This document shows, in pieces, positions 1-61,966 of a DNA stretch of 61,966 bases. The stretch lies in assembly GCA_013377075.1 (NCBI GenBank), contig JACABD010000010.1:7477-69442 (forward strand). The letters are read 5' to 3'. Within the stretch, counting starts at the first letter, position 1. Each line of letters begins with the position of its first letter. Both the position numbers and the translations under genes were made by a program. Source of the DNA: Geobacteraceae bacterium. GTDB lineage: Bacteria; Desulfobacterota; Desulfuromonadia; Geobacterales; DSM-12255. The notes under the pieces are model-generated. The model ran no database searches. It was given only the letters and a program-made list of their open reading frames with translations, and had not been told where the DNA came from.

Positions 1-167
1 TTGTCCCACGAAACCAGTATCACCTTATCCCTGACGGTCATGAGGGAAAAGAGCTTTGCCCCGGAATCGATTGCCTTGACTCTCCCTTTCAGAACCTCTG
101 CTGACGCAGTAGTTGACGCGGCAAGAACTATTGACATTAGTATGGCCGATGCAAGTAATCTGTTCAT
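1..167 (-). CDS. secreted or periplasmic protein of unknown function, 3' end cut by window
   Basis: This is the N-terminal 55 codons of a minus-strand gene whose remainder lies left of the window. The start ATG at 167 has a clear GGAGGGGC ribosome binding site. The protein opens with a classic signal peptide: MNR, a hydrophobic run of about 15 residues, then an ASA cleavage site near residue 23. The mature part begins EVLKGRVKAIDSGAKLFSLM. The beta-rich start would fit a small periplasmic domain, but too little is present to assign a family. A sigma70-like promoter lies at 191-218. An open frame on the opposite strand here starts with TTG without a ribosome binding site and is judged a shadow. 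Confidence 0.7.
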   Translation of the reverse strand, partial: MNRLLASAILMSIVLAASTTASAEVLKGRVKAIDSGAKLFSLMTVRDKVILVSWD

Positions 168-190
168 TTTCGCCCCTCCAGGTTCCGTAG

Positions 191-218
191 ACTATATCAT
201 AGAGACGCCTAAAAACAA
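191..218 (-). promoter_or_regulatory. sigma70-like promoter for the partial secreted protein gene
   Basis: On the minus strand TTGTTT (213-218) and TATAGT (191-196) are separated by 16 bp. Transcription would start just before the ATG at 167. This is a by-eye match with no experimental support. Confidence 0.4.
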
Positions 219-259
219 TCAGAAGTGGAGCGCACAATGGTGTCACCACCTTTGCGCTC

Positions 260-287
260 TTGCATCTCTACTGTTTTTTGGTAATGT
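260..287 (+). promoter_or_regulatory. candidate sigma70 promoter for the phosphohexomutase gene
   Basis: TTGCAT (260-265) and TAATGT (282-287) are separated by 16 bp, about 30 bp upstream of the ATG at 320. It lies divergent from the promoter at 191-218. Both boxes are imperfect. Confidence 0.3.
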
Positions 288-319
288 GTAAAGGTTCACA
301 ATATTAATATGGAGGTTTT

Positions 320-1738
320 ATGGCACGCATCACTTTCGGAACGTCAGGCTGGCGAGGGATCCTTTGTGAAGACTTTATTTTTGACAACGTAAAGGTCGTG
401 ACCCAGGCCATTGCCGACCATCTCATTGCCGCAGGCGAGAAAGGGGGGGTAGTAATCGGCTATGATCCCCGCTTCATGGGTGATGCCTTTGCCAGAGAGT
501 CTGCCAGGGTCCTTTCCGCTGCCGGGCTTAAATGCTACCTCTGCAACCGCGATACACCAACTCCGGTTATTGCTTTCGAGATCCTCAGACGCAAGGCTTC
601 CGGCGGCATCAACTTTACTGCCAGCCATAATCCACCCGAGTATAACGGCATAAAGTTCTCCCCCTCCTGGGGCGGACCGGCCCTGCCGGAGACGACCAAA
701 GATATTGAGAACCGCGCCAATGAGATGATGGGAGAGATCTGCTACCGCGAGCTGACACTGGAGCAGGCAGCACAAAAAGGGCTGCTCGAAATGATCGATC
801 CCAAAGATGTCTATCTTGCCGATCTGGAAAAAAAGATAGACTTTGACGTTATCAAGAAAATCGGCGCCATAGCTGTCAACCCGCTTTACGGTGCTGCCCG
901 CGGTTATCTTGACACGCCGCTGATCTCAAGAGGCATTGACGTGCGCCTCATCAATCAACATCGGGATCCATTTTTCGGCGGATACCCACCGGAGCCAGCT
1001 GAAAAGTATATTCCTGATTTTATCTCCCTGATCAAGAGTGATCCGTCAATCAAGCTCGGCATAGCGACTGACGGTGATGCCGACCGCTTTGGCATCGTCG
1101 ATGGCGATGGCACTTACATTGAGCCGAACTACATTATTGCACTGCTGCTTGATTATCTGATCCGGGTAAGAAAGATGAGTGGCGGCGTTGCCCGCAGCGT
1201 CGCCACCTCGCACCTTGTCGATGCGGTTGCCAAACATCACGGGGTAGAACTGTTCGAGACACCGGTCGGCTTCAAATATATCGGTGAGCTGATCAGCCAG
1301 GACAAAATCATCATCGGTGGCGAAGAAAGCGCCGGACTATCCATTAAAGGGCATGTCCCTGAGAAAGACGGCATTCTCGCCTGCTTCCTTGTTGCAGAGA
1401 TGGTTGCCCGTGAAGGCAAGTCAGTCGGTCAACTTCTGGAGGATCTCTACGCAAGGGTCGGCCGCTATATTACAAAACGGGAGAACATAGCCCTTTCCGC
1501 TGAAATCGAAGCAGCCTTCCCGTCAAGGGTTGCTAATCTGCCAACGGAAATCGCCGGAAGCACAGTTGAAAATGTCATCCGTATTGATGGAACCAAGCTT
1601 GTTCTCACTGACGGCAGCTGGATGCTCTTCCGTAAATCCGGAACAGAGCCTGTGGTAAGGCTTTATGGCGAGGCTTCGTCTGCAGGGAGACTTGAAGAGG
1701 TGATGAAAGCGGGGCGAGAGTTTATCCTTAAGGGTTGA
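320..1738 (+). CDS. phosphoglucomutase/phosphomannomutase family protein
   Basis: This is an alpha-D-phosphohexomutase of 472 aa, a usual length. It interconverts hexose 1- and 6-phosphates in the cytoplasm. All four active-site loops are visible: the phosphoserine loop TASHNPPEYNG at about 100-110 (Ser102), the metal loop DGDADRFG at 251-258, the sugar-specificity loop GGEESAG, and the C-terminal phosphate-binding loop RKSGTEPVVRLYGEA. The start has the ribosome binding site GGAGG and a candidate promoter upstream. The gene stands alone and ends in a terminator shared with the convergent trxA. Glucose versus mannose preference cannot be decided from sequence alone. Unlike the degenerate mutase half at 26114-28627, this copy looks fully active. 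Confidence 0.93.
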   Translation: MARITFGTSGWRGILCEDFIFDNVKVVTQAIADHLIAAGEKGGVVIGYDPRFMGDAFARESARVLSAAGLKCYLCNRDTPTPVIAFEILRRKASGGINFTASHNPPEYNGIKFSPSWGGPALPETTKDIENRANEMMGEICYRELTLEQAAQKGLLEMIDPKDVYLADLEKKIDFDVIKKIGAIAVNPLYGAARGYLDTPLISRGIDVRLINQHRDPFFGGYPPEPAEKYIPDFISLIKSDPSIKLGIATDGDADRFGIVDGDGTYIEPNYIIALLLDYLIRVRKMSGGVARSVATSHLVDAVAKHHGVELFETPVGFKYIGELISQDKIIIGGEESAGLSIKGHVPEKDGILACFLVAEMVAREGKSVGQLLEDLYARVGRYITKRENIALSAEIEAAFPSRVANLPTEIAGSTVENVIRIDGTKLVLTDGSWMLFRKSGTEPVVRLYGEASSAGRLEEVMKAGREFILKG

Positions 1739-1755
1739 ACTGCTTCACTGCTGAC

Positions 1756-1793
1756 AAAAAAAGGGGGCTGCCAAAATGGTGCCCCCTTTTTTT
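1756..1793. terminator. bidirectional intrinsic terminator between the mutase gene and trxA
   Basis: A GGGGGC...GCCCCC hairpin with further GCCA/TGG pairing is flanked by a run of A on the left and a run of T on the right. It can therefore stop transcription from both converging genes. Confidence 0.85.
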
Positions 1794-1809
1794 ATTATCA
1801 AACCACTTG

Positions 1810-2139
1810 CTAGACTGCTTTCTTGATCAGCGCCTCAAGTTGGCTTTTTGGCACAGCACCGACAACCTGATCAACTACCTTTCCGTCCTTGAAGAGAATG
1901 ATGGTAGGAATCCCGCGAACTCCATATTTTGCCGGGGTTGACTGGCTGTCATCAACATTGACTTTGCCAACCTTCACCTTGCCTTCATACTCTGCCGCAA
2001 GGGCGTCGATTGTTGGAGCAATCGCCTTGCAGGGTGCACACCATGTTGCCCAGAAATCAACCAGAACGGGCTGGGATGAGTTGATCACCTCGGCCTCGAA
2101 GTTATTGTCGTCCAGGGTAAGAACCTTTTCACTTGCCAT
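1810..2139 (-). CDS. trxA: thioredoxin
   Basis: A 109-aa thioredoxin, full length for the family, acting as a cytoplasmic protein-disulfide reductant. The active site WCAPC gives Cys34 and Cys37. The cis-proline is in GIPTIILF and the buried Asp sits in LVDFWATW. The ATG at 2139 is preferred over the GTG two codons upstream, because AGGAG lies 8 nt before this ATG but only 2 nt before the GTG. The gene sits between two terminators, so it is probably monocistronic. Thioredoxin is the usual electron donor for APS reductase, such as the cysH product encoded at 34892-35587. That link is family knowledge and is not shown by proximity. Confidence 0.96.
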   Translation of the reverse strand: MASEKVLTLDDNNFEAEVINSSQPVLVDFWATWCAPCKAIAPTIDALAAEYEGKVKVGKVNVDDSQSTPAKYGVRGIPTIILFKDGKVVDQVVGAVPKSQLEALIKKAV

Positions 2140-2212
2140 TTTCACATCTCCTTTTCAGATCAGACAAAATCTGCAGTATTTGCGTTGTTGTTTCAAATAT
2201 AAACCTGTCGCT

Positions 2213-2239
2213 AAAAAAATCAAGCTGTCTGTGCAGCTT
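2213..2239 (-). terminator. intrinsic terminator overlapping the stop codon of the receiver-kinase gene
   Basis: On the minus strand an AAGCTG/CAGCTT stem with a 6-nt loop (2222-2239) is followed by GA and seven T. The TGA stop codon (2220-2222) lies at the base of the hairpin, so the last codons of the gene form part of the terminator. Confidence 0.75.
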
Positions 2240-3308
2240 TGAGGGGGAGCCAGATTGTTACCCTTGAACCTCTGCCAGGGGTGCTCGCTATATTAATACT
2301 CCCGCCGTGCATTCGGACAAAATCCCTGGCATAGAAGAGGCCAAGTCCAAATCCCCGTACCTGCCCGGTATTTTGAGGGTCTATCTGGTAAAACTTTTCA
2401 AAAATCTTCGGAATTTCGTCATGGGGGATTCCCGCTCCGGTATCCCTTACCTCTATGAAGACCCCTGAAGCGTCTGATCTGACAGAAATGGTGACTTCAC
2501 CCTCTTCGCCGGAAAATTTAAAGGCGTTATCAATAATCTGCTTTAAAGCAAAAGCAATCTTCTCCCGATCTATTTCAACAGCCGGAACCTCCGGCAAGTC
2601 AAGGATAGCCTCTACTGCCGGCTTAATGGCTATCTCACGGGACTCGGCAAGGATGGTGTGAATAATCCTTGTTATAGAGTATGGCTCACGCCTGAGAGCC
2701 TCACCTGTATCCATCATTCGGCTGAAAACGAGCAGGTCACCGACAAGCCTCTCAAGATAAGACGACTCATCTGAAATCATTTTTACATGAACCTTGAAAT
2801 CGGGATCATCCAGAGAGAACACCCCGGATGTAAGGTTCTGCATAAAAAGTGAGATCGAGGTAAGTGGCGTCCTGAACTTATGGGAAATTATGGAAAGAAA
2901 ATTCGACTTCAAGCGGTCAAGAGATTTGAGAGAAGCGATCTCCTCCTTGAGGGCTTTCTTTACCAGAGCCTTGTCTACTGCGGTTTTAAGCTGAAGCAGA
3001 TTCAACGGTTTTGCAATAAAGTCGTCGGCATCGGCCTTGAGGGCGTTGAGGATGACATCCTTTTCAGCAAACCCGGTCATCACTATGACCACGATGGTCG
3101 GCTCTTTCTCCTTTATCCGTTTCAAGAGCTCGATCCCATCCATACCAGGCATCATGACATCGGTAAGGACGACATCAATCCCCCCCTTTTCGAAATGAGC
3201 AAGTGCATCCTTGCCGTTACCGGCCTGAACAACATGATACCCTTTCAGGGCCCGTGAGCAGAGATCACGGATAACAGCCTCATCATCAACGATCAGGATG
3301 GTTTTCAT
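2220..3308 (-). CDS. hybrid response regulator receiver / sensor histidine kinase
   Basis: A 362-aa soluble two-component protein with its receiver first. Residues 1-115 are a CheY-like receiver (acidic DDE at 8-10, phospho-acceptor Asp50, Lys100). A short coiled segment follows, then a HisKA domain with His143 in SHKFRTPL and a HATPase_c domain with the N-box DNAFKFS, DTGAGIP and GLGLFYARDF. The residue after the phospho-acceptor His is Lys where kinases usually have Glu. There is no membrane segment, so it likely takes phosphate or an interaction from another protein. The ATG at 3308 has AGGAG 6 nt upstream. The longer open frame starting at 3359 lacks a ribosome binding site. It follows alaS in the same direction. 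Confidence 0.88.
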   Translation of the reverse strand: MKTILIVDDEAVIRDLCSRALKGYHVVQAGNGKDALAHFEKGGIDVVLTDVMMPGMDGIELLKRIKEKEPTIVVIVMTGFAEKDVILNALKADADDFIAKPLNLLQLKTAVDKALVKKALKEEIASLKSLDRLKSNFLSIISHKFRTPLTSISLFMQNLTSGVFSLDDPDFKVHVKMISDESSYLERLVGDLLVFSRMMDTGEALRREPYSITRIIHTILAESREIAIKPAVEAILDLPEVPAVEIDREKIAFALKQIIDNAFKFSGEEGEVTISVRSDASGVFIEVRDTGAGIPHDEIPKIFEKFYQIDPQNTGQVRGFGLGLFYARDFVRMHGGSINIASTPGRGSRVTIWLPLKAAQTA

Positions 3309-3377
3309 CTGAATCTCCTGACGAAGCTCAACTACATTTTTTTGGGATAATCCGGGCATTTAGGTCTTTTCCATGTT

Positions 3378-6008
3378 TTAGACGATGAGTGAATAGAGCT
3401 TCTCTACGGCCTCTGTCAGCTTTTCCGGCTGGCTTCCGCCTGCCTGCGCCATCTCTGGCTTGCCACCGCCACTGCCGCCGACTATAGGCGCCATCTGCCT
3501 GATCAGATCACCCGCCTTGAAGCGGGAGGTCAAATCGCTACTTACTGTAACCAGCAGGGTTGCCTTGCCGCCGATATTCGCGCCTAGAGCAAGAATGCCG
3601 CTGCCGAGTCGATCTTTGAGAGAGTCGGCAAGGTCACGCAGCTTCTTGACATCATCAACCAGAACTTCTGCAGCAAGCGCTTTTATACCGGCAATTTCCC
3701 GCACATTCGCGAGAAGGTCAGCCGATTTTCCGGCATTAAGTTGTGCCTGAAGTGTCTCGACCTCTCTTTGCAGCTCCTTCTGACGGGCTATCAGCCGCTC
3801 AACCCTGTCCAGTATACCGCCACCTTCTGCTTTGACAAGTGCCGCAACCTTGCTCTGTTCAATTTCCAGGTCCTGAACAAAACCGACCGCTCCGGCACCG
3901 GTAACAGCCTCAATACGCCGTACACCCGCAGCTATCCCTGCTTCACTGACCAGCTTAAAGAAGCCGATATCTCCGGCAGCGGAAACATGGGTGCCGCCGC
4001 AAAGCTCCATACTGACATCGCCGACCCTGACCACCCTGACACTGTCGCCATATTTTTCACCGAAGAGTGCTGTTGCTCCGCTTGAAATCGCCTCTGTCGC
4101 TGCCATCTCCCGGGAATCAACGACGCTGTTCATCATGATAAATCCGTTTACAATCTGCTCAACCTGCCTGATCTCCTCTGTAGTCATTGCCGAGAAGTGG
4201 GTAAAGTCGAAGCGAAGCCGCTCCGGTTCCACAAGTGAACCCGCCTGCTTTACATGTTCTCCAAGAATCTGGCGAAGGGCCGATTGCAGCAGGTGGGTTG
4301 CCGTATGATTTCTTGCTGTGGCCCCCCTCTGTGTCAGATCGACTTTGAGGTCAATGGCTTCTCCGCATTTTATGGTGCCGTTTTCAACAACAGCCCGGTG
4401 GATGACAAGGTCAGTGAAAGGCCTGAGCGTGTCAATGACCTTGAGATGGGCACTTCCGGTCGAGACAGTCCCGATATCGCCGGACTGCCCACCTGACGCG
4501 CCGTAAAACGGGGTCGAATCGGCAATCAGGTCAACCGTATCGCCGACTGTCGCCTCCTCAACCAGCGCCCCTTTGGCGATGAGAGTCCGCACAACCGAAT
4601 AGCCGGCAAGATGATTGTACCCGGTAAATTCACTCCGTATGCCGTCACTGTGAAGCTGCTTGTAAATATCCGCGATTCCTGCCTCACCGGATCCTTTCCA
4701 GTGCTCACGCGCCTGGGCACGTTGCTTCTCCATGCAGATCTCGAAACCGGGCTCATCAACGGTCATCCCTTCTGCGGCCATAATATCCGCAGTCAGATCA
4801 ACCGGGAAACCGAAGGTATCGTAAAGGCGAAAGACTGCATCCCCGCAAAGCTGCCTGCTACCGCTTGCTTTTAGTGCTGCAATCTCTTCGTTAAGAATTG
4901 CAAGCCCCCTGTCGAGGGTCTCATTAAAGCGCTCCTCTTCGGCGAGGATAACCTTTTTCACATACTCTTCACGTTCGAGCAGTTCAGGAAATGCCTCGGC
5001 CATGATCGAATTGACCGCATCAACAGCCCTGAACAGCATCGGCTCTGCAAAGCCGAGCATCTTGGCATGACGGGCGGCACGGCGCATGATACGCCGCAGC
5101 ACATAGCCGCGCCCTTCGTTGGAGGGCAATACGCCATCACAGATCAGGAAAGTTACCGCGCGGGAGTGATCGGCAATTACCCGCATGGAGACATCATCTT
5201 TTTCATCATCCCCGTATTTCTTGCCGGAAAGTTTGGCAACATACTGAATTATCCCCTGGAGGAGGTCGGTATCATAGTTGGTAGTTTTCCCCTGCATGAC
5301 CGTGCAGATCCGCTCCAGGCCCATCCCTGTGTCAACAGCAGGCTTTGGCAGCGGATGGAGAACGCCGTCAGCAGTCCTGTTGAACTGCATGAAGACGTTA
5401 TTCCAGATCTCCATGTAGCGGTCACAGTCGCATCCTACCGCACAGTCGGCCTCACCACAGCCGGTTCCGGGGCCGTTGTCCCAGAATATCTCGCTGCATG
5501 GACCGCAAGGGCCGGTATCACCCATGGACCAGAAGTTATCCTTCTCGCCAAAGCGGTAGATCCGCTCGCGCGGAACCCCCTCCTGCTGATTCCAGATATC
5601 CGCTGCCTCGTCGTCATCGGTATAAACGGTTACGTAGAGCCTCTCTTTATCCAACTTAAGCTCTTCGGTAAGAAAGCGCCATGCAAAGGCTATGGCCTCT
5701 TTTTTGAAATAGTCGCCAAAAGAGAAATTGCCGAGCATCTCGAAAAAGGTGTGGTGACGTGCGGTTCTGCCGACATTCTCCAGATCGTTATGCTTTCCCC
5801 CGGCACGTACACACTTTTGTGAACTGACGGCACGAACATAATCACGCTTCTCCATGCCAAGAAAACAGTCCTTGAACTGGTTCATCCCTGCATTGGTAAA
5901 GAGCAGCGTCGGGTCGTTATGGGGCACCAGACCTGAACTGGCAACCACCGTATGTCCGTTCTGCTCGAAATAACCCAGAAATCTGGCCCTAAGCTCTTTG
6001 CCCGTCAT
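3378..6008 (-). CDS. alaS: alanyl-tRNA synthetase
   Basis: An 876-aa class II synthetase, full length, charging tRNA-Ala in the cytoplasm. The N-terminal catalytic part shows [18 protein letters not shown] (motif 2 area). The editing domain has [12 protein letters not shown] and the CGGTH metal-binding motif. A C-Ala region with [15 protein letters not shown] closes the protein. The ATG overlaps the recX stop codon as ATGA, with AGGAG 8 nt upstream, so the two genes are translationally coupled. The recA-pilT-recX-alaS order is typical of Geobacter-like chromosomes; recX-alaS adjacency is widespread in proteobacteria. Confidence 0.98.
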
Positions 6009-6496
6009 CTGTCAAACTCCTTGTCCTTATTTGTAAAATAGCTGGTGATCGAATGAAGCGAGAATCCGCGACGCTGAAGGTATGAGTAAACTCTCTGTTT
6101 CTCTTTCAGGGGTGCGCTTGAAGGATCAAATGCGGAAAATCGTCTGGAAACTATGGCTGCTAGGGAGTCATACTCCGGATACTCGGATGCTGCATTTTCA
6201 ATGGCCTGCGAAGCGATCTCGCGGGAAATCCCCTTTCGTGAAAGCTCCTGCAAAATCCTTATGCCGTAGCCCCGGCCGCTCCTGATTGCATACTCAGTCC
6301 ATCTCTGGGCAAAGCGCCGGTCATCAAGATAACCTTCATGTGCAAGCTTTTGGATGGCTTCGTCTATACCTTCTGAAGAATACCCCTTGGCAGAAAGTTT
6401 ACGCCCGAGTTCGTCTGAAGAGTGATCACGCCTGGCCAGCAGCGAGACTGCCCGCAGATAGATTTCGGAAGCAGTGCTGCTCTTAGAACCTTTCAA
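6005..6496 (-). CDS. recX: regulatory protein RecX
   Basis: RecX binds RecA filaments and inhibits or modulates RecA. The protein is about 163 aa when started at the TTG at 6496, a normal RecX length. Conserved segments include [20 protein letters not shown] and [12 protein letters not shown], followed by helical repeats. A longer in-frame extension to 6646 runs antisense to nothing but lies inside pilT in another frame, and its arginine-rich residues do not look like RecX, so I excluded it. The TTG start is uncertain because no strong ribosome binding site precedes it. The start overlaps the pilT end by 14 nt and the stop overlaps alaS by 4 nt, so coupling is likely. Confidence 0.85.
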
Positions 6497-7649
6497 TGTC
6501 CGGATTTGCGCCCGACGGCGCTTCCTCAGTCTCACCTTCTGTGGTCGCAGTAAACTGATCCCATGAGCTGTTTGATGTCGATGAAATCCCTGAAATCTTG
6601 AGCGCAAAGTCGTCAGGATTGGTCGACTGCCGCAGTGCCTCTTCATAGCTGATGAGCTTGTTTGTATAAAGCTGCATCAGTGACTGGTCAAACGTCTGCA
6701 TCCCGTAGGTTGTATAACCTTGTGTAATTGCGTCCGGTATCTGCTTTGTCTTTTCCTTGTCATCAATGCACTCTCTAATTCTGGCGGTACCAATCATTAC
6801 CTCAACCGCAGGGACACGCCCCTTGCCATCTATTTTCGGAACCAGCCTCTGGGAAACAACCCCCTTAATGACAGAAGAGAGCTGCATCCTCACCTGCCTC
6901 TGATGGTATGGCGGGAAGACGGAGATGATCCGGTTAATGGTTTCAGCGGCATCAAGTGTATGCAGGGTTGACATGACAAGGTGTCCGGTCTCTGCCGCTG
7001 TAACTGCCGTTTCTATGGTCTCAAGATCGCGCATCTCGCCAACCAGGATTACGTCCGGGTCCTGACGTAGCGCCCCTTTGAGAGCAGCCGAGAATGATAG
7101 CGTATCAAAACCTACCTCTCTCTGGCTGAGGATGCTCTTCTTATCCCTGTGGAGGAATTCCACCGGATCTTCAACAGTAATGATATTGCTGGTGCGGTTC
7201 TCGTTGATATAGTCGATCATTGCCGCAAGAGTGGATGACTTGCCGCTTCCGGTTGTCCCGGTAACAAGAATCAGCCCCCTCTCTTCCATTGCAATCTTCT
7301 TCAGCACCGGTGGGAGATTAAGCGATTCAAGGCTGGGGATATTAAAAGAGATTGCCCGAAAGACAATGGCAACGCTGCCGCGCTGATGATAGGCACTTAC
7401 CCTGAAGCGGCATACACCGGGGACACCGTAGGAGAGATCGACTTCATAGTTGCTGTCGAACTGTTCCCTTTGGCGCTGATTCATCATCGAATGTGCCATC
7501 TCCATGACTGTATCGCTGGAGAGCCGGTGACTGTTGGGAATCGGTCGCAATTTGCCATCTATCCTGACAACAGGGGGGAGACCGGTTTTGATGTGAATAT
7601 CCGAGGCTCTGGCTTTTACCGCGATGGTCAGTATTTCGTTGAGATCCAT
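6483..7649 (-). CDS. pilT: type IV pilus retraction ATPase PilT
   Basis: A 388-aa PilT-type secretion ATPase, which powers type IV pilus depolymerisation at the inner membrane. The N-terminal PAS-like domain covers about 1-110. Walker A is GTTGSGKSST (131-140), followed by the Asp box with VEDPVEF, Walker B DVILVGEMRD, and the His box STLHTLDAAETI. A 40-residue Ser/Thr/Glu-rich tail after the core is longer than in Escherichia-type PilT. The start has AAGGAG 6 nt upstream, overlapping the recA stop. Geobacter genomes carry several PilT paralogs, so which one this is cannot be told from the window. Confidence 0.93.
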   Translation of the reverse strand: MDLNEILTIAVKARASDIHIKTGLPPVVRIDGKLRPIPNSHRLSSDTVMEMAHSMMNQRQREQFDSNYEVDLSYGVPGVCRFRVSAYHQRGSVAIVFRAISFNIPSLESLNLPPVLKKIAMEERGLILVTGTTGSGKSSTLAAMIDYINENRTSNIITVEDPVEFLHRDKKSILSQREVGFDTLSFSAALKGALRQDPDVILVGEMRDLETIETAVTAAETGHLVMSTLHTLDAAETINRIISVFPPYHQRQVRMQLSSVIKGVVSQRLVPKIDGKGRVPAVEVMIGTARIRECIDDKEKTKQIPDAITQGYTTYGMQTFDQSLMQLYTNKLISYEEALRQSTNPDDFALKISGISSTSNSSWDQFTATTEGETEEAPSGANPDIERF

Positions 7650-7652
7650 CTG

Positions 7653-8663
7653 CTACTCCTTGGCAGCTACGGCTCCCGGCAGACCTAGGGAGGCAAGAAG
7701 CTTTTCCCTGATCTCGGCGCACATTGCAGGCTGATCTTTCAGGTAGATTCGGGTATTCTCTCTCCCCTGGCCGATTCTGTCCTTGCCGTAGGAGTACCAG
7801 GCACCACTCTTGTCCACTATCCCCTTCTCAACTGCCATATCGAGAAGATCACCCTCTTTCGAGATCCCTTCGCCGTAGAGTATATCAAATTCGACCTCCT
7901 TGAACGGAGGGGCCACCTTGTTCTTCACCACCTTGACCTTGGTACGGGAACCGATAACATCGGTCCCCTGTTTCAGGGTCGCAATTTTCCTGATGTCCAT
8001 TCTTACAGAAGCGTAGAATTTAAGGGCGTTGCCCCCTGTGGTGGTTTCCGGATTGCCGAACATGACCCCGATTTTCATCCTGATCTGGTTGATGAAAATA
8101 ACGCAGCAGTTGGATTTGGAGATAATGCCGGTGAGTTTCCTCAGGGCCTGGGACATGAGCCGTGCCTGAAGCCCCATATGGGAATCCCCCATATCACCCT
8201 CGATCTCTGCCTTTGGCACAAGCGCCGCAACCGAGTCAACTACGAGAATATCTATGGCGCCGCTTCTGACAAGGGTCTCTGTGATTTCGAGCGCCTGTTC
8301 GCCAGTATCCGGCTGGGAGACGAGAAGATCGTCGGTCTTGACGCCGAGCTTTCTGGCGTAACCGATATCCAGAGCATGCTCAGCATCAACAAAAGCTGCG
8401 ATGCCGCCAAGCTTCTGGGCTTCGGAGATAATATGAAGTGCAAGAGTGGTTTTTCCGGATGACTCCGGGCCAAATATCTCAATCACCCGGCCGCGCGGGA
8501 CTCCGCCAACGCCAAGGGCAACATCAAGAGAAAGGGCTCCTGTAGGAATTGCAGGAACATCAGGGAGTGGCTGATCGTTGCCAAGCCGCATGATCGAACC
8601 TTTACCAAATTGCTTCTCTATCTGGCTGACCGCCAGTTCAATCGCCTTTTCTCTCTCCTGCAT
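7653..8663 (-). CDS. recA: recombinase RecA
   Basis: A 336-aa RecA, full length, for homologous recombination and SOS co-protease activity. Walker A is [10 protein letters not shown] (65-74), and the DNA-binding loop region reads [23 protein letters not shown] in part. The ATG has AGGAG 8 nt upstream. Downstream genes pilT, recX and alaS follow with tiny gaps or overlaps. A sigma70-like promoter lies at 8704-8732, and I saw no obvious LexA box in the short upstream gap. Confidence 0.98.
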
Positions 8664-8703
8664 GGGTAAGTCTCCTCGGTTGATATTTCAATTGTTTGCA
8701 AAG

Positions 8704-8732
8704 TTTTAACACAGTTTTATAAAGCTTTTCAA
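8704..8732 (-). promoter_or_regulatory. candidate promoter upstream of recA
   Basis: On the minus strand TTGAAA (8727-8732) and TTAAAA (8704-8709) are separated by 17 bp, in the 78-bp gap between the pncC-like gene and recA. This would give recA its own promoter in addition to read-through. Confidence 0.4.
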
Positions 8733-8741
8733 GCTATTCCC

Positions 8742-9215
8742 TTAAGGCAAAAGAGTGCCTGAAAGAAGTTCCAGTGCGGCTTCCGACGTTGCCTCTCTTA
8801 TGGCATCCCGATCCCCGTTAAAGAGGTGTTGAAAGACGCTACAGCCGTCAGCTGATGCAATGGCAATGAATACCGTTCCGACCGGCTTTTCCGGTGTTCC
8901 GCCATCGGGTCCTGCTATCCCTGTTGTCGCAATGCCAAGATCGCTGCCGGAGAGTTTCCTGACCCCTTCTGCCATGGCAGATGCGACCTCACTGCTGACC
9001 GCCCCGTGCGTCTCCAGCAGCTCCAGCGGCACACCGAGAACCCTCTCCTTGGAACTGTTCGCATAGGTTACCGCTCCAAAGAGGAAATAGCCGGAGCTGC
9101 CGGGGATATCGGTAATCCGCTTGGCAATCAGACCGCCGCTGCACGACTCGGCTACAGAGAGAGTCAACCCTGAACCACGCAAAAGCGCTGCAATTTTCTG
9201 GTCGAGTGAGCTCAA
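8742..9215 (-). CDS. pncC: CinA C-terminal domain protein, nicotinamide-nucleotide amidase
   Basis: A 157-aa stand-alone CinA C-terminal domain (PncC family), which deamidates NMN to NaMN for pyridine-nucleotide recycling. Family signatures are TLSVAESCSGGLIAKRIT, the GAVTYAN block and GIAGPDGGTPEKPVGTV. The N-terminal MoaB-like half of full CinA is absent, as is common. The start is TTG at 9215, with GAGG upstream, overlapping the pgpA stop as TTGA. The gene next to recA is often cinA, which fits this order. Confidence 0.9.
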   Translation of the reverse strand: MSSLDQKIAALLRGSGLTLSVAESCSGGLIAKRITDIPGSSGYFLFGAVTYANSSKERVLGVPLELLETHGAVSSEVASAMAEGVRKLSGSDLGIATTGIAGPDGGTPEKPVGTVFIAIASADGCSVFQHLFNGDRDAIREATSEAALELLSGTLLP

Positions 9216-9661
9216 ACAAACCTCACAATGACAAGCAGGCAGAGCCAGGCATAGAGCCCGGCAGCGACATCATCCAGAACTACACCGTAACCATTTTTGA
9301 CTTTCTGATCGAACCATCTGGCCGGAGGTGGCTTGACTATATCGAAGAGGCGAAAGAGGAAGAATCCGGCAACCATGTAGCGCCAGTCATAGGGGATGGC
9401 GATCATGGTGACAAGATAGCCGACAACCTCATCAATAACAATCTTGCCGGAATCTTTTTCGTTGAACAAAACCTCTGCCTCTCCGGAAACCCAGCAGGCA
9501 AGGAAGAAAAAGGCGACCAGTGTCAGCAGATACATCGGCAAAGAAAGCCTGGCAAGCCAGATGTAGAAGGGGATTGCTGCCAGCGTACCTACGGTGCCGG
9601 ATGCAAAGGGGGAGTAGCCGCTCCCCCCCCAGGTTGCCAGCAGTTTTACGATAAAATTCAT
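9212..9661 (-). CDS. pgpA: phosphatidylglycerophosphatase A
   Basis: A 149-aa integral inner-membrane phosphatase that dephosphorylates phosphatidylglycerol phosphate. Conserved blocks are the N-terminal GYSPFASGTVGTLAAIP, the acidic DEVVGYLVTM and FRLFDIVKPPPARW, and a DDVAAGLYAW segment near the C-terminus, with three to four membrane helices between them. It overlaps larC upstream and the pncC-like gene downstream by 4 nt each, so the three are probably one transcript. Confidence 0.93.
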   Translation of the reverse strand: MNFIVKLLATWGGSGYSPFASGTVGTLAAIPFYIWLARLSLPMYLLTLVAFFFLACWVSGEAEVLFNEKDSGKIVIDEVVGYLVTMIAIPYDWRYMVAGFFLFRLFDIVKPPPARWFDQKVKNGYGVVLDDVAAGLYAWLCLLVIVRFV

Positions 9662-10812
9662 CTGAATTCCCTTGAAAGTATTGTCATAATGTCACGCAGC
9701 GGTTTACCTGTTTCGGCGGCAACCCTGCGACAGTCGTCAAACTCCGGCTTTTCACCAAATTCGTTCACCTTGAAACGGACTCTGCCAAAGGTTGTCTCCC
9801 TGACCTCAACCCTTCGCTCCAGAACGGTTCGGGAAACCGGGTAACTCCTGATGCCGATGGCAGTTGTCTCCTCAAAAACAATCCGGCTGAGGCTATCGGC
9901 CTTTTCCTGAGAAGTTATGATCGAAAGCATGACAGCTGGTCGGCACTTTTTCATCTGGATCGGTGTGAACCAGACATCCGCCGCACCTTCTGCAAGGAGG
10001 CGCTCCATGGCATAGCCGAGCATCTCCGGCGTCGAATCATCAATATTGGTCTCGATTACGACCATCTCCCCGTCCAACCGCTCTGATCCTGCTTCGCCGA
10101 GAAAAAGCCTGAGAATATTGGGGATATCGGCAAAATCCTTTGATCCAGCACCGTAGCCGATTTTATCAATTTTCATTGCCAAAGGAGCACCGAAACTCTC
10201 TGCGAGAGCAACCACAATAGCGGCTCCGGTCGGTGTGACCCGCTCGCCACTGCCACTTGCCGGGTGAAACGGCACCCCTTTCATAAGCTCTGCCGTAGCA
10301 GGTGCAGGGAGCGGTATCCGGCCATGCTCACACTGAACAAAGCCGCTGCAAAAGGGGAGAGATGAGGAGCTGACATGCTCGATGCCAAGATAATCGAGAC
10401 AGATGGCAACACCGATTATATCGACAATCGAATCAACCGCACCGACTTCGTGAAAATGAACCTCCTCCACGCTGACGCCATGAACCGTGGCTTCAGCCTC
10501 GGCAAGACGCCTGAAGATCCTTTCAGCGCGGCTCTTCACATTATCGGACAGAGTGCTGGAAGATATAATCGCAAGGATATCGGCAAAATGGCGGTGCGTA
10601 TGATGATCATGGAGAACAACATCGAAATTCAGCGCCGAGATTCCATGTCGCTTCGTCCTCTCAAGAGAGAGCCTGTACGAATCTATCGGCAGAGAGAGTT
10701 TTGAGAGCTCTGAATCAAGGACGTCCAGAGGCACGCCGAGATCCAACAGGGCTCCCACAGTCATATCTCCGGATACCCCTGCCTGACAGTCAAAATAAAG
10801 AGTTTTCATCAT
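9658..10812 (-). CDS. larC: nickel pincer cofactor biosynthesis protein LarC (TIGR00299 family)
   Basis: A 384-aa LarC homolog. LarC inserts nickel into the pincer nucleotide used by lactate racemase-type enzymes. Visible signatures are YFDCQAGVSGDMTVGALLDL, the His-rich stretch HDHHTHRHFADI at about 88-99, VEEVHFHEVGAVDSI, and the C-terminal EKPEFDDCRRVA. The gene is a single continuous frame, unlike the frameshifted Lactobacillus version. Two adjacent ATG codons (10812 and 10809) are possible starts. Partners larB, larE and larA are not in the window. LarC alone occurs in many genomes, so its role here is inferred. Confidence 0.85.
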   Translation of the reverse strand: MMKTLYFDCQAGVSGDMTVGALLDLGVPLDVLDSELSKLSLPIDSYRLSLERTKRHGISALNFDVVLHDHHTHRHFADILAIISSSTLSDNVKSRAERIFRRLAEAEATVHGVSVEEVHFHEVGAVDSIVDIIGVAICLDYLGIEHVSSSSLPFCSGFVQCEHGRIPLPAPATAELMKGVPFHPASGSGERVTPTGAAIVVALAESFGAPLAMKIDKIGYGAGSKDFADIPNILRLFLGEAGSERLDGEMVVIETNIDDSTPEMLGYAMERLLAEGAADVWFTPIQMKKCRPAVMLSIITSQEKADSLSRIVFEETTAIGIRSYPVSRTVLERRVEVRETTFGRVRFKVNEFGEKPEFDDCRRVAAETGKPLRDIMTILSREFR

Positions 10813-10952
10813 CCTTCGCGTCCCTGTTTAACTATCCGCTTTTAGTCCGTCTATATTGATTTATTCTCGAATTTTGTCTACATATTTTAGCTGAACAAAG
10901 GTTAAATTGATGTATCATTCAACATATTGAAAACCTTACGGAGCATCAAATA

Positions 10953-11480
10953 ATGATCGAACTTTTGCGCAAACGAAGAAGCATCAGAAAATTCTGTGCT
11001 GAACCGGTCTCATCTGAGCACCTTGACACTATTCTAGAAGCTGCTCTGCGGGCACCATCCTCCAGGGGAATCAACCCATGGGAGTTCATAGTTATTGATG
11101 ACCCGAATCTACTCAAACAGCTTTCAACGGCAAAACAGCACGGCGCCGAGTTCCTGAAAAATGCCCCACTTGGAATTGTTGTCTGCGCTGAGACAACAAA
11201 GTCGGATGTCTGCATTGAGGACTGCTCAATCGCTGCGATAATTATCCAGCTGACTGCCCTGTCTCTTGGCCTTGGCAGCTGCTGGGCGCAGATGCGCTGC
11301 CGTTTCCGGGGGGAAAAGGAGAGCGCGGAGAGCTATATCAGGGAGCTTTTGGGGCTGCCGGAGCATTTTCTTGTAGAGGCCGTAATCGGCATAGGCCACC
11401 CTGACGAGCAAAAACCGCCGGTCAAGGCAGAGACGCTTCAGAGAAAGAAGATCAGCTACAACCGCTGGGGTGCCAGATGA
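10953..11480 (+). CDS. nitroreductase family protein
   Basis: A 175-aa flavin (FMN) oxidoreductase. The family start IELLRKRRSIRKF (phosphate contact), the LRAPSSRGINPWEFIVI block and the C-terminal VEAVIGIGHPDEQKPP are present. A Cys-containing ECSIAA-like helix (ED-C-SIAAIIIQLTAL) precedes GLGSCWAQ. The ribosome binding site is ACGGAG. The stop overlaps the following radical SAM start by 4 nt, so the two are translated together. The natural substrate is unknown. Confidence 0.85.
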   Translation: MIELLRKRRSIRKFCAEPVSSEHLDTILEAALRAPSSRGINPWEFIVIDDPNLLKQLSTAKQHGAEFLKNAPLGIVVCAETTKSDVCIEDCSIAAIIIQLTALSLGLGSCWAQMRCRFRGEKESAESYIRELLGLPEHFLVEAVIGIGHPDEQKPPVKAETLQRKKISYNRWGAR

Positions 11481-12370
11481 ACGGCAGGATGCCGCGCTAT
11501 GTCGAACCACTGTTCAGGCCGCCGAGTGAGGCAAGGAGTCTCATTTTTCAGATCACCATCGGCTGTTCACAGAATACGTGCACTTTTTGCGGTATGTACA
11601 AAGGGAAGAAATTTCGTATAAAGCCTCTACAGGAGGTACTTGACGAAATAACCGCAATACCTGCCATGTACCGGCAGGTGGTGACACGGGTATTTCTTGC
11701 CGATGGAGATGCTCTTGTCTATCCGTTTGACGGACTTCGCACCATCCTCGAAGCCCTTGCCGTCAATTTCCCGAAACTCGCCCGAATCGGCTCATATGCT
11801 TCCCCTGCAAGCCTGAAGACAAAAAACCTGGAGCAGCTTGAAATGCTTCGTGATAAGAAACTCCGCATTCTCTACTTCGGCCTTGAGTCCGGAGATGATG
11901 AAACTCTCTGGAATATCAAAAAGGGGTTTACCTCGGATGAAATGGCAATGGAGGCGAATAAAGCCCGCAGCGCCGGGATGAAGCTCTCTGTGACCGCAAT
12001 TCTCGGGCTGGCGGGAAGGAGAGGAACCCTTCTCCATGCTAAAAATACCGGGGAGTGGGTAAACCGTGTCAGCCCGGAATACTTCTCACTGCTGACCCTT
12101 TTCCATCGCCACAATGATGACTTTGTCCGCTCCCTTGAGCAGTGCACTCACAGGGAGCTGATGATGGAGGCACGGGAGATGGTGTCACAGATGAATAGCT
12201 GCGCAACCATCCTCAGATCCAATCATGTATCAAATTTTCTCAATCTGGAGGGAACTTTTCCAAAAGACAGGACAAGAGTGCTTGGCGACATAGACGCGGC
12301 ACTGGAGCGGGCTGCCAGACATCCGGGGTTTCTTGATGCAGTGCCGGAATATAGTGAGGAGTATTATTAG
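11477..12370 (+). CDS. radical SAM protein with CX4CX2C cluster motif
   Basis: A 297-aa radical SAM enzyme. The iron-sulfur ligands are Cys30, Cys35 and Cys38 in TIGCSQNTCTFCGMYKGKKF, a CX4CX2C spacing instead of the canonical CX3CX2C. From memory, this spacing with the MYKGK-F continuation belongs to a recognisable uncharacterised subfamily. The later segments LFYFGLESGDDE-like (RILYFGLESGDDETLW) and LSVTAILGLAGR are normal radical SAM barrel elements. It has no C-terminal accessory domain. It overlaps the nitroreductase gene by 4 nt and ends 7 nt from the convergent kinase gene. Function is not known. Confidence 0.82.
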   Translation: MNGRMPRYVEPLFRPPSEARSLIFQITIGCSQNTCTFCGMYKGKKFRIKPLQEVLDEITAIPAMYRQVVTRVFLADGDALVYPFDGLRTILEALAVNFPKLARIGSYASPASLKTKNLEQLEMLRDKKLRILYFGLESGDDETLWNIKKGFTSDEMAMEANKARSAGMKLSVTAILGLAGRRGTLLHAKNTGEWVNRVSPEYFSLLTLFHRHNDDFVRSLEQCTHRELMMEAREMVSQMNSCATILRSNHVSNFLNLEGTFPKDRTRVLGDIDAALERAARHPGFLDAVPEYSEEYY

Positions 12371-12377
12371 GAGCGAG

Positions 12378-14348
12378 CTAATCCTGCCACGGAAGCAGTA
12401 CTGTAAATTCTGCTCCGCCGCCTGAGTGGTTCCGTACCTTGATCTTGCCGTTGTGATTAGTGACGATACGTGCTGCAATCGGCAACCCGAGCCCTGTGCC
12501 ACTCCCTTTTGTTGTGAAAAACGGTGTAAAAATGCTGTTTTTCATCGAATCCGGAATCCCTCCGCCACTGTCGGCAATCTTTACGGCAACCGCCCTCTCC
12601 TTGCCCAGCTTTGCCAAAGTCACCGACACCCTCAGTGTACCGCCACCCTTCATTACATCGAGTGCATTATGAAAAAGATTTATAAAAACCTGCTTTAACT
12701 GCTGACAGTCAGAGTAAAGCATCATCTCTATTTTCGGGTAGGATTTTACAAGAGTGACCATGTTCTTCTCAAACAGATGGCTGACTATAGCAAGAGAGTT
12801 GTCAACAATATCGGTTATAGCGCATCTGTCATAGCAGATGGTCGTCTTTTTTGCGTATGAAAGCACCTCATCAAGCATGTTTTCAAGCCTCAGCTCCTCC
12901 TCGATAATTGTGGCAACGTAGCCCGCCTCTATCGAATCAGGCGCAGTCTTTTTTGCCAGTCTCCTTGCAAATCCACCAATGGCGACCATCGGCCCTTTAA
13001 GCTCATGGGCAATGCTTGCCGCCATCTCGCCGATTGTCGCCAGACGCTCTCCATGGACAAGTTGCGCCTGTGTCTCCTGAAGCCGGCTGTTAGCATCCTC
13101 AATAGAGCTGTATAGCATTATATTTTCAATAGCTATGCTGGCATGCTTTGAAAAAAGCTGCAGGAATTTAAGGTCGTTTCTGCCGATCTCCTTGTGAGAG
13201 CACGGATTATCAACGACCACGACTCCGAACACCCCATGATTGCCCATCAACGGCATAATGGCAAATGAGCCTGTTTTCAATCGACTAAAGATTTCAGGGA
13301 ACTCCTGACCGTTTCCCTGCTGCACTTTACCTGAAAAAACCTTTTTTTCAGCAACTGACCGATAAAACAGATCTCTCCCTTTTTTCAGGACAATCCGGCA
13401 TAAGCGGAGCTCACTGTTGAGCACTGATGCCTCATCTGACAGACCGTACATACTGATTGAGAAGAAGTTTTCATCGGTTTCATGGGTAGCAAAAAAAGCC
13501 TCTTCCCCCCTGACAGCACCGAGCATCCCTTGAAGAGTATTTGTCCTCTCGTTAAGGAGAAAAAGCATTGCCCGGTCGAAAAAAAGCGGTGCATTTGAGG
13601 TGAGTGCAGTAAGAATTATGCCGGTAAGCCGGTTGAGCCGGATTTTTGAGAGGTTTAGACTGCTCAGACGATTAAGAATAAGCAGCTCTTTCAGTTTGTA
13701 GTTATTCTGCTCGTTAATACGCTGAAGCTGAAGAGTCCTTATTTCAACCCTTCGCTCAAGGCCTATATTGAGCCTTTTGATCTGCTGCTCAGCACGTTTG
13801 CGCTCGAAAATCTCTTTTTGAAGCATCTGATTTGATTCTGAAAGTTTTGAGTTCCTCCCGAGGAGAAGCTTGTCATGTTGTAACTTCAGCTCTTGCGAAC
13901 TACGCTCCGATTCGTGTACGAAACCAATCTCTATTTTGTCAAAGTAGCGATCGATAAAAGAATGGGCCCATCTTGGCTGATCAAGTGAACTGTAATTTTC
14001 GTCAATTATGTCGTGATAGCACTGCCTGAAGTATTTCATCATGCCGAGAAACATCACCAGTGTAACCCCTCTCAAGCGATGCTTCTTTGCCTGAGCTGTG
14101 CCAAAGGCTATCACAGGGTCATGTACAGGGTCCATATCAGGAGTGAGTGGAGGAATCTCAACTGACAGTTCCAGTGATGCGACAAGCCCTGAAGAAAGCT
14201 CATGCACAGCTTTTTTCCAGACAGCTTCATCAGTCGGAGTATGGGGATATTTAGAGTAGCCGCTCTCTTGAGCAAAAAGGATGATTCTGCGGACTAACGC
14301 AGCTTCGCCATGCCTGATAACATGAGCAAGGCCGCTCATGTTCAGCAT
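12378..14348 (-). CDS. sensor histidine kinase with GAF domain
   Basis: A 656-aa soluble sensor kinase. Residues 1-150 form an all-helical N-terminal region I cannot assign. About 150-225 is coiled coil, 240-410 a GAF-like sensor, 430-500 the HisKA domain (His448 in [16 protein letters not shown]), then HATPase_c with [19 protein letters not shown] and [13 protein letters not shown]. No membrane helix or signal peptide is visible, so it senses a cytoplasmic cue or a partner. No response regulator is adjacent. The ribosome binding site is weak (GGGAT), so the start could be a few codons off. Confidence 0.85.
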
Positions 14349-14508
14349 ATCCCGCAGAGGGCAAACGGAAATGATTCCAGATTAATTGATCGGGGGTAAT
14401 CTGCTGATAACGTATGGCTTGAAGATACATCTGCAAGATTATACATCTCTGCTTCATAGTGACTGCCAGAGTCAGTTACACGGTGCAGAGGCTTATTCAT
14501 TGGCAGGG

Positions 14509-14865
14509 TCAGGGGGTCTTTTCTTTTCGCTCTTCTTCAATCTTGCAGTCTATGCAGAGCGTTGTAACCGGTCTGGCCTTGAGACGACCTTCACTGATAT
14601 CCTCACCACAAAGCTCACAGACTCCGAACTCTCCCTGATCCAGACGCTCCAGAGCCTCCTTGATCTTGTTGATGAGCTTTCTTTCGCGGTCGCGAATCCT
14701 CAATTCAAAGCTTCTGTCCGACTCCTGGGTAGCACGATCGGTCGGGTCAGGGAAATTAACATTTTCTGCTGTCATCTCGGAAACCGTCTTTCCTGCCTCT
14801 CCCAGCAGAGTCCGCATTTCCTCGTTTAGAACCTGCCTGAAATATTCCAGTTTGTCCTGTTCCAT
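14509..14865 (-). CDS. dksA: DksA/TraR-type RNA polymerase-binding protein
   Basis: A 118-aa DksA-family protein that acts in the secondary channel of RNA polymerase, with ppGpp, in the stringent response. The N-terminal coiled coil carries acidic residues near the tip (NFPDPTDRATQESD; the usual DPxDxA pattern is present). A four-Cys zinc finger is formed by Cys83, Cys86, Cys104 and Cys107 (CELC...CIDC). The strong ribosome binding site AGGAGG lies upstream of the ATG. A 160-bp gap follows downstream to the kinase gene, in which I see no further gene. Confidence 0.93.
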   Translation of the reverse strand: MEQDKLEYFRQVLNEEMRTLLGEAGKTVSEMTAENVNFPDPTDRATQESDRSFELRIRDRERKLINKIKEALERLDQGEFGVCELCGEDISEGRLKARPVTTLCIDCKIEEERKEKTP

Positions 14866-14943
14866 AGCCGCTTGCCTCCTGAATTCAAGCCTCTATTAAA
14901 AAATATTTCTGCCGGCAAGTAAAGACATTTTTAAAATTACGTT

Positions 14944-16293
14944 TCACATCCCCTTATCAAGCGCTTCATCTACGCTTTTAACCCCGATGAGCTCAATCCC
15001 TTTTACCTTAACCTGCTTGAGGTTGCCGACCGGAAGTACGCATCTGGTAAAGCCCAGTTTGAGCGCTTCCTTGACCCGTATCTCCGGCTGGCTTACAGCT
15101 CTAACCTCTCCGGAGAGGCCGACTTCACCGATAAATACGGTCTGCGGATCAACTACCCTGTCGAGGTGGCTAGAAGCAACTACTGCAACAATGCCGAGAT
15201 CTGCGGAAGGCTCATTCAATCTGACTCCGCCGGCAGCATTGAGAAAGATATCCTGCCCTGAGAGGTGAAGCCCGACCTTTTTCTCCAGAACCGCCACCAA
15301 AAGTGCAAGACGGTTGTGATCCACACCGATTGTCGTTCTTCTTGGATTACCAAAAGAAGTCGATGATACAAGCGCCTGCAATTCTACAAGCAGCGGCCTT
15401 GTCCCCTCAAGGGCCGCAACAACCACTGAACCTGGAACACCGGTCGGCCTTTCGGACAAAAAGAGCTCTGAAGGATTGCGCACTTCACAAAGACCACTTT
15501 CTTTCATCTCGAACACGCCAATTTCATTTGTTGACCCGAATCTGTTCTTGACTGCACGAAGTATCCTGTAGGCATGGCCGCAGTCCCCCTCGAAATAAAG
15601 CACCGTATCAACAAGATGCTCAAGGACTCTTGGCCCGGCAAGTGCTCCGTCCTTGGTAACATGGCCGACCAGGAATATCGGCACACCACTCCCCTTGGCA
15701 AGTGTCATCAGGCGTCCGGCAGACTCCCTGACCTGGCTTACGCTTCCAGGCGCCGAATCAAGTGCAGAGGTAAATACTGTCTGGATTGAATCGATAATGA
15801 CTGCTTTTGGCTTCATCGCTTTTATGTGTGTAGCTATCCTCTCAATTCCGGTTTCTGCAAGCAGGTAGAGCTCCTCCGCTACGACACCCATCCTTGTTGC
15901 GCGAAGCTTTATCTGCTCGGCAGATTCTTCAGCAGAGACATAAAGAACTGTCCCAGCCCCCCTTGAAAGGTGAGACGCCGCCTGAAGAAGCAGTGTGGAC
16001 TTCCCTATGCCGGGATCTCCGCCGATAAGCACCATAGATCCGGAAACAAGCCCGCCACCAAGCACCCGATCAAATTCCGAAATGCCGCAGGAAAGGCGCT
16101 GCTCCGCTGCTCTTGTAACATCTGATAACCTGATCGGCTTTGAGGCCTCTCCCGGGAGGGACGAAGCTGATCCTTTAAGCTCCGGCTCCTCAACCATACT
16201 ATTCCATTCGCCGCAATCAGGACATTTTCCAAGCCACTTTGGCGCCTGGCAGCCGCACTTCTGACAGGCAAAGAGTGTTTTTGTTTTCGCCAT
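14944..16293 (-). CDS. radA: DNA repair protein RadA
   Basis: A 449-aa RadA/Sms, a branch-migration ATPase in recombination. An N-terminal C4 zinc finger has Cys10, 13, 24 and 27. Walker A is GGDPGIGKST (91-100), the RadA-specific KNRFGS motif follows, and a C-terminal Lon-like domain holds the rest. The ATG at 16293 is chosen because AGGAG lies 5 nt upstream. An in-frame ATG 5 codons further up precedes that Shine-Dalgarno sequence and is less likely. It is followed on the same strand by dksA. Confidence 0.96.
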   Translation of the reverse strand: MAKTKTLFACQKCGCQAPKWLGKCPDCGEWNSMVEEPELKGSASSLPGEASKPIRLSDVTRAAEQRLSCGISEFDRVLGGGLVSGSMVLIGGDPGIGKSTLLLQAASHLSRGAGTVLYVSAEESAEQIKLRATRMGVVAEELYLLAETGIERIATHIKAMKPKAVIIDSIQTVFTSALDSAPGSVSQVRESAGRLMTLAKGSGVPIFLVGHVTKDGALAGPRVLEHLVDTVLYFEGDCGHAYRILRAVKNRFGSTNEIGVFEMKESGLCEVRNPSELFLSERPTGVPGSVVVAALEGTRPLLVELQALVSSTSFGNPRRTTIGVDHNRLALLVAVLEKKVGLHLSGQDIFLNAAGGVRLNEPSADLGIVAVVASSHLDRVVDPQTVFIGEVGLSGEVRAVSQPEIRVKEALKLGFTRCVLPVGNLKQVKVKGIELIGVKSVDEALDKGM

Positions 16294-16420
16294 TTTCACT
16301 CCTCTCATACTTTACATTTCCAAGTTGCGTTAATATATACCAAACACCCTGTTAATGCTTGCAAATTTGATTGATTCCGTTACGATATGGGTTCAGGTTT
16401 ATCATCTCAGGGAGTAAACC

Positions 16421-18103
16421 ATGCGATCCAGTCGAGATCTTCAGCAGCCAGAAGACAAATCAGCCGCGTTACTGCTCGATGCAGCAATTAACGCTCTGGC
16501 CAAGGCTCTGAAAGCGATGAATTTCTATCCGCCCGAACATCCGCTGCGCGATGAAAGCGTCTCATCTGCACTTGAAAACCTGAACGATCTTTTGAGCGGA
16601 AGCCAGCTGGTTCTTCTTTGGTCAAGGGAAGCATGTACCCTGGCAGGTGACCCTCCAATCAAAAACAGCTCTTTGACAGCAAGATCACTCGCAAGGGAGA
16701 TGCTGACCCGCAAGCTTCAGCGTCTTATCATACTTCCTGGTCTTTCATTATCGGATCTGAAGGCATTTCTCTCAATCGCAACAACAGATGCGGCCAACAT
16801 TCAAACTGAAGGCGGAATTGAGGCCGCCATGCTCAACTCCGGAATAACAACCATCTGCGCCAATGAAGTAAATCTATCGCTGCTTTCCACTATCAAAAAT
16901 GGATCAACCGAGCCCCAAACGGCTCCGACTCCCGGCACTGAAGGAACTGAAGCTGACCCGGATTCAGCTGTTGCCGAAGGGGAAATTTCAACAGGTGGAA
17001 TAGGGATTGAGCAGCAGAAAGACAACGATAAAACACCTGCTCATAATTCTCAGGATAATGCTGAAGCTACCCTTGATCTCCAGTTTTCAAAACTCGGTAT
17101 GGATATTCTTCTCGGGATGCTCAAAGCCGAAGACAGGGAGTCCCATTTCCTTCAGCTTGCCCGGGAAGTTATTGACTCCTCCGAAGAGTTCAAGCAACAG
17201 GAGGCTTTTGAAGCTCTTTTGCATGTGATTGAAGCCCTGATCGAGATTTACTTCTCATCCGGACGTTCTTCGTCCCAGAAAGAGTTTATCAAATATGCCC
17301 TCGAACAGATTGCCAGCGGAGCAATGACTGGCTTTTTGCTTGACAGAATAGAAGAACATATAGAGGGAAATGAGCCTCTGTTTAACAGCATCTGTTCTGT
17401 CCTGGGCCAATCACTGGCATATCCGCTCATCCAGAGACTCTGTGTTGCCGAGTCACTACATGCCAGGAAAACAATCGCAATCGCTCTGACCCGCTCCGGT
17501 GAAGCTGCTATTTCTGCACTTGTTGCAATGCTGCGGGATGAAAGATGGTATGTAGTCAGAAATATGGTTACAATACTTGGTGAGATCGTTTCACCTGAAT
17601 CGATAAAAGCCCTAAGGATGGTATCACAGCATCCGGAGCCCAAGGTGCGTAAAGAGGTAGTCAAAGCGCTGGTCAAGGTCAACCCGCAAGCCTCTGAAGC
17701 TCCACTTATTTCAATGCTTGCCGAACCTGACAAGGATGTATTACGCCAGGTAATATTCTCACTCGGGACAATCCGTTCGAAAACGGCCATAAGACCGCTT
17801 CTGGAAATGGTAAATGCAACCGATACTTTTCTCAAGGACCTCGAACTAAAAAAAATGGCTGTTTCAGCACTGGGTAGAATCGGTGACAAACAAGCAACTG
17901 AGCCTCTTCTGGACATTCTCTATGTGAAGGGTTGGTTTGCTCCACGCCGGTGGCATGAATTAAAAGTTGCAGCAGCAACAGCACTTGGACATATTGGCGA
18001 TGAAAGCGCTCTCCCAAAGCTGAAACGTCTGGCAAACAGTGATTCTGACCTTGGCAAAGCCTGTGGCGAAGCTACTGATAATATTGAGCGGGTTCTAAAA
18101 TGA
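16421..18103 (+). CDS. HEAT-repeat protein with N-terminal domain shared with the HD-GYP neighbour
   Basis: A 560-aa soluble protein. Residues 15-150 form a globular domain containing NFYPPEHPL and RLIILPGLSLSDLKAFL, which matches the start of the next gene in pattern. Residues 160-215 are a low-complexity Pro/Thr/Glu/Gly linker. From about 225 onward it is helical, ending in PBS/HEAT-like repeats (for example SLGTIRSKTAIRPLLEMV and ALGHIGDESALPKLKRL). HEAT arrays usually serve as protein-binding scaffolds. It has the ribosome binding site AGGGAG and ends in an ATGA overlap with the HD-GYP gene, which implies coupled translation and probable joint function. No catalytic motif is visible. Confidence 0.85.
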   Translation: MRSSRDLQQPEDKSAALLLDAAINALAKALKAMNFYPPEHPLRDESVSSALENLNDLLSGSQLVLLWSREACTLAGDPPIKNSSLTARSLAREMLTRKLQRLIILPGLSLSDLKAFLSIATTDAANIQTEGGIEAAMLNSGITTICANEVNLSLLSTIKNGSTEPQTAPTPGTEGTEADPDSAVAEGEISTGGIGIEQQKDNDKTPAHNSQDNAEATLDLQFSKLGMDILLGMLKAEDRESHFLQLAREVIDSSEEFKQQEAFEALLHVIEALIEIYFSSGRSSSQKEFIKYALEQIASGAMTGFLLDRIEEHIEGNEPLFNSICSVLGQSLAYPLIQRLCVAESLHARKTIAIALTRSGEAAISALVAMLRDERWYVVRNMVTILGEIVSPESIKALRMVSQHPEPKVRKEVVKALVKVNPQASEAPLISMLAEPDKDVLRQVIFSLGTIRSKTAIRPLLEMVNATDTFLKDLELKKMAVSALGRIGDKQATEPLLDILYVKGWFAPRRWHELKVAAATALGHIGDESALPKLKRLANSDSDLGKACGEATDNIERVLK

Positions 18104-19458
18104 ATTCTAAGTTGAGTTTGTCTACAGCACAGCGTATTGCATCGATTTTTTCCGGACTGATTCGCAACACTTCACTTTATCCTCCCGGAAACCCCGCATT
18201 GACGAGGCCACTTAACGAACTTCATACATTGATCGTCGACTATCTGGCAGGCTCTCCCTCCCTCAGAATCGGGCTTTCCGATGAGATCCTCTTCCTTGAG
18301 GAACATCTTTTTGTCACTGCGCCCCAACAGGTCGAAGATCTGGCCACCCATTTTGCCTCCCGTAAAGTGGAAGCTGTCATCATTATGCCTGATGTGACTG
18401 CTGACGAGCTTTTCCAGTTATCAAAGCTATTTGCTGACCGTGCATTATCCACCGAAAGCCTGATAGATCATCTTGAAGACTCCGGTATCACGCATATTCT
18501 AGTTATAGCTCAGGGTGATAATGAAGAGCGGCTGCTGCATGAAGCCGGAAATGCCTACCAGGCGGCTCTGGACTCGGTAAGAACAGCTCTTATTGATATT
18601 GAAGCCAACAGGATTCCATCAAGCGAAAGGCTCCTAGCTGCAACACGGCAGTTTTCTGATGTAGCAGCCCAGGATCCGCAGATAGTTGCCTGCCTCTCCA
18701 TGATTAAGGACTACGACAACTACACGTTCAACCACAGTGTCAATGTCGGGGTCATATCACTATCGCTTGCTGCGTATATGAAACTTGATCGGATAAAGAT
18801 CGAGGAGGCGGGAATGGCCGGCTTTCTCCATGACATCGGCAAGACCCTGGTTCCCAAAACGATCATAAACAAACCAGGGAAACTCTCCTCCATCGAATTT
18901 GATGAAATAAAAAAGCATCCTGAAGACGGGGTAAAGATTATAAAAGCCATGCACGGTCTTTCAGGCAACATTGCAGAAGCAGTTCTCGGGCATCATCTGC
19001 GCTACAACAGAAAAGGTTACCCTGAATGGGCTAAAGATATGGAATTATCAAATCTAAGCCAGATCGTAGCCATTGCCGACTGCTTTGATGCCTGTACCAC
19101 CCTTCGCGTATATCAATTGCCCATGCCTCCGGCACAGGCCATAAAAGTGATGAAGCGACTGGCCGGTGAGTTTCTCAACCCTGAAATGGTAGAGAATTTT
19201 GCATCAATGATGGGTAAATACCCACCTGGCACACTCATAAGGCTAGATACAAATGAAATTGCCCTGGTATGGAAAGGGAACCTGGGGAATCCGGAAACTC
19301 CAAAAGTGCGTATTGTTTTTGACCGCTTTGGAAACAAGGTTGAGAAACCGGTTACTGAAAAACTAGAAGAGAGAAGGGGTGGTGCTCCGGCAATTGTTGC
19401 GATTATAGATCCGATTACTAAAGGTATAGATGTGGGGGACTACTTCAAGCAGGGTTAA
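18100..19458 (+). CDS. HD-GYP domain protein, probable cyclic di-nucleotide phosphodiesterase
   Basis: A 452-aa protein. Residues 1-140 are an N-terminal domain resembling that of the preceding HEAT protein (SLYPPGNPAL, VEAVIIMPDVTADELFQL). The HD-GYP domain follows at about 195-370, with NHSVNVG, the catalytic HD pair at 244-245 in FLHDIGK, HPEDG, and HHLRYNRKGYP at 298-308. The usual HHE-x-x-DG-x-GYP block is altered (Leu for Glu, Asn-Arg-Lys for Asp-Gly-x), while GYP itself is kept. HD-GYP enzymes hydrolyse c-di-GMP or cGAMP-type nucleotides. Activity here is probable, not certain. The gene overlaps the upstream gene by 4 nt and the convergent HEAT gene by 14 nt. Confidence 0.87.
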   Translation: MNSKLSLSTAQRIASIFSGLIRNTSLYPPGNPALTRPLNELHTLIVDYLAGSPSLRIGLSDEILFLEEHLFVTAPQQVEDLATHFASRKVEAVIIMPDVTADELFQLSKLFADRALSTESLIDHLEDSGITHILVIAQGDNEERLLHEAGNAYQAALDSVRTALIDIEANRIPSSERLLAATRQFSDVAAQDPQIVACLSMIKDYDNYTFNHSVNVGVISLSLAAYMKLDRIKIEEAGMAGFLHDIGKTLVPKTIINKPGKLSSIEFDEIKKHPEDGVKIIKAMHGLSGNIAEAVLGHHLRYNRKGYPEWAKDMELSNLSQIVAIADCFDACTTLRVYQLPMPPAQAIKVMKRLAGEFLNPEMVENFASMMGKYPPGTLIRLDTNEIALVWKGNLGNPETPKVRIVFDRFGNKVEKPVTEKLEERRGGAPAIVAIIDPITKGIDVGDYFKQG

Positions 19459-20011
19459 TCATGCCAAGGGCAGTTGCGGCAGCAGCCCTTGTCGCGGCAA
19501 TAGGGGAGGAGGCAAGCGCGATAAATCTCTCTTCAAGCAGTGTGTCAGAAGTTTTTGCCAGTGCCAGCACGGCCTCAACATCTGTAAGCCCGTCTCCTGC
19601 TTTAAGAAAAGGTAGTAGGTGGATATTGAGCCCCCTGTCAGCAAAGTTCCCCAGCGCTTTGATAGCCTTTGCACGAATTGCCGAATTATCATCGTTTAGT
19701 TTTTCCAGAAGAGCAGGCAGAGTAGAGCGCTCTGCAAGATCCCCAAGCACTTCCACTGCTGCTGACCTTATATCTTCTTCCGGCCTTGATGCACAGTAAA
19801 CAAGCGGCTTAAGAACACCAGCACCACCAATTGTACCAAGTGCGTAAATTGCCCTGATTTTTTCGGCAAGGCCACCTTTTTTCAGCTGATCAAGCACCTC
19901 ATCGAGGCTCTGCCGGCTTTCTAACCGTTCAAGTGCAGCAGCTGCGGCATTAACCACATCAGGATCAGAATCCTTCAGCATACCGATGAGCAGCTCTTTT
20001 CTTTTTGACAT
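19445..20011 (-). CDS. HEAT-repeat protein
   Basis: A 188-aa protein made almost entirely of HEAT/PBS-like helical repeats (VVNAAAAALERL, AIYALGTIGG, AAVEVLGDLAE, AIKALGNFAD, AAAATALGMI). It has no catalytic motif and is a likely protein-binding scaffold. The ATG at 20011 has GGAG 9 nt upstream and is preferred to an in-frame ATG 5 codons earlier. It faces the HEAT/HD-GYP pair and its 3' end overlaps the HD-GYP gene by 14 nt. Confidence 0.8.
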   Translation of the reverse strand: MSKRKELLIGMLKDSDPDVVNAAAAALERLESRQSLDEVLDQLKKGGLAEKIRAIYALGTIGGAGVLKPLVYCASRPEEDIRSAAVEVLGDLAERSTLPALLEKLNDDNSAIRAKAIKALGNFADRGLNIHLLPFLKAGDGLTDVEAVLALAKTSDTLLEERFIALASSPIAATRAAAATALGMINPA

Positions 20012-20032
20012 AATGCTCGGCTCCATAGTAAG

Positions 20033-20053
20033 GCAATATTATCAAAATATTGC
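20033..20053. repeat. small inverted repeat between divergent genes
   Basis: GCAATATT and AATATTGC are perfect 8-bp arms around ATCAA, located between the divergent HEAT gene and the small membrane protein gene. It could be an operator or chance in an AT-rich gap. Confidence 0.3.
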
Positions 20054-20088
20054 AGCTTTACAACCATTACATTCTCAAGGGGTAATCA

Positions 20089-20421
20089 ATGAAAATAAAT
20101 TTCAAGGCTGCACTTCTCTCAGCATTTATCCTCCCCGGCATTGGACAGCTCTACAAAGGAGAGCGGGTAAAAGGGGCAATCCTTCTTGTGCTTGTAAACA
20201 TATTCATGCTTTTATCCCTGTTTATCGTTTTCAGGAAGATGGGGAGTTTTCTTGTTACTGCCAGGGTCTCAGGGGTACCGGAGGCACTTGCTCTTCTCGA
20301 CAACTTGACAAAAACTTCACCTGAAGTTGGTTGGCTGCTTACCGGATTTACCCTGCTTTGGGGGTTTGCAGTCGTGGATGCTGCCAGGCCGATTAAGGAA
20401 GGATCCCCCCTATCCGATTGA
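20089..20421 (+). CDS. small membrane protein of unknown function
   Basis: A 110-aa protein with an N-terminal hydrophobic hairpin (AALLSAFILPGIGQLYKGE followed by a second helix) and a third hydrophobic segment near the C-terminus. The GIGQLYKG motif between helices resembles TM2/DUF5683-type small membrane proteins. The ribosome binding site AAGGGG lies upstream of the ATG. No enzymatic motif is seen. Confidence 0.75.
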   Translation: MKINFKAALLSAFILPGIGQLYKGERVKGAILLVLVNIFMLLSLFIVFRKMGSFLVTARVSGVPEALALLDNLTKTSPEVGWLLTGFTLLWGFAVVDAARPIKEGSPLSD

Positions 20422-20432
20422 AAACGTTTAAT

Positions 20433-20460
20433 TTGACTTACAGTTTTTTATGTGTAATAA
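20433..20460 (+). promoter_or_regulatory. candidate promoter for the KAS III gene
   Basis: TTGACT (20433-20438) and TAATAA (20455-20460) are separated by 16 bp, about 50 bp upstream of the ATG at 20510. Confidence 0.4.
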
Positions 20461-20509
20461 AAATTAGTTACACAACCACTGTTTTATTGCCGAGTACAGA
20501 GGGGGAGCA

Positions 20510-21490
20510 ATGCTCTATTCAGAAATAATCGCAACGGGTTCAGGCCTGGCTGAAAGGGTGATCCCCAATGATTTTTTCAGCTACCTTGTTGAAGATGCTG
20601 ACAACTGGATTCAATCCAGAACCGGAATACGCGAGCGCCGCTTCGTACACCCCCACCAGGCAACATCCGATCTTGCAACCGATGCTGCTAAAAATGCCCT
20701 TTTGCAGGCAGGCATGGACGCAAGCGAACTCGACTGCATAATTGTGGCGACATCCACACCTGACATGTCTCTTCCTGCAACCGCCTGCATGGTTCAGAAA
20801 AATATCGCAGCAAAAAACGCATTCGCTTTTGACATGAACTCGGTATGCAGCAGCCTTGTCTTCGGCATCGATACGGCAGACAGCTTCATAAAGGCAGGCA
20901 AGTGCCGCACAGCAATGGTCATAGGCGCTGACACCTACTCAAAGATACTTGATTTTAACGATAAAGGCTCATGCCCGCTCTTTGGTGACGGTGCAGGAGC
21001 GGTTATTCTTCGTGCCTCAGAGAAGAAAACAGGCTTGCTCAGTTCCATGATTAAAAGCGACGGCAGCGGTTGGGAACTGATTCAGGTCCCCTCTTCCGGT
21101 TCACGCAAACCGGTGACAGCTGAAACAATCGACAATAAGGAAAATTTCTTCTACATGGAGGGGAAAAAAGTCTTTATCTTTGCAACCGACATAATCCCGA
21201 AAATCATTGAAGAGGTTACCGCAAAGGCTGGAATAAAGCCTGCTGATCTGGATTACATCATTCCCCATCAGGCAAACCTGAGAATTATCGACCATATAAC
21301 AAAGAAAACCGGTCTGGCGAGAGAGAAGTTCCTGCTTAATCTTGACCGTTTCGGTAACACTGCTGCTGCCTCAGTCGGCCTTGTCATGGATGAAAACAGA
21401 AGAAACGGCACAATCAAGCCGGGCAGTCTTGTCCTTGTCATGGGCTTTGGCGGCGGACTCTCCTGGGGCGGCCTCCTTATTCAGTTCTGA
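20510..21490 (+). CDS. 3-oxoacyl-ACP synthase III family protein
   Basis: A 326-aa KAS III (FabH-type) thiolase-fold enzyme that condenses acyl-CoA with malonyl-ACP. The catalytic triad is visible: Cys113 in MNSVCSSLVFG, His253 in IPHQANLRI and Asn283 in GNTAAAS. The usual CSGF motif after the Cys is CSSL here. It is outside any fatty-acid biosynthesis cluster, so it is probably a second FabH-like copy with a specialised primer. The ribosome binding site is GGGGG and a candidate promoter sits at 20433-20460. The 3' end overlaps the convergent methyltransferase gene by 14 nt. Confidence 0.9.
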   Translation: MLYSEIIATGSGLAERVIPNDFFSYLVEDADNWIQSRTGIRERRFVHPHQATSDLATDAAKNALLQAGMDASELDCIIVATSTPDMSLPATACMVQKNIAAKNAFAFDMNSVCSSLVFGIDTADSFIKAGKCRTAMVIGADTYSKILDFNDKGSCPLFGDGAGAVILRASEKKTGLLSSMIKSDGSGWELIQVPSSGSRKPVTAETIDNKENFFYMEGKKVFIFATDIIPKIIEEVTAKAGIKPADLDYIIPHQANLRIIDHITKKTGLAREKFLLNLDRFGNTAAASVGLVMDENRRNGTIKPGSLVLVMGFGGGLSWGGLLIQF

Positions 21491-22562
21491 TCGCCCCGAC
21501 CCCTTCAGGAACAGCTATAACCCTGAAGCCGTGGGTCTTCAATATATTTTCAAGCATCGAAGCGGGGATGATTTTATGCCAGCCATCGTGAAAACGATCG
21601 GCAGCAAGAATCATCCCCTCTTTTTTTATCACCCTGCCAAGCTTGCTGACTGCGGCCTCAAGAGCACTCTTCTTATGCAGTAACGGTCCCCCCAGCAATC
21701 CGTTGCAGATCACAACGTCGTATCTGTCCCCCCTGTCCGACAGGTTGCAGATATCATCCCTGAAGAACCTGATCCGGCTCCCGCAATTCAGTTTTGCGAT
21801 CAGACCCTCAGCCTCAATTTCCCTTTCACAGTCGCCCGGAAACCAGCCATGTGCAGCCGCAGCCAGCTCAAGGGGCTCGATAGTGCATCCGTGGATTTCC
21901 GCATCAACCCCGCTTTCAGCAGCCATTTCAGCAATCTCGTATACCCCTTCACCAGTGCCGCAGCCGGCATCGAGGCTCAGGCGTTTTTCTCCCCTGTGCC
22001 GGGAGAGCCAATCCCCGAGAAACCCCTTTTGCCCTGGATAGCGATTATGGCTACCGCCGAAGCGCAGAGGAACAAAAAGCGCATAAAGGAGTTCTCTGCG
22101 AAACCGCTCATCCCTTGCTCCCCGCAGGATGATTGACGCAGGGTTCAGTTCCAGAGAAAACGGCAGAATCCGTTCGAGAGCATCTATCCAGGAAGGAGAG
22201 GAGAAAAGCGGCGCAGCCGGATAAAAGGGGTGATAACGGCAGGAGCGGAGCAACAGGGAGCGGAATGCAGCCTGTATTTCGGTAATCGGCAGGTATATTT
22301 CACTCTGGCATCTTGCTTCAGTGGTGATTATTCCACCTCTGTGCCACAGTGGTGAGGGCGATGTGGAACAGTAGATGTCGAAGCGCTGTTGCAAGCGTCT
22401 GCAAACCCCCTCCAGCTGGGCATCCATGATATTACCCGGCACAAGCAGCTGCGCCAGGGTCGCTTCAAGGGCCAGTGCCCCGCTGTCAGGTGAGAGTGAG
22501 AAATTTTGCAGATCGAATGGTTGGTTCATGATGGAAGGCATGATAGACTTAAGACATGTCAT
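21477..22562 (-). CDS. class I SAM-dependent methyltransferase-like protein
   Basis: A protein of up to 361 aa. The C-terminal half has a Rossmann methyltransferase fold: motif I LDAGCGTGEGVYEIAEMA, the acidic motif II region EIHGCTIEPLELAAAA, a motif near VVICNGLLGGPLL and the post-motif helix region VIKKEGMILAADRF. The first 170 residues are an extra domain I do not recognise. The start is uncertain: ATG codons at 22562, 22541 and 22529 are in frame and none has a good ribosome binding site. Substrate is unknown. Confidence 0.8.
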   Translation of the reverse strand: MTCLKSIMPSIMNQPFDLQNFSLSPDSGALALEATLAQLLVPGNIMDAQLEGVCRRLQQRFDIYCSTSPSPLWHRGGIITTEARCQSEIYLPITEIQAAFRSLLLRSCRYHPFYPAAPLFSSPSWIDALERILPFSLELNPASIILRGARDERFRRELLYALFVPLRFGGSHNRYPGQKGFLGDWLSRHRGEKRLSLDAGCGTGEGVYEIAEMAAESGVDAEIHGCTIEPLELAAAAHGWFPGDCEREIEAEGLIAKLNCGSRIRFFRDDICNLSDRGDRYDVVICNGLLGGPLLHKKSALEAAVSKLGRVIKKEGMILAADRFHDGWHKIIPASMLENILKTHGFRVIAVPEGVGAIRTE

Positions 22563-22864
22563 ACTTCAACAAACTTCGCATAACTATACAGCTGATAACT
22601 GCTTCGCTAAAGCCTCAAAAAAACAGAGAAAGGTTTCTTTTCCCTGAAATAAACGGCCAATCTGAGATTCACCCGGAAGCTTTTTCCCAGTCATTAGCCG
22701 ATCCCGAGCACCTGCTCCGCCCGGACGGCACCTTGGAACTGCACTTTATCGGCGCCGCTTTCCCAGCGGCGCCATTTCTCCTCTCCCGCCTCAAATCATG
22801 CGGCTTCACAGGCTGCAAGGCGATTATGACTTCCCGTGGAATTTTGCTGACAGGCAGAAGGTAA
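22556..22864 (+). CDS. possible small protein, or 3' remnant of a methyltransferase-like gene
   Basis: A 102-aa open frame fills the roughly 300-bp gap between the methyltransferase and galT genes. Its second half (LRPDGTLELHFIGAAFPA, then GFTGCKAIMTSRGILLTGRR) resembles the last strands of a class I methyltransferase, and its third codon positions are GC-rich as in real genes. It has no clear ribosome binding site and starts inside the divergent gene, so it may be a decayed fragment. Treat it as tentative. Confidence 0.4.
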   Translation: MSYFNKLRITIQLITASLKPQKNRERFLFPEINGQSEIHPEAFSQSLADPEHLLRPDGTLELHFIGAAFPAAPFLLSRLKSCGFTGCKAIMTSRGILLTGRR

Positions 22865-22867
22865 TTC

Positions 22868-23893
22868 TCAGATCTCCGCATCCCGCAAAAATGATGCTGC
22901 GTCTTCCGGTGAGGTCGGATTGATGAAAAAGCCGGTCCCCCATTCGAAGCCTGCTATCTGGGTCAGTCTCGGGACAAGTTCGATGTGCCAGTGGTAGTCG
23001 TAGGCGATGGAGTCCCAGTATTCCGGTCTGCCGGGCCTTGACTGCTGTGGGGGGGAGGTGTGGAGGATGAAGTTGTAGGCGGGATCTTTCAAAACGCTTC
23101 TGACTCTTTGCAGCATGTCTTTCATTACCGTGCCCAGCTCGGCAAGTTGCCTGTCGTTCATCAGTGCAAAGTCGTGGTGATGATGCTTCGGGTAGAGACG
23201 CAACTCAAAGGGAAAGCAGGCCGCATAGGGTGTCATGACAACGAACTCGGCGGTCTCGATAACAATTCTTGAACCTTCTTTCAGTTCAAACTCTATCAGA
23301 TCGCAAAATATACAGCGCTCGTGGGTCTCGTAAAACTTCCTGCAAACATGCAACTCCTTGGCCGCCACCGGCGGAGTAAGCGGCACAGCAATCAGCTGGC
23401 TGTGGGAGTGGCTTAAGGTAGCCCCTGCCTGGGCGCCATGATTCTTGAAAATCACCAGATGGCGGAGCCGAAAGTCGTTACGCAGATCGAGGAGTCTTGC
23501 CCGGTAAGCAATGAGGACATTGGCTATCTCGGCGCTGGTGAAATCGGCCATCCCCTTTTTATGATCCGGGGTCTCGACAATCACCTCATGGGCACCAACA
23601 CCGTCGCGGACATCATAGAGCCCGTAACCACGGCTCTTCACTTCCCCTTCAACACGCAAAGCCGGATATTTGTTGGGAATAACCCTCACCTGCCAGCCGG
23701 GGCTGTTAGCCTCTCCATAGCTTCTGATGGCAAAAATTTCCGGTGGCGTCTTACCCTCAAATCCGTAACAGAAAGGACAGGCATCATTTTGCGGGTGCAG
23801 CCGCTCCATGTCGAAGTCACGGGGTCTGCGTCCTCTGTCCGTGGCGATTATCACCCAGTGCTCTTTCAGCGGATCCCATCTAAGTTCTGACAT
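22868..23893 (-). CDS. galT: galactose-1-phosphate uridylyltransferase family protein
   Basis: A 341-aa HIT-superfamily nucleotidyltransferase that transfers UMP between UDP-glucose and galactose-1-phosphate, or a related hexose phosphate. The zinc site CPFC is near residue 40. HGAQAGATLSHSHSQLIAVP and CIFCDLIEFE follow, and YHWHIELVPRL near the C-terminus covers the region of the active-site HxH. No Leloir partners (galK, galE) are next to it. It sits downstream of the GH57 gene, where GalT-type enzymes may instead act on sugar phosphates from glucan breakdown. The start ATG at 23893 lies 19 bp from GH57. Confidence 0.9.
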   Translation of the reverse strand: MSELRWDPLKEHWVIIATDRGRRPRDFDMERLHPQNDACPFCYGFEGKTPPEIFAIRSYGEANSPGWQVRVIPNKYPALRVEGEVKSRGYGLYDVRDGVGAHEVIVETPDHKKGMADFTSAEIANVLIAYRARLLDLRNDFRLRHLVIFKNHGAQAGATLSHSHSQLIAVPLTPPVAAKELHVCRKFYETHERCIFCDLIEFELKEGSRIVIETAEFVVMTPYAACFPFELRLYPKHHHHDFALMNDRQLAELGTVMKDMLQRVRSVLKDPAYNFILHTSPPQQSRPGRPEYWDSIAYDYHWHIELVPRLTQIAGFEWGTGFFINPTSPEDAASFLRDAEI

Positions 23894-23911
23894 TTCAACT
23901 CCAGTTTGTGG

Positions 23912-26104
23912 CTATATCAACCAGGTGTCTAGTTCCAGCTCGCCGCCGGCGTAGAGCAGCTTCATCGGGGCATCAGCAGGCCATCTGCCTATCTCGCTGC
24001 TGTCGCGCAGATGGACCAGGCCCACAAAGATATAGTCTCCGGCCGAAAGATTCAACGGCTTAATCGGCAGAGCGATTTCACAGATTTTTTTAAGCGCAAA
24101 GCTGCATGAAGCATCAAGATCCTGCCAAATGCCGTCAGCCCTTGTCTGGAGCGGCACTGCCTGGGTTTCCGCTGTCATCACCATACGATATTCAGCTTCC
24201 AGAGTCAGGTAAAGCACCAGGATGTCGTCATGCTTGATAAAGCGTTCCAGCGACCCTTCGGCATCAATGCGGAAATAGAGGTTCTTGCTGTCAAAACCGT
24301 AGTAAAAGAGCCGCAGCGATGTCTGGGCGGAATGCATTGCCGATGACTGGCGCGAAAGATCGTAAAGCCCTGCTGCAAGCCACTCGAAGTAATCCCCTGC
24401 CTGGCCGGTGATCTCCGGCTCTATGAAGGCTGACGGGGTGCGGATAAATCCGGCCGGACTCTTCTTCTTGATCGGCTTGTAAAGCTCTGCCGGAATATCC
24501 ATCTCCAGTGAGCGGTAGATGTTCATCAGATGGCGACGAAAGAGAAGATCGAACTGCTCGCCATGGGAGGTGAAGTGATCATCACCGTACCACCAGAACC
24601 AGTCGCTCCCCTGGGCGGCAAATAGATCTCTACAGACACTGGCAAGAAGAGGATCTTCGATCTTTTCAAGGTCATCCACGCCAGCAGCCAGCAGGGCGGC
24701 AAGCTGGGGGCTCTTTCTGACAGCGGCTTCACGGGCCATTGCAATCAAATCCCACCCCGTATTCTCTTCAGGGTGACCGATCCAGATTCCGTAGTTCGAA
24801 TTTATCCACGAACCGGGGTGAATATGGTTAAGCCTTCGCGGCTCGGAGCTTGCGAGAATCTCGGTGCAGGTCGCCGCATGTATCTCATGGGATACGGAGA
24901 GCGCCTCGTACAGGGCTTTCAAGAAATGATAGCCGTTGTCAGGATAGTACTCCCAGGCATTCTCACCGTCGAGGATGACAGAGACGCTGGTTGCATCGGG
25001 CTGGGTCAAACCGATATGCCTGAGACGGTCGATAAAGTCTGCGACAGCCTTCTGCTCCTCCCACTGGGAATAGGTGAAGCCGACAAGATCGGAGAGGGTA
25101 TGGTCCCTGAAAAAAAGGGCTATCTCGTCCCCCCCACTGCTGTAGAGGTAGGGGTGGTAAAGCGCTTCGCGGCCAATGCCGAGCCCCCCGATGGAGGCAG
25201 AGAGAATCCCCTCGTCTGTGGCAGCCCATGAGATACCGCTCTCTGCCATGATAGTAAGCACCTGATCGCTGACAGACCCTTCCGACGGCCAGCATCCCGA
25301 TGGACGAAAGCCGAAGAGCCGCTCGAAGCAGGCTATGCCTGTCATTATCTGGCTCCGTGCATCCTCGGGGCAGGCAAGGTGACGCTCGGGGAGATGGGCT
25401 CGCGGCATGGCGACCGACGCTATCCGGGTATCGCAGAGAAGGGGCATGATCGGGTGAAAGTAGGGGGTTACGGTAAGCTCGATCTTCCCCTCACGATGGA
25501 GTTTGCGGTAAAGCGGTATGATCGACTTGAGGATTCTGCTATGGATATTGAAAAGGAGCGACTTCTCCTGGAAGGTGTAGCCACGCTCCTTGGCAACAAG
25601 CTCCTGCAACTCCGGAAAGCGCCTCCGTGCCGCCTCACCTGTCCAGGCAAGAAAGAAGCAGACCTGCAGATCGAGGATCTCCTGATAACGGAACTGGCGC
25701 AAAAGCCTTGCCGAATCCTCTGCCGGGTTGTCTCCGGCAAGTCTGTGCAGCTCGGCATAGCGGCGGTTAGGTTCGATCAGACGCTGGCGGTTGGCAGCAA
25801 AAAAATTGTTAACGACAAAGAGCCGCTCATCATCACTCATGGTCGATGGATCCATCTTGCCATGAATCAGAAACGGATCGATGGCTGTGCCGGCAGCATA
25901 ATCCTCAAGCTGCTCAAGGAGCGACGGCACAAAGTTGAAGACCGCACGGGCGCCCTCAACCTCATCGACAATTGCCGCCATATCGTAATAATCCTTGACC
26001 GCGTGAAGGTATGTCCATGGCAGAATATATTCGCCACTGACCGGATCCTTGTACTGGGGCTGATGCATGTGCCACATCAGAATGACTGAAAGAGGTTTGA
26101 TCAT
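23912..26104 (-). CDS. glycoside hydrolase family 57 protein
   Basis: A 730-aa GH57 (alpha-amylase/4-alpha-glucanotransferase class) enzyme acting on alpha-glucans. The family hallmarks are the N-terminal LMWHMHQPQYKD, the nucleophile Glu275 in CWPSEGSVS and the acid Asp379 in VILDGENAWEYYP. The last 200 residues form a beta-rich extra domain with IDAEGSLERF and LYLTLEAEY, of a type that follows GH57 cores in Geobacter proteins. There is no signal peptide, so it is cytoplasmic. The ATG has AGGA upstream and a 9-bp gap from the sugar-nucleotide gene. Substrate is inferred to be glycogen or a maltodextrin. Confidence 0.92.
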   Translation of the reverse strand: MIKPLSVILMWHMHQPQYKDPVSGEYILPWTYLHAVKDYYDMAAIVDEVEGARAVFNFVPSLLEQLEDYAAGTAIDPFLIHGKMDPSTMSDDERLFVVNNFFAANRQRLIEPNRRYAELHRLAGDNPAEDSARLLRQFRYQEILDLQVCFFLAWTGEAARRRFPELQELVAKERGYTFQEKSLLFNIHSRILKSIIPLYRKLHREGKIELTVTPYFHPIMPLLCDTRIASVAMPRAHLPERHLACPEDARSQIMTGIACFERLFGFRPSGCWPSEGSVSDQVLTIMAESGISWAATDEGILSASIGGLGIGREALYHPYLYSSGGDEIALFFRDHTLSDLVGFTYSQWEEQKAVADFIDRLRHIGLTQPDATSVSVILDGENAWEYYPDNGYHFLKALYEALSVSHEIHAATCTEILASSEPRRLNHIHPGSWINSNYGIWIGHPEENTGWDLIAMAREAAVRKSPQLAALLAAGVDDLEKIEDPLLASVCRDLFAAQGSDWFWWYGDDHFTSHGEQFDLLFRRHLMNIYRSLEMDIPAELYKPIKKKSPAGFIRTPSAFIEPEITGQAGDYFEWLAAGLYDLSRQSSAMHSAQTSLRLFYYGFDSKNLYFRIDAEGSLERFIKHDDILVLYLTLEAEYRMVMTAETQAVPLQTRADGIWQDLDASCSFALKKICEIALPIKPLNLSAGDYIFVGLVHLRDSSEIGRWPADAPMKLLYAGGELELDTWLI

Positions 26105-26113
26105 ATTGTCCTG

Positions 26114-28627
26114 TTACTGGCTTGAAAGCTCTTTTTTCCATCTGTCAACTTTGCTGCGATACTCGTCAATCAGCTTCTGTGCCGACTTATGTTCCCTTGC
26201 TTCGGCAACAAGGTGGATGAAAGAGCGATACTGATCCGGCAGGAGCAGAAGCCAGTCATCACCGAACAAAACCTTGATACCATCGATGAATGTTGCCTCC
26301 TTCTCAAGGCTATCCTCACTCATCTTCCTCATTATTCCCCCCTTCATCTCCCATGGGCAAGGAATTCTTGTTTGCAGGAAGGCTCTTTGCGGCAAGAGAG
26401 CGGCAATTTTTGAAAGGGGGCGCTCGCTGATTGCAACAAGCTCTATGATCCGGGCAACTGCATACATACCGTCAAAAGCAGGCTGAAAGACAGGGAACGA
26501 GACCTGTCCATCCATGGAGCAGGCCATAATGCTTTCGGGAGAGAGGGATGCTTCAATCATAGCCCGCTCACTGCTCTTTGTCCTGATAACCTGGCACCGC
26601 TTCTCCATGGCCATCTGCTCGACAACTGACGGCGCTGAAACAGGGACGGCTATGGAGCCGCTATCAGCGGACTTTAGCATAAGTGAAACCAAAAGTGGCA
26701 GAAGCTCTGCCGGTTCATAGATTTTGCCCGCATCATCCACAAGAGTAATCTGTTCTGCATCCGGATCGAGCCAGAAACCTGCGGCAGCATCAAGCGTGGT
26801 AACGATCTTCGAGAGCTGCTGAAGCCCCTCCGGCTTCTCCTCGACAACCCGTGCGCCACGCTCTTCATCAACATAGGCATTGAGGCTGATGACCTCGCAG
26901 CCGATGTCATTCAGAAATGTCGGCAGGATCTGTCCTGCCGGAGAGAAGTTGAAGTCAACGACGATTTTCATATTACGTTTGCGCAGCAGGTTTCTGTCTA
27001 TCCCCCGCAGGAAACCCTCTCTGTAGAAATCCACCACCTGGGGCAGTTCTGTTATCCCCCCGGGTTCACGGTGATGGGCACGGCGGAAATTCTCCTTGAA
27101 AAATATCCTCTCGACATTTTTCCCCATTGTCCCGGAAAAATTGAGTCCGTCACCATCAAGAAATACGATTTCTGTTACTGCCGGATCGTCTGTAGACTGC
27201 CTGAAGTAGATGCCACCAACCTCTCCGTATGTATTTAACTTGTAGCGCATTACCGGAGTCGGAATCATTTTCAGGTCGCGGACATTCACCCCGGCAGAGA
27301 GAATTCCTCCAAGGAAGCTCCTTTTAAGCATCCTCGAAGAAAGTGACGCATCTCTGCCGACAAGGACAAAACTCCCCTTGGCAAGGGACGTACCGTAGGC
27401 ACAGCCAAGCTTTGCAACAAACTCAGGAGTCAGTTCAACATTGGTAAGCCCTTTTACGATTGCCCCTTCAAAAAGGAGCTTGCGCCACTTCTCCCCCCAG
27501 ATGAGGTTTGCTGTTACCGTCGCCCCGCCCTCGATTACCTTGCGCGGCCAGATCTTCACATCCCTCTTTATATAGGCATCTTCACCGATTGAGGTATGCT
27601 CAGCAACGATAACCCCCTCTTCGATGACAACCCCCTGGGCAGCCCGAACATTATTGCAGATGACGCTGTCACTGATCTTTGTCCCTTTTTTGAGGTAGAC
27701 ATTGTCCCAGATGACAGAACGGGAAAGCTTTACCCCCTCTTCGATCGTACAGTTGCGTCCGATTACGCAGTCCTTAATCTGCGGGTTTCCGGTAATCTGC
27801 GAGTTATCGCCAACAACGACCATGCCACTCAGCTCGGCCTGGCTGTCCAGTCTGACGTCAGCCCCGAGACGGATATCCCTGTCACTGAAATTCTGCCTTG
27901 CCCCGTCAATCCTTATCTCCACCCGACCTTTGAAAATATCGTGATGGGCTTCCCTGTATGAGTCAGTATTGCCGATATCGCGCCAGTAACCTTTAGCTGA
28001 AATACCGAACAGCGGCTCCTTTTTCTCCAGAAGAAGGGGGAAAAGATTCTGGGAAAAGTCGAAGTTCTCTCCTGCAGGTATCAGTTTCAGTATTTCCGGT
28101 TCAAACACATATATTCCGGTATTTATCGTATCTGATATGACTTCGCCCCAACCCGGCTTTTCCAGAAACTGGACAATCCTCTTCTCTTTGTCGGTTATGA
28201 CAACTCCGAACTGCAACGGATCTTTCACCGAGGTCAGGGTTATGGTGGCTTTTGCCTTTTTCTCATCATGGAATTTGATGATCTTTTCCAGGTTGAAATC
28301 AGTCAGCAGATCGCCGCTGATAACGATGAATCGTTCGTCAAGATACTTTTCAGCCGCTTTTACAGCCCCGGCTGTCCCCATGTCTTCTAGGGGGGTGACA
28401 TAGGTGATTTTTACGCCAAACTCGGAACCGTCACGGAAAAAGTTCTTTATCACAAGGGGTTGATGGTAAAGGAGCATGACCAGATCAGTTATGCCGTGGC
28501 TCTTCAAAAGCTCCACAATATGCAGCATGATTGGGCGGTTCATCAACGGAATCATCGGTTTTGGAAGGCTGCTGGTAAGGGGCTGGATCCGGGTTCCGAA
28601 CCCTCCGGCCATAATTACTGCTTTCAT
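26114..28627 (-). CDS. sugar nucleotidyltransferase / LbH / degenerate phosphohexomutase fusion
   Basis: An 837-aa three-part protein. Residues 1-235 are a nucleotidyltransferase with MAGGFGTRIQPLT, KPMIPL and GD-L-D (metal); 245-370 are left-handed beta-helix hexapeptide repeats; 375-837 have the fold of a phosphohexomutase. It is commonly annotated as mannose-1-phosphate guanylyltransferase/phosphomannomutase. The mutase half lacks key loops: RQSTDDPA (476-483) replaces TASHNP, and LDPDAEQ (620-626) replaces DGDADR. The mutase half is therefore probably inactive or repurposed. The gene lies between a response regulator and GH57 in one operon. The nucleotide-sugar product cannot be fixed from sequence. 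Confidence 0.88.
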   Translation of the reverse strand: MKAVIMAGGFGTRIQPLTSSLPKPMIPLMNRPIMLHIVELLKSHGITDLVMLLYHQPLVIKNFFRDGSEFGVKITYVTPLEDMGTAGAVKAAEKYLDERFIVISGDLLTDFNLEKIIKFHDEKKAKATITLTSVKDPLQFGVVITDKEKRIVQFLEKPGWGEVISDTINTGIYVFEPEILKLIPAGENFDFSQNLFPLLLEKKEPLFGISAKGYWRDIGNTDSYREAHHDIFKGRVEIRIDGARQNFSDRDIRLGADVRLDSQAELSGMVVVGDNSQITGNPQIKDCVIGRNCTIEEGVKLSRSVIWDNVYLKKGTKISDSVICNNVRAAQGVVIEEGVIVAEHTSIGEDAYIKRDVKIWPRKVIEGGATVTANLIWGEKWRKLLFEGAIVKGLTNVELTPEFVAKLGCAYGTSLAKGSFVLVGRDASLSSRMLKRSFLGGILSAGVNVRDLKMIPTPVMRYKLNTYGEVGGIYFRQSTDDPAVTEIVFLDGDGLNFSGTMGKNVERIFFKENFRRAHHREPGGITELPQVVDFYREGFLRGIDRNLLRKRNMKIVVDFNFSPAGQILPTFLNDIGCEVISLNAYVDEERGARVVEEKPEGLQQLSKIVTTLDAAAGFWLDPDAEQITLVDDAGKIYEPAELLPLLVSLMLKSADSGSIAVPVSAPSVVEQMAMEKRCQVIRTKSSERAMIEASLSPESIMACSMDGQVSFPVFQPAFDGMYAVARIIELVAISERPLSKIAALLPQRAFLQTRIPCPWEMKGGIMRKMSEDSLEKEATFIDGIKVLFGDDWLLLLPDQYRSFIHLVAEAREHKSAQKLIDEYRSKVDRWKKELSSQ

Positions 28628-28647
28628 CCGTTATACCTCCATCAGAC

Positions 28648-29013
28648 TTATCGGCTCTTTTTCCGCAAAATTAACCGCTTTATCTCGTCTTTAAGCTCCT
28701 GCATGTCACTGGATTTGACAACATAACTGTCTGCCAGCCACGCTGAGAAATCGTCCTTGTAGCAGGAAAATGCCGTGGAAAGGATCACTGCCATGTCTCT
28801 CCGCTCCTTCACCAGTTTCTGCAACAGGTCAAGACCGCTTTCGTTCTTGAGTTTTATGTCAAGAAGCACCACTGAATAGCTGTTTGCCGACAGATGCTCC
28901 AGCGCTTCTGCAATGGTTCCGGCTGTATCGACCCTGTACCCCTCATCGGCCAGTTCCTGCGAGTATAAAAGCCGTATGTTGGCCTCATCATCAACTATGA
29001 GTATTCTGTCCAT
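28648..29013 (-). CDS. stand-alone response regulator receiver domain
   Basis: A 121-aa CheY-like receiver with the acidic pair DDE at 8-10, phospho-acceptor Asp52 in VVLLDIKL and a conserved Lys at VVKSSD. No output domain follows, so it would act by protein contact or as a phosphorelay intermediate. The gene ends 20 bp before the sugar-nucleotide fusion gene and starts 3 bp after the histidine kinase gene. The kinase is its obvious partner. Confidence 0.9.
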   Translation of the reverse strand: MDRILIVDDEANIRLLYSQELADEGYRVDTAGTIAEALEHLSANSYSVVLLDIKLKNESGLDLLQKLVKERRDMAVILSTAFSCYKDDFSAWLADSYVVKSSDMQELKDEIKRLILRKKSR

Positions 29014-29016
29014 TGC

Positions 29017-30630
29017 CTATTCCCCCCTTTTGTTCTCAAGGATTATGCTGTAGCTTGTCCCACCGTCCGATCGGTCTTCGATGGTAAAAGCGCTGCCATG
29101 GCGCTCCAGAATCATTCTGCAGAGCGGCAGGCCAACTCCGCTCCCCATAGCTTCCGTCTCCATGAAAGGCGTTATGAGCGCTGTTTTCATCTCGGAAGAG
29201 ATCGAAATGCCGTTATCACTGACACAGAGGATTATCCTCCCGCCATCAACCCAGGTTTTTAACTCTATGCGGGTGGCAGTCGGCTGACTCTGGAGGATGT
29301 GGTTAATGATCGTTTTCAGACAGTATGAAATCTGCTTGTAATCGAGCCATGCCTGCGGCATATCAGGGCTGAAACAAAATTCTGCGGTTACACCCATATC
29401 AGCAAGCTCATCCTTCATATCCCCGACCAGAGCTATGGCAAGCTGGTTGACATCCCACCAGTCCATGATCGGATAGACGGTATCAGAGTAACTGATAACC
29501 TCCCCAAGGACCTCATCCAGATGCCTGGCTTCATTCAGTATAAACTCAAGATACTCCTTCTTCTTTTCAAGATTATCGCTTTTCAAAAGAGAGCGGGCAT
29601 AACCGCCGATTGCAACAAGGGGGTTACGGATTGAGTGCGCAATGCTTGAGGTTACCTTCCCGACAACCGCCATCTTTTCCATTCTTACAATCAGATCCTG
29701 CTGTTCCTGAAGCTGTTGGTTCATCCTTGTCTTTTTTTCTACCTCGACCTGAAGTCTTTCATACAAAGATGCCCTCTCGATAGCAAAGGCGACCGGGAAG
29801 GCAAAGGTCTGCAAAGACTCCATATCTCTGGGTGAGATCTGCTTGTTGGTAACAAAATTATCGGCCAGCAGAATGCCAATGCTGCGGTTGCGCGAAATCA
29901 GCGGCATGATAAGGAAGCGCCCAACACCCAGAGCTTCGGCAATTTTCGGATCAACTTCGGGATTGGTGAATGCGTTTTCAACAAGAATGGGCCGCCGCTC
30001 CTTGAGCGCACGATTGAAGATATGATTTTCGTCCTTGCGGGAGACTGTCAATTTTTCCAGAACGTCCTGAAATTTGGCCTTTTCAAGAGAGATTTTGCTT
30101 TTAAAAAAATCCCTGGAGAGCTCTTTCAGGGAGAAATTGCTCCTGTCCACGTCATCCCAGATCTGCCATGCCTCTTCATAGTTTTTCGGTCCCACTCCGA
30201 TATGGCCGACAAGATACTCTCTTTCGCGATCGGTCATAAGAAGAAAAGCTCTGTTCATGCCAAAGCCTTTCCCTGAAGTGATCGCTGTCATGGCAACGGA
30301 GAGCACCTCATCAAGTTCCATCGATGTTTGCAGGACTACACTCAGTTCATGGAGGAATTTGATCTCTCTGCTTTTGCTTGAGAGAAAAGACGAGAGGGAG
30401 ATCAGATGGCTTTTCTGATCCCTGTACTCTTCGCGGAGGATTTTTATGATGCTGGAGAAAGGGTCATCATTGGGGAGTCTGCACATATCCCGTTCGAAGG
30501 CGTCGCAGTCAATACATTTTTCAACAAAGCGCTTTCTGGGTGAAGCATAGAGATACTCCTCACCCTCCTCTATATTCGGACAATCCAGCGGGTTTCGCTC
30601 GGGATTGAACCAGCAGCATTCATAAGCCAT
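29017..30630 (-). CDS. sensor histidine kinase with Cys-rich N-terminus and GAF domain
   Basis: A 537-aa soluble sensor kinase. The first 50 residues carry six cysteines (5, 6, 17, 39, 42, 50) in a spacing that could bind zinc or an iron-sulfur cluster. A GAF-like domain covers about 90-290, and the HisKA domain has His332 in SSIAHSIRNPLVAIGG. The ATPase domain is unusual: the N-box reads INHILQSQP and the G1 box DNGIS instead of DxGxG, while GSGVGLPLCRMIL is intact. Redox or metal sensing is an inference from the Cys cluster. It heads the receiver/nucleotidyltransferase/GH57/galT operon, with a promoter at 30682-30709. Confidence 0.88.
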   Translation of the reverse strand: MAYECCWFNPERNPLDCPNIEEGEEYLYASPRKRFVEKCIDCDAFERDMCRLPNDDPFSSIIKILREEYRDQKSHLISLSSFLSSKSREIKFLHELSVVLQTSMELDEVLSVAMTAITSGKGFGMNRAFLLMTDREREYLVGHIGVGPKNYEEAWQIWDDVDRSNFSLKELSRDFFKSKISLEKAKFQDVLEKLTVSRKDENHIFNRALKERRPILVENAFTNPEVDPKIAEALGVGRFLIMPLISRNRSIGILLADNFVTNKQISPRDMESLQTFAFPVAFAIERASLYERLQVEVEKKTRMNQQLQEQQDLIVRMEKMAVVGKVTSSIAHSIRNPLVAIGGYARSLLKSDNLEKKKEYLEFILNEARHLDEVLGEVISYSDTVYPIMDWWDVNQLAIALVGDMKDELADMGVTAEFCFSPDMPQAWLDYKQISYCLKTIINHILQSQPTATRIELKTWVDGGRIILCVSDNGISISSEMKTALITPFMETEAMGSGVGLPLCRMILERHGSAFTIEDRSDGGTSYSIILENKRGE

Positions 30631-30651
30631 TATTCTCTCCGGACAATATGG

Positions 30652-30675
30652 ACGTTCATTAACAGCAATGAACGT
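30652..30675. promoter_or_regulatory. inverted repeat just downstream of the kinase-operon promoter
   Basis: ACGTTCATT (30652-30660) and AATGAACGT (30667-30675) are perfect 9-bp arms with a 6-bp spacer. They lie between the -10 box at 30682 and the kinase start at 30630. The position suits a repressor operator or a 5' UTR hairpin. The half-site AATGAACGT also occurs in the tetR operator at 50269-50290. Confidence 0.5.
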
Positions 30676-30681
30676 TTTCTA

Positions 30682-30709
30682 AGTATATCAATCCGGCAGG
30701 GAATATCAA
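30682..30709 (-). promoter_or_regulatory. sigma70-like promoter of the histidine kinase operon
   Basis: On the minus strand TTGATA (30704-30709) and TATACT (30682-30687) are separated by 16 bp. Transcription would start near 30675, inside the inverted repeat. Confidence 0.55.
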
Positions 30710-30758
30710 GAAACTTGAAGAGATGCTCAAATATGAGCCCGTGCAGCGGGCTTCGCCT

Positions 30759-31898
30759 CTACTCCGCCCTGAATGCCTGCTCAAGGTCATCTATAAGGTC
30801 GTCAACATTCTCGATCCCTACTGACAGGCGAAGCAGGCGGTCATTGATACCAAGCGCCTCCCTTTTGGCTGGCTCTATATCGGCATGGGTCTGCAAAGCC
30901 GGGAAGGTCATCAGTGTTTCGACCCCGCCAAGGCTCTCGGCAAAAGATATCAGCCTGCTGCGCAGAAGCAGCCTTTCCACCAGTTCCGGTGATTTGACCT
31001 CAAAAGCAATCATGGCACCATAACCCCGTGCAATTGAGCCCAGCAGCTCGTGACCAGGGTGGTCTTTGAGCCCCGGATAGTAGACTTTTGCCACCAGGTC
31101 GTGGTTTACGAGCCAGTCAGCAATTTTTGCCGCGTTCTCCTCCTGCCTGTCAAGCCGCACTGAAAGGGTTTTGATGCCGCGGATAGTCAACCATGAATCC
31201 TGTGGACCAAGCACTGCGCCAGCACCATTCTGCTGGAAGTAGACCCTTTCGGCAAGGGCCGGGTCCTTTACCGTAACAAGGCCGCAGATGGTGTCATTAT
31301 GGCCGGAAAGGTATTTGCTGCCACTGTAGATGGCAATGTCAGCACCCAGATCAAGGGGTCTCATGAGATAGGGTGTGAGGAACGTGTTGTCAACGATGCA
31401 GAGGAGATTTCGAGATTTGCAAAGTGTTGCCAGTGAAGGGATGTCTGCAACCTTCAGCAGGGGATTGGTAAGGGATTCGATGAAAAGCGCTTTGGTATTC
31501 GGCTTTATTGCGGCTTCGACAAGGCTGTTATCGCTGCTGTCAACGTAGCTGAATTCCAGGCCAAACTGCTGGAATATCTGCTCGAAGAGCCGGTAGGTGC
31601 CGCCGTACAGATCCTCTGTCACAACAATATGGTCGCCGGACTTGAACAAAAGAAGCAGGCTGGTAATTGCGGCCATACCCGATGAATAGGCAAAACCCCG
31701 TGCAGCGCCGTCCAGTCTGGCCATACCCTCTTCAAGGGCCTGGCGGGTCGGATTTCCCGAGCGGCTGTAGTCATAGCCGGTGCTCTGGCCAAGGCCGGGG
31801 TGACGGAAGGTTGCGGCCTGGTAGATAGGTACTGATACTGCCCCTGTCCGTGTATCCCACTCCAGTCCGATCTGTGTTGCCACTGTTTCGATGTTCAT
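30759..31898 (-). CDS. Cys/Met metabolism PLP-dependent enzyme, cystathionine gamma-synthase type
   Basis: A 379-aa fold-type I PLP enzyme of the trans-sulfuration family. The PLP lysine is Lys195 in IYSGSKYLSGHND. YDYSRSGNPTR and the C-terminal SLGGVETLMTFP are typical. The family includes cystathionine gamma-synthase, beta-lyase and O-acetylhomoserine sulfhydrylase, and sequence alone does not separate them here. The SAM-I riboswitch upstream argues for a methionine-biosynthetic direction. The ATG at 31898 is chosen because GGAGG lies 9 nt upstream. A TTG two codons earlier is too close to that site. Confidence 0.9.
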   Translation of the reverse strand: MNIETVATQIGLEWDTRTGAVSVPIYQAATFRHPGLGQSTGYDYSRSGNPTRQALEEGMARLDGAARGFAYSSGMAAITSLLLLFKSGDHIVVTEDLYGGTYRLFEQIFQQFGLEFSYVDSSDNSLVEAAIKPNTKALFIESLTNPLLKVADIPSLATLCKSRNLLCIVDNTFLTPYLMRPLDLGADIAIYSGSKYLSGHNDTICGLVTVKDPALAERVYFQQNGAGAVLGPQDSWLTIRGIKTLSVRLDRQEENAAKIADWLVNHDLVAKVYYPGLKDHPGHELLGSIARGYGAMIAFEVKSPELVERLLLRSRLISFAESLGGVETLMTFPALQTHADIEPAKREALGINDRLLRLSVGIENVDDLIDDLEQAFRAE

Positions 31899-31912
31899 TT
31901 CCAAAAACCTCC

Positions 31913-31949
31913 AAAATAAAATCCCCTTCCGGGGTTCGGAAGGGGATTA
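31913..31949 (-). terminator. riboswitch expression-platform terminator
   Basis: On the minus strand a 12-bp stem (AATCCCCTTCCG paired with CGGAAGGGGATT) with a 5-nt loop is followed by TTATTTT. It lies between the SAM-I aptamer and the ribosome binding site of the PLP-enzyme gene, as expected for SAM-triggered premature termination. Confidence 0.85.
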
Positions 31950-31972
31950 TTAATGGTAATAGTCCTCGCTCC

Positions 31973-32072
31973 CTTATCTTCCGAAACCTTATGGCTTCGC
32001 AGGATTTGGCACCTTCCTTTTCGGAGGTTGCCGCGACGTCACAGGGCCTGTCCCTCAGTCGCTCTTGATAAG
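31973..32072 (-). promoter_or_regulatory. SAM-I (S-box) riboswitch aptamer
   Basis: Read on the minus strand, the P1 stem is CTTATC (32067-32072) with GATAAG (31973-31978). Conserved core elements appear in order: CTTATCAAGAG, GAGGGAC-GGCCC, GCGGCAACC and AAGGTGCCAAATCC. This matches the S-box consensus. It is followed by a terminator and then by the PLP-enzyme gene, so excess S-adenosylmethionine should stop transcription. The first 100 nt of transcript from the promoter at 32088-32116 would be the aptamer. Confidence 0.93.
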
Positions 32073-32087
32073 AAAATATGTGTTTTT

Positions 32088-32116
32088 AACCTACATATCC
32101 GGTCAAGAATTGTCAA
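32088..32116 (-). promoter_or_regulatory. promoter for the SAM-riboswitch transcript
   Basis: A perfect TTGACA (32111-32116 on the minus strand) lies 17 bp from TAGGTT (32088-32093). The start point would fall only a few bases before the riboswitch P1 stem. Confidence 0.6.
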
Positions 32117-32202
32117 GCGGTTTTCTACCGTTTTACTTGTTAATTTTTGCAACAATCCTTACCACTCTGCCGCCGACTGCCATACCTTGTCAGCAGCCGG
32201 AG

Positions 32203-33846
32203 TTAAAGGCCTAAATCCGGGTCACCAGCCAACTCTTTTGCCCCTATGGGCTCACTGAACATTATCAGGTCTATGCGGTTGCCGACCCGTTTGAAGTTGA
32301 ACTGCAGACCATGCTCGTAAGCCTGAAGCGCCACCTGCGGCAGCAGCCCGGGATCCCGCAGACGAATCAGCACCCGATTCCCCTTTGCAAGCAGATCTAT
32401 AAATTGCGGGGTCACATCGAATTCGAAATCCCCGGCTTCGTCACTCAGATCTATCAGATTCCCCTCTTCGCCGCTCTGTATCTGCTCTCCCAGACTCACC
32501 CTCCGGCGAGCCGTGTCATCTCCCTTAGCAGAGACTGTCTCCGGCGACGCCGAGATGACCATTCCGGCGGCCACGGTGGCATTACTGAAACGGTCGATAA
32601 CGATGAAACTTCCGGTATACCGGCTTTGCTGGTAAGAGTCGATGGCTGCCGGACGATCCAGCTCCAGGCGGACTACGCCGATTGAGTTCAGGCTGAGCGT
32701 ATCGCCACCCTTCTTCTCCAAGGTGTTGACATCCACCAGATGCTGCACAGCTGTAATACGACCTGGTATCAGGGAAGCAGCGGTTTTGACAAGATAGCTC
32801 TTGCCGGGCTGGAGCGGCTCGTCGTCAAACCAGACCAGATGGACCAAAAGCTGCCTGCTATGGATAGGCAGCCCATCGGTTGCAGAAAGCACGTCGCCCC
32901 GACTGATATCAATCTCGTCCGCCAGGGTCAGGGTAACCGCCTGACCGGCGACCGCTACATCCAGATCACCATTCATGGTGACTATCCGCGCCACACGGCT
33001 ACTTTTCCCTGAAGAGGCCACTGTTACCTCATCCCCCGGGCGAACAGTTCCTGAAGCGATTGTGCCGCAGAAACCACGGAAGTCAAGATGGGGTCGGTTC
33101 ACCCACTGCACCGGCAGTCGCAGCGGCTTTTCACTGCAGTCATCATCGATCTGCACCCTCTCCAGATAATTCATCAGTGTCGGCCCCGAGTACCACGGGG
33201 TGCTGGCGCTCGGATCAATGATGTTGTCACCGTTCAGGGCAGAGATCGGAATGGCTGCTACCGTCGTAAAGCCAAGTGGGGCGGCAAACTGCTGGTAGTC
33301 GCGGCGGATAGCCTCGAACTTCTGCTCGTTAAAATCAATGAGATCCATCTTGTTGATGGCCAGAACGATATGCTTGATGCCGACCAGTGACACCAGATAG
33401 CTGTGACGTCTTGTCTGGGTAAGAAGCCCCTTGCGGGCATCCACCAGAATAACTGCCACCTGGGCGGTGGAGGCGCCGGTGACCATATTGCGGGTGTACT
33501 GCTCGTGCCCCGGCGTATCGGCAACGATGAACTTGCGCACGTCAGTGGAGAAGTAACGGTAGGCCACGTCAATGGTGATCCCCTGCTCCCGCTCCGCCTG
33601 CAGCCCGTCCAGAAGAAGGGCATAGTCGATGGCCCCCCCTTGCGTACCGCTCTTTTTGCTGTCTGCCTCCAGGGCTGTGAGCTGATCTTCGAATACCATC
33701 TTCGAATCCCACAGTAGACGCCCGATGAGTGTGCTCTTGCCATCATCGACACTGCCGCAGGTAATGAAGCGGAGCAGCGACTTCTCTTCCTGACTCTTTA
33801 AATAAGCGAGAATATCATTTTCTATCAAATCTGATTGATGTGCCAT
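32203..33846 (-). CDS. cysN: sulfate adenylyltransferase large subunit, GTPase
   Basis: A 547-aa GTPase subunit of ATP sulfurylase, which couples GTP hydrolysis to APS formation with CysD. The G1 loop is GSVDDGKST (31-39), with G3 [12 protein letters not shown] and G4 [10 protein letters not shown]-Tu-like domains 2 and 3 follow. No C-terminal APS kinase (CysC) domain is fused. This fits a pathway that reduces APS directly. The ribosome binding site AGGAG lies 7 nt from the ATG. It is last in the sulfate operon, separated from cysD by a palindromic element. Confidence 0.95.
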
Positions 33847-33861
33847 TTATATACTCCTGTC

Positions 33862-33984
33862 AGGAAACGTCAATTTTGTGTACTGGCAAGGCTGTCGAGG
33901 GATGGCGCGGAGGCGTAGCAGCGCTACGCCGCACAAGGCATCACGAAGACTTACGCCGCCAGGGCGCAAAAGTGGCGTTTCCCT
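33862..33984. repeat. palindromic intergenic element A (about 123 bp) between cysD and cysN
   Basis: A long imperfect palindrome whose centre is GGCGTAGC-AGC-GCTACGCC (33912-33930). Its ends are also inverted: AGGAAACGTCAATTTTG on the left, and on the other strand from the right AGGGAAACGCCACTTTTG. It fills the gap exactly, from the cysD stop codon to just before the cysN ribosome binding site. It shares its core, length and placement with element B. It is probably a REP/MITE-like repeat family member and would form a large hairpin in mRNA. Confidence 0.8.
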
Positions 33985-34888
33985 AAAAATAACCTTCCTG
34001 TTTCTTCTTTTCCATTGACCCCGCAGCATCATGATCAATCAGCCGTCCCTGACGCTCCGAGGTGCGGGTCAGGAGCATCTCCTGAATGATTGCCGGCAGG
34101 GTGTCAGCAGTTGATTCGACGGCAGCAGTCAGGGGGTAGCAGCCAAGGGTACGGAAACGGACAGACTTGTGCTGCACCGTTTCGCCCGGCTTCAGTTCAA
34201 GGCGGTCGTCATCCACCATGATCAGCATGCCATCCCGCTCCACCACCGGCCTCACAGCCGCATAGTAGAGCGGCACAATAGGAATATTCTCCAGCTGGAT
34301 ATACTGCCAGACATCCAGTTCGGTCCAGTTGGAGATCGGGAAGACACGGATGCTTTCCCCGGGCCTGATCCGGGTATTGTACAGATTCCAGAGTTCCGGC
34401 CGCTGGCTCTTCGGGTCCCAGCGGTGGTTGGCAGAGCGGAAGGAGAAAATCCGCTCCTTGGCGCGGGATTTCTCCTCATCCCGGCGTGCACCGCCAAAGG
34501 CCGCGTCGAACTTGTATTTATCCAGAGCCTGCTTCAGCCCTTCAGTCTTCATTATATCGGTGTAGAGACCTGAGCCATGGGTAAATGGTGAGATCCCCTG
34601 CTGGGCCCCCTCATGGTTCACATGGACTATCAGGTCGAGGCCGCATTCGGCAGCCATCCGGTCGCGAAAGCTGATCATCTCGCGAAACTTCCAGGTGGTA
34701 TCCACATGGAGGAGCGCAAATGGCGGCGGCGCCGGATAAAATGCCTTTCGGGCCAGATGGAGCATAACCGCCGAGTCCTTGCCGATGGAGTAGAGCATCA
34801 CCGGATTGCCGAATTCAGCAACGACTTCGCGGATGATGTGGATACTCTCGGCTTCCAGCTGTTGTAAATGGGTAAGATTTTTGCTCAT
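33983..34888 (-). CDS. cysD: sulfate adenylyltransferase small subunit
   Basis: A 301-aa PP-loop ATP-pyrophosphatase subunit that forms APS from sulfate and ATP with CysN. The PP-loop is [20 protein letters not shown], with the family motif [15 protein letters not shown] and the C-terminal [15 protein letters not shown]. The ribosome binding site is AGGAG before the ATG at 34888, only 3 bp after the cysH stop. The last codon abuts the palindromic element A. Confidence 0.96.
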
Positions 34889-34891
34889 TTG

Positions 34892-35587
34892 TTATCTCCT
34901 GTGTAGGCCGCATTCCCTGCTCTCTGGATTCTCCCACCACCATCGTCCTGCCCGGCAATCCTCCCCATCCAAAAGGGCCCTGGTGCAGGGTGCGCAGCCT
35001 ATGGAGCAGTAGCCCCGGCTGTAGAGGCGGTTTTTCGGCAGATTGTTTGCGGCAACATAATCGTTCAACTCCCGCTCGCTCCAGTTGATCAGCGGATTAA
35101 TCTTGATTATGCCACCGTTGAGCTCATCAAGTTCAACTGCCTGTAGGTCGCTTCGGGTACTGCTCTGCTCGCGGCGGATACCGGTGACCCAGCCTGAAAG
35201 ACCGGCAAGGGCCCTTGAAAGCGGTTCCACCTTGCGAATGGCGCAGCACTCATGGCGGTTTTCCAGCGACTCGCGGAAGGAAAAGAGACCTTTGTCCCGC
35301 TCCAGCGCCTCCACCTCCCCATGACGGGGAAAATACCAGTCGATCCTGATGCGGTAGCGCTCGGTCAAAGCCTCTGCCACCTCATAGGTCTCCTCGGGCA
35401 GGCGGCCAGTGTCTATGGCGAATACCCCCAGACTGATCCCGGCTTTGTGGGCGATATCGATGATAGCCACGTCCTCCAGGGAAAAGGAGCAGGCCAGGGA
35501 GACCGGTCCGTTGGCTGCCTTGATACCGCTACTAAGTATTTCTTTTGGCGAAGTGTCCGGTTTGATAACGTGGTTTTTCAAGTTCAT
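34892..35587 (-). CDS. cysH: adenylylsulfate (APS) reductase, iron-sulfur type
   Basis: A 231-aa assimilatory reductase that converts APS to sulfite using thioredoxin-type reductant. The four cluster cysteines are Cys114-115 (HECCAIRK) and Cys198/Cys201 (GCAPC). The catalytic Cys226 is in ECGLH near the C-terminus. The [4Fe-4S] ligand set marks it as APS-specific, not PAPS-specific, in agreement with the absence of an APS kinase in the cluster. The N-terminal CSFSLEDV and the later TGIRREQSSTR are nucleotide-binding segments. Spacing is 17 bp after the permease gene. Confidence 0.93.
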   Translation of the reverse strand: MNLKNHVIKPDTSPKEILSSGIKAANGPVSLACSFSLEDVAIIDIAHKAGISLGVFAIDTGRLPEETYEVAEALTERYRIRIDWYFPRHGEVEALERDKGLFSFRESLENRHECCAIRKVEPLSRALAGLSGWVTGIRREQSSTRSDLQAVELDELNGGIIKINPLINWSERELNDYVAANNLPKNRLYSRGYCSIGCAPCTRALLDGEDCRAGRWWWENPESRECGLHRR

Positions 35588-35604
35588 GCAAATCTTCCTT
35601 TTCT

Positions 35605-37053
35605 CTAAATCTTAAGGCCGATAAGGGGCCAGATGAACATTGCGGAGCCGAGAAACAGCAGCCAGGAAAGCATCATGATTACGGCGCCGGAGACCATTAT
35701 ATCACGGCTCTTCAGGTATCCGGAGCCGTAGACAATTGCCGTTGCCGGGGTCCCCATGGGTAGGCAGTAGGCGAGTCCTGCAGGCAGTGCGATTGCCAGT
35801 GTTATGACCTTCGGATCGATACCGACACCCTTGGCCAGGCCAAGTCCGATCGGCATGAGAATCGCCACCACTGCCGCATGGCTGATGCATTCAGTAAGAA
35901 CGATCGCAACCAACGAGACGACGGCGATGATGACCAAAGGTGAAGGGGAAAAGGCTGCCAACCCTTTTTTGACCAACCAGATAGCTGCGCCGCTCTTCTC
36001 AAGGGCACTGGCCAGAGCAATGGAGCCACCGTACATAAGAATGATACCCCAGTTCACATACTCCTCAATCACATTCCATGAAACCACCCGGAAAGCAAAC
36101 AGCGCCGCCGTCGCCAGAATGGCTATGTTTGCCAGCCCAAGTACACGGCCAAAGATCATCCAGCCGCCAATGGTCAGAACGACGATGATTGCGGTTATCA
36201 ACTCATTGGCAGTGAGTTTGCCCATCTCCAGCCGCCTGCGGTTCAGGAACTGTTGCCCCTTCTCCACACTGTCAATGTCTATGGGAAAGAAACGGTTTAA
36301 CAGCCAGAAACCGATGATCATCAGAGGCAGAACGATCATGATTGCTGCCAGAGTCCATTCGACAAAGGAGAAATCGAGTCCGGTCCCTTCCCGCAACATG
36401 CCGACAGCCAGCGGAGCCCTCGCACCGCCGAGGAAGGTGGCGATTCCGCCGATGATGCACCCCCAGGCGATTGCCATGAAAAGAAGACGGGCATAGCTGC
36501 TCTTTCCTGCCTTAAGTCCGAGACTGTCTGATATCTCCCCCACCACAGGGAAAAGCATGGCTGCTACGGCATGTTCACTCATACAAAAAGATAGTCCGGC
36601 GGCAAGACAGAATACCGTCAGAGCCAGTCGCTTCGGTGTCCGACCGTAACGTGCCAGCATTGTCCTGGCCAGACGAGCCGACAGTCCGGTTCCGGTCATT
36701 GCCGCCGCCAGAATGAAGGCTCCGAGGATAAAGAAGACCGCCTCATTGCCGAACTGGGCAAAGGCCTGCTTTTCCGTCATGATGCCGGCCATCGGCAAAA
36801 TTGCCATGGAAAGAAGCGCCGTTACTGCCATCGGTAAAAGGCCGGAAACCCAGAGAAAGATCGTTGCACCAAAAAGAACCAGCGAGCGGTAGCCCTGGAT
36901 GCTTAGCCCTTCCGGTGGCTGGAACTGGAATAGTATGCCGGTGACAACAATCAGTACAGTCAGCACCTGATAGCGACTGGTCCGGTCCATGACGATCAGC
37001 CATAGGGGGCGGTTGTCAATCTTCAGCGGTTTATCAATGGCAATTTTTTCCAT
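35605..37053 (-). CDS. DASS/SLC13-family anion permease, probable sulfate transporter
   Basis: A 482-aa inner-membrane protein with about 12 hydrophobic helices and the two repeat-type motifs of the divalent anion:Na+ symporter family (SEHAVAAMLFP and TECISHAAVVAILMP, plus LPMGTPATAIVYGSG). Family substrates are sulfate, dicarboxylates or other anions, and the operon context points to sulfate. The start ATG at 37053 overlaps the stop of the upstream gene as TGATG, with AGG 6 nt upstream. It offers a second uptake route next to the ABC importer. Confidence 0.88.
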   Translation of the reverse strand: MEKIAIDKPLKIDNRPLWLIVMDRTSRYQVLTVLIVVTGILFQFQPPEGLSIQGYRSLVLFGATIFLWVSGLLPMAVTALLSMAILPMAGIMTEKQAFAQFGNEAVFFILGAFILAAAMTGTGLSARLARTMLARYGRTPKRLALTVFCLAAGLSFCMSEHAVAAMLFPVVGEISDSLGLKAGKSSYARLLFMAIAWGCIIGGIATFLGGARAPLAVGMLREGTGLDFSFVEWTLAAIMIVLPLMIIGFWLLNRFFPIDIDSVEKGQQFLNRRRLEMGKLTANELITAIIVVLTIGGWMIFGRVLGLANIAILATAALFAFRVVSWNVIEEYVNWGIILMYGGSIALASALEKSGAAIWLVKKGLAAFSPSPLVIIAVVSLVAIVLTECISHAAVVAILMPIGLGLAKGVGIDPKVITLAIALPAGLAYCLPMGTPATAIVYGSGYLKSRDIMVSGAVIMMLSWLLFLGSAMFIWPLIGLKI

Positions 37054-37847
37054 CACAGACCTGCCGAATCGAGCGAGTTTTCAGCCTGCTGCACCCGCAA
37101 ATGCCTGCGTATATCCGACCCTGCAAGTTGTTGGCGATCGCGAAGCCTGTCAACAAACCCCCGAAAAAAACCGACCTGTTTCGTAGCCACCAGGGGGGTC
37201 ATGACGTTGATCAGAGGGAGATATGTCTGCACCGGTACCGAATGCCGCTCCCAGCCGCTCACCAGATGTTCCATAACTGCAGCCATATCCTCCTCTGGAA
37301 GGCTTGCAGAACCGGCAGAAAACTGTAACAGCGGAACAATACCCTCCTGCAGCAGCTCGTCTGCCCGACTCTTTGTCCGGGCCGGCGCTTCATCACCAAG
37401 CAGCAATGTCGCTGCCGTACCCCAGCGGGGGAAAATCGTCCTGGCTGCCTGCAAAAGTGGCGACAGCCCGACCGTATGGTCTTCATTGCTGACATCCACT
37501 GGGAAAACCAGATTATCCACTCCGGCAGCATAAATCCGCTCCAATCTGGCTACATCGACAGACATCTCCAGACCGGCCATGAGACGGACATGGAAGTTTT
37601 TCTTGATCTGGCGGGCCATCTCTTCACCCTGAAGAAACATCTCCCCGGAACCGAAAGTGAGAAAAAACAGTGCGGTCGCTTCTGTACAGAAACTGTCGAA
37701 CATGGTCTCCAAGGTTTCATAGACAGGCAGTGCTCCGCCGACAAAAAAAACGCTCTGCTCACGGTAGAGACTATCTGTAGCAGGAGCATACCTGTTGCCC
37801 CCGATCAGGAAGTTGAGCCTGTTTTTGTCAATAACCAGATTGGCCAT
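37053..37847 (-). CDS. uncharacterised protein of the sulfate-assimilation operon
   Basis: A 264-aa soluble protein I do not recognise. Alternating strands and helices such as VRLMAGLEMSVDVARLERI, GVDNLVFPVDVSNED and GIVPLLQFSAGS suggest a TIM-barrel-like fold resembling the second half of radical SAM proteins, but there is no Cys-rich cluster motif. It is the first gene after the promoter at 37921-37949 and overlaps the permease gene by 1 nt. Position therefore ties it to sulfate uptake or activation. The ribosome binding site is weak (GGTGA). Confidence 0.75.
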   Translation of the reverse strand: MANLVIDKNRLNFLIGGNRYAPATDSLYREQSVFFVGGALPVYETLETMFDSFCTEATALFFLTFGSGEMFLQGEEMARQIKKNFHVRLMAGLEMSVDVARLERIYAAGVDNLVFPVDVSNEDHTVGLSPLLQAARTIFPRWGTAATLLLGDEAPARTKSRADELLQEGIVPLLQFSAGSASLPEEDMAAVMEHLVSGWERHSVPVQTYLPLINVMTPLVATKQVGFFRGFVDRLRDRQQLAGSDIRRHLRVQQAENSLDSAGL

Positions 37848-37920
37848 GGGTCACCGGAAACCATACGGCATTAGACTGTTTTGCCGGCAAAAGGAACGAA
37901 CGCGCAATCAACATGATTAA

Positions 37921-37949
37921 TTTATAGCGTGGATGTATTTAAAGGTCAA
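37921..37949 (-). promoter_or_regulatory. sigma70 promoter of the second sulfate transcription unit
   Basis: On the minus strand TTGACC (37944-37949) and TATAAA (37921-37926) are separated by 17 bp, directly downstream of a large palindrome. It would drive the unknown gene, permease, cysH, cysD and cysN. Confidence 0.7.
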
Positions 37950-37991
37950 GACAAAAAACTATTACCCTATAGGATTAATAGTTTTTTGTCT
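37949..37991. promoter_or_regulatory. large perfect palindrome, candidate operator or activator site
   Basis: Two perfect 16-nt arms (AGACAAAAAACTATTA and its reverse complement) flank an 11-nt centre containing the palindrome CCTATAGG. It begins at the last base of the -35 box of the promoter at 37921. The box CTATTAATCCTATAGGGTA (37963-37981, minus strand) inside it recurs upstream of sbp. It could also act as a terminator-like hairpin after cysA, but its exact placement against the -35 favours regulation. Confidence 0.65.
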
Positions 37992-38040
37992 TCGGAAAGG
38001 AGCTGCACTTGACACTACCATTGGCAATAACATGCAGAGA

Positions 38041-39063
38041 CTATATCTGATAATCCTCAACAAAGACTCTCACCTGCCGCGGTCTAACAAAAACCGATTC
38101 ACCCTGCTGCAGTCCCAGATTCTGGTAAATATCCCTGGTCAGCTCAGCTTCGATCAGCTCATTATTTTGTTTCATGGCCAGGGTGATTCTCACTGACGGT
38201 CCGAGCTTCTGAATGTGCCGGATCTCTGCCTGTAGTGCCGTTGCATCCTGTTGGCTGCGGTCGATCTCGATGTCATGGGAGCGGACATAGGCTACCGACC
38301 CGTCGTTGCCGTGATCGCTCTGCAGTCTGCCGTGAAAGAGATTTACATTACCGAGAAAGTTGAGAACAAAGGGATTGGCAGGATGCTCATAAACCTGGTC
38401 AGGGGTTCCTGACTGCTCGATCCGCCCCTTGTTCATAACGACAATGCGGTCAGCAACCTCCAGCGCCTCTTCCTGATCATGGGTGACAAAAACAGAAGTT
38501 ACATGGATCTCGTCATGCAGCCGCCGCAGCCAGCGGCGCAGTTCGGCCCGCACCTGGGCATCCAGCGCACCGAAGGGCTCATCCAGTAGCAGCACCTGCG
38601 GCTCCACCGCCAGGGCCCGGGCCAGGGCGATCCGTTGGCGCTGGCCGCCGGAAAGTTGAGCCGGATAACGGCCTGCCATACCTTCCAGCTGCACCAGACG
38701 CAGCAGTTCATTCACCTTGTCCCTGATCTCCCCCTTTGCAGGACGGGTGCTCTTCGGGCGGACATTGAGACCGAAGGCGACGTTATCAAAAACGGTCATA
38801 TGTTTAAACAGGGCATAATGCTGGAAGACGAACCCGACCTTGCGCTCCCGGACATGGCTTTCGGTCGTATCCGCGCCATTGAACAGAATCCGGCCGCTGT
38901 CTGCATTCTCGAGACCGGCAATGATCCTCAGCAGGGTTGTTTTGCCTGAGCCGGACGGCCCCAGGAGCGCCACCAGTTCGCCGGAAGGGATAGAGAGGCT
39001 GACATCTTTCAGGGCAGTGAAGCTGCCGAACTGCTTGGATATTTGATCAATTTCGATACTCAT
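38041..39063 (-). CDS. cysA: sulfate/thiosulfate ABC importer ATP-binding protein
   Basis: A 340-aa ATPase of the CysTWA importer. Walker A is [10 protein letters not shown] (35-44), the signature [15 protein letters not shown] and Walker [13 protein letters not shown] follow. A C-terminal beta-rich regulatory domain (about 240-340, [12 protein letters not shown] onward) is typical of CysA. The ribosome binding site GAGGAG sits before the ATG, 25 bp after cysW. It is the last gene of the first sulfate transcription unit. Confidence 0.95.
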
Positions 39064-39088
39064 TTGTTCTCCTCAACTGGACAGCTTA

Positions 39089-39928
39089 TTAGCTTTTCAA
39101 CTGCTGCTGGACCTTCCACTCGGCAATAGTCTTGATTGCCAGGGTAATCAAGGCGAGAAAAGCCAGCAGCGACGCCACGGCAAAGGCAGCGGTATAGTTA
39201 TATTCGTTGTAAAGAATCTCCACCTGTAACGGCACAGTGTTGGTAGTACCGCGGATGTGCCCGGAGACCACTGACACGGCTCCGAATTCCCCCATGGCCC
39301 TGGCGTTGCAGAGAATAACGCCGTAGATGATCCCCCACTTGATATTGGGCAGGGTCACCCGGAAAAACGTCTGCAGCCCCGTTGCGCCCAGCACCATGGC
39401 GGCCTCTTCCTCATCCCGGCCCTGGGATTCCATCAAGGGGATCAGCTCCCGGGCAATAAAGGGGAAGGTAACAAAAACCGTTGCCAGGATAATCCCCGGG
39501 GCGGCGAAGATAATTTTGATGTCGTGGCTTTCGAGAAAGGGGCCCAGCCACCCCTGGCGGCCAAAGATGAGTACGTAGATCAGGCCGGAAATGACCGGCG
39601 ACACGGAAAACGGCAGATCGATCAGGGTGATCAGCAGCCCCTTGCCGGGGAAGCTGAACTTGGCAATGGCCCAAGAGGCGGCCACACCGAAGACCAGGTT
39701 GAGCGGCACGGCAATGAACGCCACCAGCAGCGTCAGCTTGATCGCTGCCACCGTGTCCTGCTCCCGCAACGCCGTCAGATAGACCGAAACACCTTTTTCA
39801 AAGGCCTGACTGAATACCGCAGCCAGAGGGATAAAGAGGAACAGGGCCAGAAACCCGAGGGCTATGGCAGTCAGTAACCAGCGAACTGCTGCCTGCTCGG
39901 TCAAAGTTTTAGATCTGTTTATTGACAT
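39089..39928 (-). CDS. cysW: sulfate ABC transporter permease CysW
   Basis: A 279-aa membrane permease with six helices and the EAA-type loop [22 protein letters not shown] that contacts Cys[19 protein letters not shown] is the CysW signature region. The ATG at 39928 is preferred because GAGG lies 4 nt upstream. An in-frame ATG four codons earlier has no ribosome binding site. The palindromic element B separates it from cysT. Confidence 0.94.
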
Positions 39929-39958
39929 ACAGCCTCGCATAATCAGGAAATTCTTGCC

Positions 39959-40080
39959 GTGCGTTCAGCTTTGGGTCAGATCCGGTTTGGACGATTGAGC
40001 GAAACCGCAGGCGTAGCAGCGCTACGTCGAGGATTGCGCAATTGAGGCCGGGCCGGAGATGTCCCGAAGATAGACGCACT
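39959..40080. repeat. palindromic intergenic element B (about 122 bp) between cysT and cysW
   Basis: A long imperfect palindrome centred on GCGTAGC-AGC-GCTACGT (40011-40027). Its ends are also inverted: GTGCGTTCAGCTTTGGG on the left and, on the other strand from the right, GTGCGTCTATCTTCGGG. It starts directly after the cysT stop codon. Core, length and post-stop placement match element A, but the arm sequences differ, so the two look like separate subfamilies of one repeat type. Confidence 0.8.
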
Positions 40081-40081
40081 C

Positions 40082-40912
40082 TCATTCGGCGTACCTCCTG
40101 CTCCACTTCTGCAACAGGTTGATGACAAGCAGCATCACAAATGATGACACCAGCATGACTGTGGCAATGGCCGTGGCGCCACGGTAGTCATACTGCTCCA
40201 GCTTGGTAATGATCAGTAGCGGCGTAATTTCCGAAACCATCGGCATATTGCCGGCAATGAAGATGATGGAGCCGTACTCGCCGACCCCACGGGCAAAAGC
40301 CAGTGCAAAGCCGGTCAAGATCGATGGTGTGAGCAGCGGAAAAATCACTGTGCGAAAGGTCTGCCAGCGGCTGGCCCCCAGGCAGGCGGCAGCCTCCTCT
40401 ATCTCCTTGTCCAGCTCCTCAATCACCGGCTGAACGGTCCTGACAACAAAGGGGAGGCCGATAAAGATCATTGCCACCGTAATGCCCAGTGGCGTAAAGG
40501 CTACCTTTATGCCATGGGACTCGAGGTGACGTCCGATCCAGCCGTTCGCCGAGTAGACCGTGGCCAGAGTTATACCGGCGACAGCTGTCGGCAGGGCAAA
40601 TGGGAGATCCACCAGCGCATCCACAAACCGCCTCCCCGGGAAACTGTAGCGTACCAGCACCCAGGCCACCAACAGCCCGAAGACGGCATTGACTCCTGCG
40701 GCTGCCAGCGCCGCACCGAAAGTAACCTTATATGAAGCCAGCACCCGCGGTGTTGACACAGCGGCAACGAATTCCGGCCAGGTAAAATCGGCTGCCTTGA
40801 ATACCAGTGCTGACAGCGGCAGCAGCACGATGAGGCTCAGGTAGAGCAGGGTGTAGCCCATGGTCGGGCCGAAACCCGGGAGGACATTGTTGTGTCTGGC
40901 TGCCAGCTTCAT
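40082..40912 (-). CDS. cysT: sulfate ABC transporter permease CysT
   Basis: A 276-aa membrane permease with six helices. The EAA loop is EIEEAAACLGASRWQTFRTVIFP and the CysT motif FARGVGEYGSIIFIAGNMP is present (both read in parts). The ribosome binding site AGGAG lies upstream of the ATG, 8 bp after sbp. It pairs with CysW as the transmembrane channel for sulfate or thiosulfate. Element B lies immediately after its stop codon. Confidence 0.95.
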   Translation of the reverse strand: MKLAARHNNVLPGFGPTMGYTLLYLSLIVLLPLSALVFKAADFTWPEFVAAVSTPRVLASYKVTFGAALAAAGVNAVFGLLVAWVLVRYSFPGRRFVDALVDLPFALPTAVAGITLATVYSANGWIGRHLESHGIKVAFTPLGITVAMIFIGLPFVVRTVQPVIEELDKEIEEAAACLGASRWQTFRTVIFPLLTPSILTGFALAFARGVGEYGSIIFIAGNMPMVSEITPLLIITKLEQYDYRGATAIATVMLVSSFVMLLVINLLQKWSRRYAE

Positions 40913-40920
40913 GATAACTC

Positions 40921-41922
40921 CTACCTGCGCCCTTCTATGATCTGATCGAACACTCCGCCATCGGCAAAGTGGGTCTTCTGGGCTTTCTGCCAGCCGCCAA
41001 AAGCCTTGTCGATGGTGTACAGCTTCACCTTGGCAAGCTTGGTCGGAATTTTCGCATTTATCGGCCGGTAGTAATGCTTGGCAGCGATTTTTTGCCCTTC
41101 GTCGCTATAAAGGTACTGCAGGTACTCTTCAGCCACCTTGCGGGTACCTCGCTTGTCTGCCACTTTATCGACAACCGTCACCGGCGGTTCGGCCAGGATG
41201 CTTTCGGACGGGGTCACGACCTCGAATTTGTCAGGTCCGAGCTCATTGATGGCCAGAAATGCTTCATTTTCCCAGGCCAGCAGTACATCGCCAAGGCCGC
41301 GCTGGACAAAGGTGTTGGTAGAGCCGCGGGCGCCGGAATCAAGTACCGGCACATTCTTGAACAGTTTCGTGACAAACTCTCTGGCTTTGGCGTCATTGCC
41401 CCCTTTCTGATGAAGCGCATAGGCCCAGGCTGCCAGATAGTTCCAGCGGGCTCCGCCCGAGGTCTTTGGATTTGGAGTTATGACCGAAATGCCAGGTTTG
41501 ACCAGATCGTCCCAGTTACTGATCTTTTTCGGATTTCCTTTCCGGACAAGAAAGACAATGGTTGAGGTATAAGGTGAGCTGTTATGGGGATGTTCCTTCT
41601 GCCAGCCCGGCTTGATCAGACCCTTTTCGGCTATGGCATCAATATCGTAGGCCAGTGCCAGGGTTACGATGTCAGCCTCAAGACCATCAATGACCGCCCG
41701 TGCCTGCTTGCCTGAACCGCCGTGGGACTGCTTGATTGTCACCTTGTCACCGGTTTTTTTCTGCCAGTATTTGGCAAAGGCATTGTTGTAATCGGTGTAG
41801 AGTTCGCGGGTAGGATCATAGGATACGTTCAGCAGGGTTATATCGGCAGCGGTGGCTGTGAGTACTGTTGCAACGGTAAGTATCAGACTTGTCAGAACTG
41901 TTATTACGTTTCGGGATCCCAT
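40921..41922 (-). CDS. sbp: periplasmic sulfate-binding protein
   Basis: A 333-aa solute-binding protein with a signal peptide (hydrophobic run to about residue 25, cleavage near TATAA). The mature start [19 protein letters not shown] and the [20 protein letters not shown] motif are those of Sbp/CysP proteins; the Ser/Gly-rich loop binds sulfate. [20 protein letters not shown] is another family block. The ribosome binding site AAGGAG precedes the ATG. It heads the ABC-transporter unit, with promoter and box at 42018-42079. Confidence 0.96.
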
Positions 41923-42017
41923 TGTTTCTCCTTATGTCCTATGGTTTTTGTAGTTTTTTACGATATAAAATTTGAGTCCGTAAAGACCCATAGTTAACTC
42001 TGAACAAGAATGAACAG

Positions 42018-42047
42018 AACCTACAACAAACCCACTAAAACTGTCAA
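42018..42047 (-). promoter_or_regulatory. sigma70 promoter of the sbp-cysTWA unit
   Basis: On the minus strand a perfect TTGACA (42042-42047) lies 18 bp from TAGGTT (42018-42023). The 5' leader is about 90 nt. A CTATGG arm (41988-41993) and a CCATAG arm (41939-41944) could pair over the leader just before the ribosome binding site. Confidence 0.6.
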
Positions 42048-42060
42048 GTATTATTTTATA

Positions 42061-42079
42061 TAGCCTATCGTTTTAGTAG
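42061..42079 (-). promoter_or_regulatory. conserved sulfur-regulon box upstream of the sbp promoter
   Basis: Minus-strand box CTACTAAAACGATAGGCTA, 14/19 identical to the box inside the palindrome at 37963-37981. In both promoters exactly 13 bp separate the box from the -35 hexamer. Such placement fits an activator-type site, though a repressor is not excluded. The regulator is not encoded nearby. Confidence 0.65.
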
Positions 42080-42110
42080 ATATTATGAAAGCCGGGTCTG
42101 TTCTTCGCCT

Positions 42111-42139
42111 TTGACAAGCACCGGGTACGGATATATAGT
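42111..42139 (+). promoter_or_regulatory. strong sigma70-like promoter for the 77-aa gene
   Basis: A perfect TTGACA (42111-42116) and TATAGT (42134-42139) are 17 bp apart, about 75 bp before the ATG at 42219, divergent from the sbp promoter. Confidence 0.65.
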
Positions 42140-42218
42140 TGCTCCTCTGTTTTCCGCAGCTAGATAAACAGGGCAGTTCCCAGGATTTACATGCAACGGG
42201 ATTTGAAAAGGAGTAAAA

Positions 42219-42452
42219 ATGAAGCTGACAGGTGCACCCAAACTTGTTGTCTGGGCGGAAAAGATCAGAATGGATCGGCTGAAAGTCTGGAAGGAAACCT
42301 CTCCGGAGATTTTTGCAGCCATTGAAGCCATCGTTACCCGGGAGACCAGCGCCGACTGGTGGATCGCCCATAAGGACAAAGGGCTGGAGGTAGTCTGTAA
42401 ACTGCTGATGACGGGCAAGCTACAGGGGAAACCTGCAAAGGCTAAAAGGTAG
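42219..42452 (+). CDS. small protein of unknown function
   Basis: A 77-aa soluble protein starting MKLTGAPKLVVWAEKIRMDR, basic at the C-terminus. It has an excellent ribosome binding site (AAGGAG, 5-6 nt from the ATG) and a strong promoter upstream, so it is very likely real. No motif is recognised. It is divergent from sbp and converges on the DUF1456 gene, 2 bp away. Confidence 0.75.
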   Translation: MKLTGAPKLVVWAEKIRMDRLKVWKETSPEIFAAIEAIVTRETSADWWIAHKDKGLEVVCKLLMTGKLQGKPAKAKR

Positions 42453-42454
42453 CG

Positions 42455-42919
42455 CTATTTACCCCGCAGCCCCAGCCCCTTGATAAAGCCGCCGAGCAGC
42501 TGGTCGTTACATTCCCGATAGTGTTTGTTCCCCTGCTTTCTGAATAGTGCAGATATCTCCTGCTTCGAGATGACGATGTCTGCCAGTTTTAAAGTCTCCG
42601 CCAGATCATCTTCTTTTAAGTCCAGGGCAATTCGCAGCTTCTTCAGGATGTCATTATTGGTCAATTCCTGGACCGGATTTGCCGTTGGAAGAGGTTTCCC
42701 TTCCTCTTGTCCCCGGTTATGAATGATCAGGCCCTCAAGGAAAAACCCCATTATCGGGTTGCTGCAGGGGATGTAGTCGTCCTCTTCCGCTGTTTTTGAA
42801 AACGCGTCAATGGTAGATTGTCCCATCTCAAGGCCAGCGGCTTTGAAAATCTGTACCGTGGTTTCATCATCAAGATTCAGGGATTCACGGATAGTGCGTA
42901 ATATATCGTTATTGGCCAT
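42455..42919 (-). CDS. DUF1456 family protein (YehS-like)
   Basis: A 154-aa protein made of two similar halves (NNDILRTIRESLNLDDETTV and NNDILKKLRIALDLKEDDLA), the hallmark of the DUF1456/YehS family, each followed by an ALFRKQ-type helix. Function is unknown in the literature I recall. The ATG at 42919 has AAGGAG 6 nt upstream. The longer frame from 42955 has no ribosome binding site. Confidence 0.88.
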   Translation of the reverse strand: MANNDILRTIRESLNLDDETTVQIFKAAGLEMGQSTIDAFSKTAEEDDYIPCSNPIMGFFLEGLIIHNRGQEEGKPLPTANPVQELTNNDILKKLRIALDLKEDDLAETLKLADIVISKQEISALFRKQGNKHYRECNDQLLGGFIKGLGLRGK

Positions 42920-43029
42920 TATGGTCTCCTTCAAGCGACGATTTCTTTTCGGCAATGAAGCTAACAGAAATACCGGCTAATATCCATGGTAAAGGCTTAC
43001 CTCATCTCAGGCAAAGGGGGGAGAGGGTG

Positions 43030-43058
43030 TTGACAGCCCTGCCTTTGCGCTGTATTGT
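43030..43058 (+). promoter_or_regulatory. sigma70-like promoter for a long leader before the cupin gene
   Basis: A perfect TTGACA (43030-43035) and TATTGT (43053-43058) are 17 bp apart. The nearest full gene downstream starts at 43335, leaving a leader of about 270 nt. Confidence 0.5.
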
Positions 43059-43085
43059 GAGCAATCTTTTATCTGCCGGAGTGTG

Positions 43086-43259
43086 ATGATGTTGCAGAAG
43101 CCAGGGATAATTTCAGAGCCGCTGTACCGTGGATGACCGGTGGGGCGGCTTTGTTTTTTGTGGAGTCGTGAGGAGATGGGCAAGATTGGAACTGCGTTGA
43201 AGTCCAGGGAAATGGGGTGGTTATACAAACGGAGAAAACGAAGTTCCAACAAGGCTTAG
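43086..43259 (+). other. three tandem micro-ORFs in the cupin leader
   Basis: Within the 415-bp gap between the DUF1456 and cupin genes, three very short frames follow one another. They are 43086-43136 (16 aa, GGAG 4 nt upstream), 43133-43171 (12 aa, ATGA overlap with the first) and 43176-43259 (27 aa, strongly basic, beginning 4 nt after the previous stop). Whether they are translated is unknown; chance is possible at this size. Confidence 0.25.
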
Positions 43260-43283
43260 GACCTGCCCTAAAACAGGCAGGTC
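43260..43283 (+). other. RNA hairpin in the cupin leader
   Basis: GACCTGCC and GGCAGGTC are perfect 8-bp arms with an 8-nt loop, beginning at the base after the third micro-ORF's stop codon. There is no T-run, so it is not a typical terminator. It could control the cupin gene 50 nt downstream. Confidence 0.4.
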
Positions 43284-43334
43284 AAAGCCATGCCCGGTGT
43301 CGCAAAAAAATGAATATAAAACAAGGAACCCATA

Positions 43335-43658
43335 TTGTTCACAAAACAGAGCAACGACGGCTACAAACAGGTACTCGACGGAATACACATGAAGACTCTG
43401 GTGCATGGTGACAAGAGTCTGATGGTGGAGTTCAGACTGCAAAAGGGAGCAAGTCTGCCGCTTCACTCCCACCCCCACGAGCAGACCGGCTATCTGGTGA
43501 GCGGGCGGATGCAGCTTGAGATTGGCGGAACTCCCCATGATCTCCTGCCTGGGGATAGCTGGTGCATCCCCGGCGATCTGCTCCATGGAGCCGTGATCAT
43601 CGAGGATTCGGTGGCGGTGGAAGTCTTCTCGCCGGTGCGTGAGGACTACCTGCCGTAA
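43335..43658 (+). CDS. cupin domain protein
   Basis: A 107-aa single-domain cupin. The metal-binding motif 1 is LHSHPHEQTGYLVSGRMQLE (His/His/Glu-type ligands), and motif 2 is PGDSWCIPGDLLHGAVI. Such proteins bind a metal and may be an isomerase, dioxygenase or sensor; no specific substrate is implied. The start is TTG at 43335 with AAGGAA 6 nt upstream. It ends in a strong bidirectional terminator. Confidence 0.88.
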   Translation: MFTKQSNDGYKQVLDGIHMKTLVHGDKSLMVEFRLQKGASLPLHSHPHEQTGYLVSGRMQLEIGGTPHDLLPGDSWCIPGDLLHGAVIIEDSVAVEVFSPVREDYLP

Positions 43659-43680
43659 AATTATATTTGAATAAACATGC

Positions 43681-43728
43681 AAAAGCGCCGTGAATCCCTT
43701 CGCTACAGGGTTTCACGGCGCTTTTTTT
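43681..43728. terminator. bidirectional intrinsic terminator between the cupin and tolC-like genes
   Basis: An AGCGCCGTGAA...TTTCACGGCGCT stem, extended by CCCT/AGGG with one mismatch, has A-runs on the left and seven T on the right. It serves both converging transcripts. Confidence 0.88.
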
Positions 43729-43755
43729 ATTACCACTTCTGATAAGCGGAAAAAC

Positions 43756-45195
43756 CTACTTCCACCCACCCCCAAGCACCTTATACAAACTCACCAGATT
43801 TGCCTGATCAACGAGGCGCACTCCGATCAAATTCTGCTTGGCTGCATAGAGAGAACGCTGTGAATCAAGAACAGTCAGATACCCGTCAACCCCTTTATCA
43901 TAACGGGCCTGGGAGAGCTTGAGACTCTCTGCTGTTGCGTCGGTAAAAGATTGCTGGGCAGAGAGCTGTTCATCGATGGTGCCGCGCTGGGCAAGGCTGT
44001 CTGCCACCTCACGGAAGGCTGACTGGATGGCTTTCTCGTATTTTGCAACTGCAATGTTACGATCAACTTCGGCCACTGCCAGGTTTGCCTTGTTGGTTCC
44101 AGCGTCAAAAATCGGCACGGAAATACGCGGGGCAAAGCTCCAGGCAAAGGAGCCTCCTTTGAAGAGTCCGCTCAGTTCGTCGCTGCCAAGACCGACGGAA
44201 GAGACGAGGGTGATGCGCGGGAAGAAGGCCGCCCTGGCTGCGCCGATGTTGGCATTGGCGGCTTTCAGATCACCCTCGGTCTGGAGGATGTCGGGGCGGT
44301 TTAAGAGAACGTCTGACGGCAGGCCGGGGACGATATCCTTGAGTGAAGTAAGCGCTTCGCCAAGAGCCTGCGGCAGCAGGTCAGCAGGGACGTTTGAGCC
44401 TACCAGCAGGTTCAAGGCGTTTTCATCCTGGGCTACCAGGGTGGTGTAACGGGCAATGTCCACCCGGGCAGCATCGACGCTGGTTCGTGCCTGATTGAGG
44501 TCGAGGGCGGAAGATATACCTGCTTCGTAGCGGCTGTTTATCAGCTTGTACGCTTCCATCTGACTGACCAGGGTCATTCTGGCAAGGGAGAGCCGCTCCT
44601 TGTCAGCGGCCAGGGAGAGCCAGGCTGCAGCCACCTGGGAAACCAGGCTGATCTGGACACTCCGCTGTGCCTGCTCTGTGGCGAGATACTGCTCCAGCGC
44701 CTGATCCTTGAGACTCCGCACTCTGCCGAAGAGATCGACTTCGTATGAGCTGACACCGAGACCGACACTGTACTGATCCGTAACCATGGCTTTTCCTGTT
44801 GAAGAGAGATCAACAGGAATCCGTTGCACAGTAGCTGCAGCAGTGGCATCCAGGTGCGGCATCAGGTCGGCGCGCCTGATCTGATAGAGCGCCTGGGCCC
44901 GTTCAATATTGAGGGCGGCAATTCTGAGGTCGCGGTTATTCTGCAGTGACAGTTCGATGATCTTCTGCAATTGGGGGTCAACAAAAAATTCCCGCCAGGG
45001 AACTTCTGCCACCGCTTTTTTCGTGGCTTTGGCATCAGGAACCTGATAGGCGTGGCCTTTCGGCCAGGCAGCATTGACAGGCGCTGGCGGTTGTTCGTAT
45101 TTCGGAGCCATGGTGCTGCAGCCGCTAAGGGCAAAAAGTGCTGTGGCAGCTGTTGCCGCGCCGAGTCTGCTCTTGTTAAAAATTTTCATACTCAT
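43756..45195 (-). CDS. efflux RND outer-membrane lipoprotein (NodT/OprM type)
   Basis: A 479-aa TolC-family channel. It has a lipoprotein signal with the lipobox LSGC (Cys26), then two outer-membrane-efflux repeats with long helices (ALNIERAQALYQIRRADLMP and VAEVDRNIAVAKYEKAIQ). VPWREFFVDPQLQKII and LLNRPDILQTEGDLKAA are NodT-family blocks. The ATG at 45195 lies 9 nt after GGAGG, which itself overlaps the end of the RND pump gene. It is the last gene of the tetR-acrA-acrB-tolC operon. Confidence 0.92.
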   Translation of the reverse strand: MSMKIFNKSRLGAATAATALFALSGCSTMAPKYEQPPAPVNAAWPKGHAYQVPDAKATKKAVAEVPWREFFVDPQLQKIIELSLQNNRDLRIAALNIERAQALYQIRRADLMPHLDATAAATVQRIPVDLSSTGKAMVTDQYSVGLGVSSYEVDLFGRVRSLKDQALEQYLATEQAQRSVQISLVSQVAAAWLSLAADKERLSLARMTLVSQMEAYKLINSRYEAGISSALDLNQARTSVDAARVDIARYTTLVAQDENALNLLVGSNVPADLLPQALGEALTSLKDIVPGLPSDVLLNRPDILQTEGDLKAANANIGAARAAFFPRITLVSSVGLGSDELSGLFKGGSFAWSFAPRISVPIFDAGTNKANLAVAEVDRNIAVAKYEKAIQSAFREVADSLAQRGTIDEQLSAQQSFTDATAESLKLSQARYDKGVDGYLTVLDSQRSLYAAKQNLIGVRLVDQANLVSLYKVLGGGWK

Positions 45196-45196
45196 A

Positions 45197-48100
45197 TCAG
45201 TGCCCCTCCGAAGCTTCGCCAGCAGCCGGTTCTTCACCATGCCGCTTGTATTTCTTTTTGCCGAACATTCGCGATACCAGCACGAAGAAGAATGGGATGA
45301 AGATCAGGTCGATGAAGGTTGCCGAGAGCAGGCCGCCTGTCACTGCCGTGCCTATGGCGTTCTGCGCCGCAGCACCAGCCCCTTTGGTGAGGGCAAGTGG
45401 CAGAGTACCGAAGAAGAAGGCCAGGGAGGTCATGATGACCGGCCTCAGCCTGATCCTGACCGCCGACAGGGTGGCGTCAACCAGCTCGTGTCCCTGATGC
45501 ATCTGCTCTTTGATGAACTGGATGATAAGGATGGCGTTCTTGGTGGAGAGGCCGACTGTAGTGAGCAGACCGATCTGCAGATAGACATCGTTGGGGAACA
45601 TGCGCAGCTTGACAGCAGTAACCGCGCCGACAAGACCAAGTGGGAGCATGAGCAGGTTAACGAAAGGTATGGTCCAGCTTTCGTATAACGCTGCCACAGC
45701 GAGGAACACAACCAGAAGCGAGATGGCATAGAGCGCCGGAGCCTGTGCTCCGGCATTCTTCTCTTCATAGGAGAGGCCGGTCCATTCGAAACCGATCCCG
45801 GGCGGCAGTTCTGACGCCATCTTTTCCATCTCGGCCATGGCTTCTCCGGTGCTTATGCCGGGTGCTGCCGAACCGAGGATCTCAACGGACGGAATACCGT
45901 TGTAGCGCTCCAGACGCGGGGAGCCGTACTGCCAGCGGGCAGAGGCAAAGGCCGAGAACGGCACCATCTCCCCTTGCTTGTTGTTTACATACCAGCGATT
46001 GATATCCTCGGGCAGCATGCGCGAGCTGGCTTCGGACTGGAGGTAGACCTTTTTGACCCGGCCGTTCTGGATGAAGTCGTTTATGTAGGAGCTACCCCAG
46101 GCAGTGGCAAGGACGTTGTTTATATCGTTCTGGGAAACACCCATGGCGCCTGCCCTGACATCATCGATATCAAGTTTGAACTGGGGGGAGTCATCCTGTC
46201 CATTGGGGCGTACAGCCATAAGCTTCTTGTTCTTCATGGCCATGCCGAGGAGCTGCCCGCGGGCCTCCATCAGCTTTTCGTGGCCAAGACCGCCACGATC
46301 CTGAAGCTGGAAGTCAAAGCCGTTGGCAACGCCCAGCTCAAGCACGGCAGGCGGGGAAAAGGCAAAGGCAAGGCCGTCGCGGAACCGTGAAAAGGCCTTC
46401 ATTGCCCGACCGGCAATGGCCTGGGCCTTCATGTCCGGGCTTTTGCGGTAGTCCCAGTGCTTGAGACGAACAAAGGCGAGTCCCATGTTCTGGCCGCGAC
46501 CGGCAAAGCTGAATCCGGCAACGGTGATGACCCCTTCCACGGTTTTCTTCTCATTTTCAAGGAAATGCTGCTCCAGTTGGCGGATAACCTGGATAGTCCG
46601 CTCCTGGGTTGCCCCTGCGGGGAGCTGCACCTGACAGATGATAAAACCCTGGTCCTCGTCCGGCAGGAACGATGTGGGAAGATGCATGAAGAACCAGGCC
46701 ATGGCAGCAACAATGGCGCCGTAGACAACAAGGTAGCGCACCGGTTTGCCGAAGGAACGACCGACAATCCCTTCATACTTGTTGCGGCAGAAGTCGAACA
46801 CTTTGTTGAACCAGCGAAAAAACTGGCAGAACCAGCCGCACTCCCCAGGTGTATGCCCCTTCTCAACAGGCTTGAGCAGAGTGGAGCAGAGGGCCGGTGT
46901 CAGGATCATGGCAACCAGCACCGAGAGGATCATGGCCGAGATGATGGTAATGGAGAACTGACGGTAGATGACGCCGGTAGAGCCGGGGAAAAAGGCCATA
47001 GGGAGGAAGACCGCCGAAAGGACGGTGGCTATTCCCCAGAGGGCACTGGTGATCTGCCCCATGGATTTGATAGTGGCGTCGTGGGGGGATAATCCCTCCT
47101 CGGTCATGATCCGTTCGACGTTTTCGACAACGACAATGGCGTCGTCAACCAGAAGACCGATGACAATGACGAGGGCGAACATGGTGAGTGTGTTAATGGA
47201 GTAACCGAAGGCCGCCAGTACCCCCATGGTGCCGAGGAGAACTACCGGTACGGCAATGGTCGGGATGATGGTGGCGCGGAAATTCTGCAAAAAGAGGAAC
47301 ATGATGATGAAGACGAGGAAGACCGCCTCAATCAGGGTATGCACCACCTCTTCGATGGAGATCTTCACAAACGGGGTGGTGTCGTAGGGGTAAACCACTT
47401 TCATCCCGGGTGGGAAGTATTTGGACAGCTCTGCCATCTTTGCCTTGACCCGGTCGCCGGTTTCAAGGGCGTTGGCTCCTGATGCCAGACGGATGGCCAT
47501 GCCGCCGAGGGGCTTGCCGTTGTAATAAGACTGAATCTCATAGTTTTCAGTACCGATTTTGCTTTCTGCCACATCCTTGAGTCTTACGGTGGAGCCGTCG
47601 GGATTGGTACGCAGAACGATGGCGTCAAATTGATCGGTGTTCTGCAGCAGCGATCTGGCATTTATGGTGGCATTTAACTGCTGACCCTGATTGGCCGGAA
47701 CCGCGCCGAACTGGCCTGCTGACACCTGAACGTTCTGTGACTGGAGCGCAGTAATGACGTCGTTGCTGGTCAGGTGAAAGTTGTTGAGTTTTGCAGGATT
47801 GAGCCAGATTCGCATGGCATTCTGGGTGCCGAAGATCATCAGTTCGCCAACCCCTTCAAGGCGGCTGACGATATCCTGCAGGTTTGAGACCATGTAGTCG
47901 GTGAGGCCGTTTCGATCCAGGGAGCCGTCCTCCGAAACCAGACCGACGATCAGGAGGAAGTTTCGCGTTGATTTAACAACCTGGATTCCAGAGCGCTGCA
48001 CGATCTGCGGCAGGAGCGGTACTGCCAGCTGCAGCTTGTTCTGCACCTGAACCTGGGCAATGTTCGGGTCGGTGCCGGCCTTGAAGGTAAGGGTGATGCT

Positions 48101-48364
48101 GACCGCACCGGCCGAGTCGCTGGTGGACGACATGTATATCAGGTTGTCGATACCGTTTAGTTTCTGTTCGATGACCTGCGTAACCGTGTCCTGCACCGTC
48201 TGTGCAGATGCACCCGGATAGACGGCATTAATAGCGATCTGCGGCGGCGCGATTGGCGGGTACTGGGAGACCGGCAGTTTTTTGACCGCCAGAAGGCCGA
48301 CTAACATCACCATGATGGCAATGACCCATGCAAAGATAGGGCGATTTATGAAAAAACGGGGCAT
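45197..48364 (-). CDS. multidrug efflux RND transporter permease (HAE1, AcrB-like)
   Basis: A 1055-aa inner-membrane proton-driven pump, full length for HAE1. The N-terminus [20 protein letters not shown], the TM4 proton-relay aspartates in [18 protein letters not shown] and the [13 protein letters not shown] segment are AcrB signatures. [10 protein letters not shown] in the periplasmic porter is also typical. It works with the adaptor upstream and the channel downstream. Substrate range cannot be read from sequence. Confidence 0.96.
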
Positions 48365-48421
48365 TAAATGGCTCCTTAGCCAATATCCGACTGATCTGTC
48401 GGATCGGACTGATCAGACGGA

Positions 48422-49630
48422 TTATTTTTTCTCTGTTTGTGCCGGTGCTGATGGCTTGGCCGCAGGCGCAGCAGGAGCTGCCCCCGGTTTGCTGCCAAAA
48501 GGGACCACCTTTACCTGTGTGCCGGGTCGTGCTTTCTGAATCCCTTCGAGAATGACCCGGTCGCCCGCTTTCAAACCATCACTGACCAGCCAGTTTTCGC
48601 CAACAGTGCGGACAACCTTGATGATGCGGGGCTCCACCTTCTCTTCGGCTCCGACTACCATGACCAAGGCGTCTCCTTTGGGGTTGCGGGTTACACCGCG
48701 TTGAGGCACGAGGATGGCTTTTTCATCTATCCCCTCCTCAAGAATGGCGCGGACGAACATTCCGGGGAGCAGCCCCTGTTTCGGATTAGGAAACACCGCC
48801 CGCAAGGTTACTGAGCCGGTGCTTTGATCTACAGTGACTTCAGAAAATCTGAGCGTGCCGGTCAGTGGATAAAGAGAGCCATCTTCCAACAGCAGTTTGA
48901 CATGGGCGGAACCGCTCTTTTTCATCACCCCGCTGGCAAGATTCTGTTTCAGCTTGAGCATGTCGGCATTGGACTGGGTCATGTCAACATAGATGGTGTC
49001 AAGCTGCTGGATTGTTGCCAGCGCTCCTTGCTGGTTGGCAGTGACCAGCGCTCCGTCAGTGACGGTGGAGCGGCTGATGCGGCCGGAGATGGGTGCAATT
49101 ACTTTGGTGTAGGCAAGATTGATACGGGCAGTATCCACGGCAGCCTTGGCCGATGCCACATCTGCCTCGGCCTGCTTCAGCGAGGCAAAGGCATTCTCGT
49201 AATCCTGCTGGCTGACCGCCTTGATCTTGACAAGATCCTTGTAGCGTTCCTCTTTCAGTTTTGCCGGGAGAAGGTTTGCCTCGGCTCTTGCTTCGGCGGC
49301 TTTGGCGCTGGAATAGGCTGCCTGGTAGGTGGCCGGATCGATCTGATAGAGTAGCTGGCCAGCCTTGACATCACTCCCTTCGGTAAATACCCGCTTCTGA
49401 ATGATGCCGCTTACCTGTGGTCTTACCTCGGCTACAAGTGAAGCAGAGGTACGGCCGGGGAGCTCATTGGTGATGGCAGTGCGCTGCGGCTGAACGGTGA
49501 TGATTCCTACCTCGGGGGGTGCGGATGGGGGTGGTGCCGCCGCTTTCGGCTTGCCACAACCGGCAAGGGGGAGTGCTGCGATGACTGCTAATGCCATGAA
49601 CAGGGAGACTTTTCTTGTTTTCTGCTGCAT
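48422..49630 (-). CDS. RND efflux periplasmic adaptor (AcrA-like)
   Basis: A 402-aa membrane-fusion protein. It has a lipoprotein signal with lipobox PLAGC (Cys25), barrel-sandwich and alpha-hairpin regions (ELPGRTSASLVAEVRPQVSG, YTKVIAPISGRISRS) and a Pro/Ala-rich C-terminus (KPGAAPAAPAAKPSAPAQ). The ribosome binding site AGAGG precedes the ATG. It lies 57 bp upstream of the pump gene and 47 bp downstream of the TetR gene. Confidence 0.95.
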   Translation of the reverse strand: MQQKTRKVSLFMALAVIAALPLAGCGKPKAAAPPPSAPPEVGIITVQPQRTAITNELPGRTSASLVAEVRPQVSGIIQKRVFTEGSDVKAGQLLYQIDPATYQAAYSSAKAAEARAEANLLPAKLKEERYKDLVKIKAVSQQDYENAFASLKQAEADVASAKAAVDTARINLAYTKVIAPISGRISRSTVTDGALVTANQQGALATIQQLDTIYVDMTQSNADMLKLKQNLASGVMKKSGSAHVKLLLEDGSLYPLTGTLRFSEVTVDQSTGSVTLRAVFPNPKQGLLPGMFVRAILEEGIDEKAILVPQRGVTRNPKGDALVMVVGAEEKVEPRIIKVVRTVGENWLVSDGLKAGDRVILEGIQKARPGTQVKVVPFGSKPGAAPAAPAAKPSAPAQTEKK

Positions 49631-49677
49631 CTGTTACCTCTGAAAGTTGGAATATTGATAACCTGTCATTATACGTA

Positions 49678-50253
49678 CTATCTTTTTATGGCGTCCCAGC
49701 AGGCTTCGATTACCGGGGTTATGAGCGTTTCGTCAAGAATTACAAAACCCAGTATATGATCCCTGACAATGGAAAGAACGGGGCCAAAAGCGAGTCCGAA
49801 AAGGATGCTGAGCGGTAGCTCTTTGAGCAGCTTTCGTTCAATGCCTTCTTCGAAAAGATCGCGGAAAACATCACAGCCGTTCTTGTTGCCGAGAATTTTA
49901 TCGCGGCGATGTGCAACGCCGTAGGGGGAGTTGTGATACTGCTCAAGAAAGCGGAAGTCCAGCGGATTGTTGATGAAGTATCGCAGCAGGGCGGTCTGCA
50001 GATGAATGAATCGCTCTCTTATCGGCCTGTCAGGCAGATAACCATCGAGAATGAAAGGATACATCCTCTTTTCCAGATCCTTGTAGAGCTCGTTGATGAG
50101 TAGGTCCTTGCTCTCGAAGTAGCAGTAGATAGTTCCAGCCGCTACTTTGGCATGCTTGGAGATCATTGCCATGGGGGCGCCATGGAAACCATGCTCGGCA
50201 ATAAGCTCCAGAGCGGACCTGACTATCTCCTCGCGCTTGTCCGGTTTAGACAA
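49678..50253 (-). CDS. TetR family transcriptional regulator
   Basis: A 191-aa repressor-type protein. The N-terminal helix-turn-helix (REEIVRSALELIAEHGFHGA, then VAAGTIYCYFESKDLL) is typical of TetR/AcrR. The start is taken as TTG at 50253 because AGGAG lies 7 nt upstream. An apparent extension to 50289 would read through the operator and is unlikely. It sits at the head of the efflux operon with a palindromic site over the presumed start point, so it probably represses itself and the pump genes until a ligand binds. Confidence 0.9.
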   Translation of the reverse strand: MSKPDKREEIVRSALELIAEHGFHGAPMAMISKHAKVAAGTIYCYFESKDLLINELYKDLEKRMYPFILDGYLPDRPIRERFIHLQTALLRYFINNPLDFRFLEQYHNSPYGVAHRRDKILGNKNGCDVFRDLFEEGIERKLLKELPLSILFGLAFGPVLSIVRDHILGFVILDETLITPVIEACWDAIKR

Positions 50254-50268
50254 AATCGATCTCCTTTT

Positions 50269-50290
50269 ATTGAATGAACGTTCGTTCAAT
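50269..50290. promoter_or_regulatory. TetR-type palindromic operator
   Basis: A 22-bp near-perfect palindrome containing TGAATGAACG and CGTTCGTTCA, with one mismatched pair and its centre at 50279/50280. It lies between the -10 box at 50290 and the ribosome binding site of the regulator gene, which is where a self-repressing TetR protein would bind. Confidence 0.75.
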
Positions 50291-50318
50291 AGATATCAAT
50301 TTAATAATCTGCTGTCCA
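50290..50318 (-). promoter_or_regulatory. promoter of the tetR-efflux operon
   Basis: On the minus strand TGGACA (50313-50318) and TATCTA (50290-50295) are 17 bp apart. The operator begins at the end of the -10 box. Confidence 0.5.
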
Positions 50319-50344
50319 GATAATTTTCCATAAAAAAAGATCAC

Positions 50345-50382
50345 CCTGAAAACGCTTTACTGTAGCGGTTTCAAAGGCGACC
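50345..50382 (-). terminator. possible terminator after the MTH1187-like gene
   Basis: On the minus strand TGAAACCGCT and AGCGTTTTCA form a stem with one mismatch, followed about 8 nt later by seven T. The distance to the T-run makes it a weak call. Confidence 0.35.
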
Positions 50383-50433
50383 CTTTTTGTTCCCTTCACC
50401 TGTCTGGGAGATGAAATCCGGGGCAATCAGCCG

Positions 50434-50736
50434 TCAGCCACGGAGCTTTTCCTGAACACTTTTAACCTTGTCTTCCATGGTCTGCTCCCGGTCCGTTCGG
50501 GTCCCAAGTTTCATGGTGGTGGTAATGCGCGGTGCTCCCATTTCATGAACAACTTCATGGCAGCGCTTGACAGCGGCGAATACGGCATCCCACTCCCCTT
50601 CGATGTTAGTTCCATAGGAGTGCAGCGAGGTCTTCAGACCGGCAGCGCTCAAAACTTTTTCGCATGCTGCAATATAGCTGCTGAGCGAAACCCCGACTCC
50701 GATCGGTACAATGCAGAGATCTACCAGAACTTTCAT
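50434..50736 (-). CDS. MTH1187/YkoF-like thiamine-binding family protein
   Basis: A 100-aa protein of the MTH1187 (formerly DUF77) family. The start VDLCIVPIGVGVSLSSYIAA and GTNIEGEWDAVFAAVKRCHE are characteristic. Members form ferredoxin-like tetramers, and some bind thiamine or its pyrimidine moiety. Its role here is not known. The ribosome binding site GGGAG lies before the ATG, 2 bp after the DUF1653 gene, so the two are co-transcribed. Confidence 0.88.
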   Translation of the reverse strand: MKVLVDLCIVPIGVGVSLSSYIAACEKVLSAAGLKTSLHSYGTNIEGEWDAVFAAVKRCHEVVHEMGAPRITTTMKLGTRTDREQTMEDKVKSVQEKLRG

Positions 50737-50738
50737 TT

Positions 50739-50978
50739 TTATATTTCTCCCGGTTTCAATGATTCGCAGTGGGTAAATCGCTGCACCAGACCTGTGGCGG
50801 TCTCAACCGAATCCATGAACATCGCCAGGGGTCTCACCCAGAGTGAGTTGTTATCGTAAAGGCAGCGGTAGACAACCAGCATTTCGTCATTTTCGCTGTG
50901 ACGTGCAGTGCCGATCACCTCGTATTCGCCACCCTTGTAATGCCGGTATCGCCCCGGTGAAGGTTCCTTATTAATCAC
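50739..50978 (-). CDS. DUF1653 domain protein
   Basis: A 79-aa protein with the DUF1653 signature (GRYRHYKGGEYEVIGTARHS, then MLVVYRCLY and LWVRPLAMF). It is a small beta-rich domain of unknown function. The start is GTG at 50978, placed directly after the TAA of the hemerythrin remnant. The ribosome binding site AGGAG lies 9 nt upstream, inside that remnant. Confidence 0.88.
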   Translation of the reverse strand: MINKEPSPGRYRHYKGGEYEVIGTARHSENDEMLVVYRCLYDNNSLWVRPLAMFMDSVETATGLVQRFTHCESLKPGEI

Positions 50979-51197
50979 TTACTGATTCTCCTGTGCAATC
51001 TGTTGTCCGTATTTGTAATCCTCCTGCATGATGTGGTTGCCAAACCAGTCTCTGAGGAAAGAGATTACACTTTGACCGGGCAGCGTCCCCTGGTCGTACT
51101 GCTTGAACATCTCCTTGATTTCATTGATGAAGTAGGCATGCTGTTTCACCTGCAGATCGAGACCTGGATAAACGTAAAGGCAACTGCTTGGCCGCCC
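50979..51197 (-). pseudogene. 5'-truncated bacteriohemerythrin remnant
   Basis: An open frame of 72 codons without a usable start codon ends at a TAA at 50979. Its translation (YPGLDLQVKQHAYFINEI, then FLRDWFGNHIMQEDYKYG) matches the C-terminal half of a hemerythrin. The His of VKQHAYF and the HIMQED pair correspond to di-iron ligands. The N-terminal half with the first ligands (iD-qHk and H-E segments) is missing, and an in-frame TAA at 51198 blocks extension. It is likely a decayed gene whose 3' end still supplies the ribosome binding site for DUF1653. Confidence 0.7.
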
Positions 51198-51220
51198 TTA
51201 GACAGGAGCTGCTCTTAGTT

Positions 51221-51580
51221 TTAATCGGTGACTAGATAATCTTTTGCCTGCTCAAGATCGTCGAAAAGCCTGAACTCGCGCTTACTGAAAGCGGCAACGG
51301 TTTGCAGAGCGATTTTTTGCAGGCCGCTGATACCGACGACTGCCGACTTGATAACATACGGCTCATTGTCTCTGGTAAGGTGCATAAGCCCGCTGATGGT
51401 CTCCTTGTCAAAACGTCCTCCACCAGCAATCGTCAGGGTGCGGACAGATTTTTTCGGCCGCGCCTGGACGATTTTGGCGCATTCATTGATGATGGGCAGA
51501 TAATCTTCAGGCTGGCAGGTCCTGCAATCGAGCTGGTAAATCTCTTTCCCTTTGTGCACAATGAATTGTGATCTCTCCAT
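51221..51580 (-). CDS. SpoIIAA-like (STAS-fold) protein
   Basis: A 119-aa protein resembling the SpoIIAA-like/DUF3478-type group: a strand-helix pattern beginning IVHKGKEIYQLDCRTCQPED, a KSVRTLTIAGGGRFDKE strand and the C-terminal FRLFDDLEQAKDYLV. No phosphorylatable STAS Ser motif is obvious. The ATG at 51580 is preferred because AGGAGG lies 9 nt upstream. An upstream in-frame start at 51688 would precede the promoter region. It is transcribed divergently from the MshEN gene. Confidence 0.75.
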   Translation of the reverse strand: MERSQFIVHKGKEIYQLDCRTCQPEDYLPIINECAKIVQARPKKSVRTLTIAGGGRFDKETISGLMHLTRDNEPYVIKSAVVGISGLQKIALQTVAAFSKREFRLFDDLEQAKDYLVTD

Positions 51581-51629
51581 ACCCTGATCCTCCTGAAATA
51601 AAAGATGATTTCCATAAAAAGTGGAGCTA

Positions 51630-51658
51630 ATTAAAGCGGCATTGTAATGAGTTGGCAA
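51630..51658 (-). promoter_or_regulatory. candidate promoter for the SpoIIAA-like gene
   Basis: On the minus strand TTGCCA (51653-51658) and TTTAAT (51630-51635) are 17 bp apart, in the 204-bp divergent gap. Confidence 0.45.
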
Positions 51659-51703
51659 GAAAAGTAAATGAATATTTCTTTTGGTCACTTTGATAGATCT
51701 GGC

Positions 51704-51731
51704 TTTACTCTGGGCGGAAAATATTTATAAT
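51704..51731 (+). promoter_or_regulatory. promoter for the MshEN-domain gene
   Basis: TTTACT (51704-51709) and a perfect TATAAT (51726-51731) are 16 bp apart, about 50 bp before the ATG at 51785. Confidence 0.6.
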
Positions 51732-51784
51732 CAAAATTAACAATTCGCTTCTGCCGTGCCTGCCATTTGCAAAAGGAGAAAGAG

Positions 51785-52849
51785 ATGGCCATAACCCTTC
51801 TCGATATGCTTCTTAATGCTGGTCTCATCAATAGTGAGCAGTTTGATGAGGCGCTGCGCAATCGGGTTCTCTATGGTGGCAAGATCGGCACCAGCCTCAT
51901 CGAGCTTGGCTATATAGGCGAAGAGGACCTCGCCCGTTTCCTCAGTGACAAACTCAGCGTCCCCTATGTCCCTCATGAACAACTGCTGCACATCCCTGCA
52001 GAGGTGATACAACTCATCTCCAGGGATGTTGCGCTAAAGTACGGAGCTATTCCGCTGCGGCTGGAGCGAAAGCGACTCAGCCTGGTAATGGCCGATCCGA
52101 CAGATCTGAAAGCCATTGATGAAATCAGCTTTATCACCGGTTATACCATCTCCCCGATGATCACCCCTGAGGTTCGTCTTGTCCAGGCACTTGGCATCTA
52201 TTATCAGACACCCGTAGACTTTCGCTTCCAGAAGGTCATCGACCGGATTGAAGCCGAGCAGATTGACTATATTGAACCGATTGAAGATGAGCCTTTTTCC
52301 TGGGAAGAAGAACTGACTGATATCGAGATTGTCGAGGATGGGGGATGGAGTGACCGGGTACGGTTTTTCGCGCCAAGCGAGCTTTCCAGAAGCCTGTCCC
52401 GTGCAGACAGCAGGGAGGAGATTGCCGATCTGATGATGGCCTATATGGCCTGCCGTTTCGAGCGGGCGGCAATCTTCATTATCCGCAATGACAAGGCAAT
52501 CGGCTGGAAGGGTGTTCTCAACAAGGAACCGTTGCTGGAGATAGGTGAAGTCATCATCACACTTGATGAACCATCCGTCCTGAAGACGGTTGCTGATGGA
52601 GCAGGTCTCTATCTGGGTCCGCTGGCAGATACTCAGCTGAACCGGATAATGCTTGAAGTGATGGGTGGCGGTCGCCCAAAATCGGTGCTGCTGGCACCGC
52701 TGATTATTTCCGGCCGGGTTGTCAACATCCTCTATGCAGACAGCGACGATAATATGGCCGAAAAGGTGCCGGAGGTACAGAAGCTGCTTTCAAAAGCAGC
52801 CCTTTCCTTTGAGGCGCTGATCTGCCGCGAGAAGATACTTATGCTGTAA
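51785..52849 (+). CDS. GspE/MshE N-terminal (MshEN) domain protein without ATPase
   Basis: A 354-aa protein. Residues 1-150 contain two MshEN/GspE-N motifs (LLNAGLINSEQFDEAL, GGKIGTSLIELGYIGEEDLA, then the long I-P-x-x-A type helix VIQLISRDVALKYGAIPLRL), a module known to bind c-di-GMP in some type II/IV ATPases. The second half (RFFAPSELSRSLSRADSREE, then IFIIRNDKAIGWKGVL and VLLAPLIISGRVVNILYAD) looks GAF-like. The ATPase core of GspE is absent. The ATG at 51785 has AGGAG 6 nt upstream. A TTG six codons earlier is less likely. Confidence 0.82.
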   Translation: MAITLLDMLLNAGLINSEQFDEALRNRVLYGGKIGTSLIELGYIGEEDLARFLSDKLSVPYVPHEQLLHIPAEVIQLISRDVALKYGAIPLRLERKRLSLVMADPTDLKAIDEISFITGYTISPMITPEVRLVQALGIYYQTPVDFRFQKVIDRIEAEQIDYIEPIEDEPFSWEEELTDIEIVEDGGWSDRVRFFAPSELSRSLSRADSREEIADLMMAYMACRFERAAIFIIRNDKAIGWKGVLNKEPLLEIGEVIITLDEPSVLKTVADGAGLYLGPLADTQLNRIMLEVMGGGRPKSVLLAPLIISGRVVNILYADSDDNMAEKVPEVQKLLSKAALSFEALICREKILML

Positions 52850-52998
52850 CTCAACAGTTATCCGCTTGATTATTTGAATGGCTCCGGTTGGCGTCTCAGC
52901 GTTCGGTTAGCAAATAGTGTAGAGTGGAACATTTTGTTGATTGCCCTCACCTTTCATTTCAGCTACCATGCCGGAAATTTTTTAGATAAGGAGTTCCC

Positions 52999-53277
52999 AT
53001 GACAACAGCTACTGCACGTCATATTCTTGTGGCGACTGAAGAGAAATGCCTGCAACTCAAAACGGAAATTGAAGGTGGAGCAGATTTTGGCGAAGTTGCC
53101 CAGAAAAATTCTTCCTGTCCGTCACGTATGCAGGGTGGCGATCTTGGATCTTTCCGCCCCGGCCAGATGGTAAAGGAGTTCGATGAAGTCGTCTTCTCCG
53201 GCGAGCTGAACAAGGTTCTCGGCCCGGTAAAGACCCAGTTCGGCTTTCACCTTATTGAGGTAACCAACAGATGGTAG
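52999..53277 (+). CDS. ppiC: parvulin-type peptidyl-prolyl cis-trans isomerase
   Basis: A 92-aa single-domain parvulin, the size of Escherichia PpiC. Signatures are ARHILVATEEKCLQL, GADFGEVAQKNSSCPS, GGDLGSFRPGQMVKEFDEVV and FGFHLIEVT. It has no signal peptide and is cytoplasmic. The ribosome binding site AAGGAG precedes the ATG. It overlaps the SseB-like gene by 7 nt, so the two are coupled. Confidence 0.94.
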   Translation: MTTATARHILVATEEKCLQLKTEIEGGADFGEVAQKNSSCPSRMQGGDLGSFRPGQMVKEFDEVVFSGELNKVLGPVKTQFGFHLIEVTNRW

Positions 53278-53726
53278 GGGCAGAAGAAACGGGGCTGTCC
53301 GAACTTGATCAGGCGTTGAAAATGCTTCGTCTCGACATGAACGACGCCAAGAACCAGTCGAAGTTTTACGACATTTTTCTCAATACCACCTTTTGCGTCC
53401 CTACGCTGAATCAGCAAGAGGTTGAATTGGAAACACCCATAGAGGAAGGTCAGGTTCTGCCGCTTGTCATGGAGTCGGAAGGCAACGATTACCTGATGCT
53501 TTTCGACAGCGAGGAACGCCTGAAAAACTGGGCGGAGGATGATGTCAAATGGGTAGGAGTTCCCGGGCATGTCCTTGCCGCTACTGCCGTGCCGCCACTC
53601 CACTGGGCGCTTAACGTCGGCAGCGAATATTCCAAACAGTTTCTTCCCGATGAAATTGCCTGGCTTCGGGATGTCGTCGAGCAATGCAATGAAGCCGCAG
53701 CAGAACAGGAAGAGTCGGCAAGCTAG
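53271..53726 (+). CDS. SseB-like family protein
   Basis: A 151-aa protein with the pattern of the SseB N-terminal domain: short helix (LSELDQALKMLR), FLNTTFCVPTLN, the strand VLPLVMESEGNDYLMLFDSE and a final helix (FLPDEIAWLRDVVEQ). SseB proteins are loosely linked to enhanced serine sensitivity and type III or VII secretion contexts; no such system is seen here. The start overlaps ppiC. A terminator follows. Confidence 0.75.
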   Translation: MVGAEETGLSELDQALKMLRLDMNDAKNQSKFYDIFLNTTFCVPTLNQQEVELETPIEEGQVLPLVMESEGNDYLMLFDSEERLKNWAEDDVKWVGVPGHVLAATAVPPLHWALNVGSEYSKQFLPDEIAWLRDVVEQCNEAAAEQEESAS

Positions 53727-53747
53727 GAAAAAAGACAAGCTAAAGAG

Positions 53748-53776
53748 AAAAAAGGCGGCCAATGGTCGCCTTTTTT
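53748..53776 (+). terminator. intrinsic terminator after the ppiC-SseB pair
   Basis: An AAAAAAGGCG...CGCCTTTTTT hairpin with GCCAATGGT between the arms and a clean T-run. Confidence 0.85.
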
Positions 53777-53883
53777 ATGAAACAAGTCGTTGATCTCCAT
53801 TTTGAACATCCAGCTCCACCTTGACCGGCAGGCAGAAATGCTGCATCATTCTTTAAAACTTCGCACAAAGCAGGGTTAATAAA

Positions 53884-54348
53884 ATGAACATTACCGATTT
53901 AAAAGATTTCTCCATAATCGTCGGCGGCCTGGTCACCATCTTCGCTTTTGCCAACGGTCTCCTGGAGTACCGCCGCCAGGGGGCGCAGAAGCGGGTCGAG
54001 CATTTCACCATGCTGCGTCGACGACTCAAGGAAAACCCGATCTTCAAGGAGATCTGTGCCCTGATGTTTGCCAACAACCCGCGCCTGGCAGAGATAGACG
54101 CCCAGGACAAACGGGATTTCATCGGCCTTCTGGAAGAGGTCGCCCTGCAGGTCAATTCAGGACTTATCCGCCCTGAACTGGCTCACTACATGTTCGGTTT
54201 CTACACGGTAAAGTGCCTTGAAAGCACTGATTTCTGGGCAAACCTCACCCTGGATGAGACATACTGGAACCTGTTTCACGATTTTGCCAAAGAGATGAAG
54301 AAAAGAGAAAAAACTCACAGCTATGAACGCTCAAAACTTCGATTTTAG
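53884..54348 (+). CDS. membrane-anchored protein of unknown function
   Basis: A 154-aa protein with one N-terminal hydrophobic helix (FSIIVGGLVTIFAFANGLLEY) followed by a charged, helical cytoplasmic-type region. It resembles small DUF4760-type membrane proteins in layout, but I cannot assign it firmly. The ribosome binding site is weak. It lies 27 bp upstream of the thioesterase gene. Confidence 0.65.
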   Translation: MNITDLKDFSIIVGGLVTIFAFANGLLEYRRQGAQKRVEHFTMLRRRLKENPIFKEICALMFANNPRLAEIDAQDKRDFIGLLEEVALQVNSGLIRPELAHYMFGFYTVKCLESTDFWANLTLDETYWNLFHDFAKEMKKREKTHSYERSKLRF

Positions 54349-54375
54349 AATGAAACGCAATACCAGGAGACGCTC

Positions 54376-54810
54376 TTGAAAAACCAGTCATTCAATCCTG
54401 AAGGTGAACTGTTGCTACGCACCTCGCCTATGCCAGCAGACACCAATGCCAACGGCGATATCTTCGGCGGCTGGATCATGTCCCAGATGGATATTGCTGC
54501 CGGCATGATGGCAGTAGAAATTACCGGAGGCCGTGCGGTAACCATTGCAGTCGACGCAATGAAATTCATCAAGCCGGTGCAGGTTGGTGATATCGTCTGC
54601 TGCTACGGGAAGCTGAAGAAGATCGGCAACAGCTCGGTTGCCATCAGGGTTGAAGTCTGGGTCAAGCCGGGATTGGGACAGCTGATTCTCGACAGGGAGA
54701 ACCAGTTTTCTCTGGTTACCGAGGGGTCATACACCTATGTTGCCATAGACAGGGAAGGGCGGAAACGGACGTTTCCAAAACCGGTGACAGTCGCTCCGCA
54801 GGCAGATTAA
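54376..54810 (+). CDS. acyl-CoA thioesterase, YciA type
   Basis: A 144-aa hotdog-fold thioesterase that hydrolyses acyl-CoA. The catalytic region PADTNANGDIFGGWIMSQMD contains the Asn-x-x-Gly-D motif of YciA/BACH proteins. FIKPVQVGDIVCCYG is the second hotdog block. The start is TTG at 54376 with AGGAG 7 nt upstream. No fatty-acid operon is adjacent. Confidence 0.92.
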   Translation: MKNQSFNPEGELLLRTSPMPADTNANGDIFGGWIMSQMDIAAGMMAVEITGGRAVTIAVDAMKFIKPVQVGDIVCCYGKLKKIGNSSVAIRVEVWVKPGLGQLILDRENQFSLVTEGSYTYVAIDREGRKRTFPKPVTVAPQAD

Positions 54811-54849
54811 CCTGAAACCAATTCGGATAACTCGCCGCAAAAACCGCTG

Positions 54850-55470
54850 TCAGGCAGACTGATCCGTAACATCTTCTGCCAGTTCCTCAAGAGTCAACAC
54901 CGACAGATCGGCCAGCTCGGGCCAGCGGAAGGAGCCGCTCTGATCCACATGGATGGTGGCGGTACCTGCAGCGCGGCCAACCTGCAGGTCGAAGAGATAA
55001 TCACCCACCATCACCGCCTCATGCGGGGCGCTTCCCCACACATCAAGCAGCATTTCAATCCCCTCAGGGTGGGGTTTTGGCACAGCCTCATCCCGGCCGA
55101 GGATCGTTCCGGGGCTAAAGTAACTGCCGAGGCCAATCATTCCCAGAGTATGCAGGGCGATTTCGCGGGTATTACGGGTGAGAATGCCGACCTTTGCGCC
55201 GCGCCGTTGCAGCCGCTCAAGCAGCTCTATTGCGCCAGGCGAGGCAGAGGTTTTAGCTGCAAGATCGTATTCGATCTCCATCAAACGGGCATGTTTTGCC
55301 GCAGCCTCAGCCGCAGAGAGCGAAGCAATGAAGCGGAGAATGTCAACATCGGCCCCTGTCATGCCAAGAGCTACGCGAATGGCAGGAAAATCGTGGACCG
55401 GCACGGTTAAAGTGCCATCCAGGTCGAAAATCCAGCAAGGGCGGGCAAGTATTTGATGCCTGTTTTTCAC
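54850..55470 (-). CDS. HAD-superfamily hydrolase, phosphoglycolate phosphatase-like
   Basis: A 206-aa HAD phosphatase. Motif I is FDLDGTLT (nucleophile Asp), motif II LTRNTRE, motif III the Lys of VPKPHPEG and motif IV VMVGDYLFDLQVGRAAG. The cap is of the small helical type. The substrate is not determined. It sits 10 bp downstream of the decarboxylase gene and may be co-transcribed. Confidence 0.92.
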   Translation of the reverse strand: MKNRHQILARPCWIFDLDGTLTVPVHDFPAIRVALGMTGADVDILRFIASLSAAEAAAKHARLMEIEYDLAAKTSASPGAIELLERLQRRGAKVGILTRNTREIALHTLGMIGLGSYFSPGTILGRDEAVPKPHPEGIEMLLDVWGSAPHEAVMVGDYLFDLQVGRAAGTATIHVDQSGSFRWPELADLSVLTLEELAEDVTDQSA

Positions 55471-55479
55471 ATTTCATCC

Positions 55480-57114
55480 TTACAGTTGTTCAGCATAAAT
55501 CTGCCCAAGAAGAGCCTGAATTTCCGGATGCTGCACAAGTTCGCACTGTTCCACCAAAATTTCCTCAAGGATATCGTCGGTTGTAAGCGGGTTGGCAAGA
55601 ACAACGCGCAGGACAGTTAGCTCTCCGTCATAAAGGGCTGTGCGGAGGCGGGTACGGGAGACAAAGGTCTTGCCCGCTTCGCGCTGATTCTTCTGCAGCA
55701 GCTGGCAGATCTGGTCGAGGAGGCCATTGATCTCCAGCCGCTGCTCAGGGGTTGCCGACTGTAGTGCCTCCTGAACCTTCCCCGGGCAGTAGCGGTAGGT
55801 GAGAATGTTCAGCTCAGGCTCGCTGGTCAGTTGGAAATCGGGATGTTGATTAATCAGCCTGGCAAAGGTGCGGGCTCGCTCTATTCCCATATCGACAAGC
55901 AGTTCATACCCTTTGCGGCCGATGATGGAAAATCCGGCATGGACCAGCATGGCCATCCCCGGACGGGATCCTTCCAGAGTGTGGCTGCCAAGATCCTTGG
56001 AGCCGTGACGGAGAATGTAGTTTGCATGGTGCTCAATGGCGGAGAGTGCTGTCGGGTCCTTGAAGACCACCATCCCCGCCCCCATCGGTACGTAGAGCTG
56101 CTTGTGGGCATCGATGGTGACCGAATCGGCCCGTTCAATCCCTTTCAGCAGGTGGCGGTTGCTGTCGGAAAAGAGGGTCGGGCCACCCCAGGCAGCATCC
56201 ACATGGAAGTGACAGCCAATTTCCTGAGCGTAATCGGCCAGTCTTTCCAACGGATCGACATTGCCTGTTTCGGTGGTACCGGCAATCCCCACCAGGGCCA
56301 GAGGCAGGATGTTGCGCTCTTCAAGCTGACGAACCGCTTCACGCAGCGCTTCCATGTCGATGCGGTTTTTGGTATCGGTCGGCACCTTCACCAGATTATC
56401 GCGGCCTATGCCGAGCAGGTCGGTGGCCTTGCCAAAGGAGTAGTGGCCACGTTCGGAGACAATAACAGCGATACCTTCAACGCCGCGATGCCTGAGGGCT
56501 GCTCCCAGACCCTCCTGTGAGATACCGCGAAAATTGCCATCCGGGGCGAAGAGGCGGTTACGTGCCACCCAGAGGGCAGTGACATTGGCGATGGTGCCAC
56601 CGGAGCAGAATGCTCCGAGGGCAAACTGGCTGTTATGAATCCATTCGGGATAGAAATCTTCCTGCTTGCGGTAGACAAGGTGGTGGAGCATGGCCAGAAC
56701 CTGACGCTCCATGGGAGTAAATGCCTTGGAGGTCTCCACCTTGACAAGATTCTGATTGAGGGCAGTCATCAGTCGCGCCAGAGGCAGCATAAAGTAGGGG
56801 AGCGCCGAGGTCATGTGGCCGATGAAGCCGGGTGCAGCGGTGTGCACCGACTGGGCTACCAGATGCTCCTTGACGAACTCGGCGTAGTCGGAAACATAGG
56901 TCGGTTCCTCGGGAATTGCAGGGGAGCCGAAATGGGACTCGATCTCTTCCATGCTCCGTTCCACAGCGACAATGTGGGTCTGGAGAAAGCCGGCAACATC
57001 GGCGGCAATGGCCTGATCGACGGCACCAAGGGTTGAATCGGGGGCTTCCGGCACGGTAAATATCCGGTAGAGGTTTTCCAGATTTGCACAAGCGGCTTCG
57101 CGACTTTTCGGCAT
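55480..57114 (-). CDS. PLP-dependent group II decarboxylase, PanP-like aspartate 1-decarboxylase
   Basis: A 544-aa fold-type I decarboxylase. The PLP lysine is in VTIDAHKQLYVPMGAG. FCSGGTIANVTALWVARN and HVDAAWGGPTLFSDSN are glutamate-decarboxylase-family blocks. Length and the segments IESHFGSPAIPEEPTYVSDY and GFIGHMTSALPYFMLPLARL resemble the TIGR03799 group (PanP), which can make beta-alanine from aspartate when PanD is absent. Whether this genome also has panD cannot be told here. Its own promoter region lies in the 86-bp gap at 57115-57200. Confidence 0.85.
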   Translation of the reverse strand: MPKSREAACANLENLYRIFTVPEAPDSTLGAVDQAIAADVAGFLQTHIVAVERSMEEIESHFGSPAIPEEPTYVSDYAEFVKEHLVAQSVHTAAPGFIGHMTSALPYFMLPLARLMTALNQNLVKVETSKAFTPMERQVLAMLHHLVYRKQEDFYPEWIHNSQFALGAFCSGGTIANVTALWVARNRLFAPDGNFRGISQEGLGAALRHRGVEGIAVIVSERGHYSFGKATDLLGIGRDNLVKVPTDTKNRIDMEALREAVRQLEERNILPLALVGIAGTTETGNVDPLERLADYAQEIGCHFHVDAAWGGPTLFSDSNRHLLKGIERADSVTIDAHKQLYVPMGAGMVVFKDPTALSAIEHHANYILRHGSKDLGSHTLEGSRPGMAMLVHAGFSIIGRKGYELLVDMGIERARTFARLINQHPDFQLTSEPELNILTYRYCPGKVQEALQSATPEQRLEINGLLDQICQLLQKNQREAGKTFVSRTRLRTALYDGELTVLRVVLANPLTTDDILEEILVEQCELVQHPEIQALLGQIYAEQL

Positions 57115-57200
57115 TACTGTCTCACCTTGTGAATTCTCAAATGATAGTTCTTTTTACACAATTAAAGAGATAATGCCATAAAATTTCGTAAAATAGTGAT

Positions 57201-57734
57201 TCAGATAATTTTCCTGATGGCGGTTTCCAGTGTTTCATCACCGATGGTCAGGTAGCAGACCCCTTCGGTCAGGGTGAGCGACCAAACGATGGCTCGCTCC
57301 ATCAGAGCCGCAGCCCTGCTGATGAAAGCATGATCAATGGCAATGACGGTGAGATTGGTCACCTTTGTCAGTTTGGGTATGGCCTGCTGCTCCCATGAGG
57401 TCATCGTCCTGCCACTTGCCAGTAGTGCAACCCGCTGCGCGTGGCGGCTCGCCTTGATGATCCGCTCTGCATCGGGGAGGCCGACCTCTACCCAGAAACT
57501 GACCCGGCCATCACCACTTTTAACCCAGAGATCAGGCTCATCGGCAGCGCTGATCCCTTTGGTGAACGACAGCTCTTCATCGTAAAAGATGGCAAACGCC
57601 AAAAGCCGTGCCACCAGCCGCTCTCCGGTTTCGGAAGGATGCTGGGCCACTGTTGCCGAAAGTGTCTCGTAAATTCCCCGATCGACATCGGTGAGCTGAA
57701 TTGTTGCCTTATAAATCGTTGCCGGCAATGCCAT
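57201..57734 (-). CDS. yaeQ: YaeQ family protein
   Basis: A 177-aa YaeQ homolog, a PD-(D/E)XK-like fold protein once proposed to affect RfaH-dependent transcription. The start MALPATIYKATIQLTDVDRG, the ARLLAFAIFYDEELSFTKGI block and DLWVKSGDGRVSFWVEVGLP carry the family motif and the putative nuclease-like acidic residues. No biochemical role is assigned. It is 21 bp downstream of the DUF188 gene. Confidence 0.92.
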   Translation of the reverse strand: MALPATIYKATIQLTDVDRGIYETLSATVAQHPSETGERLVARLLAFAIFYDEELSFTKGISAADEPDLWVKSGDGRVSFWVEVGLPDAERIIKASRHAQRVALLASGRTMTSWEQQAIPKLTKVTNLTVIAIDHAFISRAAALMERAIVWSLTLTEGVCYLTIGDETLETAIRKII

Positions 57735-57755
57735 ATCAAATACCGCCTTTGCCCG

Positions 57756-58220
57756 TCATAGGGGTCTTTCTCCCCGCACCAGTCGCGTCAGCAGGCGGTC
57801 AAGGGCCGAAGCAAACCGCTGGCGGTCGGTCAGGCTGAACGGAGAGGGCCCCCCCTGGACAACGCCGTCGGCGCGAAGTTCTGTCATCAGATCCCGTATC
57901 GACAAGCGGTCACCGATATTCTCCTCGTTATAAATCTCACCCCTGGGGTCGAGAGCGATGCCGCCACAGGTAACGATCCTGGCGGCCAGCGGGATATCTG
58001 CCGTCACCACCAGATCGGTCGGCGCAGCATGCTCTGCAATGTAATCATCGGCGATGTCTAAACCGTCAGCAACCTCGATGATCTCCACCAGCGGGCCGGA
58101 GTGCTTTGCCAGACTCTTGTTGGCCACCAGACAGACCGGAATCTGTAGCCGCTGCGAGGCGCGAAAGATGATCTCCTTCACCACCCGCGGGCAGGCATCG
58201 GCATCGATCCATATCTTCAT
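57756..58220 (-). CDS. DUF188 (YaiI/YqxD) family protein
   Basis: A 154-aa protein with the DUF188 signatures [34 protein letters not shown] and [13 protein letters not shown]. This is a PIN-domain-like fold with conserved Asp residues, possibly a nuclease; its function is unproven. It sits between the membrane protein gene and yaeQ on the same strand. Confidence 0.93.
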
Positions 58221-58253
58221 TTTAGGGGGAAACGTTGAAATATAAGCCTCTCT

Positions 58254-58853
58254 TCATGGCGTACTCTGGGGTTCCAGTCTTTTTGAGCGGAGCCGACGTA
58301 TAATCATCGGTAGAATGAACATCAGCCCAAGGACGATAAGCATTGTTGTGTTCGGGTTTTGAATATACGCATTGAGTTGCAGGGTCGTCAGCGCAATGAC
58401 GCCAAAATAGAGCATGTCGCCGGTAATGGCGATTGCCCAGCCGGTTATGAAGCCATGCCCTGCGGCAAGTGCCGATGCACGGCCTGTCATGGGATCAACA
58501 CCAAAGGCGATCATGATGAGCGCCAAAGGGCCGGCTCCGGTCGCGCCGAAATGTGCTGCGCTACGGACTGTGGCAGCTTTCATCATGGCTGCAAGCCGCG
58601 TTAGGAATGAGACCTTGCCGCACAATAGCGCAAGCAGGCGCAGAACCGGTTCAAAGGCGATTGCCAGGACGATATCAGAAAACAGGTAGAGCAGCGAGGT
58701 GACGAGCCAGGGGATTCCCTCAGTCTTGGCGAGAAGAACCCCGGCAGGTATGCCACCGCCGACCGGCAGCAGAAAGAGTTTCAACACGGAGAGCAGAGGC
58801 GATAAAGACGGCAGCAGATCGTGAAAGTATGTGGAGAGCGATATTTCGGTCAT
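58254..58853 (-). CDS. small polytopic membrane protein, possible exporter family
   Basis: A 199-aa membrane protein with five hydrophobic segments. The GGGIPAGVLLAKTEGIPW and GATGAGPLALIMIAFGVDPM blocks resemble the small multi-drug export (PF06695-like) family, but I cannot confirm this. No substrate is implied. A 92-bp gap separates it from the YgjP-like gene. Confidence 0.7.
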   Translation of the reverse strand: MTEISLSTYFHDLLPSLSPLLSVLKLFLLPVGGGIPAGVLLAKTEGIPWLVTSLLYLFSDIVLAIAFEPVLRLLALLCGKVSFLTRLAAMMKAATVRSAAHFGATGAGPLALIMIAFGVDPMTGRASALAAGHGFITGWAIAITGDMLYFGVIALTTLQLNAYIQNPNTTMLIVLGLMFILPMIIRRLRSKRLEPQSTP

Positions 58854-58946
58854 AAATAAGTATTTCCATCATGCCACATGCCTGGCATCGGCGGCAATGG
58901 CAAACAGCCCCCTATTTAGTTAAGAGCAGTGGAATTATTTGGGAAG

Positions 58947-59456
58947 TCAGGTCAGATAGGGTGATCCAGCCATCTCTGAGTGGGTGAGGAACAGCCGTGT
59001 ATCAAACTCAAGCTGGTGGTAGGCGGGCTCCATGTATTCGCAGAGCTGGTAAAAAGCCTTGTTGTGCTCCTTTTCTTTCAGGTGGGCCAACTCATGAACG
59101 ACGATCATTTTCAAAAATTCCAGAGGGGCGTCCCTAAAGACAGAGGCGATACGGATTTCGTTCTTTGCTTTCAGCTTGCCACCCTGTACCCGTGAGACAA
59201 AGGTGTGGGTTCCCAGGGCATTATTGATTACATGGATCTTGCCATCATAGGCAACCCGGCTAATCGGCTGGCTGGAGCGGAGAAACTCGTTCTTGATTGT
59301 AACGGTGAAGTCATAGAGAGCCTTGTCTGTCCTGACATCATGGGTCTGGGGATATCGTTTCAAGAGGAAGCTTTCCAGACGGTTCTCCGTTATCAGTTCC
59401 ATCACCTGAGCCGTCAGCTGCTGTGAATAACCTGCCAAATATCTCAAATTGTGCAT
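58947..59456 (-). CDS. YgjP-like M48-clan metallopeptidase domain protein
   Basis: A 169-aa zinc-metalloprotease-type protein. The motif VVHELAHLKEKEHNKAFYQL contains HExxH plus the downstream His, as in the YgjP (DUF45) family. The N-terminal region is helical and beta-rich without known motifs. The ATG at 59456 has AGGA upstream. The in-frame ATG at 59477 lacks a ribosome binding site. Substrate unknown. Confidence 0.85.
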   Translation of the reverse strand: MHNLRYLAGYSQQLTAQVMELITENRLESFLLKRYPQTHDVRTDKALYDFTVTIKNEFLRSSQPISRVAYDGKIHVINNALGTHTFVSRVQGGKLKAKNEIRIASVFRDAPLEFLKMIVVHELAHLKEKEHNKAFYQLCEYMEPAYHQLEFDTRLFLTHSEMAGSPYLT

Positions 59457-59539
59457 CTTTAGTACGTTCCTCACCATTCGTTAGCGTATCTGCTCAAATC
59501 AATTGTGGGCCCCGATTATATTAACCGCTGAAACAGCAA

Positions 59540-59557
59540 AGGCGGCTGGGGCCGCCT
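59540..59557 (-). terminator. probable terminator downstream of the lipoprotein gene
   Basis: AGGCGGC/GCCGCCT with a TGGG loop, followed on the minus strand by TTGCTGTTT. It lies 33 bp past the lipoprotein stop codon. Its stem is similar to those at 53748 and 60731. Confidence 0.5.
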
Positions 59558-59589
59558 GATGGAACAGATGCGATCCCCGCAATTCTTCG

Positions 59590-59949
59590 CTATTTTTTGA
59601 TATAAACCACTTTCCCGTTCATGGTCAGTGTTTTGCCCTCAAGCTTGAGTAAAAGCGTACTTTTTCCCGTACCCGATTCTTCAATCTTCAGCATATTGTC
59701 TTTATCCAGGGACCAGACACATTTAATCTTCTGCACCAGTTGTATTTCCATGGGAAACGGTTTATTCATCTTTTGGTAGATCTTCACATTATCTGCCGTT
59801 ATTTCACCCGTTTTGTCTTTTAACAGCTCAATAACAACGGTATCGTTTTCCCGGCTCCATTTGCCCGGAACCGATGATTCCCTACTACATCCGGCAACAA
59901 ACAGCATGCTGAAAAGCAGGCCGATTCCGATACATATCCGACTATTCAT
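59590..59949 (-). CDS. small lipoprotein of unknown function
   Basis: A 119-aa lipoprotein with the lipobox FVAGC (Cys21) after a hydrophobic signal. The mature part is beta-rich (GKWSRENDTVVIELLKDKTG, then WSLDKDNMLKIEESGTGK) and resembles small anti-parallel-sheet lipoproteins. The ATG at 59949 has GAGGG 4-5 nt upstream; an upstream in-frame extension to 60093 has no such signal. Confidence 0.72.
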   Translation of the reverse strand: MNSRICIGIGLLFSMLFVAGCSRESSVPGKWSRENDTVVIELLKDKTGEITADNVKIYQKMNKPFPMEIQLVQKIKCVWSLDKDNMLKIEESGTGKSTLLLKLEGKTLTMNGKVVYIKK

Positions 59950-60058
59950 TGTTCCCTCTCTTTTCAAAAAGTAGCTGCACGCTTCTGACGCCAAAGACGG
60001 CTTTCCAAGGCTGCAACAAATTAGCACATTATTTCTTTCTGTAATAGGTACTTGAGCA

Positions 60059-60436
60059 CTATTTATCCCACTCACCTGACTCCCAGCGCTCAATGGCCAT
60101 TCCCGCCCGGTAGCCGAGCAGCCCAGGCTCTTTGGCGATTTTTATCAGCGCTGCCAGGGCGCGCCTGCTGTCATGACGGATCGAGTAAACCGCTGCCATG
60201 CCCGCTACGACCGGATCGCTGCTCTCGGTGAGCTCCAGCAGTTTTTCTACTCCATCTGCTTCACTACAGACAAGCGCCTCATGCAGTCCGGCAAGCATCC
60301 TCCCTTGAGCCTCAGCCCTCTCAGCATCCATTGCCTCCATTGCACTGTTATGGGCTTTAGCTGCCAGTGCGAAACGCTGCAAAAGCCTTTGCAGCCTCAC
60401 TTCAGTGCTGTTTTTAGTCTGAAGAGAATCGGACAT
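60059..60436 (-). CDS. DUF2019 family protein
   Basis: A 125-aa all-helical protein with the DUF2019 pattern: FALAAKAHNSAMEAMDAERA, then LLELTESSDPVVAGMAAVYS and the C-terminal GYRAGMAIERWESGEW. HEAT-like helices suggest a binding protein. It is 3 bp after the next upstream gene, with which it is probably co-transcribed. Confidence 0.75.
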   Translation of the reverse strand: MSDSLQTKNSTEVRLQRLLQRFALAAKAHNSAMEAMDAERAEAQGRMLAGLHEALVCSEADGVEKLLELTESSDPVVAGMAAVYSIRHDSRRALAALIKIAKEPGLLGYRAGMAIERWESGEWDK

Positions 60437-60439
60437 TGA

Positions 60440-60664
60440 TCAATCCTGCCTGCATGAACCGGCAGGCAGCATCGGCTTGATGAATCTGTCAAAGGTTGCC
60501 TGCTGTTTGTCGGTAAGGAGATCAAAGTCTCCCTGGTTATCAAGAAGAAAAGTGACAACACCGATGACCGTTTTTGCCAGATAGCCGCTGCCGACAACTG
60601 CTTTTTCTATCTCAGCGCTTCGTCTGCTCAGCAGGTATTTTAGCGGTCCTTGATCTACTTTCAT
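60440..60664 (-). CDS. small hypothetical protein
   Basis: A 74-aa protein with GGAG upstream of its ATG (60664). It starts MKVDQGPLKYLLSRRSAEIE and has a conserved-looking Cys near the C-terminus (AGSCRQD). No motif recognised. It is the first gene of the pair with DUF2019. Confidence 0.65.
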   Translation of the reverse strand: MKVDQGPLKYLLSRRSAEIEKAVVGSGYLAKTVIGVVTFLLDNQGDFDLLTDKQQATFDRFIKPMLPAGSCRQD

Positions 60665-60730
60665 TGGGCGAGCTCCAGTATGGGGAAAACATTTTTTTTT
60701 GCATTATGCCCTATCGGCCAAAGAAAGGAA

Positions 60731-60750
60731 AGGCGGCCGATTGGCCGCCT
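60731..60750 (-). terminator. intrinsic terminator after the ADP-ribosylglycohydrolase gene
   Basis: AGGCGGCC/GGCCGCCT with a 4-nt loop, followed on the minus strand by TTCCTTTCTTT. It lies 30 bp past the stop codon. Confidence 0.65.
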
Positions 60751-60779
60751 GAATTATGACACATCCTGCAGAGCAGCTG

Positions 60780-61853
60780 CTAAACCTTTGCCGCCAGTGC
60801 ATTGGCCATAGCAAGCAACCGATCACGATCTGCCAGACCGTCGATGAAGCGTTGCGGAATACCGGCCAGACCCACCTGGGCACCTACCAGAGTGGCAGTC
60901 AGCATGGCACGGGCCATGTTCTGCCCACCACCGTTGATGGCGTGCAGCAGTGCCGATTCGAAATCATCATGGAAGCGGGCGGCCAGATAGTAGGCCGCCG
61001 GTAGCTGGTGGTAGATAGCGCAGGGCATGCCGTACACCAGCGACACCTTCCAGGCCGGTTCGATGCGGATATCCGGGTCAAATGCTGCCGTTGCCATGTA
61101 TGAAGGGGTTAAGAGTGCATCTGGTGAAGCGAACATACCGACCTTCGGTGGATCTGGATCACCGGGGCGGGGTGGTTGACTGTTCTCTCTGGTGATGTGA
61201 TGGAAGGGGAGTTCTCCCTTATTGACCAGCCGCATCAGTTTGCCGGAGAGGTGGCTGTTCAGGGTGTGCCCCTGAACCAGCATCCCGAGAACCGCGCCGT
61301 AAGCAACGGTCATGGAGACTACAGCCTCATCGGTCTGGGTCAGAATAGTATTGGCAGTAATCGTTTCAGCGAGACGGGTCGGCTGGCGGGCATAGCGAAC
61401 TGCCAGAGCGATGATTCGTTCAGCAGCCTCCGTATCGTCTGCATTGCCGCCGGTCTGTCCCCATGGAACCTGCTGTTGCACACGCTGACGCCAGAGCTCA
61501 CGGATCGACTGGCTGGTATAACCTCCCGGCCCTTTTACCGGTGTACCATCCAGATGGGGCATAAGTTCTTCGTCCAGACGACGGCAGAAATCGGCGTCGT
61601 CATAGTCATTACTGGCCAGAAGCGACTCCAGCAGCAGGGTGAGAATGAAACCGGCCTGAGAGGGCTGGCCGGCTTTGAGACCTTCATGGTAGCGCCCCAG
61701 TTTGGGCTCAGTGTAGTCGCTGATCCATGGGCCGAAGTCCCGGCGCAGCTCTTCCAGATCATAGTACCAGTGGGGGCCGAGTCCCATGGCATCGCCTATG
61801 AAAGCGCCCATGATGGCACCGGCTGCCCGTTCCTGTATTGTTAAAGTTGACAT
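60780..61853 (-). CDS. ADP-ribosylglycohydrolase family protein
   Basis: A 357-aa DraG/ARH-type hydrolase that removes ADP-ribose from a target. The metal sites GAFIGDAMGLGPHW (N-terminal) and GQTGGNADDTEAAERI (Asp/Thr cluster), and the later GGGQNMARAMLTATLVGA, are family features. No DraT partner, nitrogenase cluster or toxin is nearby, so the substrate is unknown. The ATG at 61853 has GAGGAG 6-7 nt upstream; the ATG-like frame seven codons earlier is not supported. Confidence 0.88.
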   Translation of the reverse strand: MSTLTIQERAAGAIMGAFIGDAMGLGPHWYYDLEELRRDFGPWISDYTEPKLGRYHEGLKAGQPSQAGFILTLLLESLLASNDYDDADFCRRLDEELMPHLDGTPVKGPGGYTSQSIRELWRQRVQQQVPWGQTGGNADDTEAAERIIALAVRYARQPTRLAETITANTILTQTDEAVVSMTVAYGAVLGMLVQGHTLNSHLSGKLMRLVNKGELPFHHITRENSQPPRPGDPDPPKVGMFASPDALLTPSYMATAAFDPDIRIEPAWKVSLVYGMPCAIYHQLPAAYYLAARFHDDFESALLHAINGGGQNMARAMLTATLVGAQVGLAGIPQRFIDGLADRDRLLAMANALAAKV

Positions 61854-61865
61854 AATAGTCTCCTC

Positions 61866-61889
61866 AGACGGCAACAGGGCAATTGCCGT
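61866..61889. other. hairpin between the last two minus-strand genes
   Basis: GACGGCAA/TTGCCGTC is a perfect 8-bp stem with an 8-nt loop, just after the partial gene's stop codon. There is no T-run, so it may modulate mRNA stability rather than terminate. Confidence 0.35.
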
Positions 61890-61966
61890 CAGTTAGCTGC
61901 ACGCTGCGCCACGAGAAATAGCTCGATATCGATACGGTCGTGAACCAGATGCATCCCGAGCTTTTC
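61889..61966 (-). CDS. C-terminal end of an unidentified gene, cut by window
   Basis: The last 25 codons and stop of a minus-strand gene entering from the right edge: EKLGMHLVHDRIDIEL then FLVAQRAAN and TGA at 61889. Codon use is ordinary. It is too short to assign a family. It is 35 bp upstream of the ADP-ribosylglycohydrolase start and may form an operon with it. Confidence 0.6.
   Translation of the reverse strand, partial: EKLGMHLVHDRIDIELFLVAQRAAN

Follow-up and report, generated by a model that had tools for sequence, protein, structure and literature searches.

Results

Gene organization at the locus

The window, that is, the whole stretch of 61,966 nucleotides that was analysed, comes from a Geobacteraceae bacterium and carries two consecutive genes for a HEAT-repeat protein and an HD-GYP protein, followed by the gene of a third HEAT-repeat protein (Table 1). 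The initial annotation had described the first two genes as overlapping by 4 nt and the third as facing them, and both points were confirmed, the overlap being the ATGA at 18100-18103. The linker of the first protein was delimited by eye (about residues 165-220), and in the HD-GYP protein a helix at residues 142-165 directly follows the N-terminal domain, which is termed ND below.

Table 1. Features of the HEAT/HD-GYP locus (positions in the window; ND, shared N-terminal domain)
Feature	Positions	Strand	Remarks
ND-HEAT protein (560 aa)	16421..18103	+	N-terminal ND, low-complexity linker, C-terminal HEAT repeats; HEAT_2 E 5.5e-27
ND of HEAT protein, about residues 16-150	16466..16870	+	YPPEHP motif from residue 36; AlphaFold model pLDDT 92.2, pTM 0.84
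ND-HD-GYP protein (452 aa)	18100..19458	+	HD_5 E 1.3e-27; probable cyclic-dinucleotide phosphodiesterase
ND of HD-GYP protein, about residues 5-140	18112..18519	+	YPPGNP motif from residue 27; AlphaFold model pLDDT 91.2, pTM 0.80
HD-GYP catalytic domain, about residues 200-370	18697..19209	+	D206, H212, H244, D245, K248, H273, H298, H299, GYP 306-308, D327
Third, stand-alone HEAT-repeat protein (193 aa)	19445..20026	-	Convergent, 14-nt overlap with HD gene, without ND

Both HEAT proteins pass the gathering threshold of PF13646 (HEAT_2; 27.7 bits), with 94.3 bits for 16421-18103 and 78.9 bits for 19445-20026. The C-terminal repeats resemble NblB and CpcE in matching HEAT_2 and PBS-lyase-like HEAT families, but these names are not applicable because the scores (40.8 against a cut-off of 300 for NblB; 39.1 against 330 for CpcE) lie far under the cut-offs. 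An anti-phage defence system was also rejected, as no PADLOC model fitted (P0001 and P0003 gave partial matches to HEAT-type and other models, P0002 gave none). No riboswitch was found at the operon, the sole Rfam gathering-level match in the window being a SAM riboswitch at 31971-32074. The promoter scan returned 6 candidates against a shuffled mean of 4.5 and the terminator scan 4 against 3.6; we claim no promoter because these counts are near the shuffled means. Among the titles listed in searches of an open-access literature collection, none concerned this HEAT/HD-GYP pair.

The two N-termini are one domain

Profiles built from 66 HEAT and 67 HD N-termini were aligned with hhalign, yielding a probability of 98.9, an E value of 3.4e-17 and a score of 103.2 over 128 columns. 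In control comparisons, the highest score among 100 column shuffles was 20.5 (median: 12.4); the reversed profile reached 12.3, and non-ND segments of both proteins and the third HEAT protein reached 10.0-16.3, which rules out a shared motif by chance. The two N-termini of the window share about 17-19% identity (two alignments), and the landmarks from which a common domain had initially been proposed are present in both: YPP starts at residue 36 in the HEAT and at residue 27 in the HD protein, and the I-x-x-P segment reads ILPGLS at residue 104 and IMPDVT at residue 95, respectively. The proposal thus held in a profile-profile alignment of significant similarity. We conclude that the two N-termini are homologous and refer to the domain as ND.

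AlphaFold2 models of both NDs, computed from separate alignments of 45 rows each (mean pLDDT in Table 1), contain the same elements in the same order, namely two long helices, beta strands, a helix, a strand, helices, a strand and a trailing helix. A Pfam scan found no family in the N-terminus of the HEAT protein. When 51 ND sequences were compared with Pfam-A, no family occurred in more than three of them at E 1 (best of these: 0.0065), and a single member matched NAD_binding_10 (2.1e-4); GAF was absent from the families listed for these sequences. With no consistent match, we rejected an assignment of ND to an existing Pfam or NCBIfam domain. A profile search of the PDB gave Octarellin V.1 as best match (E 0.023). 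Foldseek against the PDB reached E 0.074 and 0.25 with the two models, with no chain at E ≤0.001, and VIA-align reached Z 3.8 (80 aligned, rmsd 8.3) and 4.0 (88 aligned, rmsd 6.6), with none at Z ≥5. GAF-bearing chains (PelD, PDE6, PDE2A, phytochromes) recur among the Foldseek rows at E 0.07 or worse, a resemblance of the models that is too weak for use. The missing PDB match does not amount to a new fold.

ND genes mostly occur as HEAT/HD-GYP pairs

Of 394 genomes sampled from Desulfobacterota, the phylum of the window, 160 contained ND; in a second sample of the phylum, which is not independent of the first, the same model matched 120 of 297 genomes. The phylum search listed 150 places, 141 of which lay in an adjacent same-strand pair (122 of the 141 by position only), and HEAT plus HD was the composition of 108/109 distinct pairs read out. 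The remaining places were three HD-only, five HEAT-only and one undecided at a contig end. The organism's own genome (95% complete) contains six ND matches, which form three HEAT/HD pairs, and in related loci with room to see, the ND-HEAT gene adjoins the HD gene on the upstream side in 62/65 cases. This recurrence supports the coupling of the two genes asserted from the window.

The third HEAT gene had been mentioned alongside the pair. It is a conserved neighbour, present at 51 of the 64 loci with room when 80 bits is the score cut-off, but it lies on the other strand and its product lacks ND, as none of 117 matching ORFs, the window copy included, hit the ND model.

Outside the phylum, ND was detected in none of five genomes that encode a similar HD domain, of which four are titled as Bacillota and one is filed under Pseudomonas. 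It was also detected in none of 199 genomes from the phylum to which locus L080 (a Thermoclostridium MAG by title) belongs, a sample that contained no genome known to match. On plasmids, tblastn gave no match for the HEAT ND; the HD protein matched 213 records, with ≤68% of the query covered in the best 15 of the 213 listed.

ND lineages and architectures

Pairs were assigned to modules 1 to 3 by simple length and HMM-score cut-offs, and two rows seem to carry the wrong label (module 2 for L225, module 3 for L250). A tree of 106 NDs put the majority of HEAT-type NDs from modules 1 and 2 on one branch (95/85) and the HD-type NDs from both modules on a second (80/90, not a starred branch), and these partner-specific branches suggest that modules 1 and 2 probably multiplied as pairs. 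Most HEAT and HD NDs of module 3 fell apart from modules 1 and 2. A quick tree without the own-genome modules 2 and 3 placed three HEAT and three HD NDs of module 3 together, but the tree of 106 NDs does not.

Across 31 dereplicated loci, HEAT-ND and HD-ND distances correlated with a partial r of 0.53 after removal of RadA distances, and 0/2000 permutations were as high. This was the highest of ten partial correlations tested. HEAT-ND gave 0.25 with the HD catalytic domain and 0.14 with the third HEAT protein, and the HEAT C-terminal part (HEAT_C) came close to the top value with HD-ND (0.45) and with the third HEAT protein (0.49). With RadA as sole control gene, we regard the ND-ND rate correlation as modest.

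Two NDs in tandem occur in six proteins from five genomes, and two of the six tandem chains scanned read GGDEF-AAA_16-ND-ND-HEAT. Three chains have the architecture ND-HEAT-cNMP-PilZ, and a single ND was found in a PAS-histidine kinase chain. The initial suggestion of a signalling module is supported by this company of GGDEF, PilZ, cNMP-binding and histidine-kinase parts, along with an HD-GYP metal site that is kept bar one ligand (see below). A dimerisation or input role of ND, as had been suggested, would agree with the tandem NDs and the ND-ND correlation.

The best PDB sequence match of the HD protein was 4mcw (E 2.3e-20, query residues 202-368), which we take to be PmGH of Persephonella marina, an assignment that fits the residue numbering. 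According to excerpts of PMC4159591, PmGH consists of a GAF domain, a long dimerisation helix and HD-GYP and forms a homodimer. This c-di-GMP phosphodiesterase shares with our protein the layout of N-terminal domain, connecting helix and HD-GYP; it differs in its GAF domain and homodimeric state, whereas the protein described here has a HEAT partner gene and a tyrosine in place of PmGH E185.

The PmGH precedent bears on an alternative in which ND is a small-ligand input domain, separate in each protein as homodimer or monomer, so that the two proteins have stimulus and operon in common and make no contact. The unpaired NDs and the single NDs in the PAS-histidine kinase and PilZ-type chains agree with this, as does the fact that PmGH works as a homodimer. 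The frequency of pairing, the tandem NDs, the partner-specific lineages of modules 1 and 2 and the top rank of the ND-ND correlation argue against it, and we consider it unlikely, at roughly the weight of a secondary possibility.

Gene context

Around modules 2 and 3, most flanking genes differ from locus to locus. In wide view, GGDEF or MshEN genes adjoin 4/6 module-2 loci; at L284 and L286, no cyclic-dinucleotide domain was found among the neighbours scanned. The organism's own genome has 18 GGDEF matches in 17 frames. On one side of its paralogous pair on contig C42 lies a receiver-MshEN protein and on the other a T2SSE ATPase with MshEN, and the window itself encodes a further T2SSE protein and a further MshEN protein. 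MshEN-domain proteins are c-di-GMP receptors (see PMC5013675). Pfam MshEN was found in these proteins, but the families listed for the 51 scanned NDs do not include it.

Such neighbours might suggest that ND is an assembly or localisation tag only, with HEAT and HD as independent clients of a third factor (e.g. a pole or pilus machine) and HEAT without control of the enzyme. However, the other five module-2 loci seen in wide view (L284-L288), one of them of the same genus, showed no relatives of the two neighbours of the C42 pair, and we regard a mere tag as improbable.

The HD-GYP catalytic site

Excerpts of PMC4159591 give the PmGH metal ligands as H189, H221, D222, H250, H276, H277, D305 and E185, and D183 and K225 as putative catalytic residues. 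All 68 HD orthologues keep D206, H212, H244, D245, K248, H273, H298, H299, GYP (G306, Y307, P308) and D327, and hence the equivalents of seven of the eight ligands (H212, H244, D245, H273, H298, H299, D327) and of both catalytic residues (D206, K248). The equivalent of E185, a ligand of the trinuclear centre, is Y208 in 68/68, which points to the bi-nuclear HD-GYP subgroup. That subgroup has been described, and the PmGH E185A mutant retains some activity (excerpts of PMC4159591).

The extended consensus HHExxDGxGYPxxxxxxxI is altered: the window has HHLRYNRKGYPEWAKDMEL, in which HHExxDGxGYP becomes HHLRYNRKGYP. Among the 68 orthologues, E is replaced by I, L or V in all, D is kept in 17 and the first G is R in 63, with F the commonest residue at the I position. 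This weakens the claim to a canonical sequence type, not the one to an intact metal site. In 2/16 module-2 proteins, the H of HD is replaced by Y. That the domain is a degenerate receptor or regulator, as these substitutions and Y208 could indicate, is very improbable in view of the seven ligands and two putative catalytic residues invariant in 68/68 and of the bi-nuclear precedent with its partly active mutant. We conclude that the HD protein is probably a cyclic-dinucleotide phosphodiesterase.

Among other structures, 5z7c (3'3'-cGAMP-specific phosphodiesterase 3) shares the HD-GYP catalytic domain (E 2.8e-17), but its match is limited to the HD part (query residues 198-372). We take 5z7c to be V-cGAP3. 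By analogy, the HD protein may act on cGAMP, which has been studied as a messenger in Geobacter (excerpts of PMC6456294).

Discussion

On the most likely reading, which we hold somewhat more probable than not, the two genes encode a two-protein switch, in which a cyclic-dinucleotide phosphodiesterase is under the control of its HEAT partner via an asymmetric ND-ND contact. Each partner opens with the same alpha/beta domain of ~135 residues, and one ND from each protein would probably pair asymmetrically with the other. The HEAT repeats would serve as a sensing or docking arm, with the facing HEAT protein as a candidate ligand. We infer that control runs from this arm, its binding state being relayed via the ND pair and the helix that follows it in the HD protein to the HD-GYP enzyme, which would hydrolyse c-di-GMP (or cGAMP). 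Of this picture, the data establish the ND homology, the conservation of the pairing and of the metal site apart from one ligand, and the occurrence of ND in further cyclic-dinucleotide proteins; the ND-ND contact and its asymmetry, the direction of control, the substrate and the ligand of the HEAT arm are proposals.

A wider claim is put forward tentatively, as one that may well fail: ND could be an undescribed alpha/beta signalling domain, possibly of a new fold, that acts as an asymmetric pair and makes HEAT proteins regulatory partners of HD-GYP phosphodiesterases across Desulfobacterota. Elsewhere it would connect a HEAT sensing arm of this kind to PilZ receptors, to histidine kinases and, through two NDs in tandem within one chain, to GGDEF cyclases.

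HD-GYP enzymes are widespread, and for many of them we know of no identified switch. If the two-protein switch is correct, the HEAT scaffold would be the partner and ND the joint, both directly assayable for HD-GYP control, and a function could be assigned to a number of HEAT-repeat proteins from relatives of Geobacter. These relatives are known for metal and electrode respiration, and an unnamed domain would join the cyclic-dinucleotide toolkit of this group. With the same domain in cyclases, receptors and kinases, a single signal route could then be followed through synthesis, breakdown and reading of the messenger.

Results

The initial annotation had proposed that the HEAT-repeat protein and the HD-GYP protein (HD) begin with the same domain, here called ND (~135 residues), and a profile–profile comparison bore this out. 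From the related loci, 80 of 207 confirmed stretches were kept; the orthologue sources numbered 70 (the window, L009-L076 and L078). Score cut-offs selected 66 HEAT and 68 HD orthologues, and 66 HEAT and 67 HD rows entered the N-terminal comparison. The two ND profiles aligned in hhalign over 128 columns with a probability of 98.9 (E=3.4×10−17, score 103.2), against scores of at most 20.5 for 100 column shuffles, 12.3 for a reversed profile and 10.0-16.3 when the third HEAT protein or regions of the pair lying outside ND were compared. AlphaFold2 models of the two NDs, built from separate 45-row alignments, reached mean pLDDT values of 91.2 and 92.2 and had an identical order of helices and strands. 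We conclude that the common ND is real.

The hallmark of ND, at the site of the YPPxxP landmark noted initially, is Y-P-x-x-H-P past the first helix. Y36, P37, H40 and P41 each occur in 66/66 HEAT orthologues; in the HD orthologues the counts are 67/68 (Y27), 66/68 (P28), 62/68 (H31) and 65/68 (P32), and at the H position the HD protein of the window carries N. Pfam and NCBIfam recognised the HEAT repeats and the HD domain of the window pair and matched neither N-terminus, and in a Pfam scan of 51 ND members (alignment A1) every family matched at most three. Against the PDB, ND gave weak matches at best: Octarellin V.1 at E 0.023 by profile, no chain at E 0.001 or better in Foldseek for either model, and no Z of 5 or above in VIA-align. 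ND and its pairing with HEAT are without a name in the domain libraries used, and among the papers listed in open-access literature searches none was an account of ND or of HEAT/HD-GYP pairing. As a kind, an HD-GYP enzyme preceded by an N-terminal regulatory domain is already known.

The overlap of 4 nt between the two genes reads ATGA, and the third HEAT gene faces them as described (see table). Among the 64 orthologous loci with room, 51 retain this facing gene beside the pair, and it recurs in several loci from remoter genomes of the phylum; the RadA-like gene was seen again at 39/64. The SAM riboswitch was the sole Rfam match at gathering level in the window.

Features of the window and of two further loci (positions are those of the locus named)
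Locus	Feature	Position	Strand	Remarks
Window	Alanyl-tRNA-synthetase-family gene	3381-6008	-	Same strand as the T2SSE ATPase
Window	T2SSE-family ATPase	6486-7649	-	388 aa; PilT-like at a guess from size
Window	GAF histidine kinase, DksA-family protein, RadA-like ATPase	12378-16308	-	Divergently upstream of the pair; ATPase taken by us to be RadA
Window	ND-HEAT gene	16421-18103	+	560 aa
Window	ATGA overlap	18100-18103
Window	ND-HD-GYP gene	18100-19458	+	452 aa
Window	Facing HEAT gene	19445-20026	-	Convergent on the pair; 14-nt overlap
Window	SAM riboswitch (RF00162)	31971-32074	-	92.8 bits
Window	MshEN-domain protein	51767-52846	+	360 aa; away from the pair; possible c-di-GMP reader
L110	Lipoprotein-like and caspase-like proteins	9930-12288	-	Lie upstream of pair three of the window's genome; named by eye; end of the lipoprotein-like protein apparently of OmpA type
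L211	ND-ND-HEAT paralogue	3050-7393	-	Neighbour of the next
L211	ND-ND-HEAT paralogue	7896-12176	-	GGDEF-AAA_16 at start (Pfam, run on this paralogue only)

The window's genome (95% complete) holds six ND copies by profile. They make up three pairs in which HD comes after HEAT: that of the window, a second on contig C42 (also with a 4-nt overlap) and a third on C94 (1-nt gap). At E 0.001 the profile found ND in 93/112 genomes of the order and 160/394 sampled genomes of the phylum. It was found in none of five other-phylum genomes holding similar HD domains, and in none of 199 genomes of the phylum of locus L080. The phylum pairing count rests on the 150 ND places listed, out of a larger number. 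For 122 of these, a mate on the same strand starts at a distance of 1.5-2.3 kb (position only), and reading the remaining 28 regions gave 19 pairs, three HD-only places, five HEAT-only places and one at a contig end, so that 141 of the 150 listed are paired. Two of the 19 are atypical: at L225 the partner carries ND without a Pfam match, and at L252 a contig end cuts the HEAT gene ahead of its ND. HEAT plus HD accounts for 108 of the 109 distinct pairs that were read, and L225 for the last. An ND-HEAT frame lies upstream of HD in 62 of 65 orthologous loci with room; as for the exceptions, L021 has no such frame, L067 has it split or in a weak form, and L017 has fragments of it. The gene coupling suggested initially recurs outside the window, and the HEAT/HD pair is the usual unit of ND.

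By sequence, the nearest solved structures to the HD protein were 4mcw (E=2.3×10−20), which we take to be PmGH, and 5z7c (E=2.8×10−17), a cGAMP phosphodiesterase; both align over the HD part only. In PmGH the metal ligands are E185, H189, H221, D222, H250, H276, H277 and D305, and D183 and K225 are putatively catalytic (PMC4159591). All save E185 have identical counterparts, invariant in 68/68 HD orthologues; E185 is Y in 68/68, which points to the bi-nuclear subgroup described there. The HHExxDGxGYP consensus is also altered. The substrate is thus a putative one, c-di-GMP or cGAMP; G. sulfurreducens possesses a cGAMP synthase (PMC6456294). A catalytically silent HD is one rival reading, and the retained metal site speaks against it. 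Among module 2 (modules 1-3 are paralogous pair types labelled by length and HMM-score cut-offs, 1 being that of the window), Y replaces H of the HD motif in 2/16 aligned HD proteins, so some members may be silent.

Other domain combinations of ND came from regions hand-picked among weaker or unpaired matches, so the counts are not a census: two NDs plus HEAT in chains of ~1410-1460 aa (six chains, five genomes; GGDEF-AAA_16 at the start of both chains scanned), ND-HEAT-cNMP-PilZ (three), ND-HEAT-cNMP (one) and ND-PAS-HisKA-HATPase (one). On one side of the C42 pair MshEN is joined to a receiver domain, on the other to a T2SSE ATPase. A cyclic-dinucleotide gene adjoins the pair at four of six module-2 loci viewed widely (L109, L284-L288), namely MshEN at L109, GGDEF at L285 and L287, and GGDEF-PilZ at L288; at L284 and L286 the scan covered nine neighbours and found no such domain. 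Flanking genes of modules 2 and 3 are otherwise mostly not common between loci. GGDEF gave 18 matches in 17 frames of the window's genome.

The maximum-likelihood tree was built on 106 NDs. Its HEAT-type branch (support 95/85) held 20/20 HEAT1, 11/15 HEAT2 and one HEAT3, and an HD-type branch (80/90, below the tool's star) held 20/20 HD1, 14/15 HD2 and three HD3. Nine of 12 HEAT and nine of 12 HD NDs of module 3 fell on two further separate branches, each including an L225 ND, and one branch (100/98) united the NDs that stand in tandem in cyclase-type proteins. With 143 columns, which are few, this evidence is moderate; the most economical account would have the HEAT and HD genes of modules 1 and 2 multiply together, as entire pairs.

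Across 31 dereplicated module-1 loci, with RadA distances removed, the NDs of HEAT and HD correlated in rate (partial r 0.53; 0/2000 permutations as high; bootstrap 0.38-0.64). Values were 0.45 for the C-terminal HEAT arm with HD-ND, 0.25 for HEAT-ND with the HD catalytic domain and 0.14 for HEAT-ND with the third HEAT protein; within proteins they were 0.45 (HD-ND with HD) and 0.35 (HEAT-ND with the arm). These values are correlated rate rather than contact. The partial r of 0.49 between the arm and the facing HEAT protein hints that the latter follows the arm.

Discussion

A second rival reading takes ND for an independent ligand sensor; unpaired ND proteins speak for it, and the usual pairing against it. 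In a third rival, ND is a localisation tag. Most likely, the HEAT arm would sense or dock, the NDs of HEAT and HD would pair asymmetrically, and the signal would travel along the helix after ND into the HD-GYP site. In this scheme the ND homology, the pairing, the retained metal site and the domain company were observed, whereas we infer contact, asymmetry, direction, ligand and substrate. The helix after ND would be comparable to the long dimerisation helix of PmGH, which lies between an N-terminal GAF domain and the HD-GYP domain (PMC4159591).
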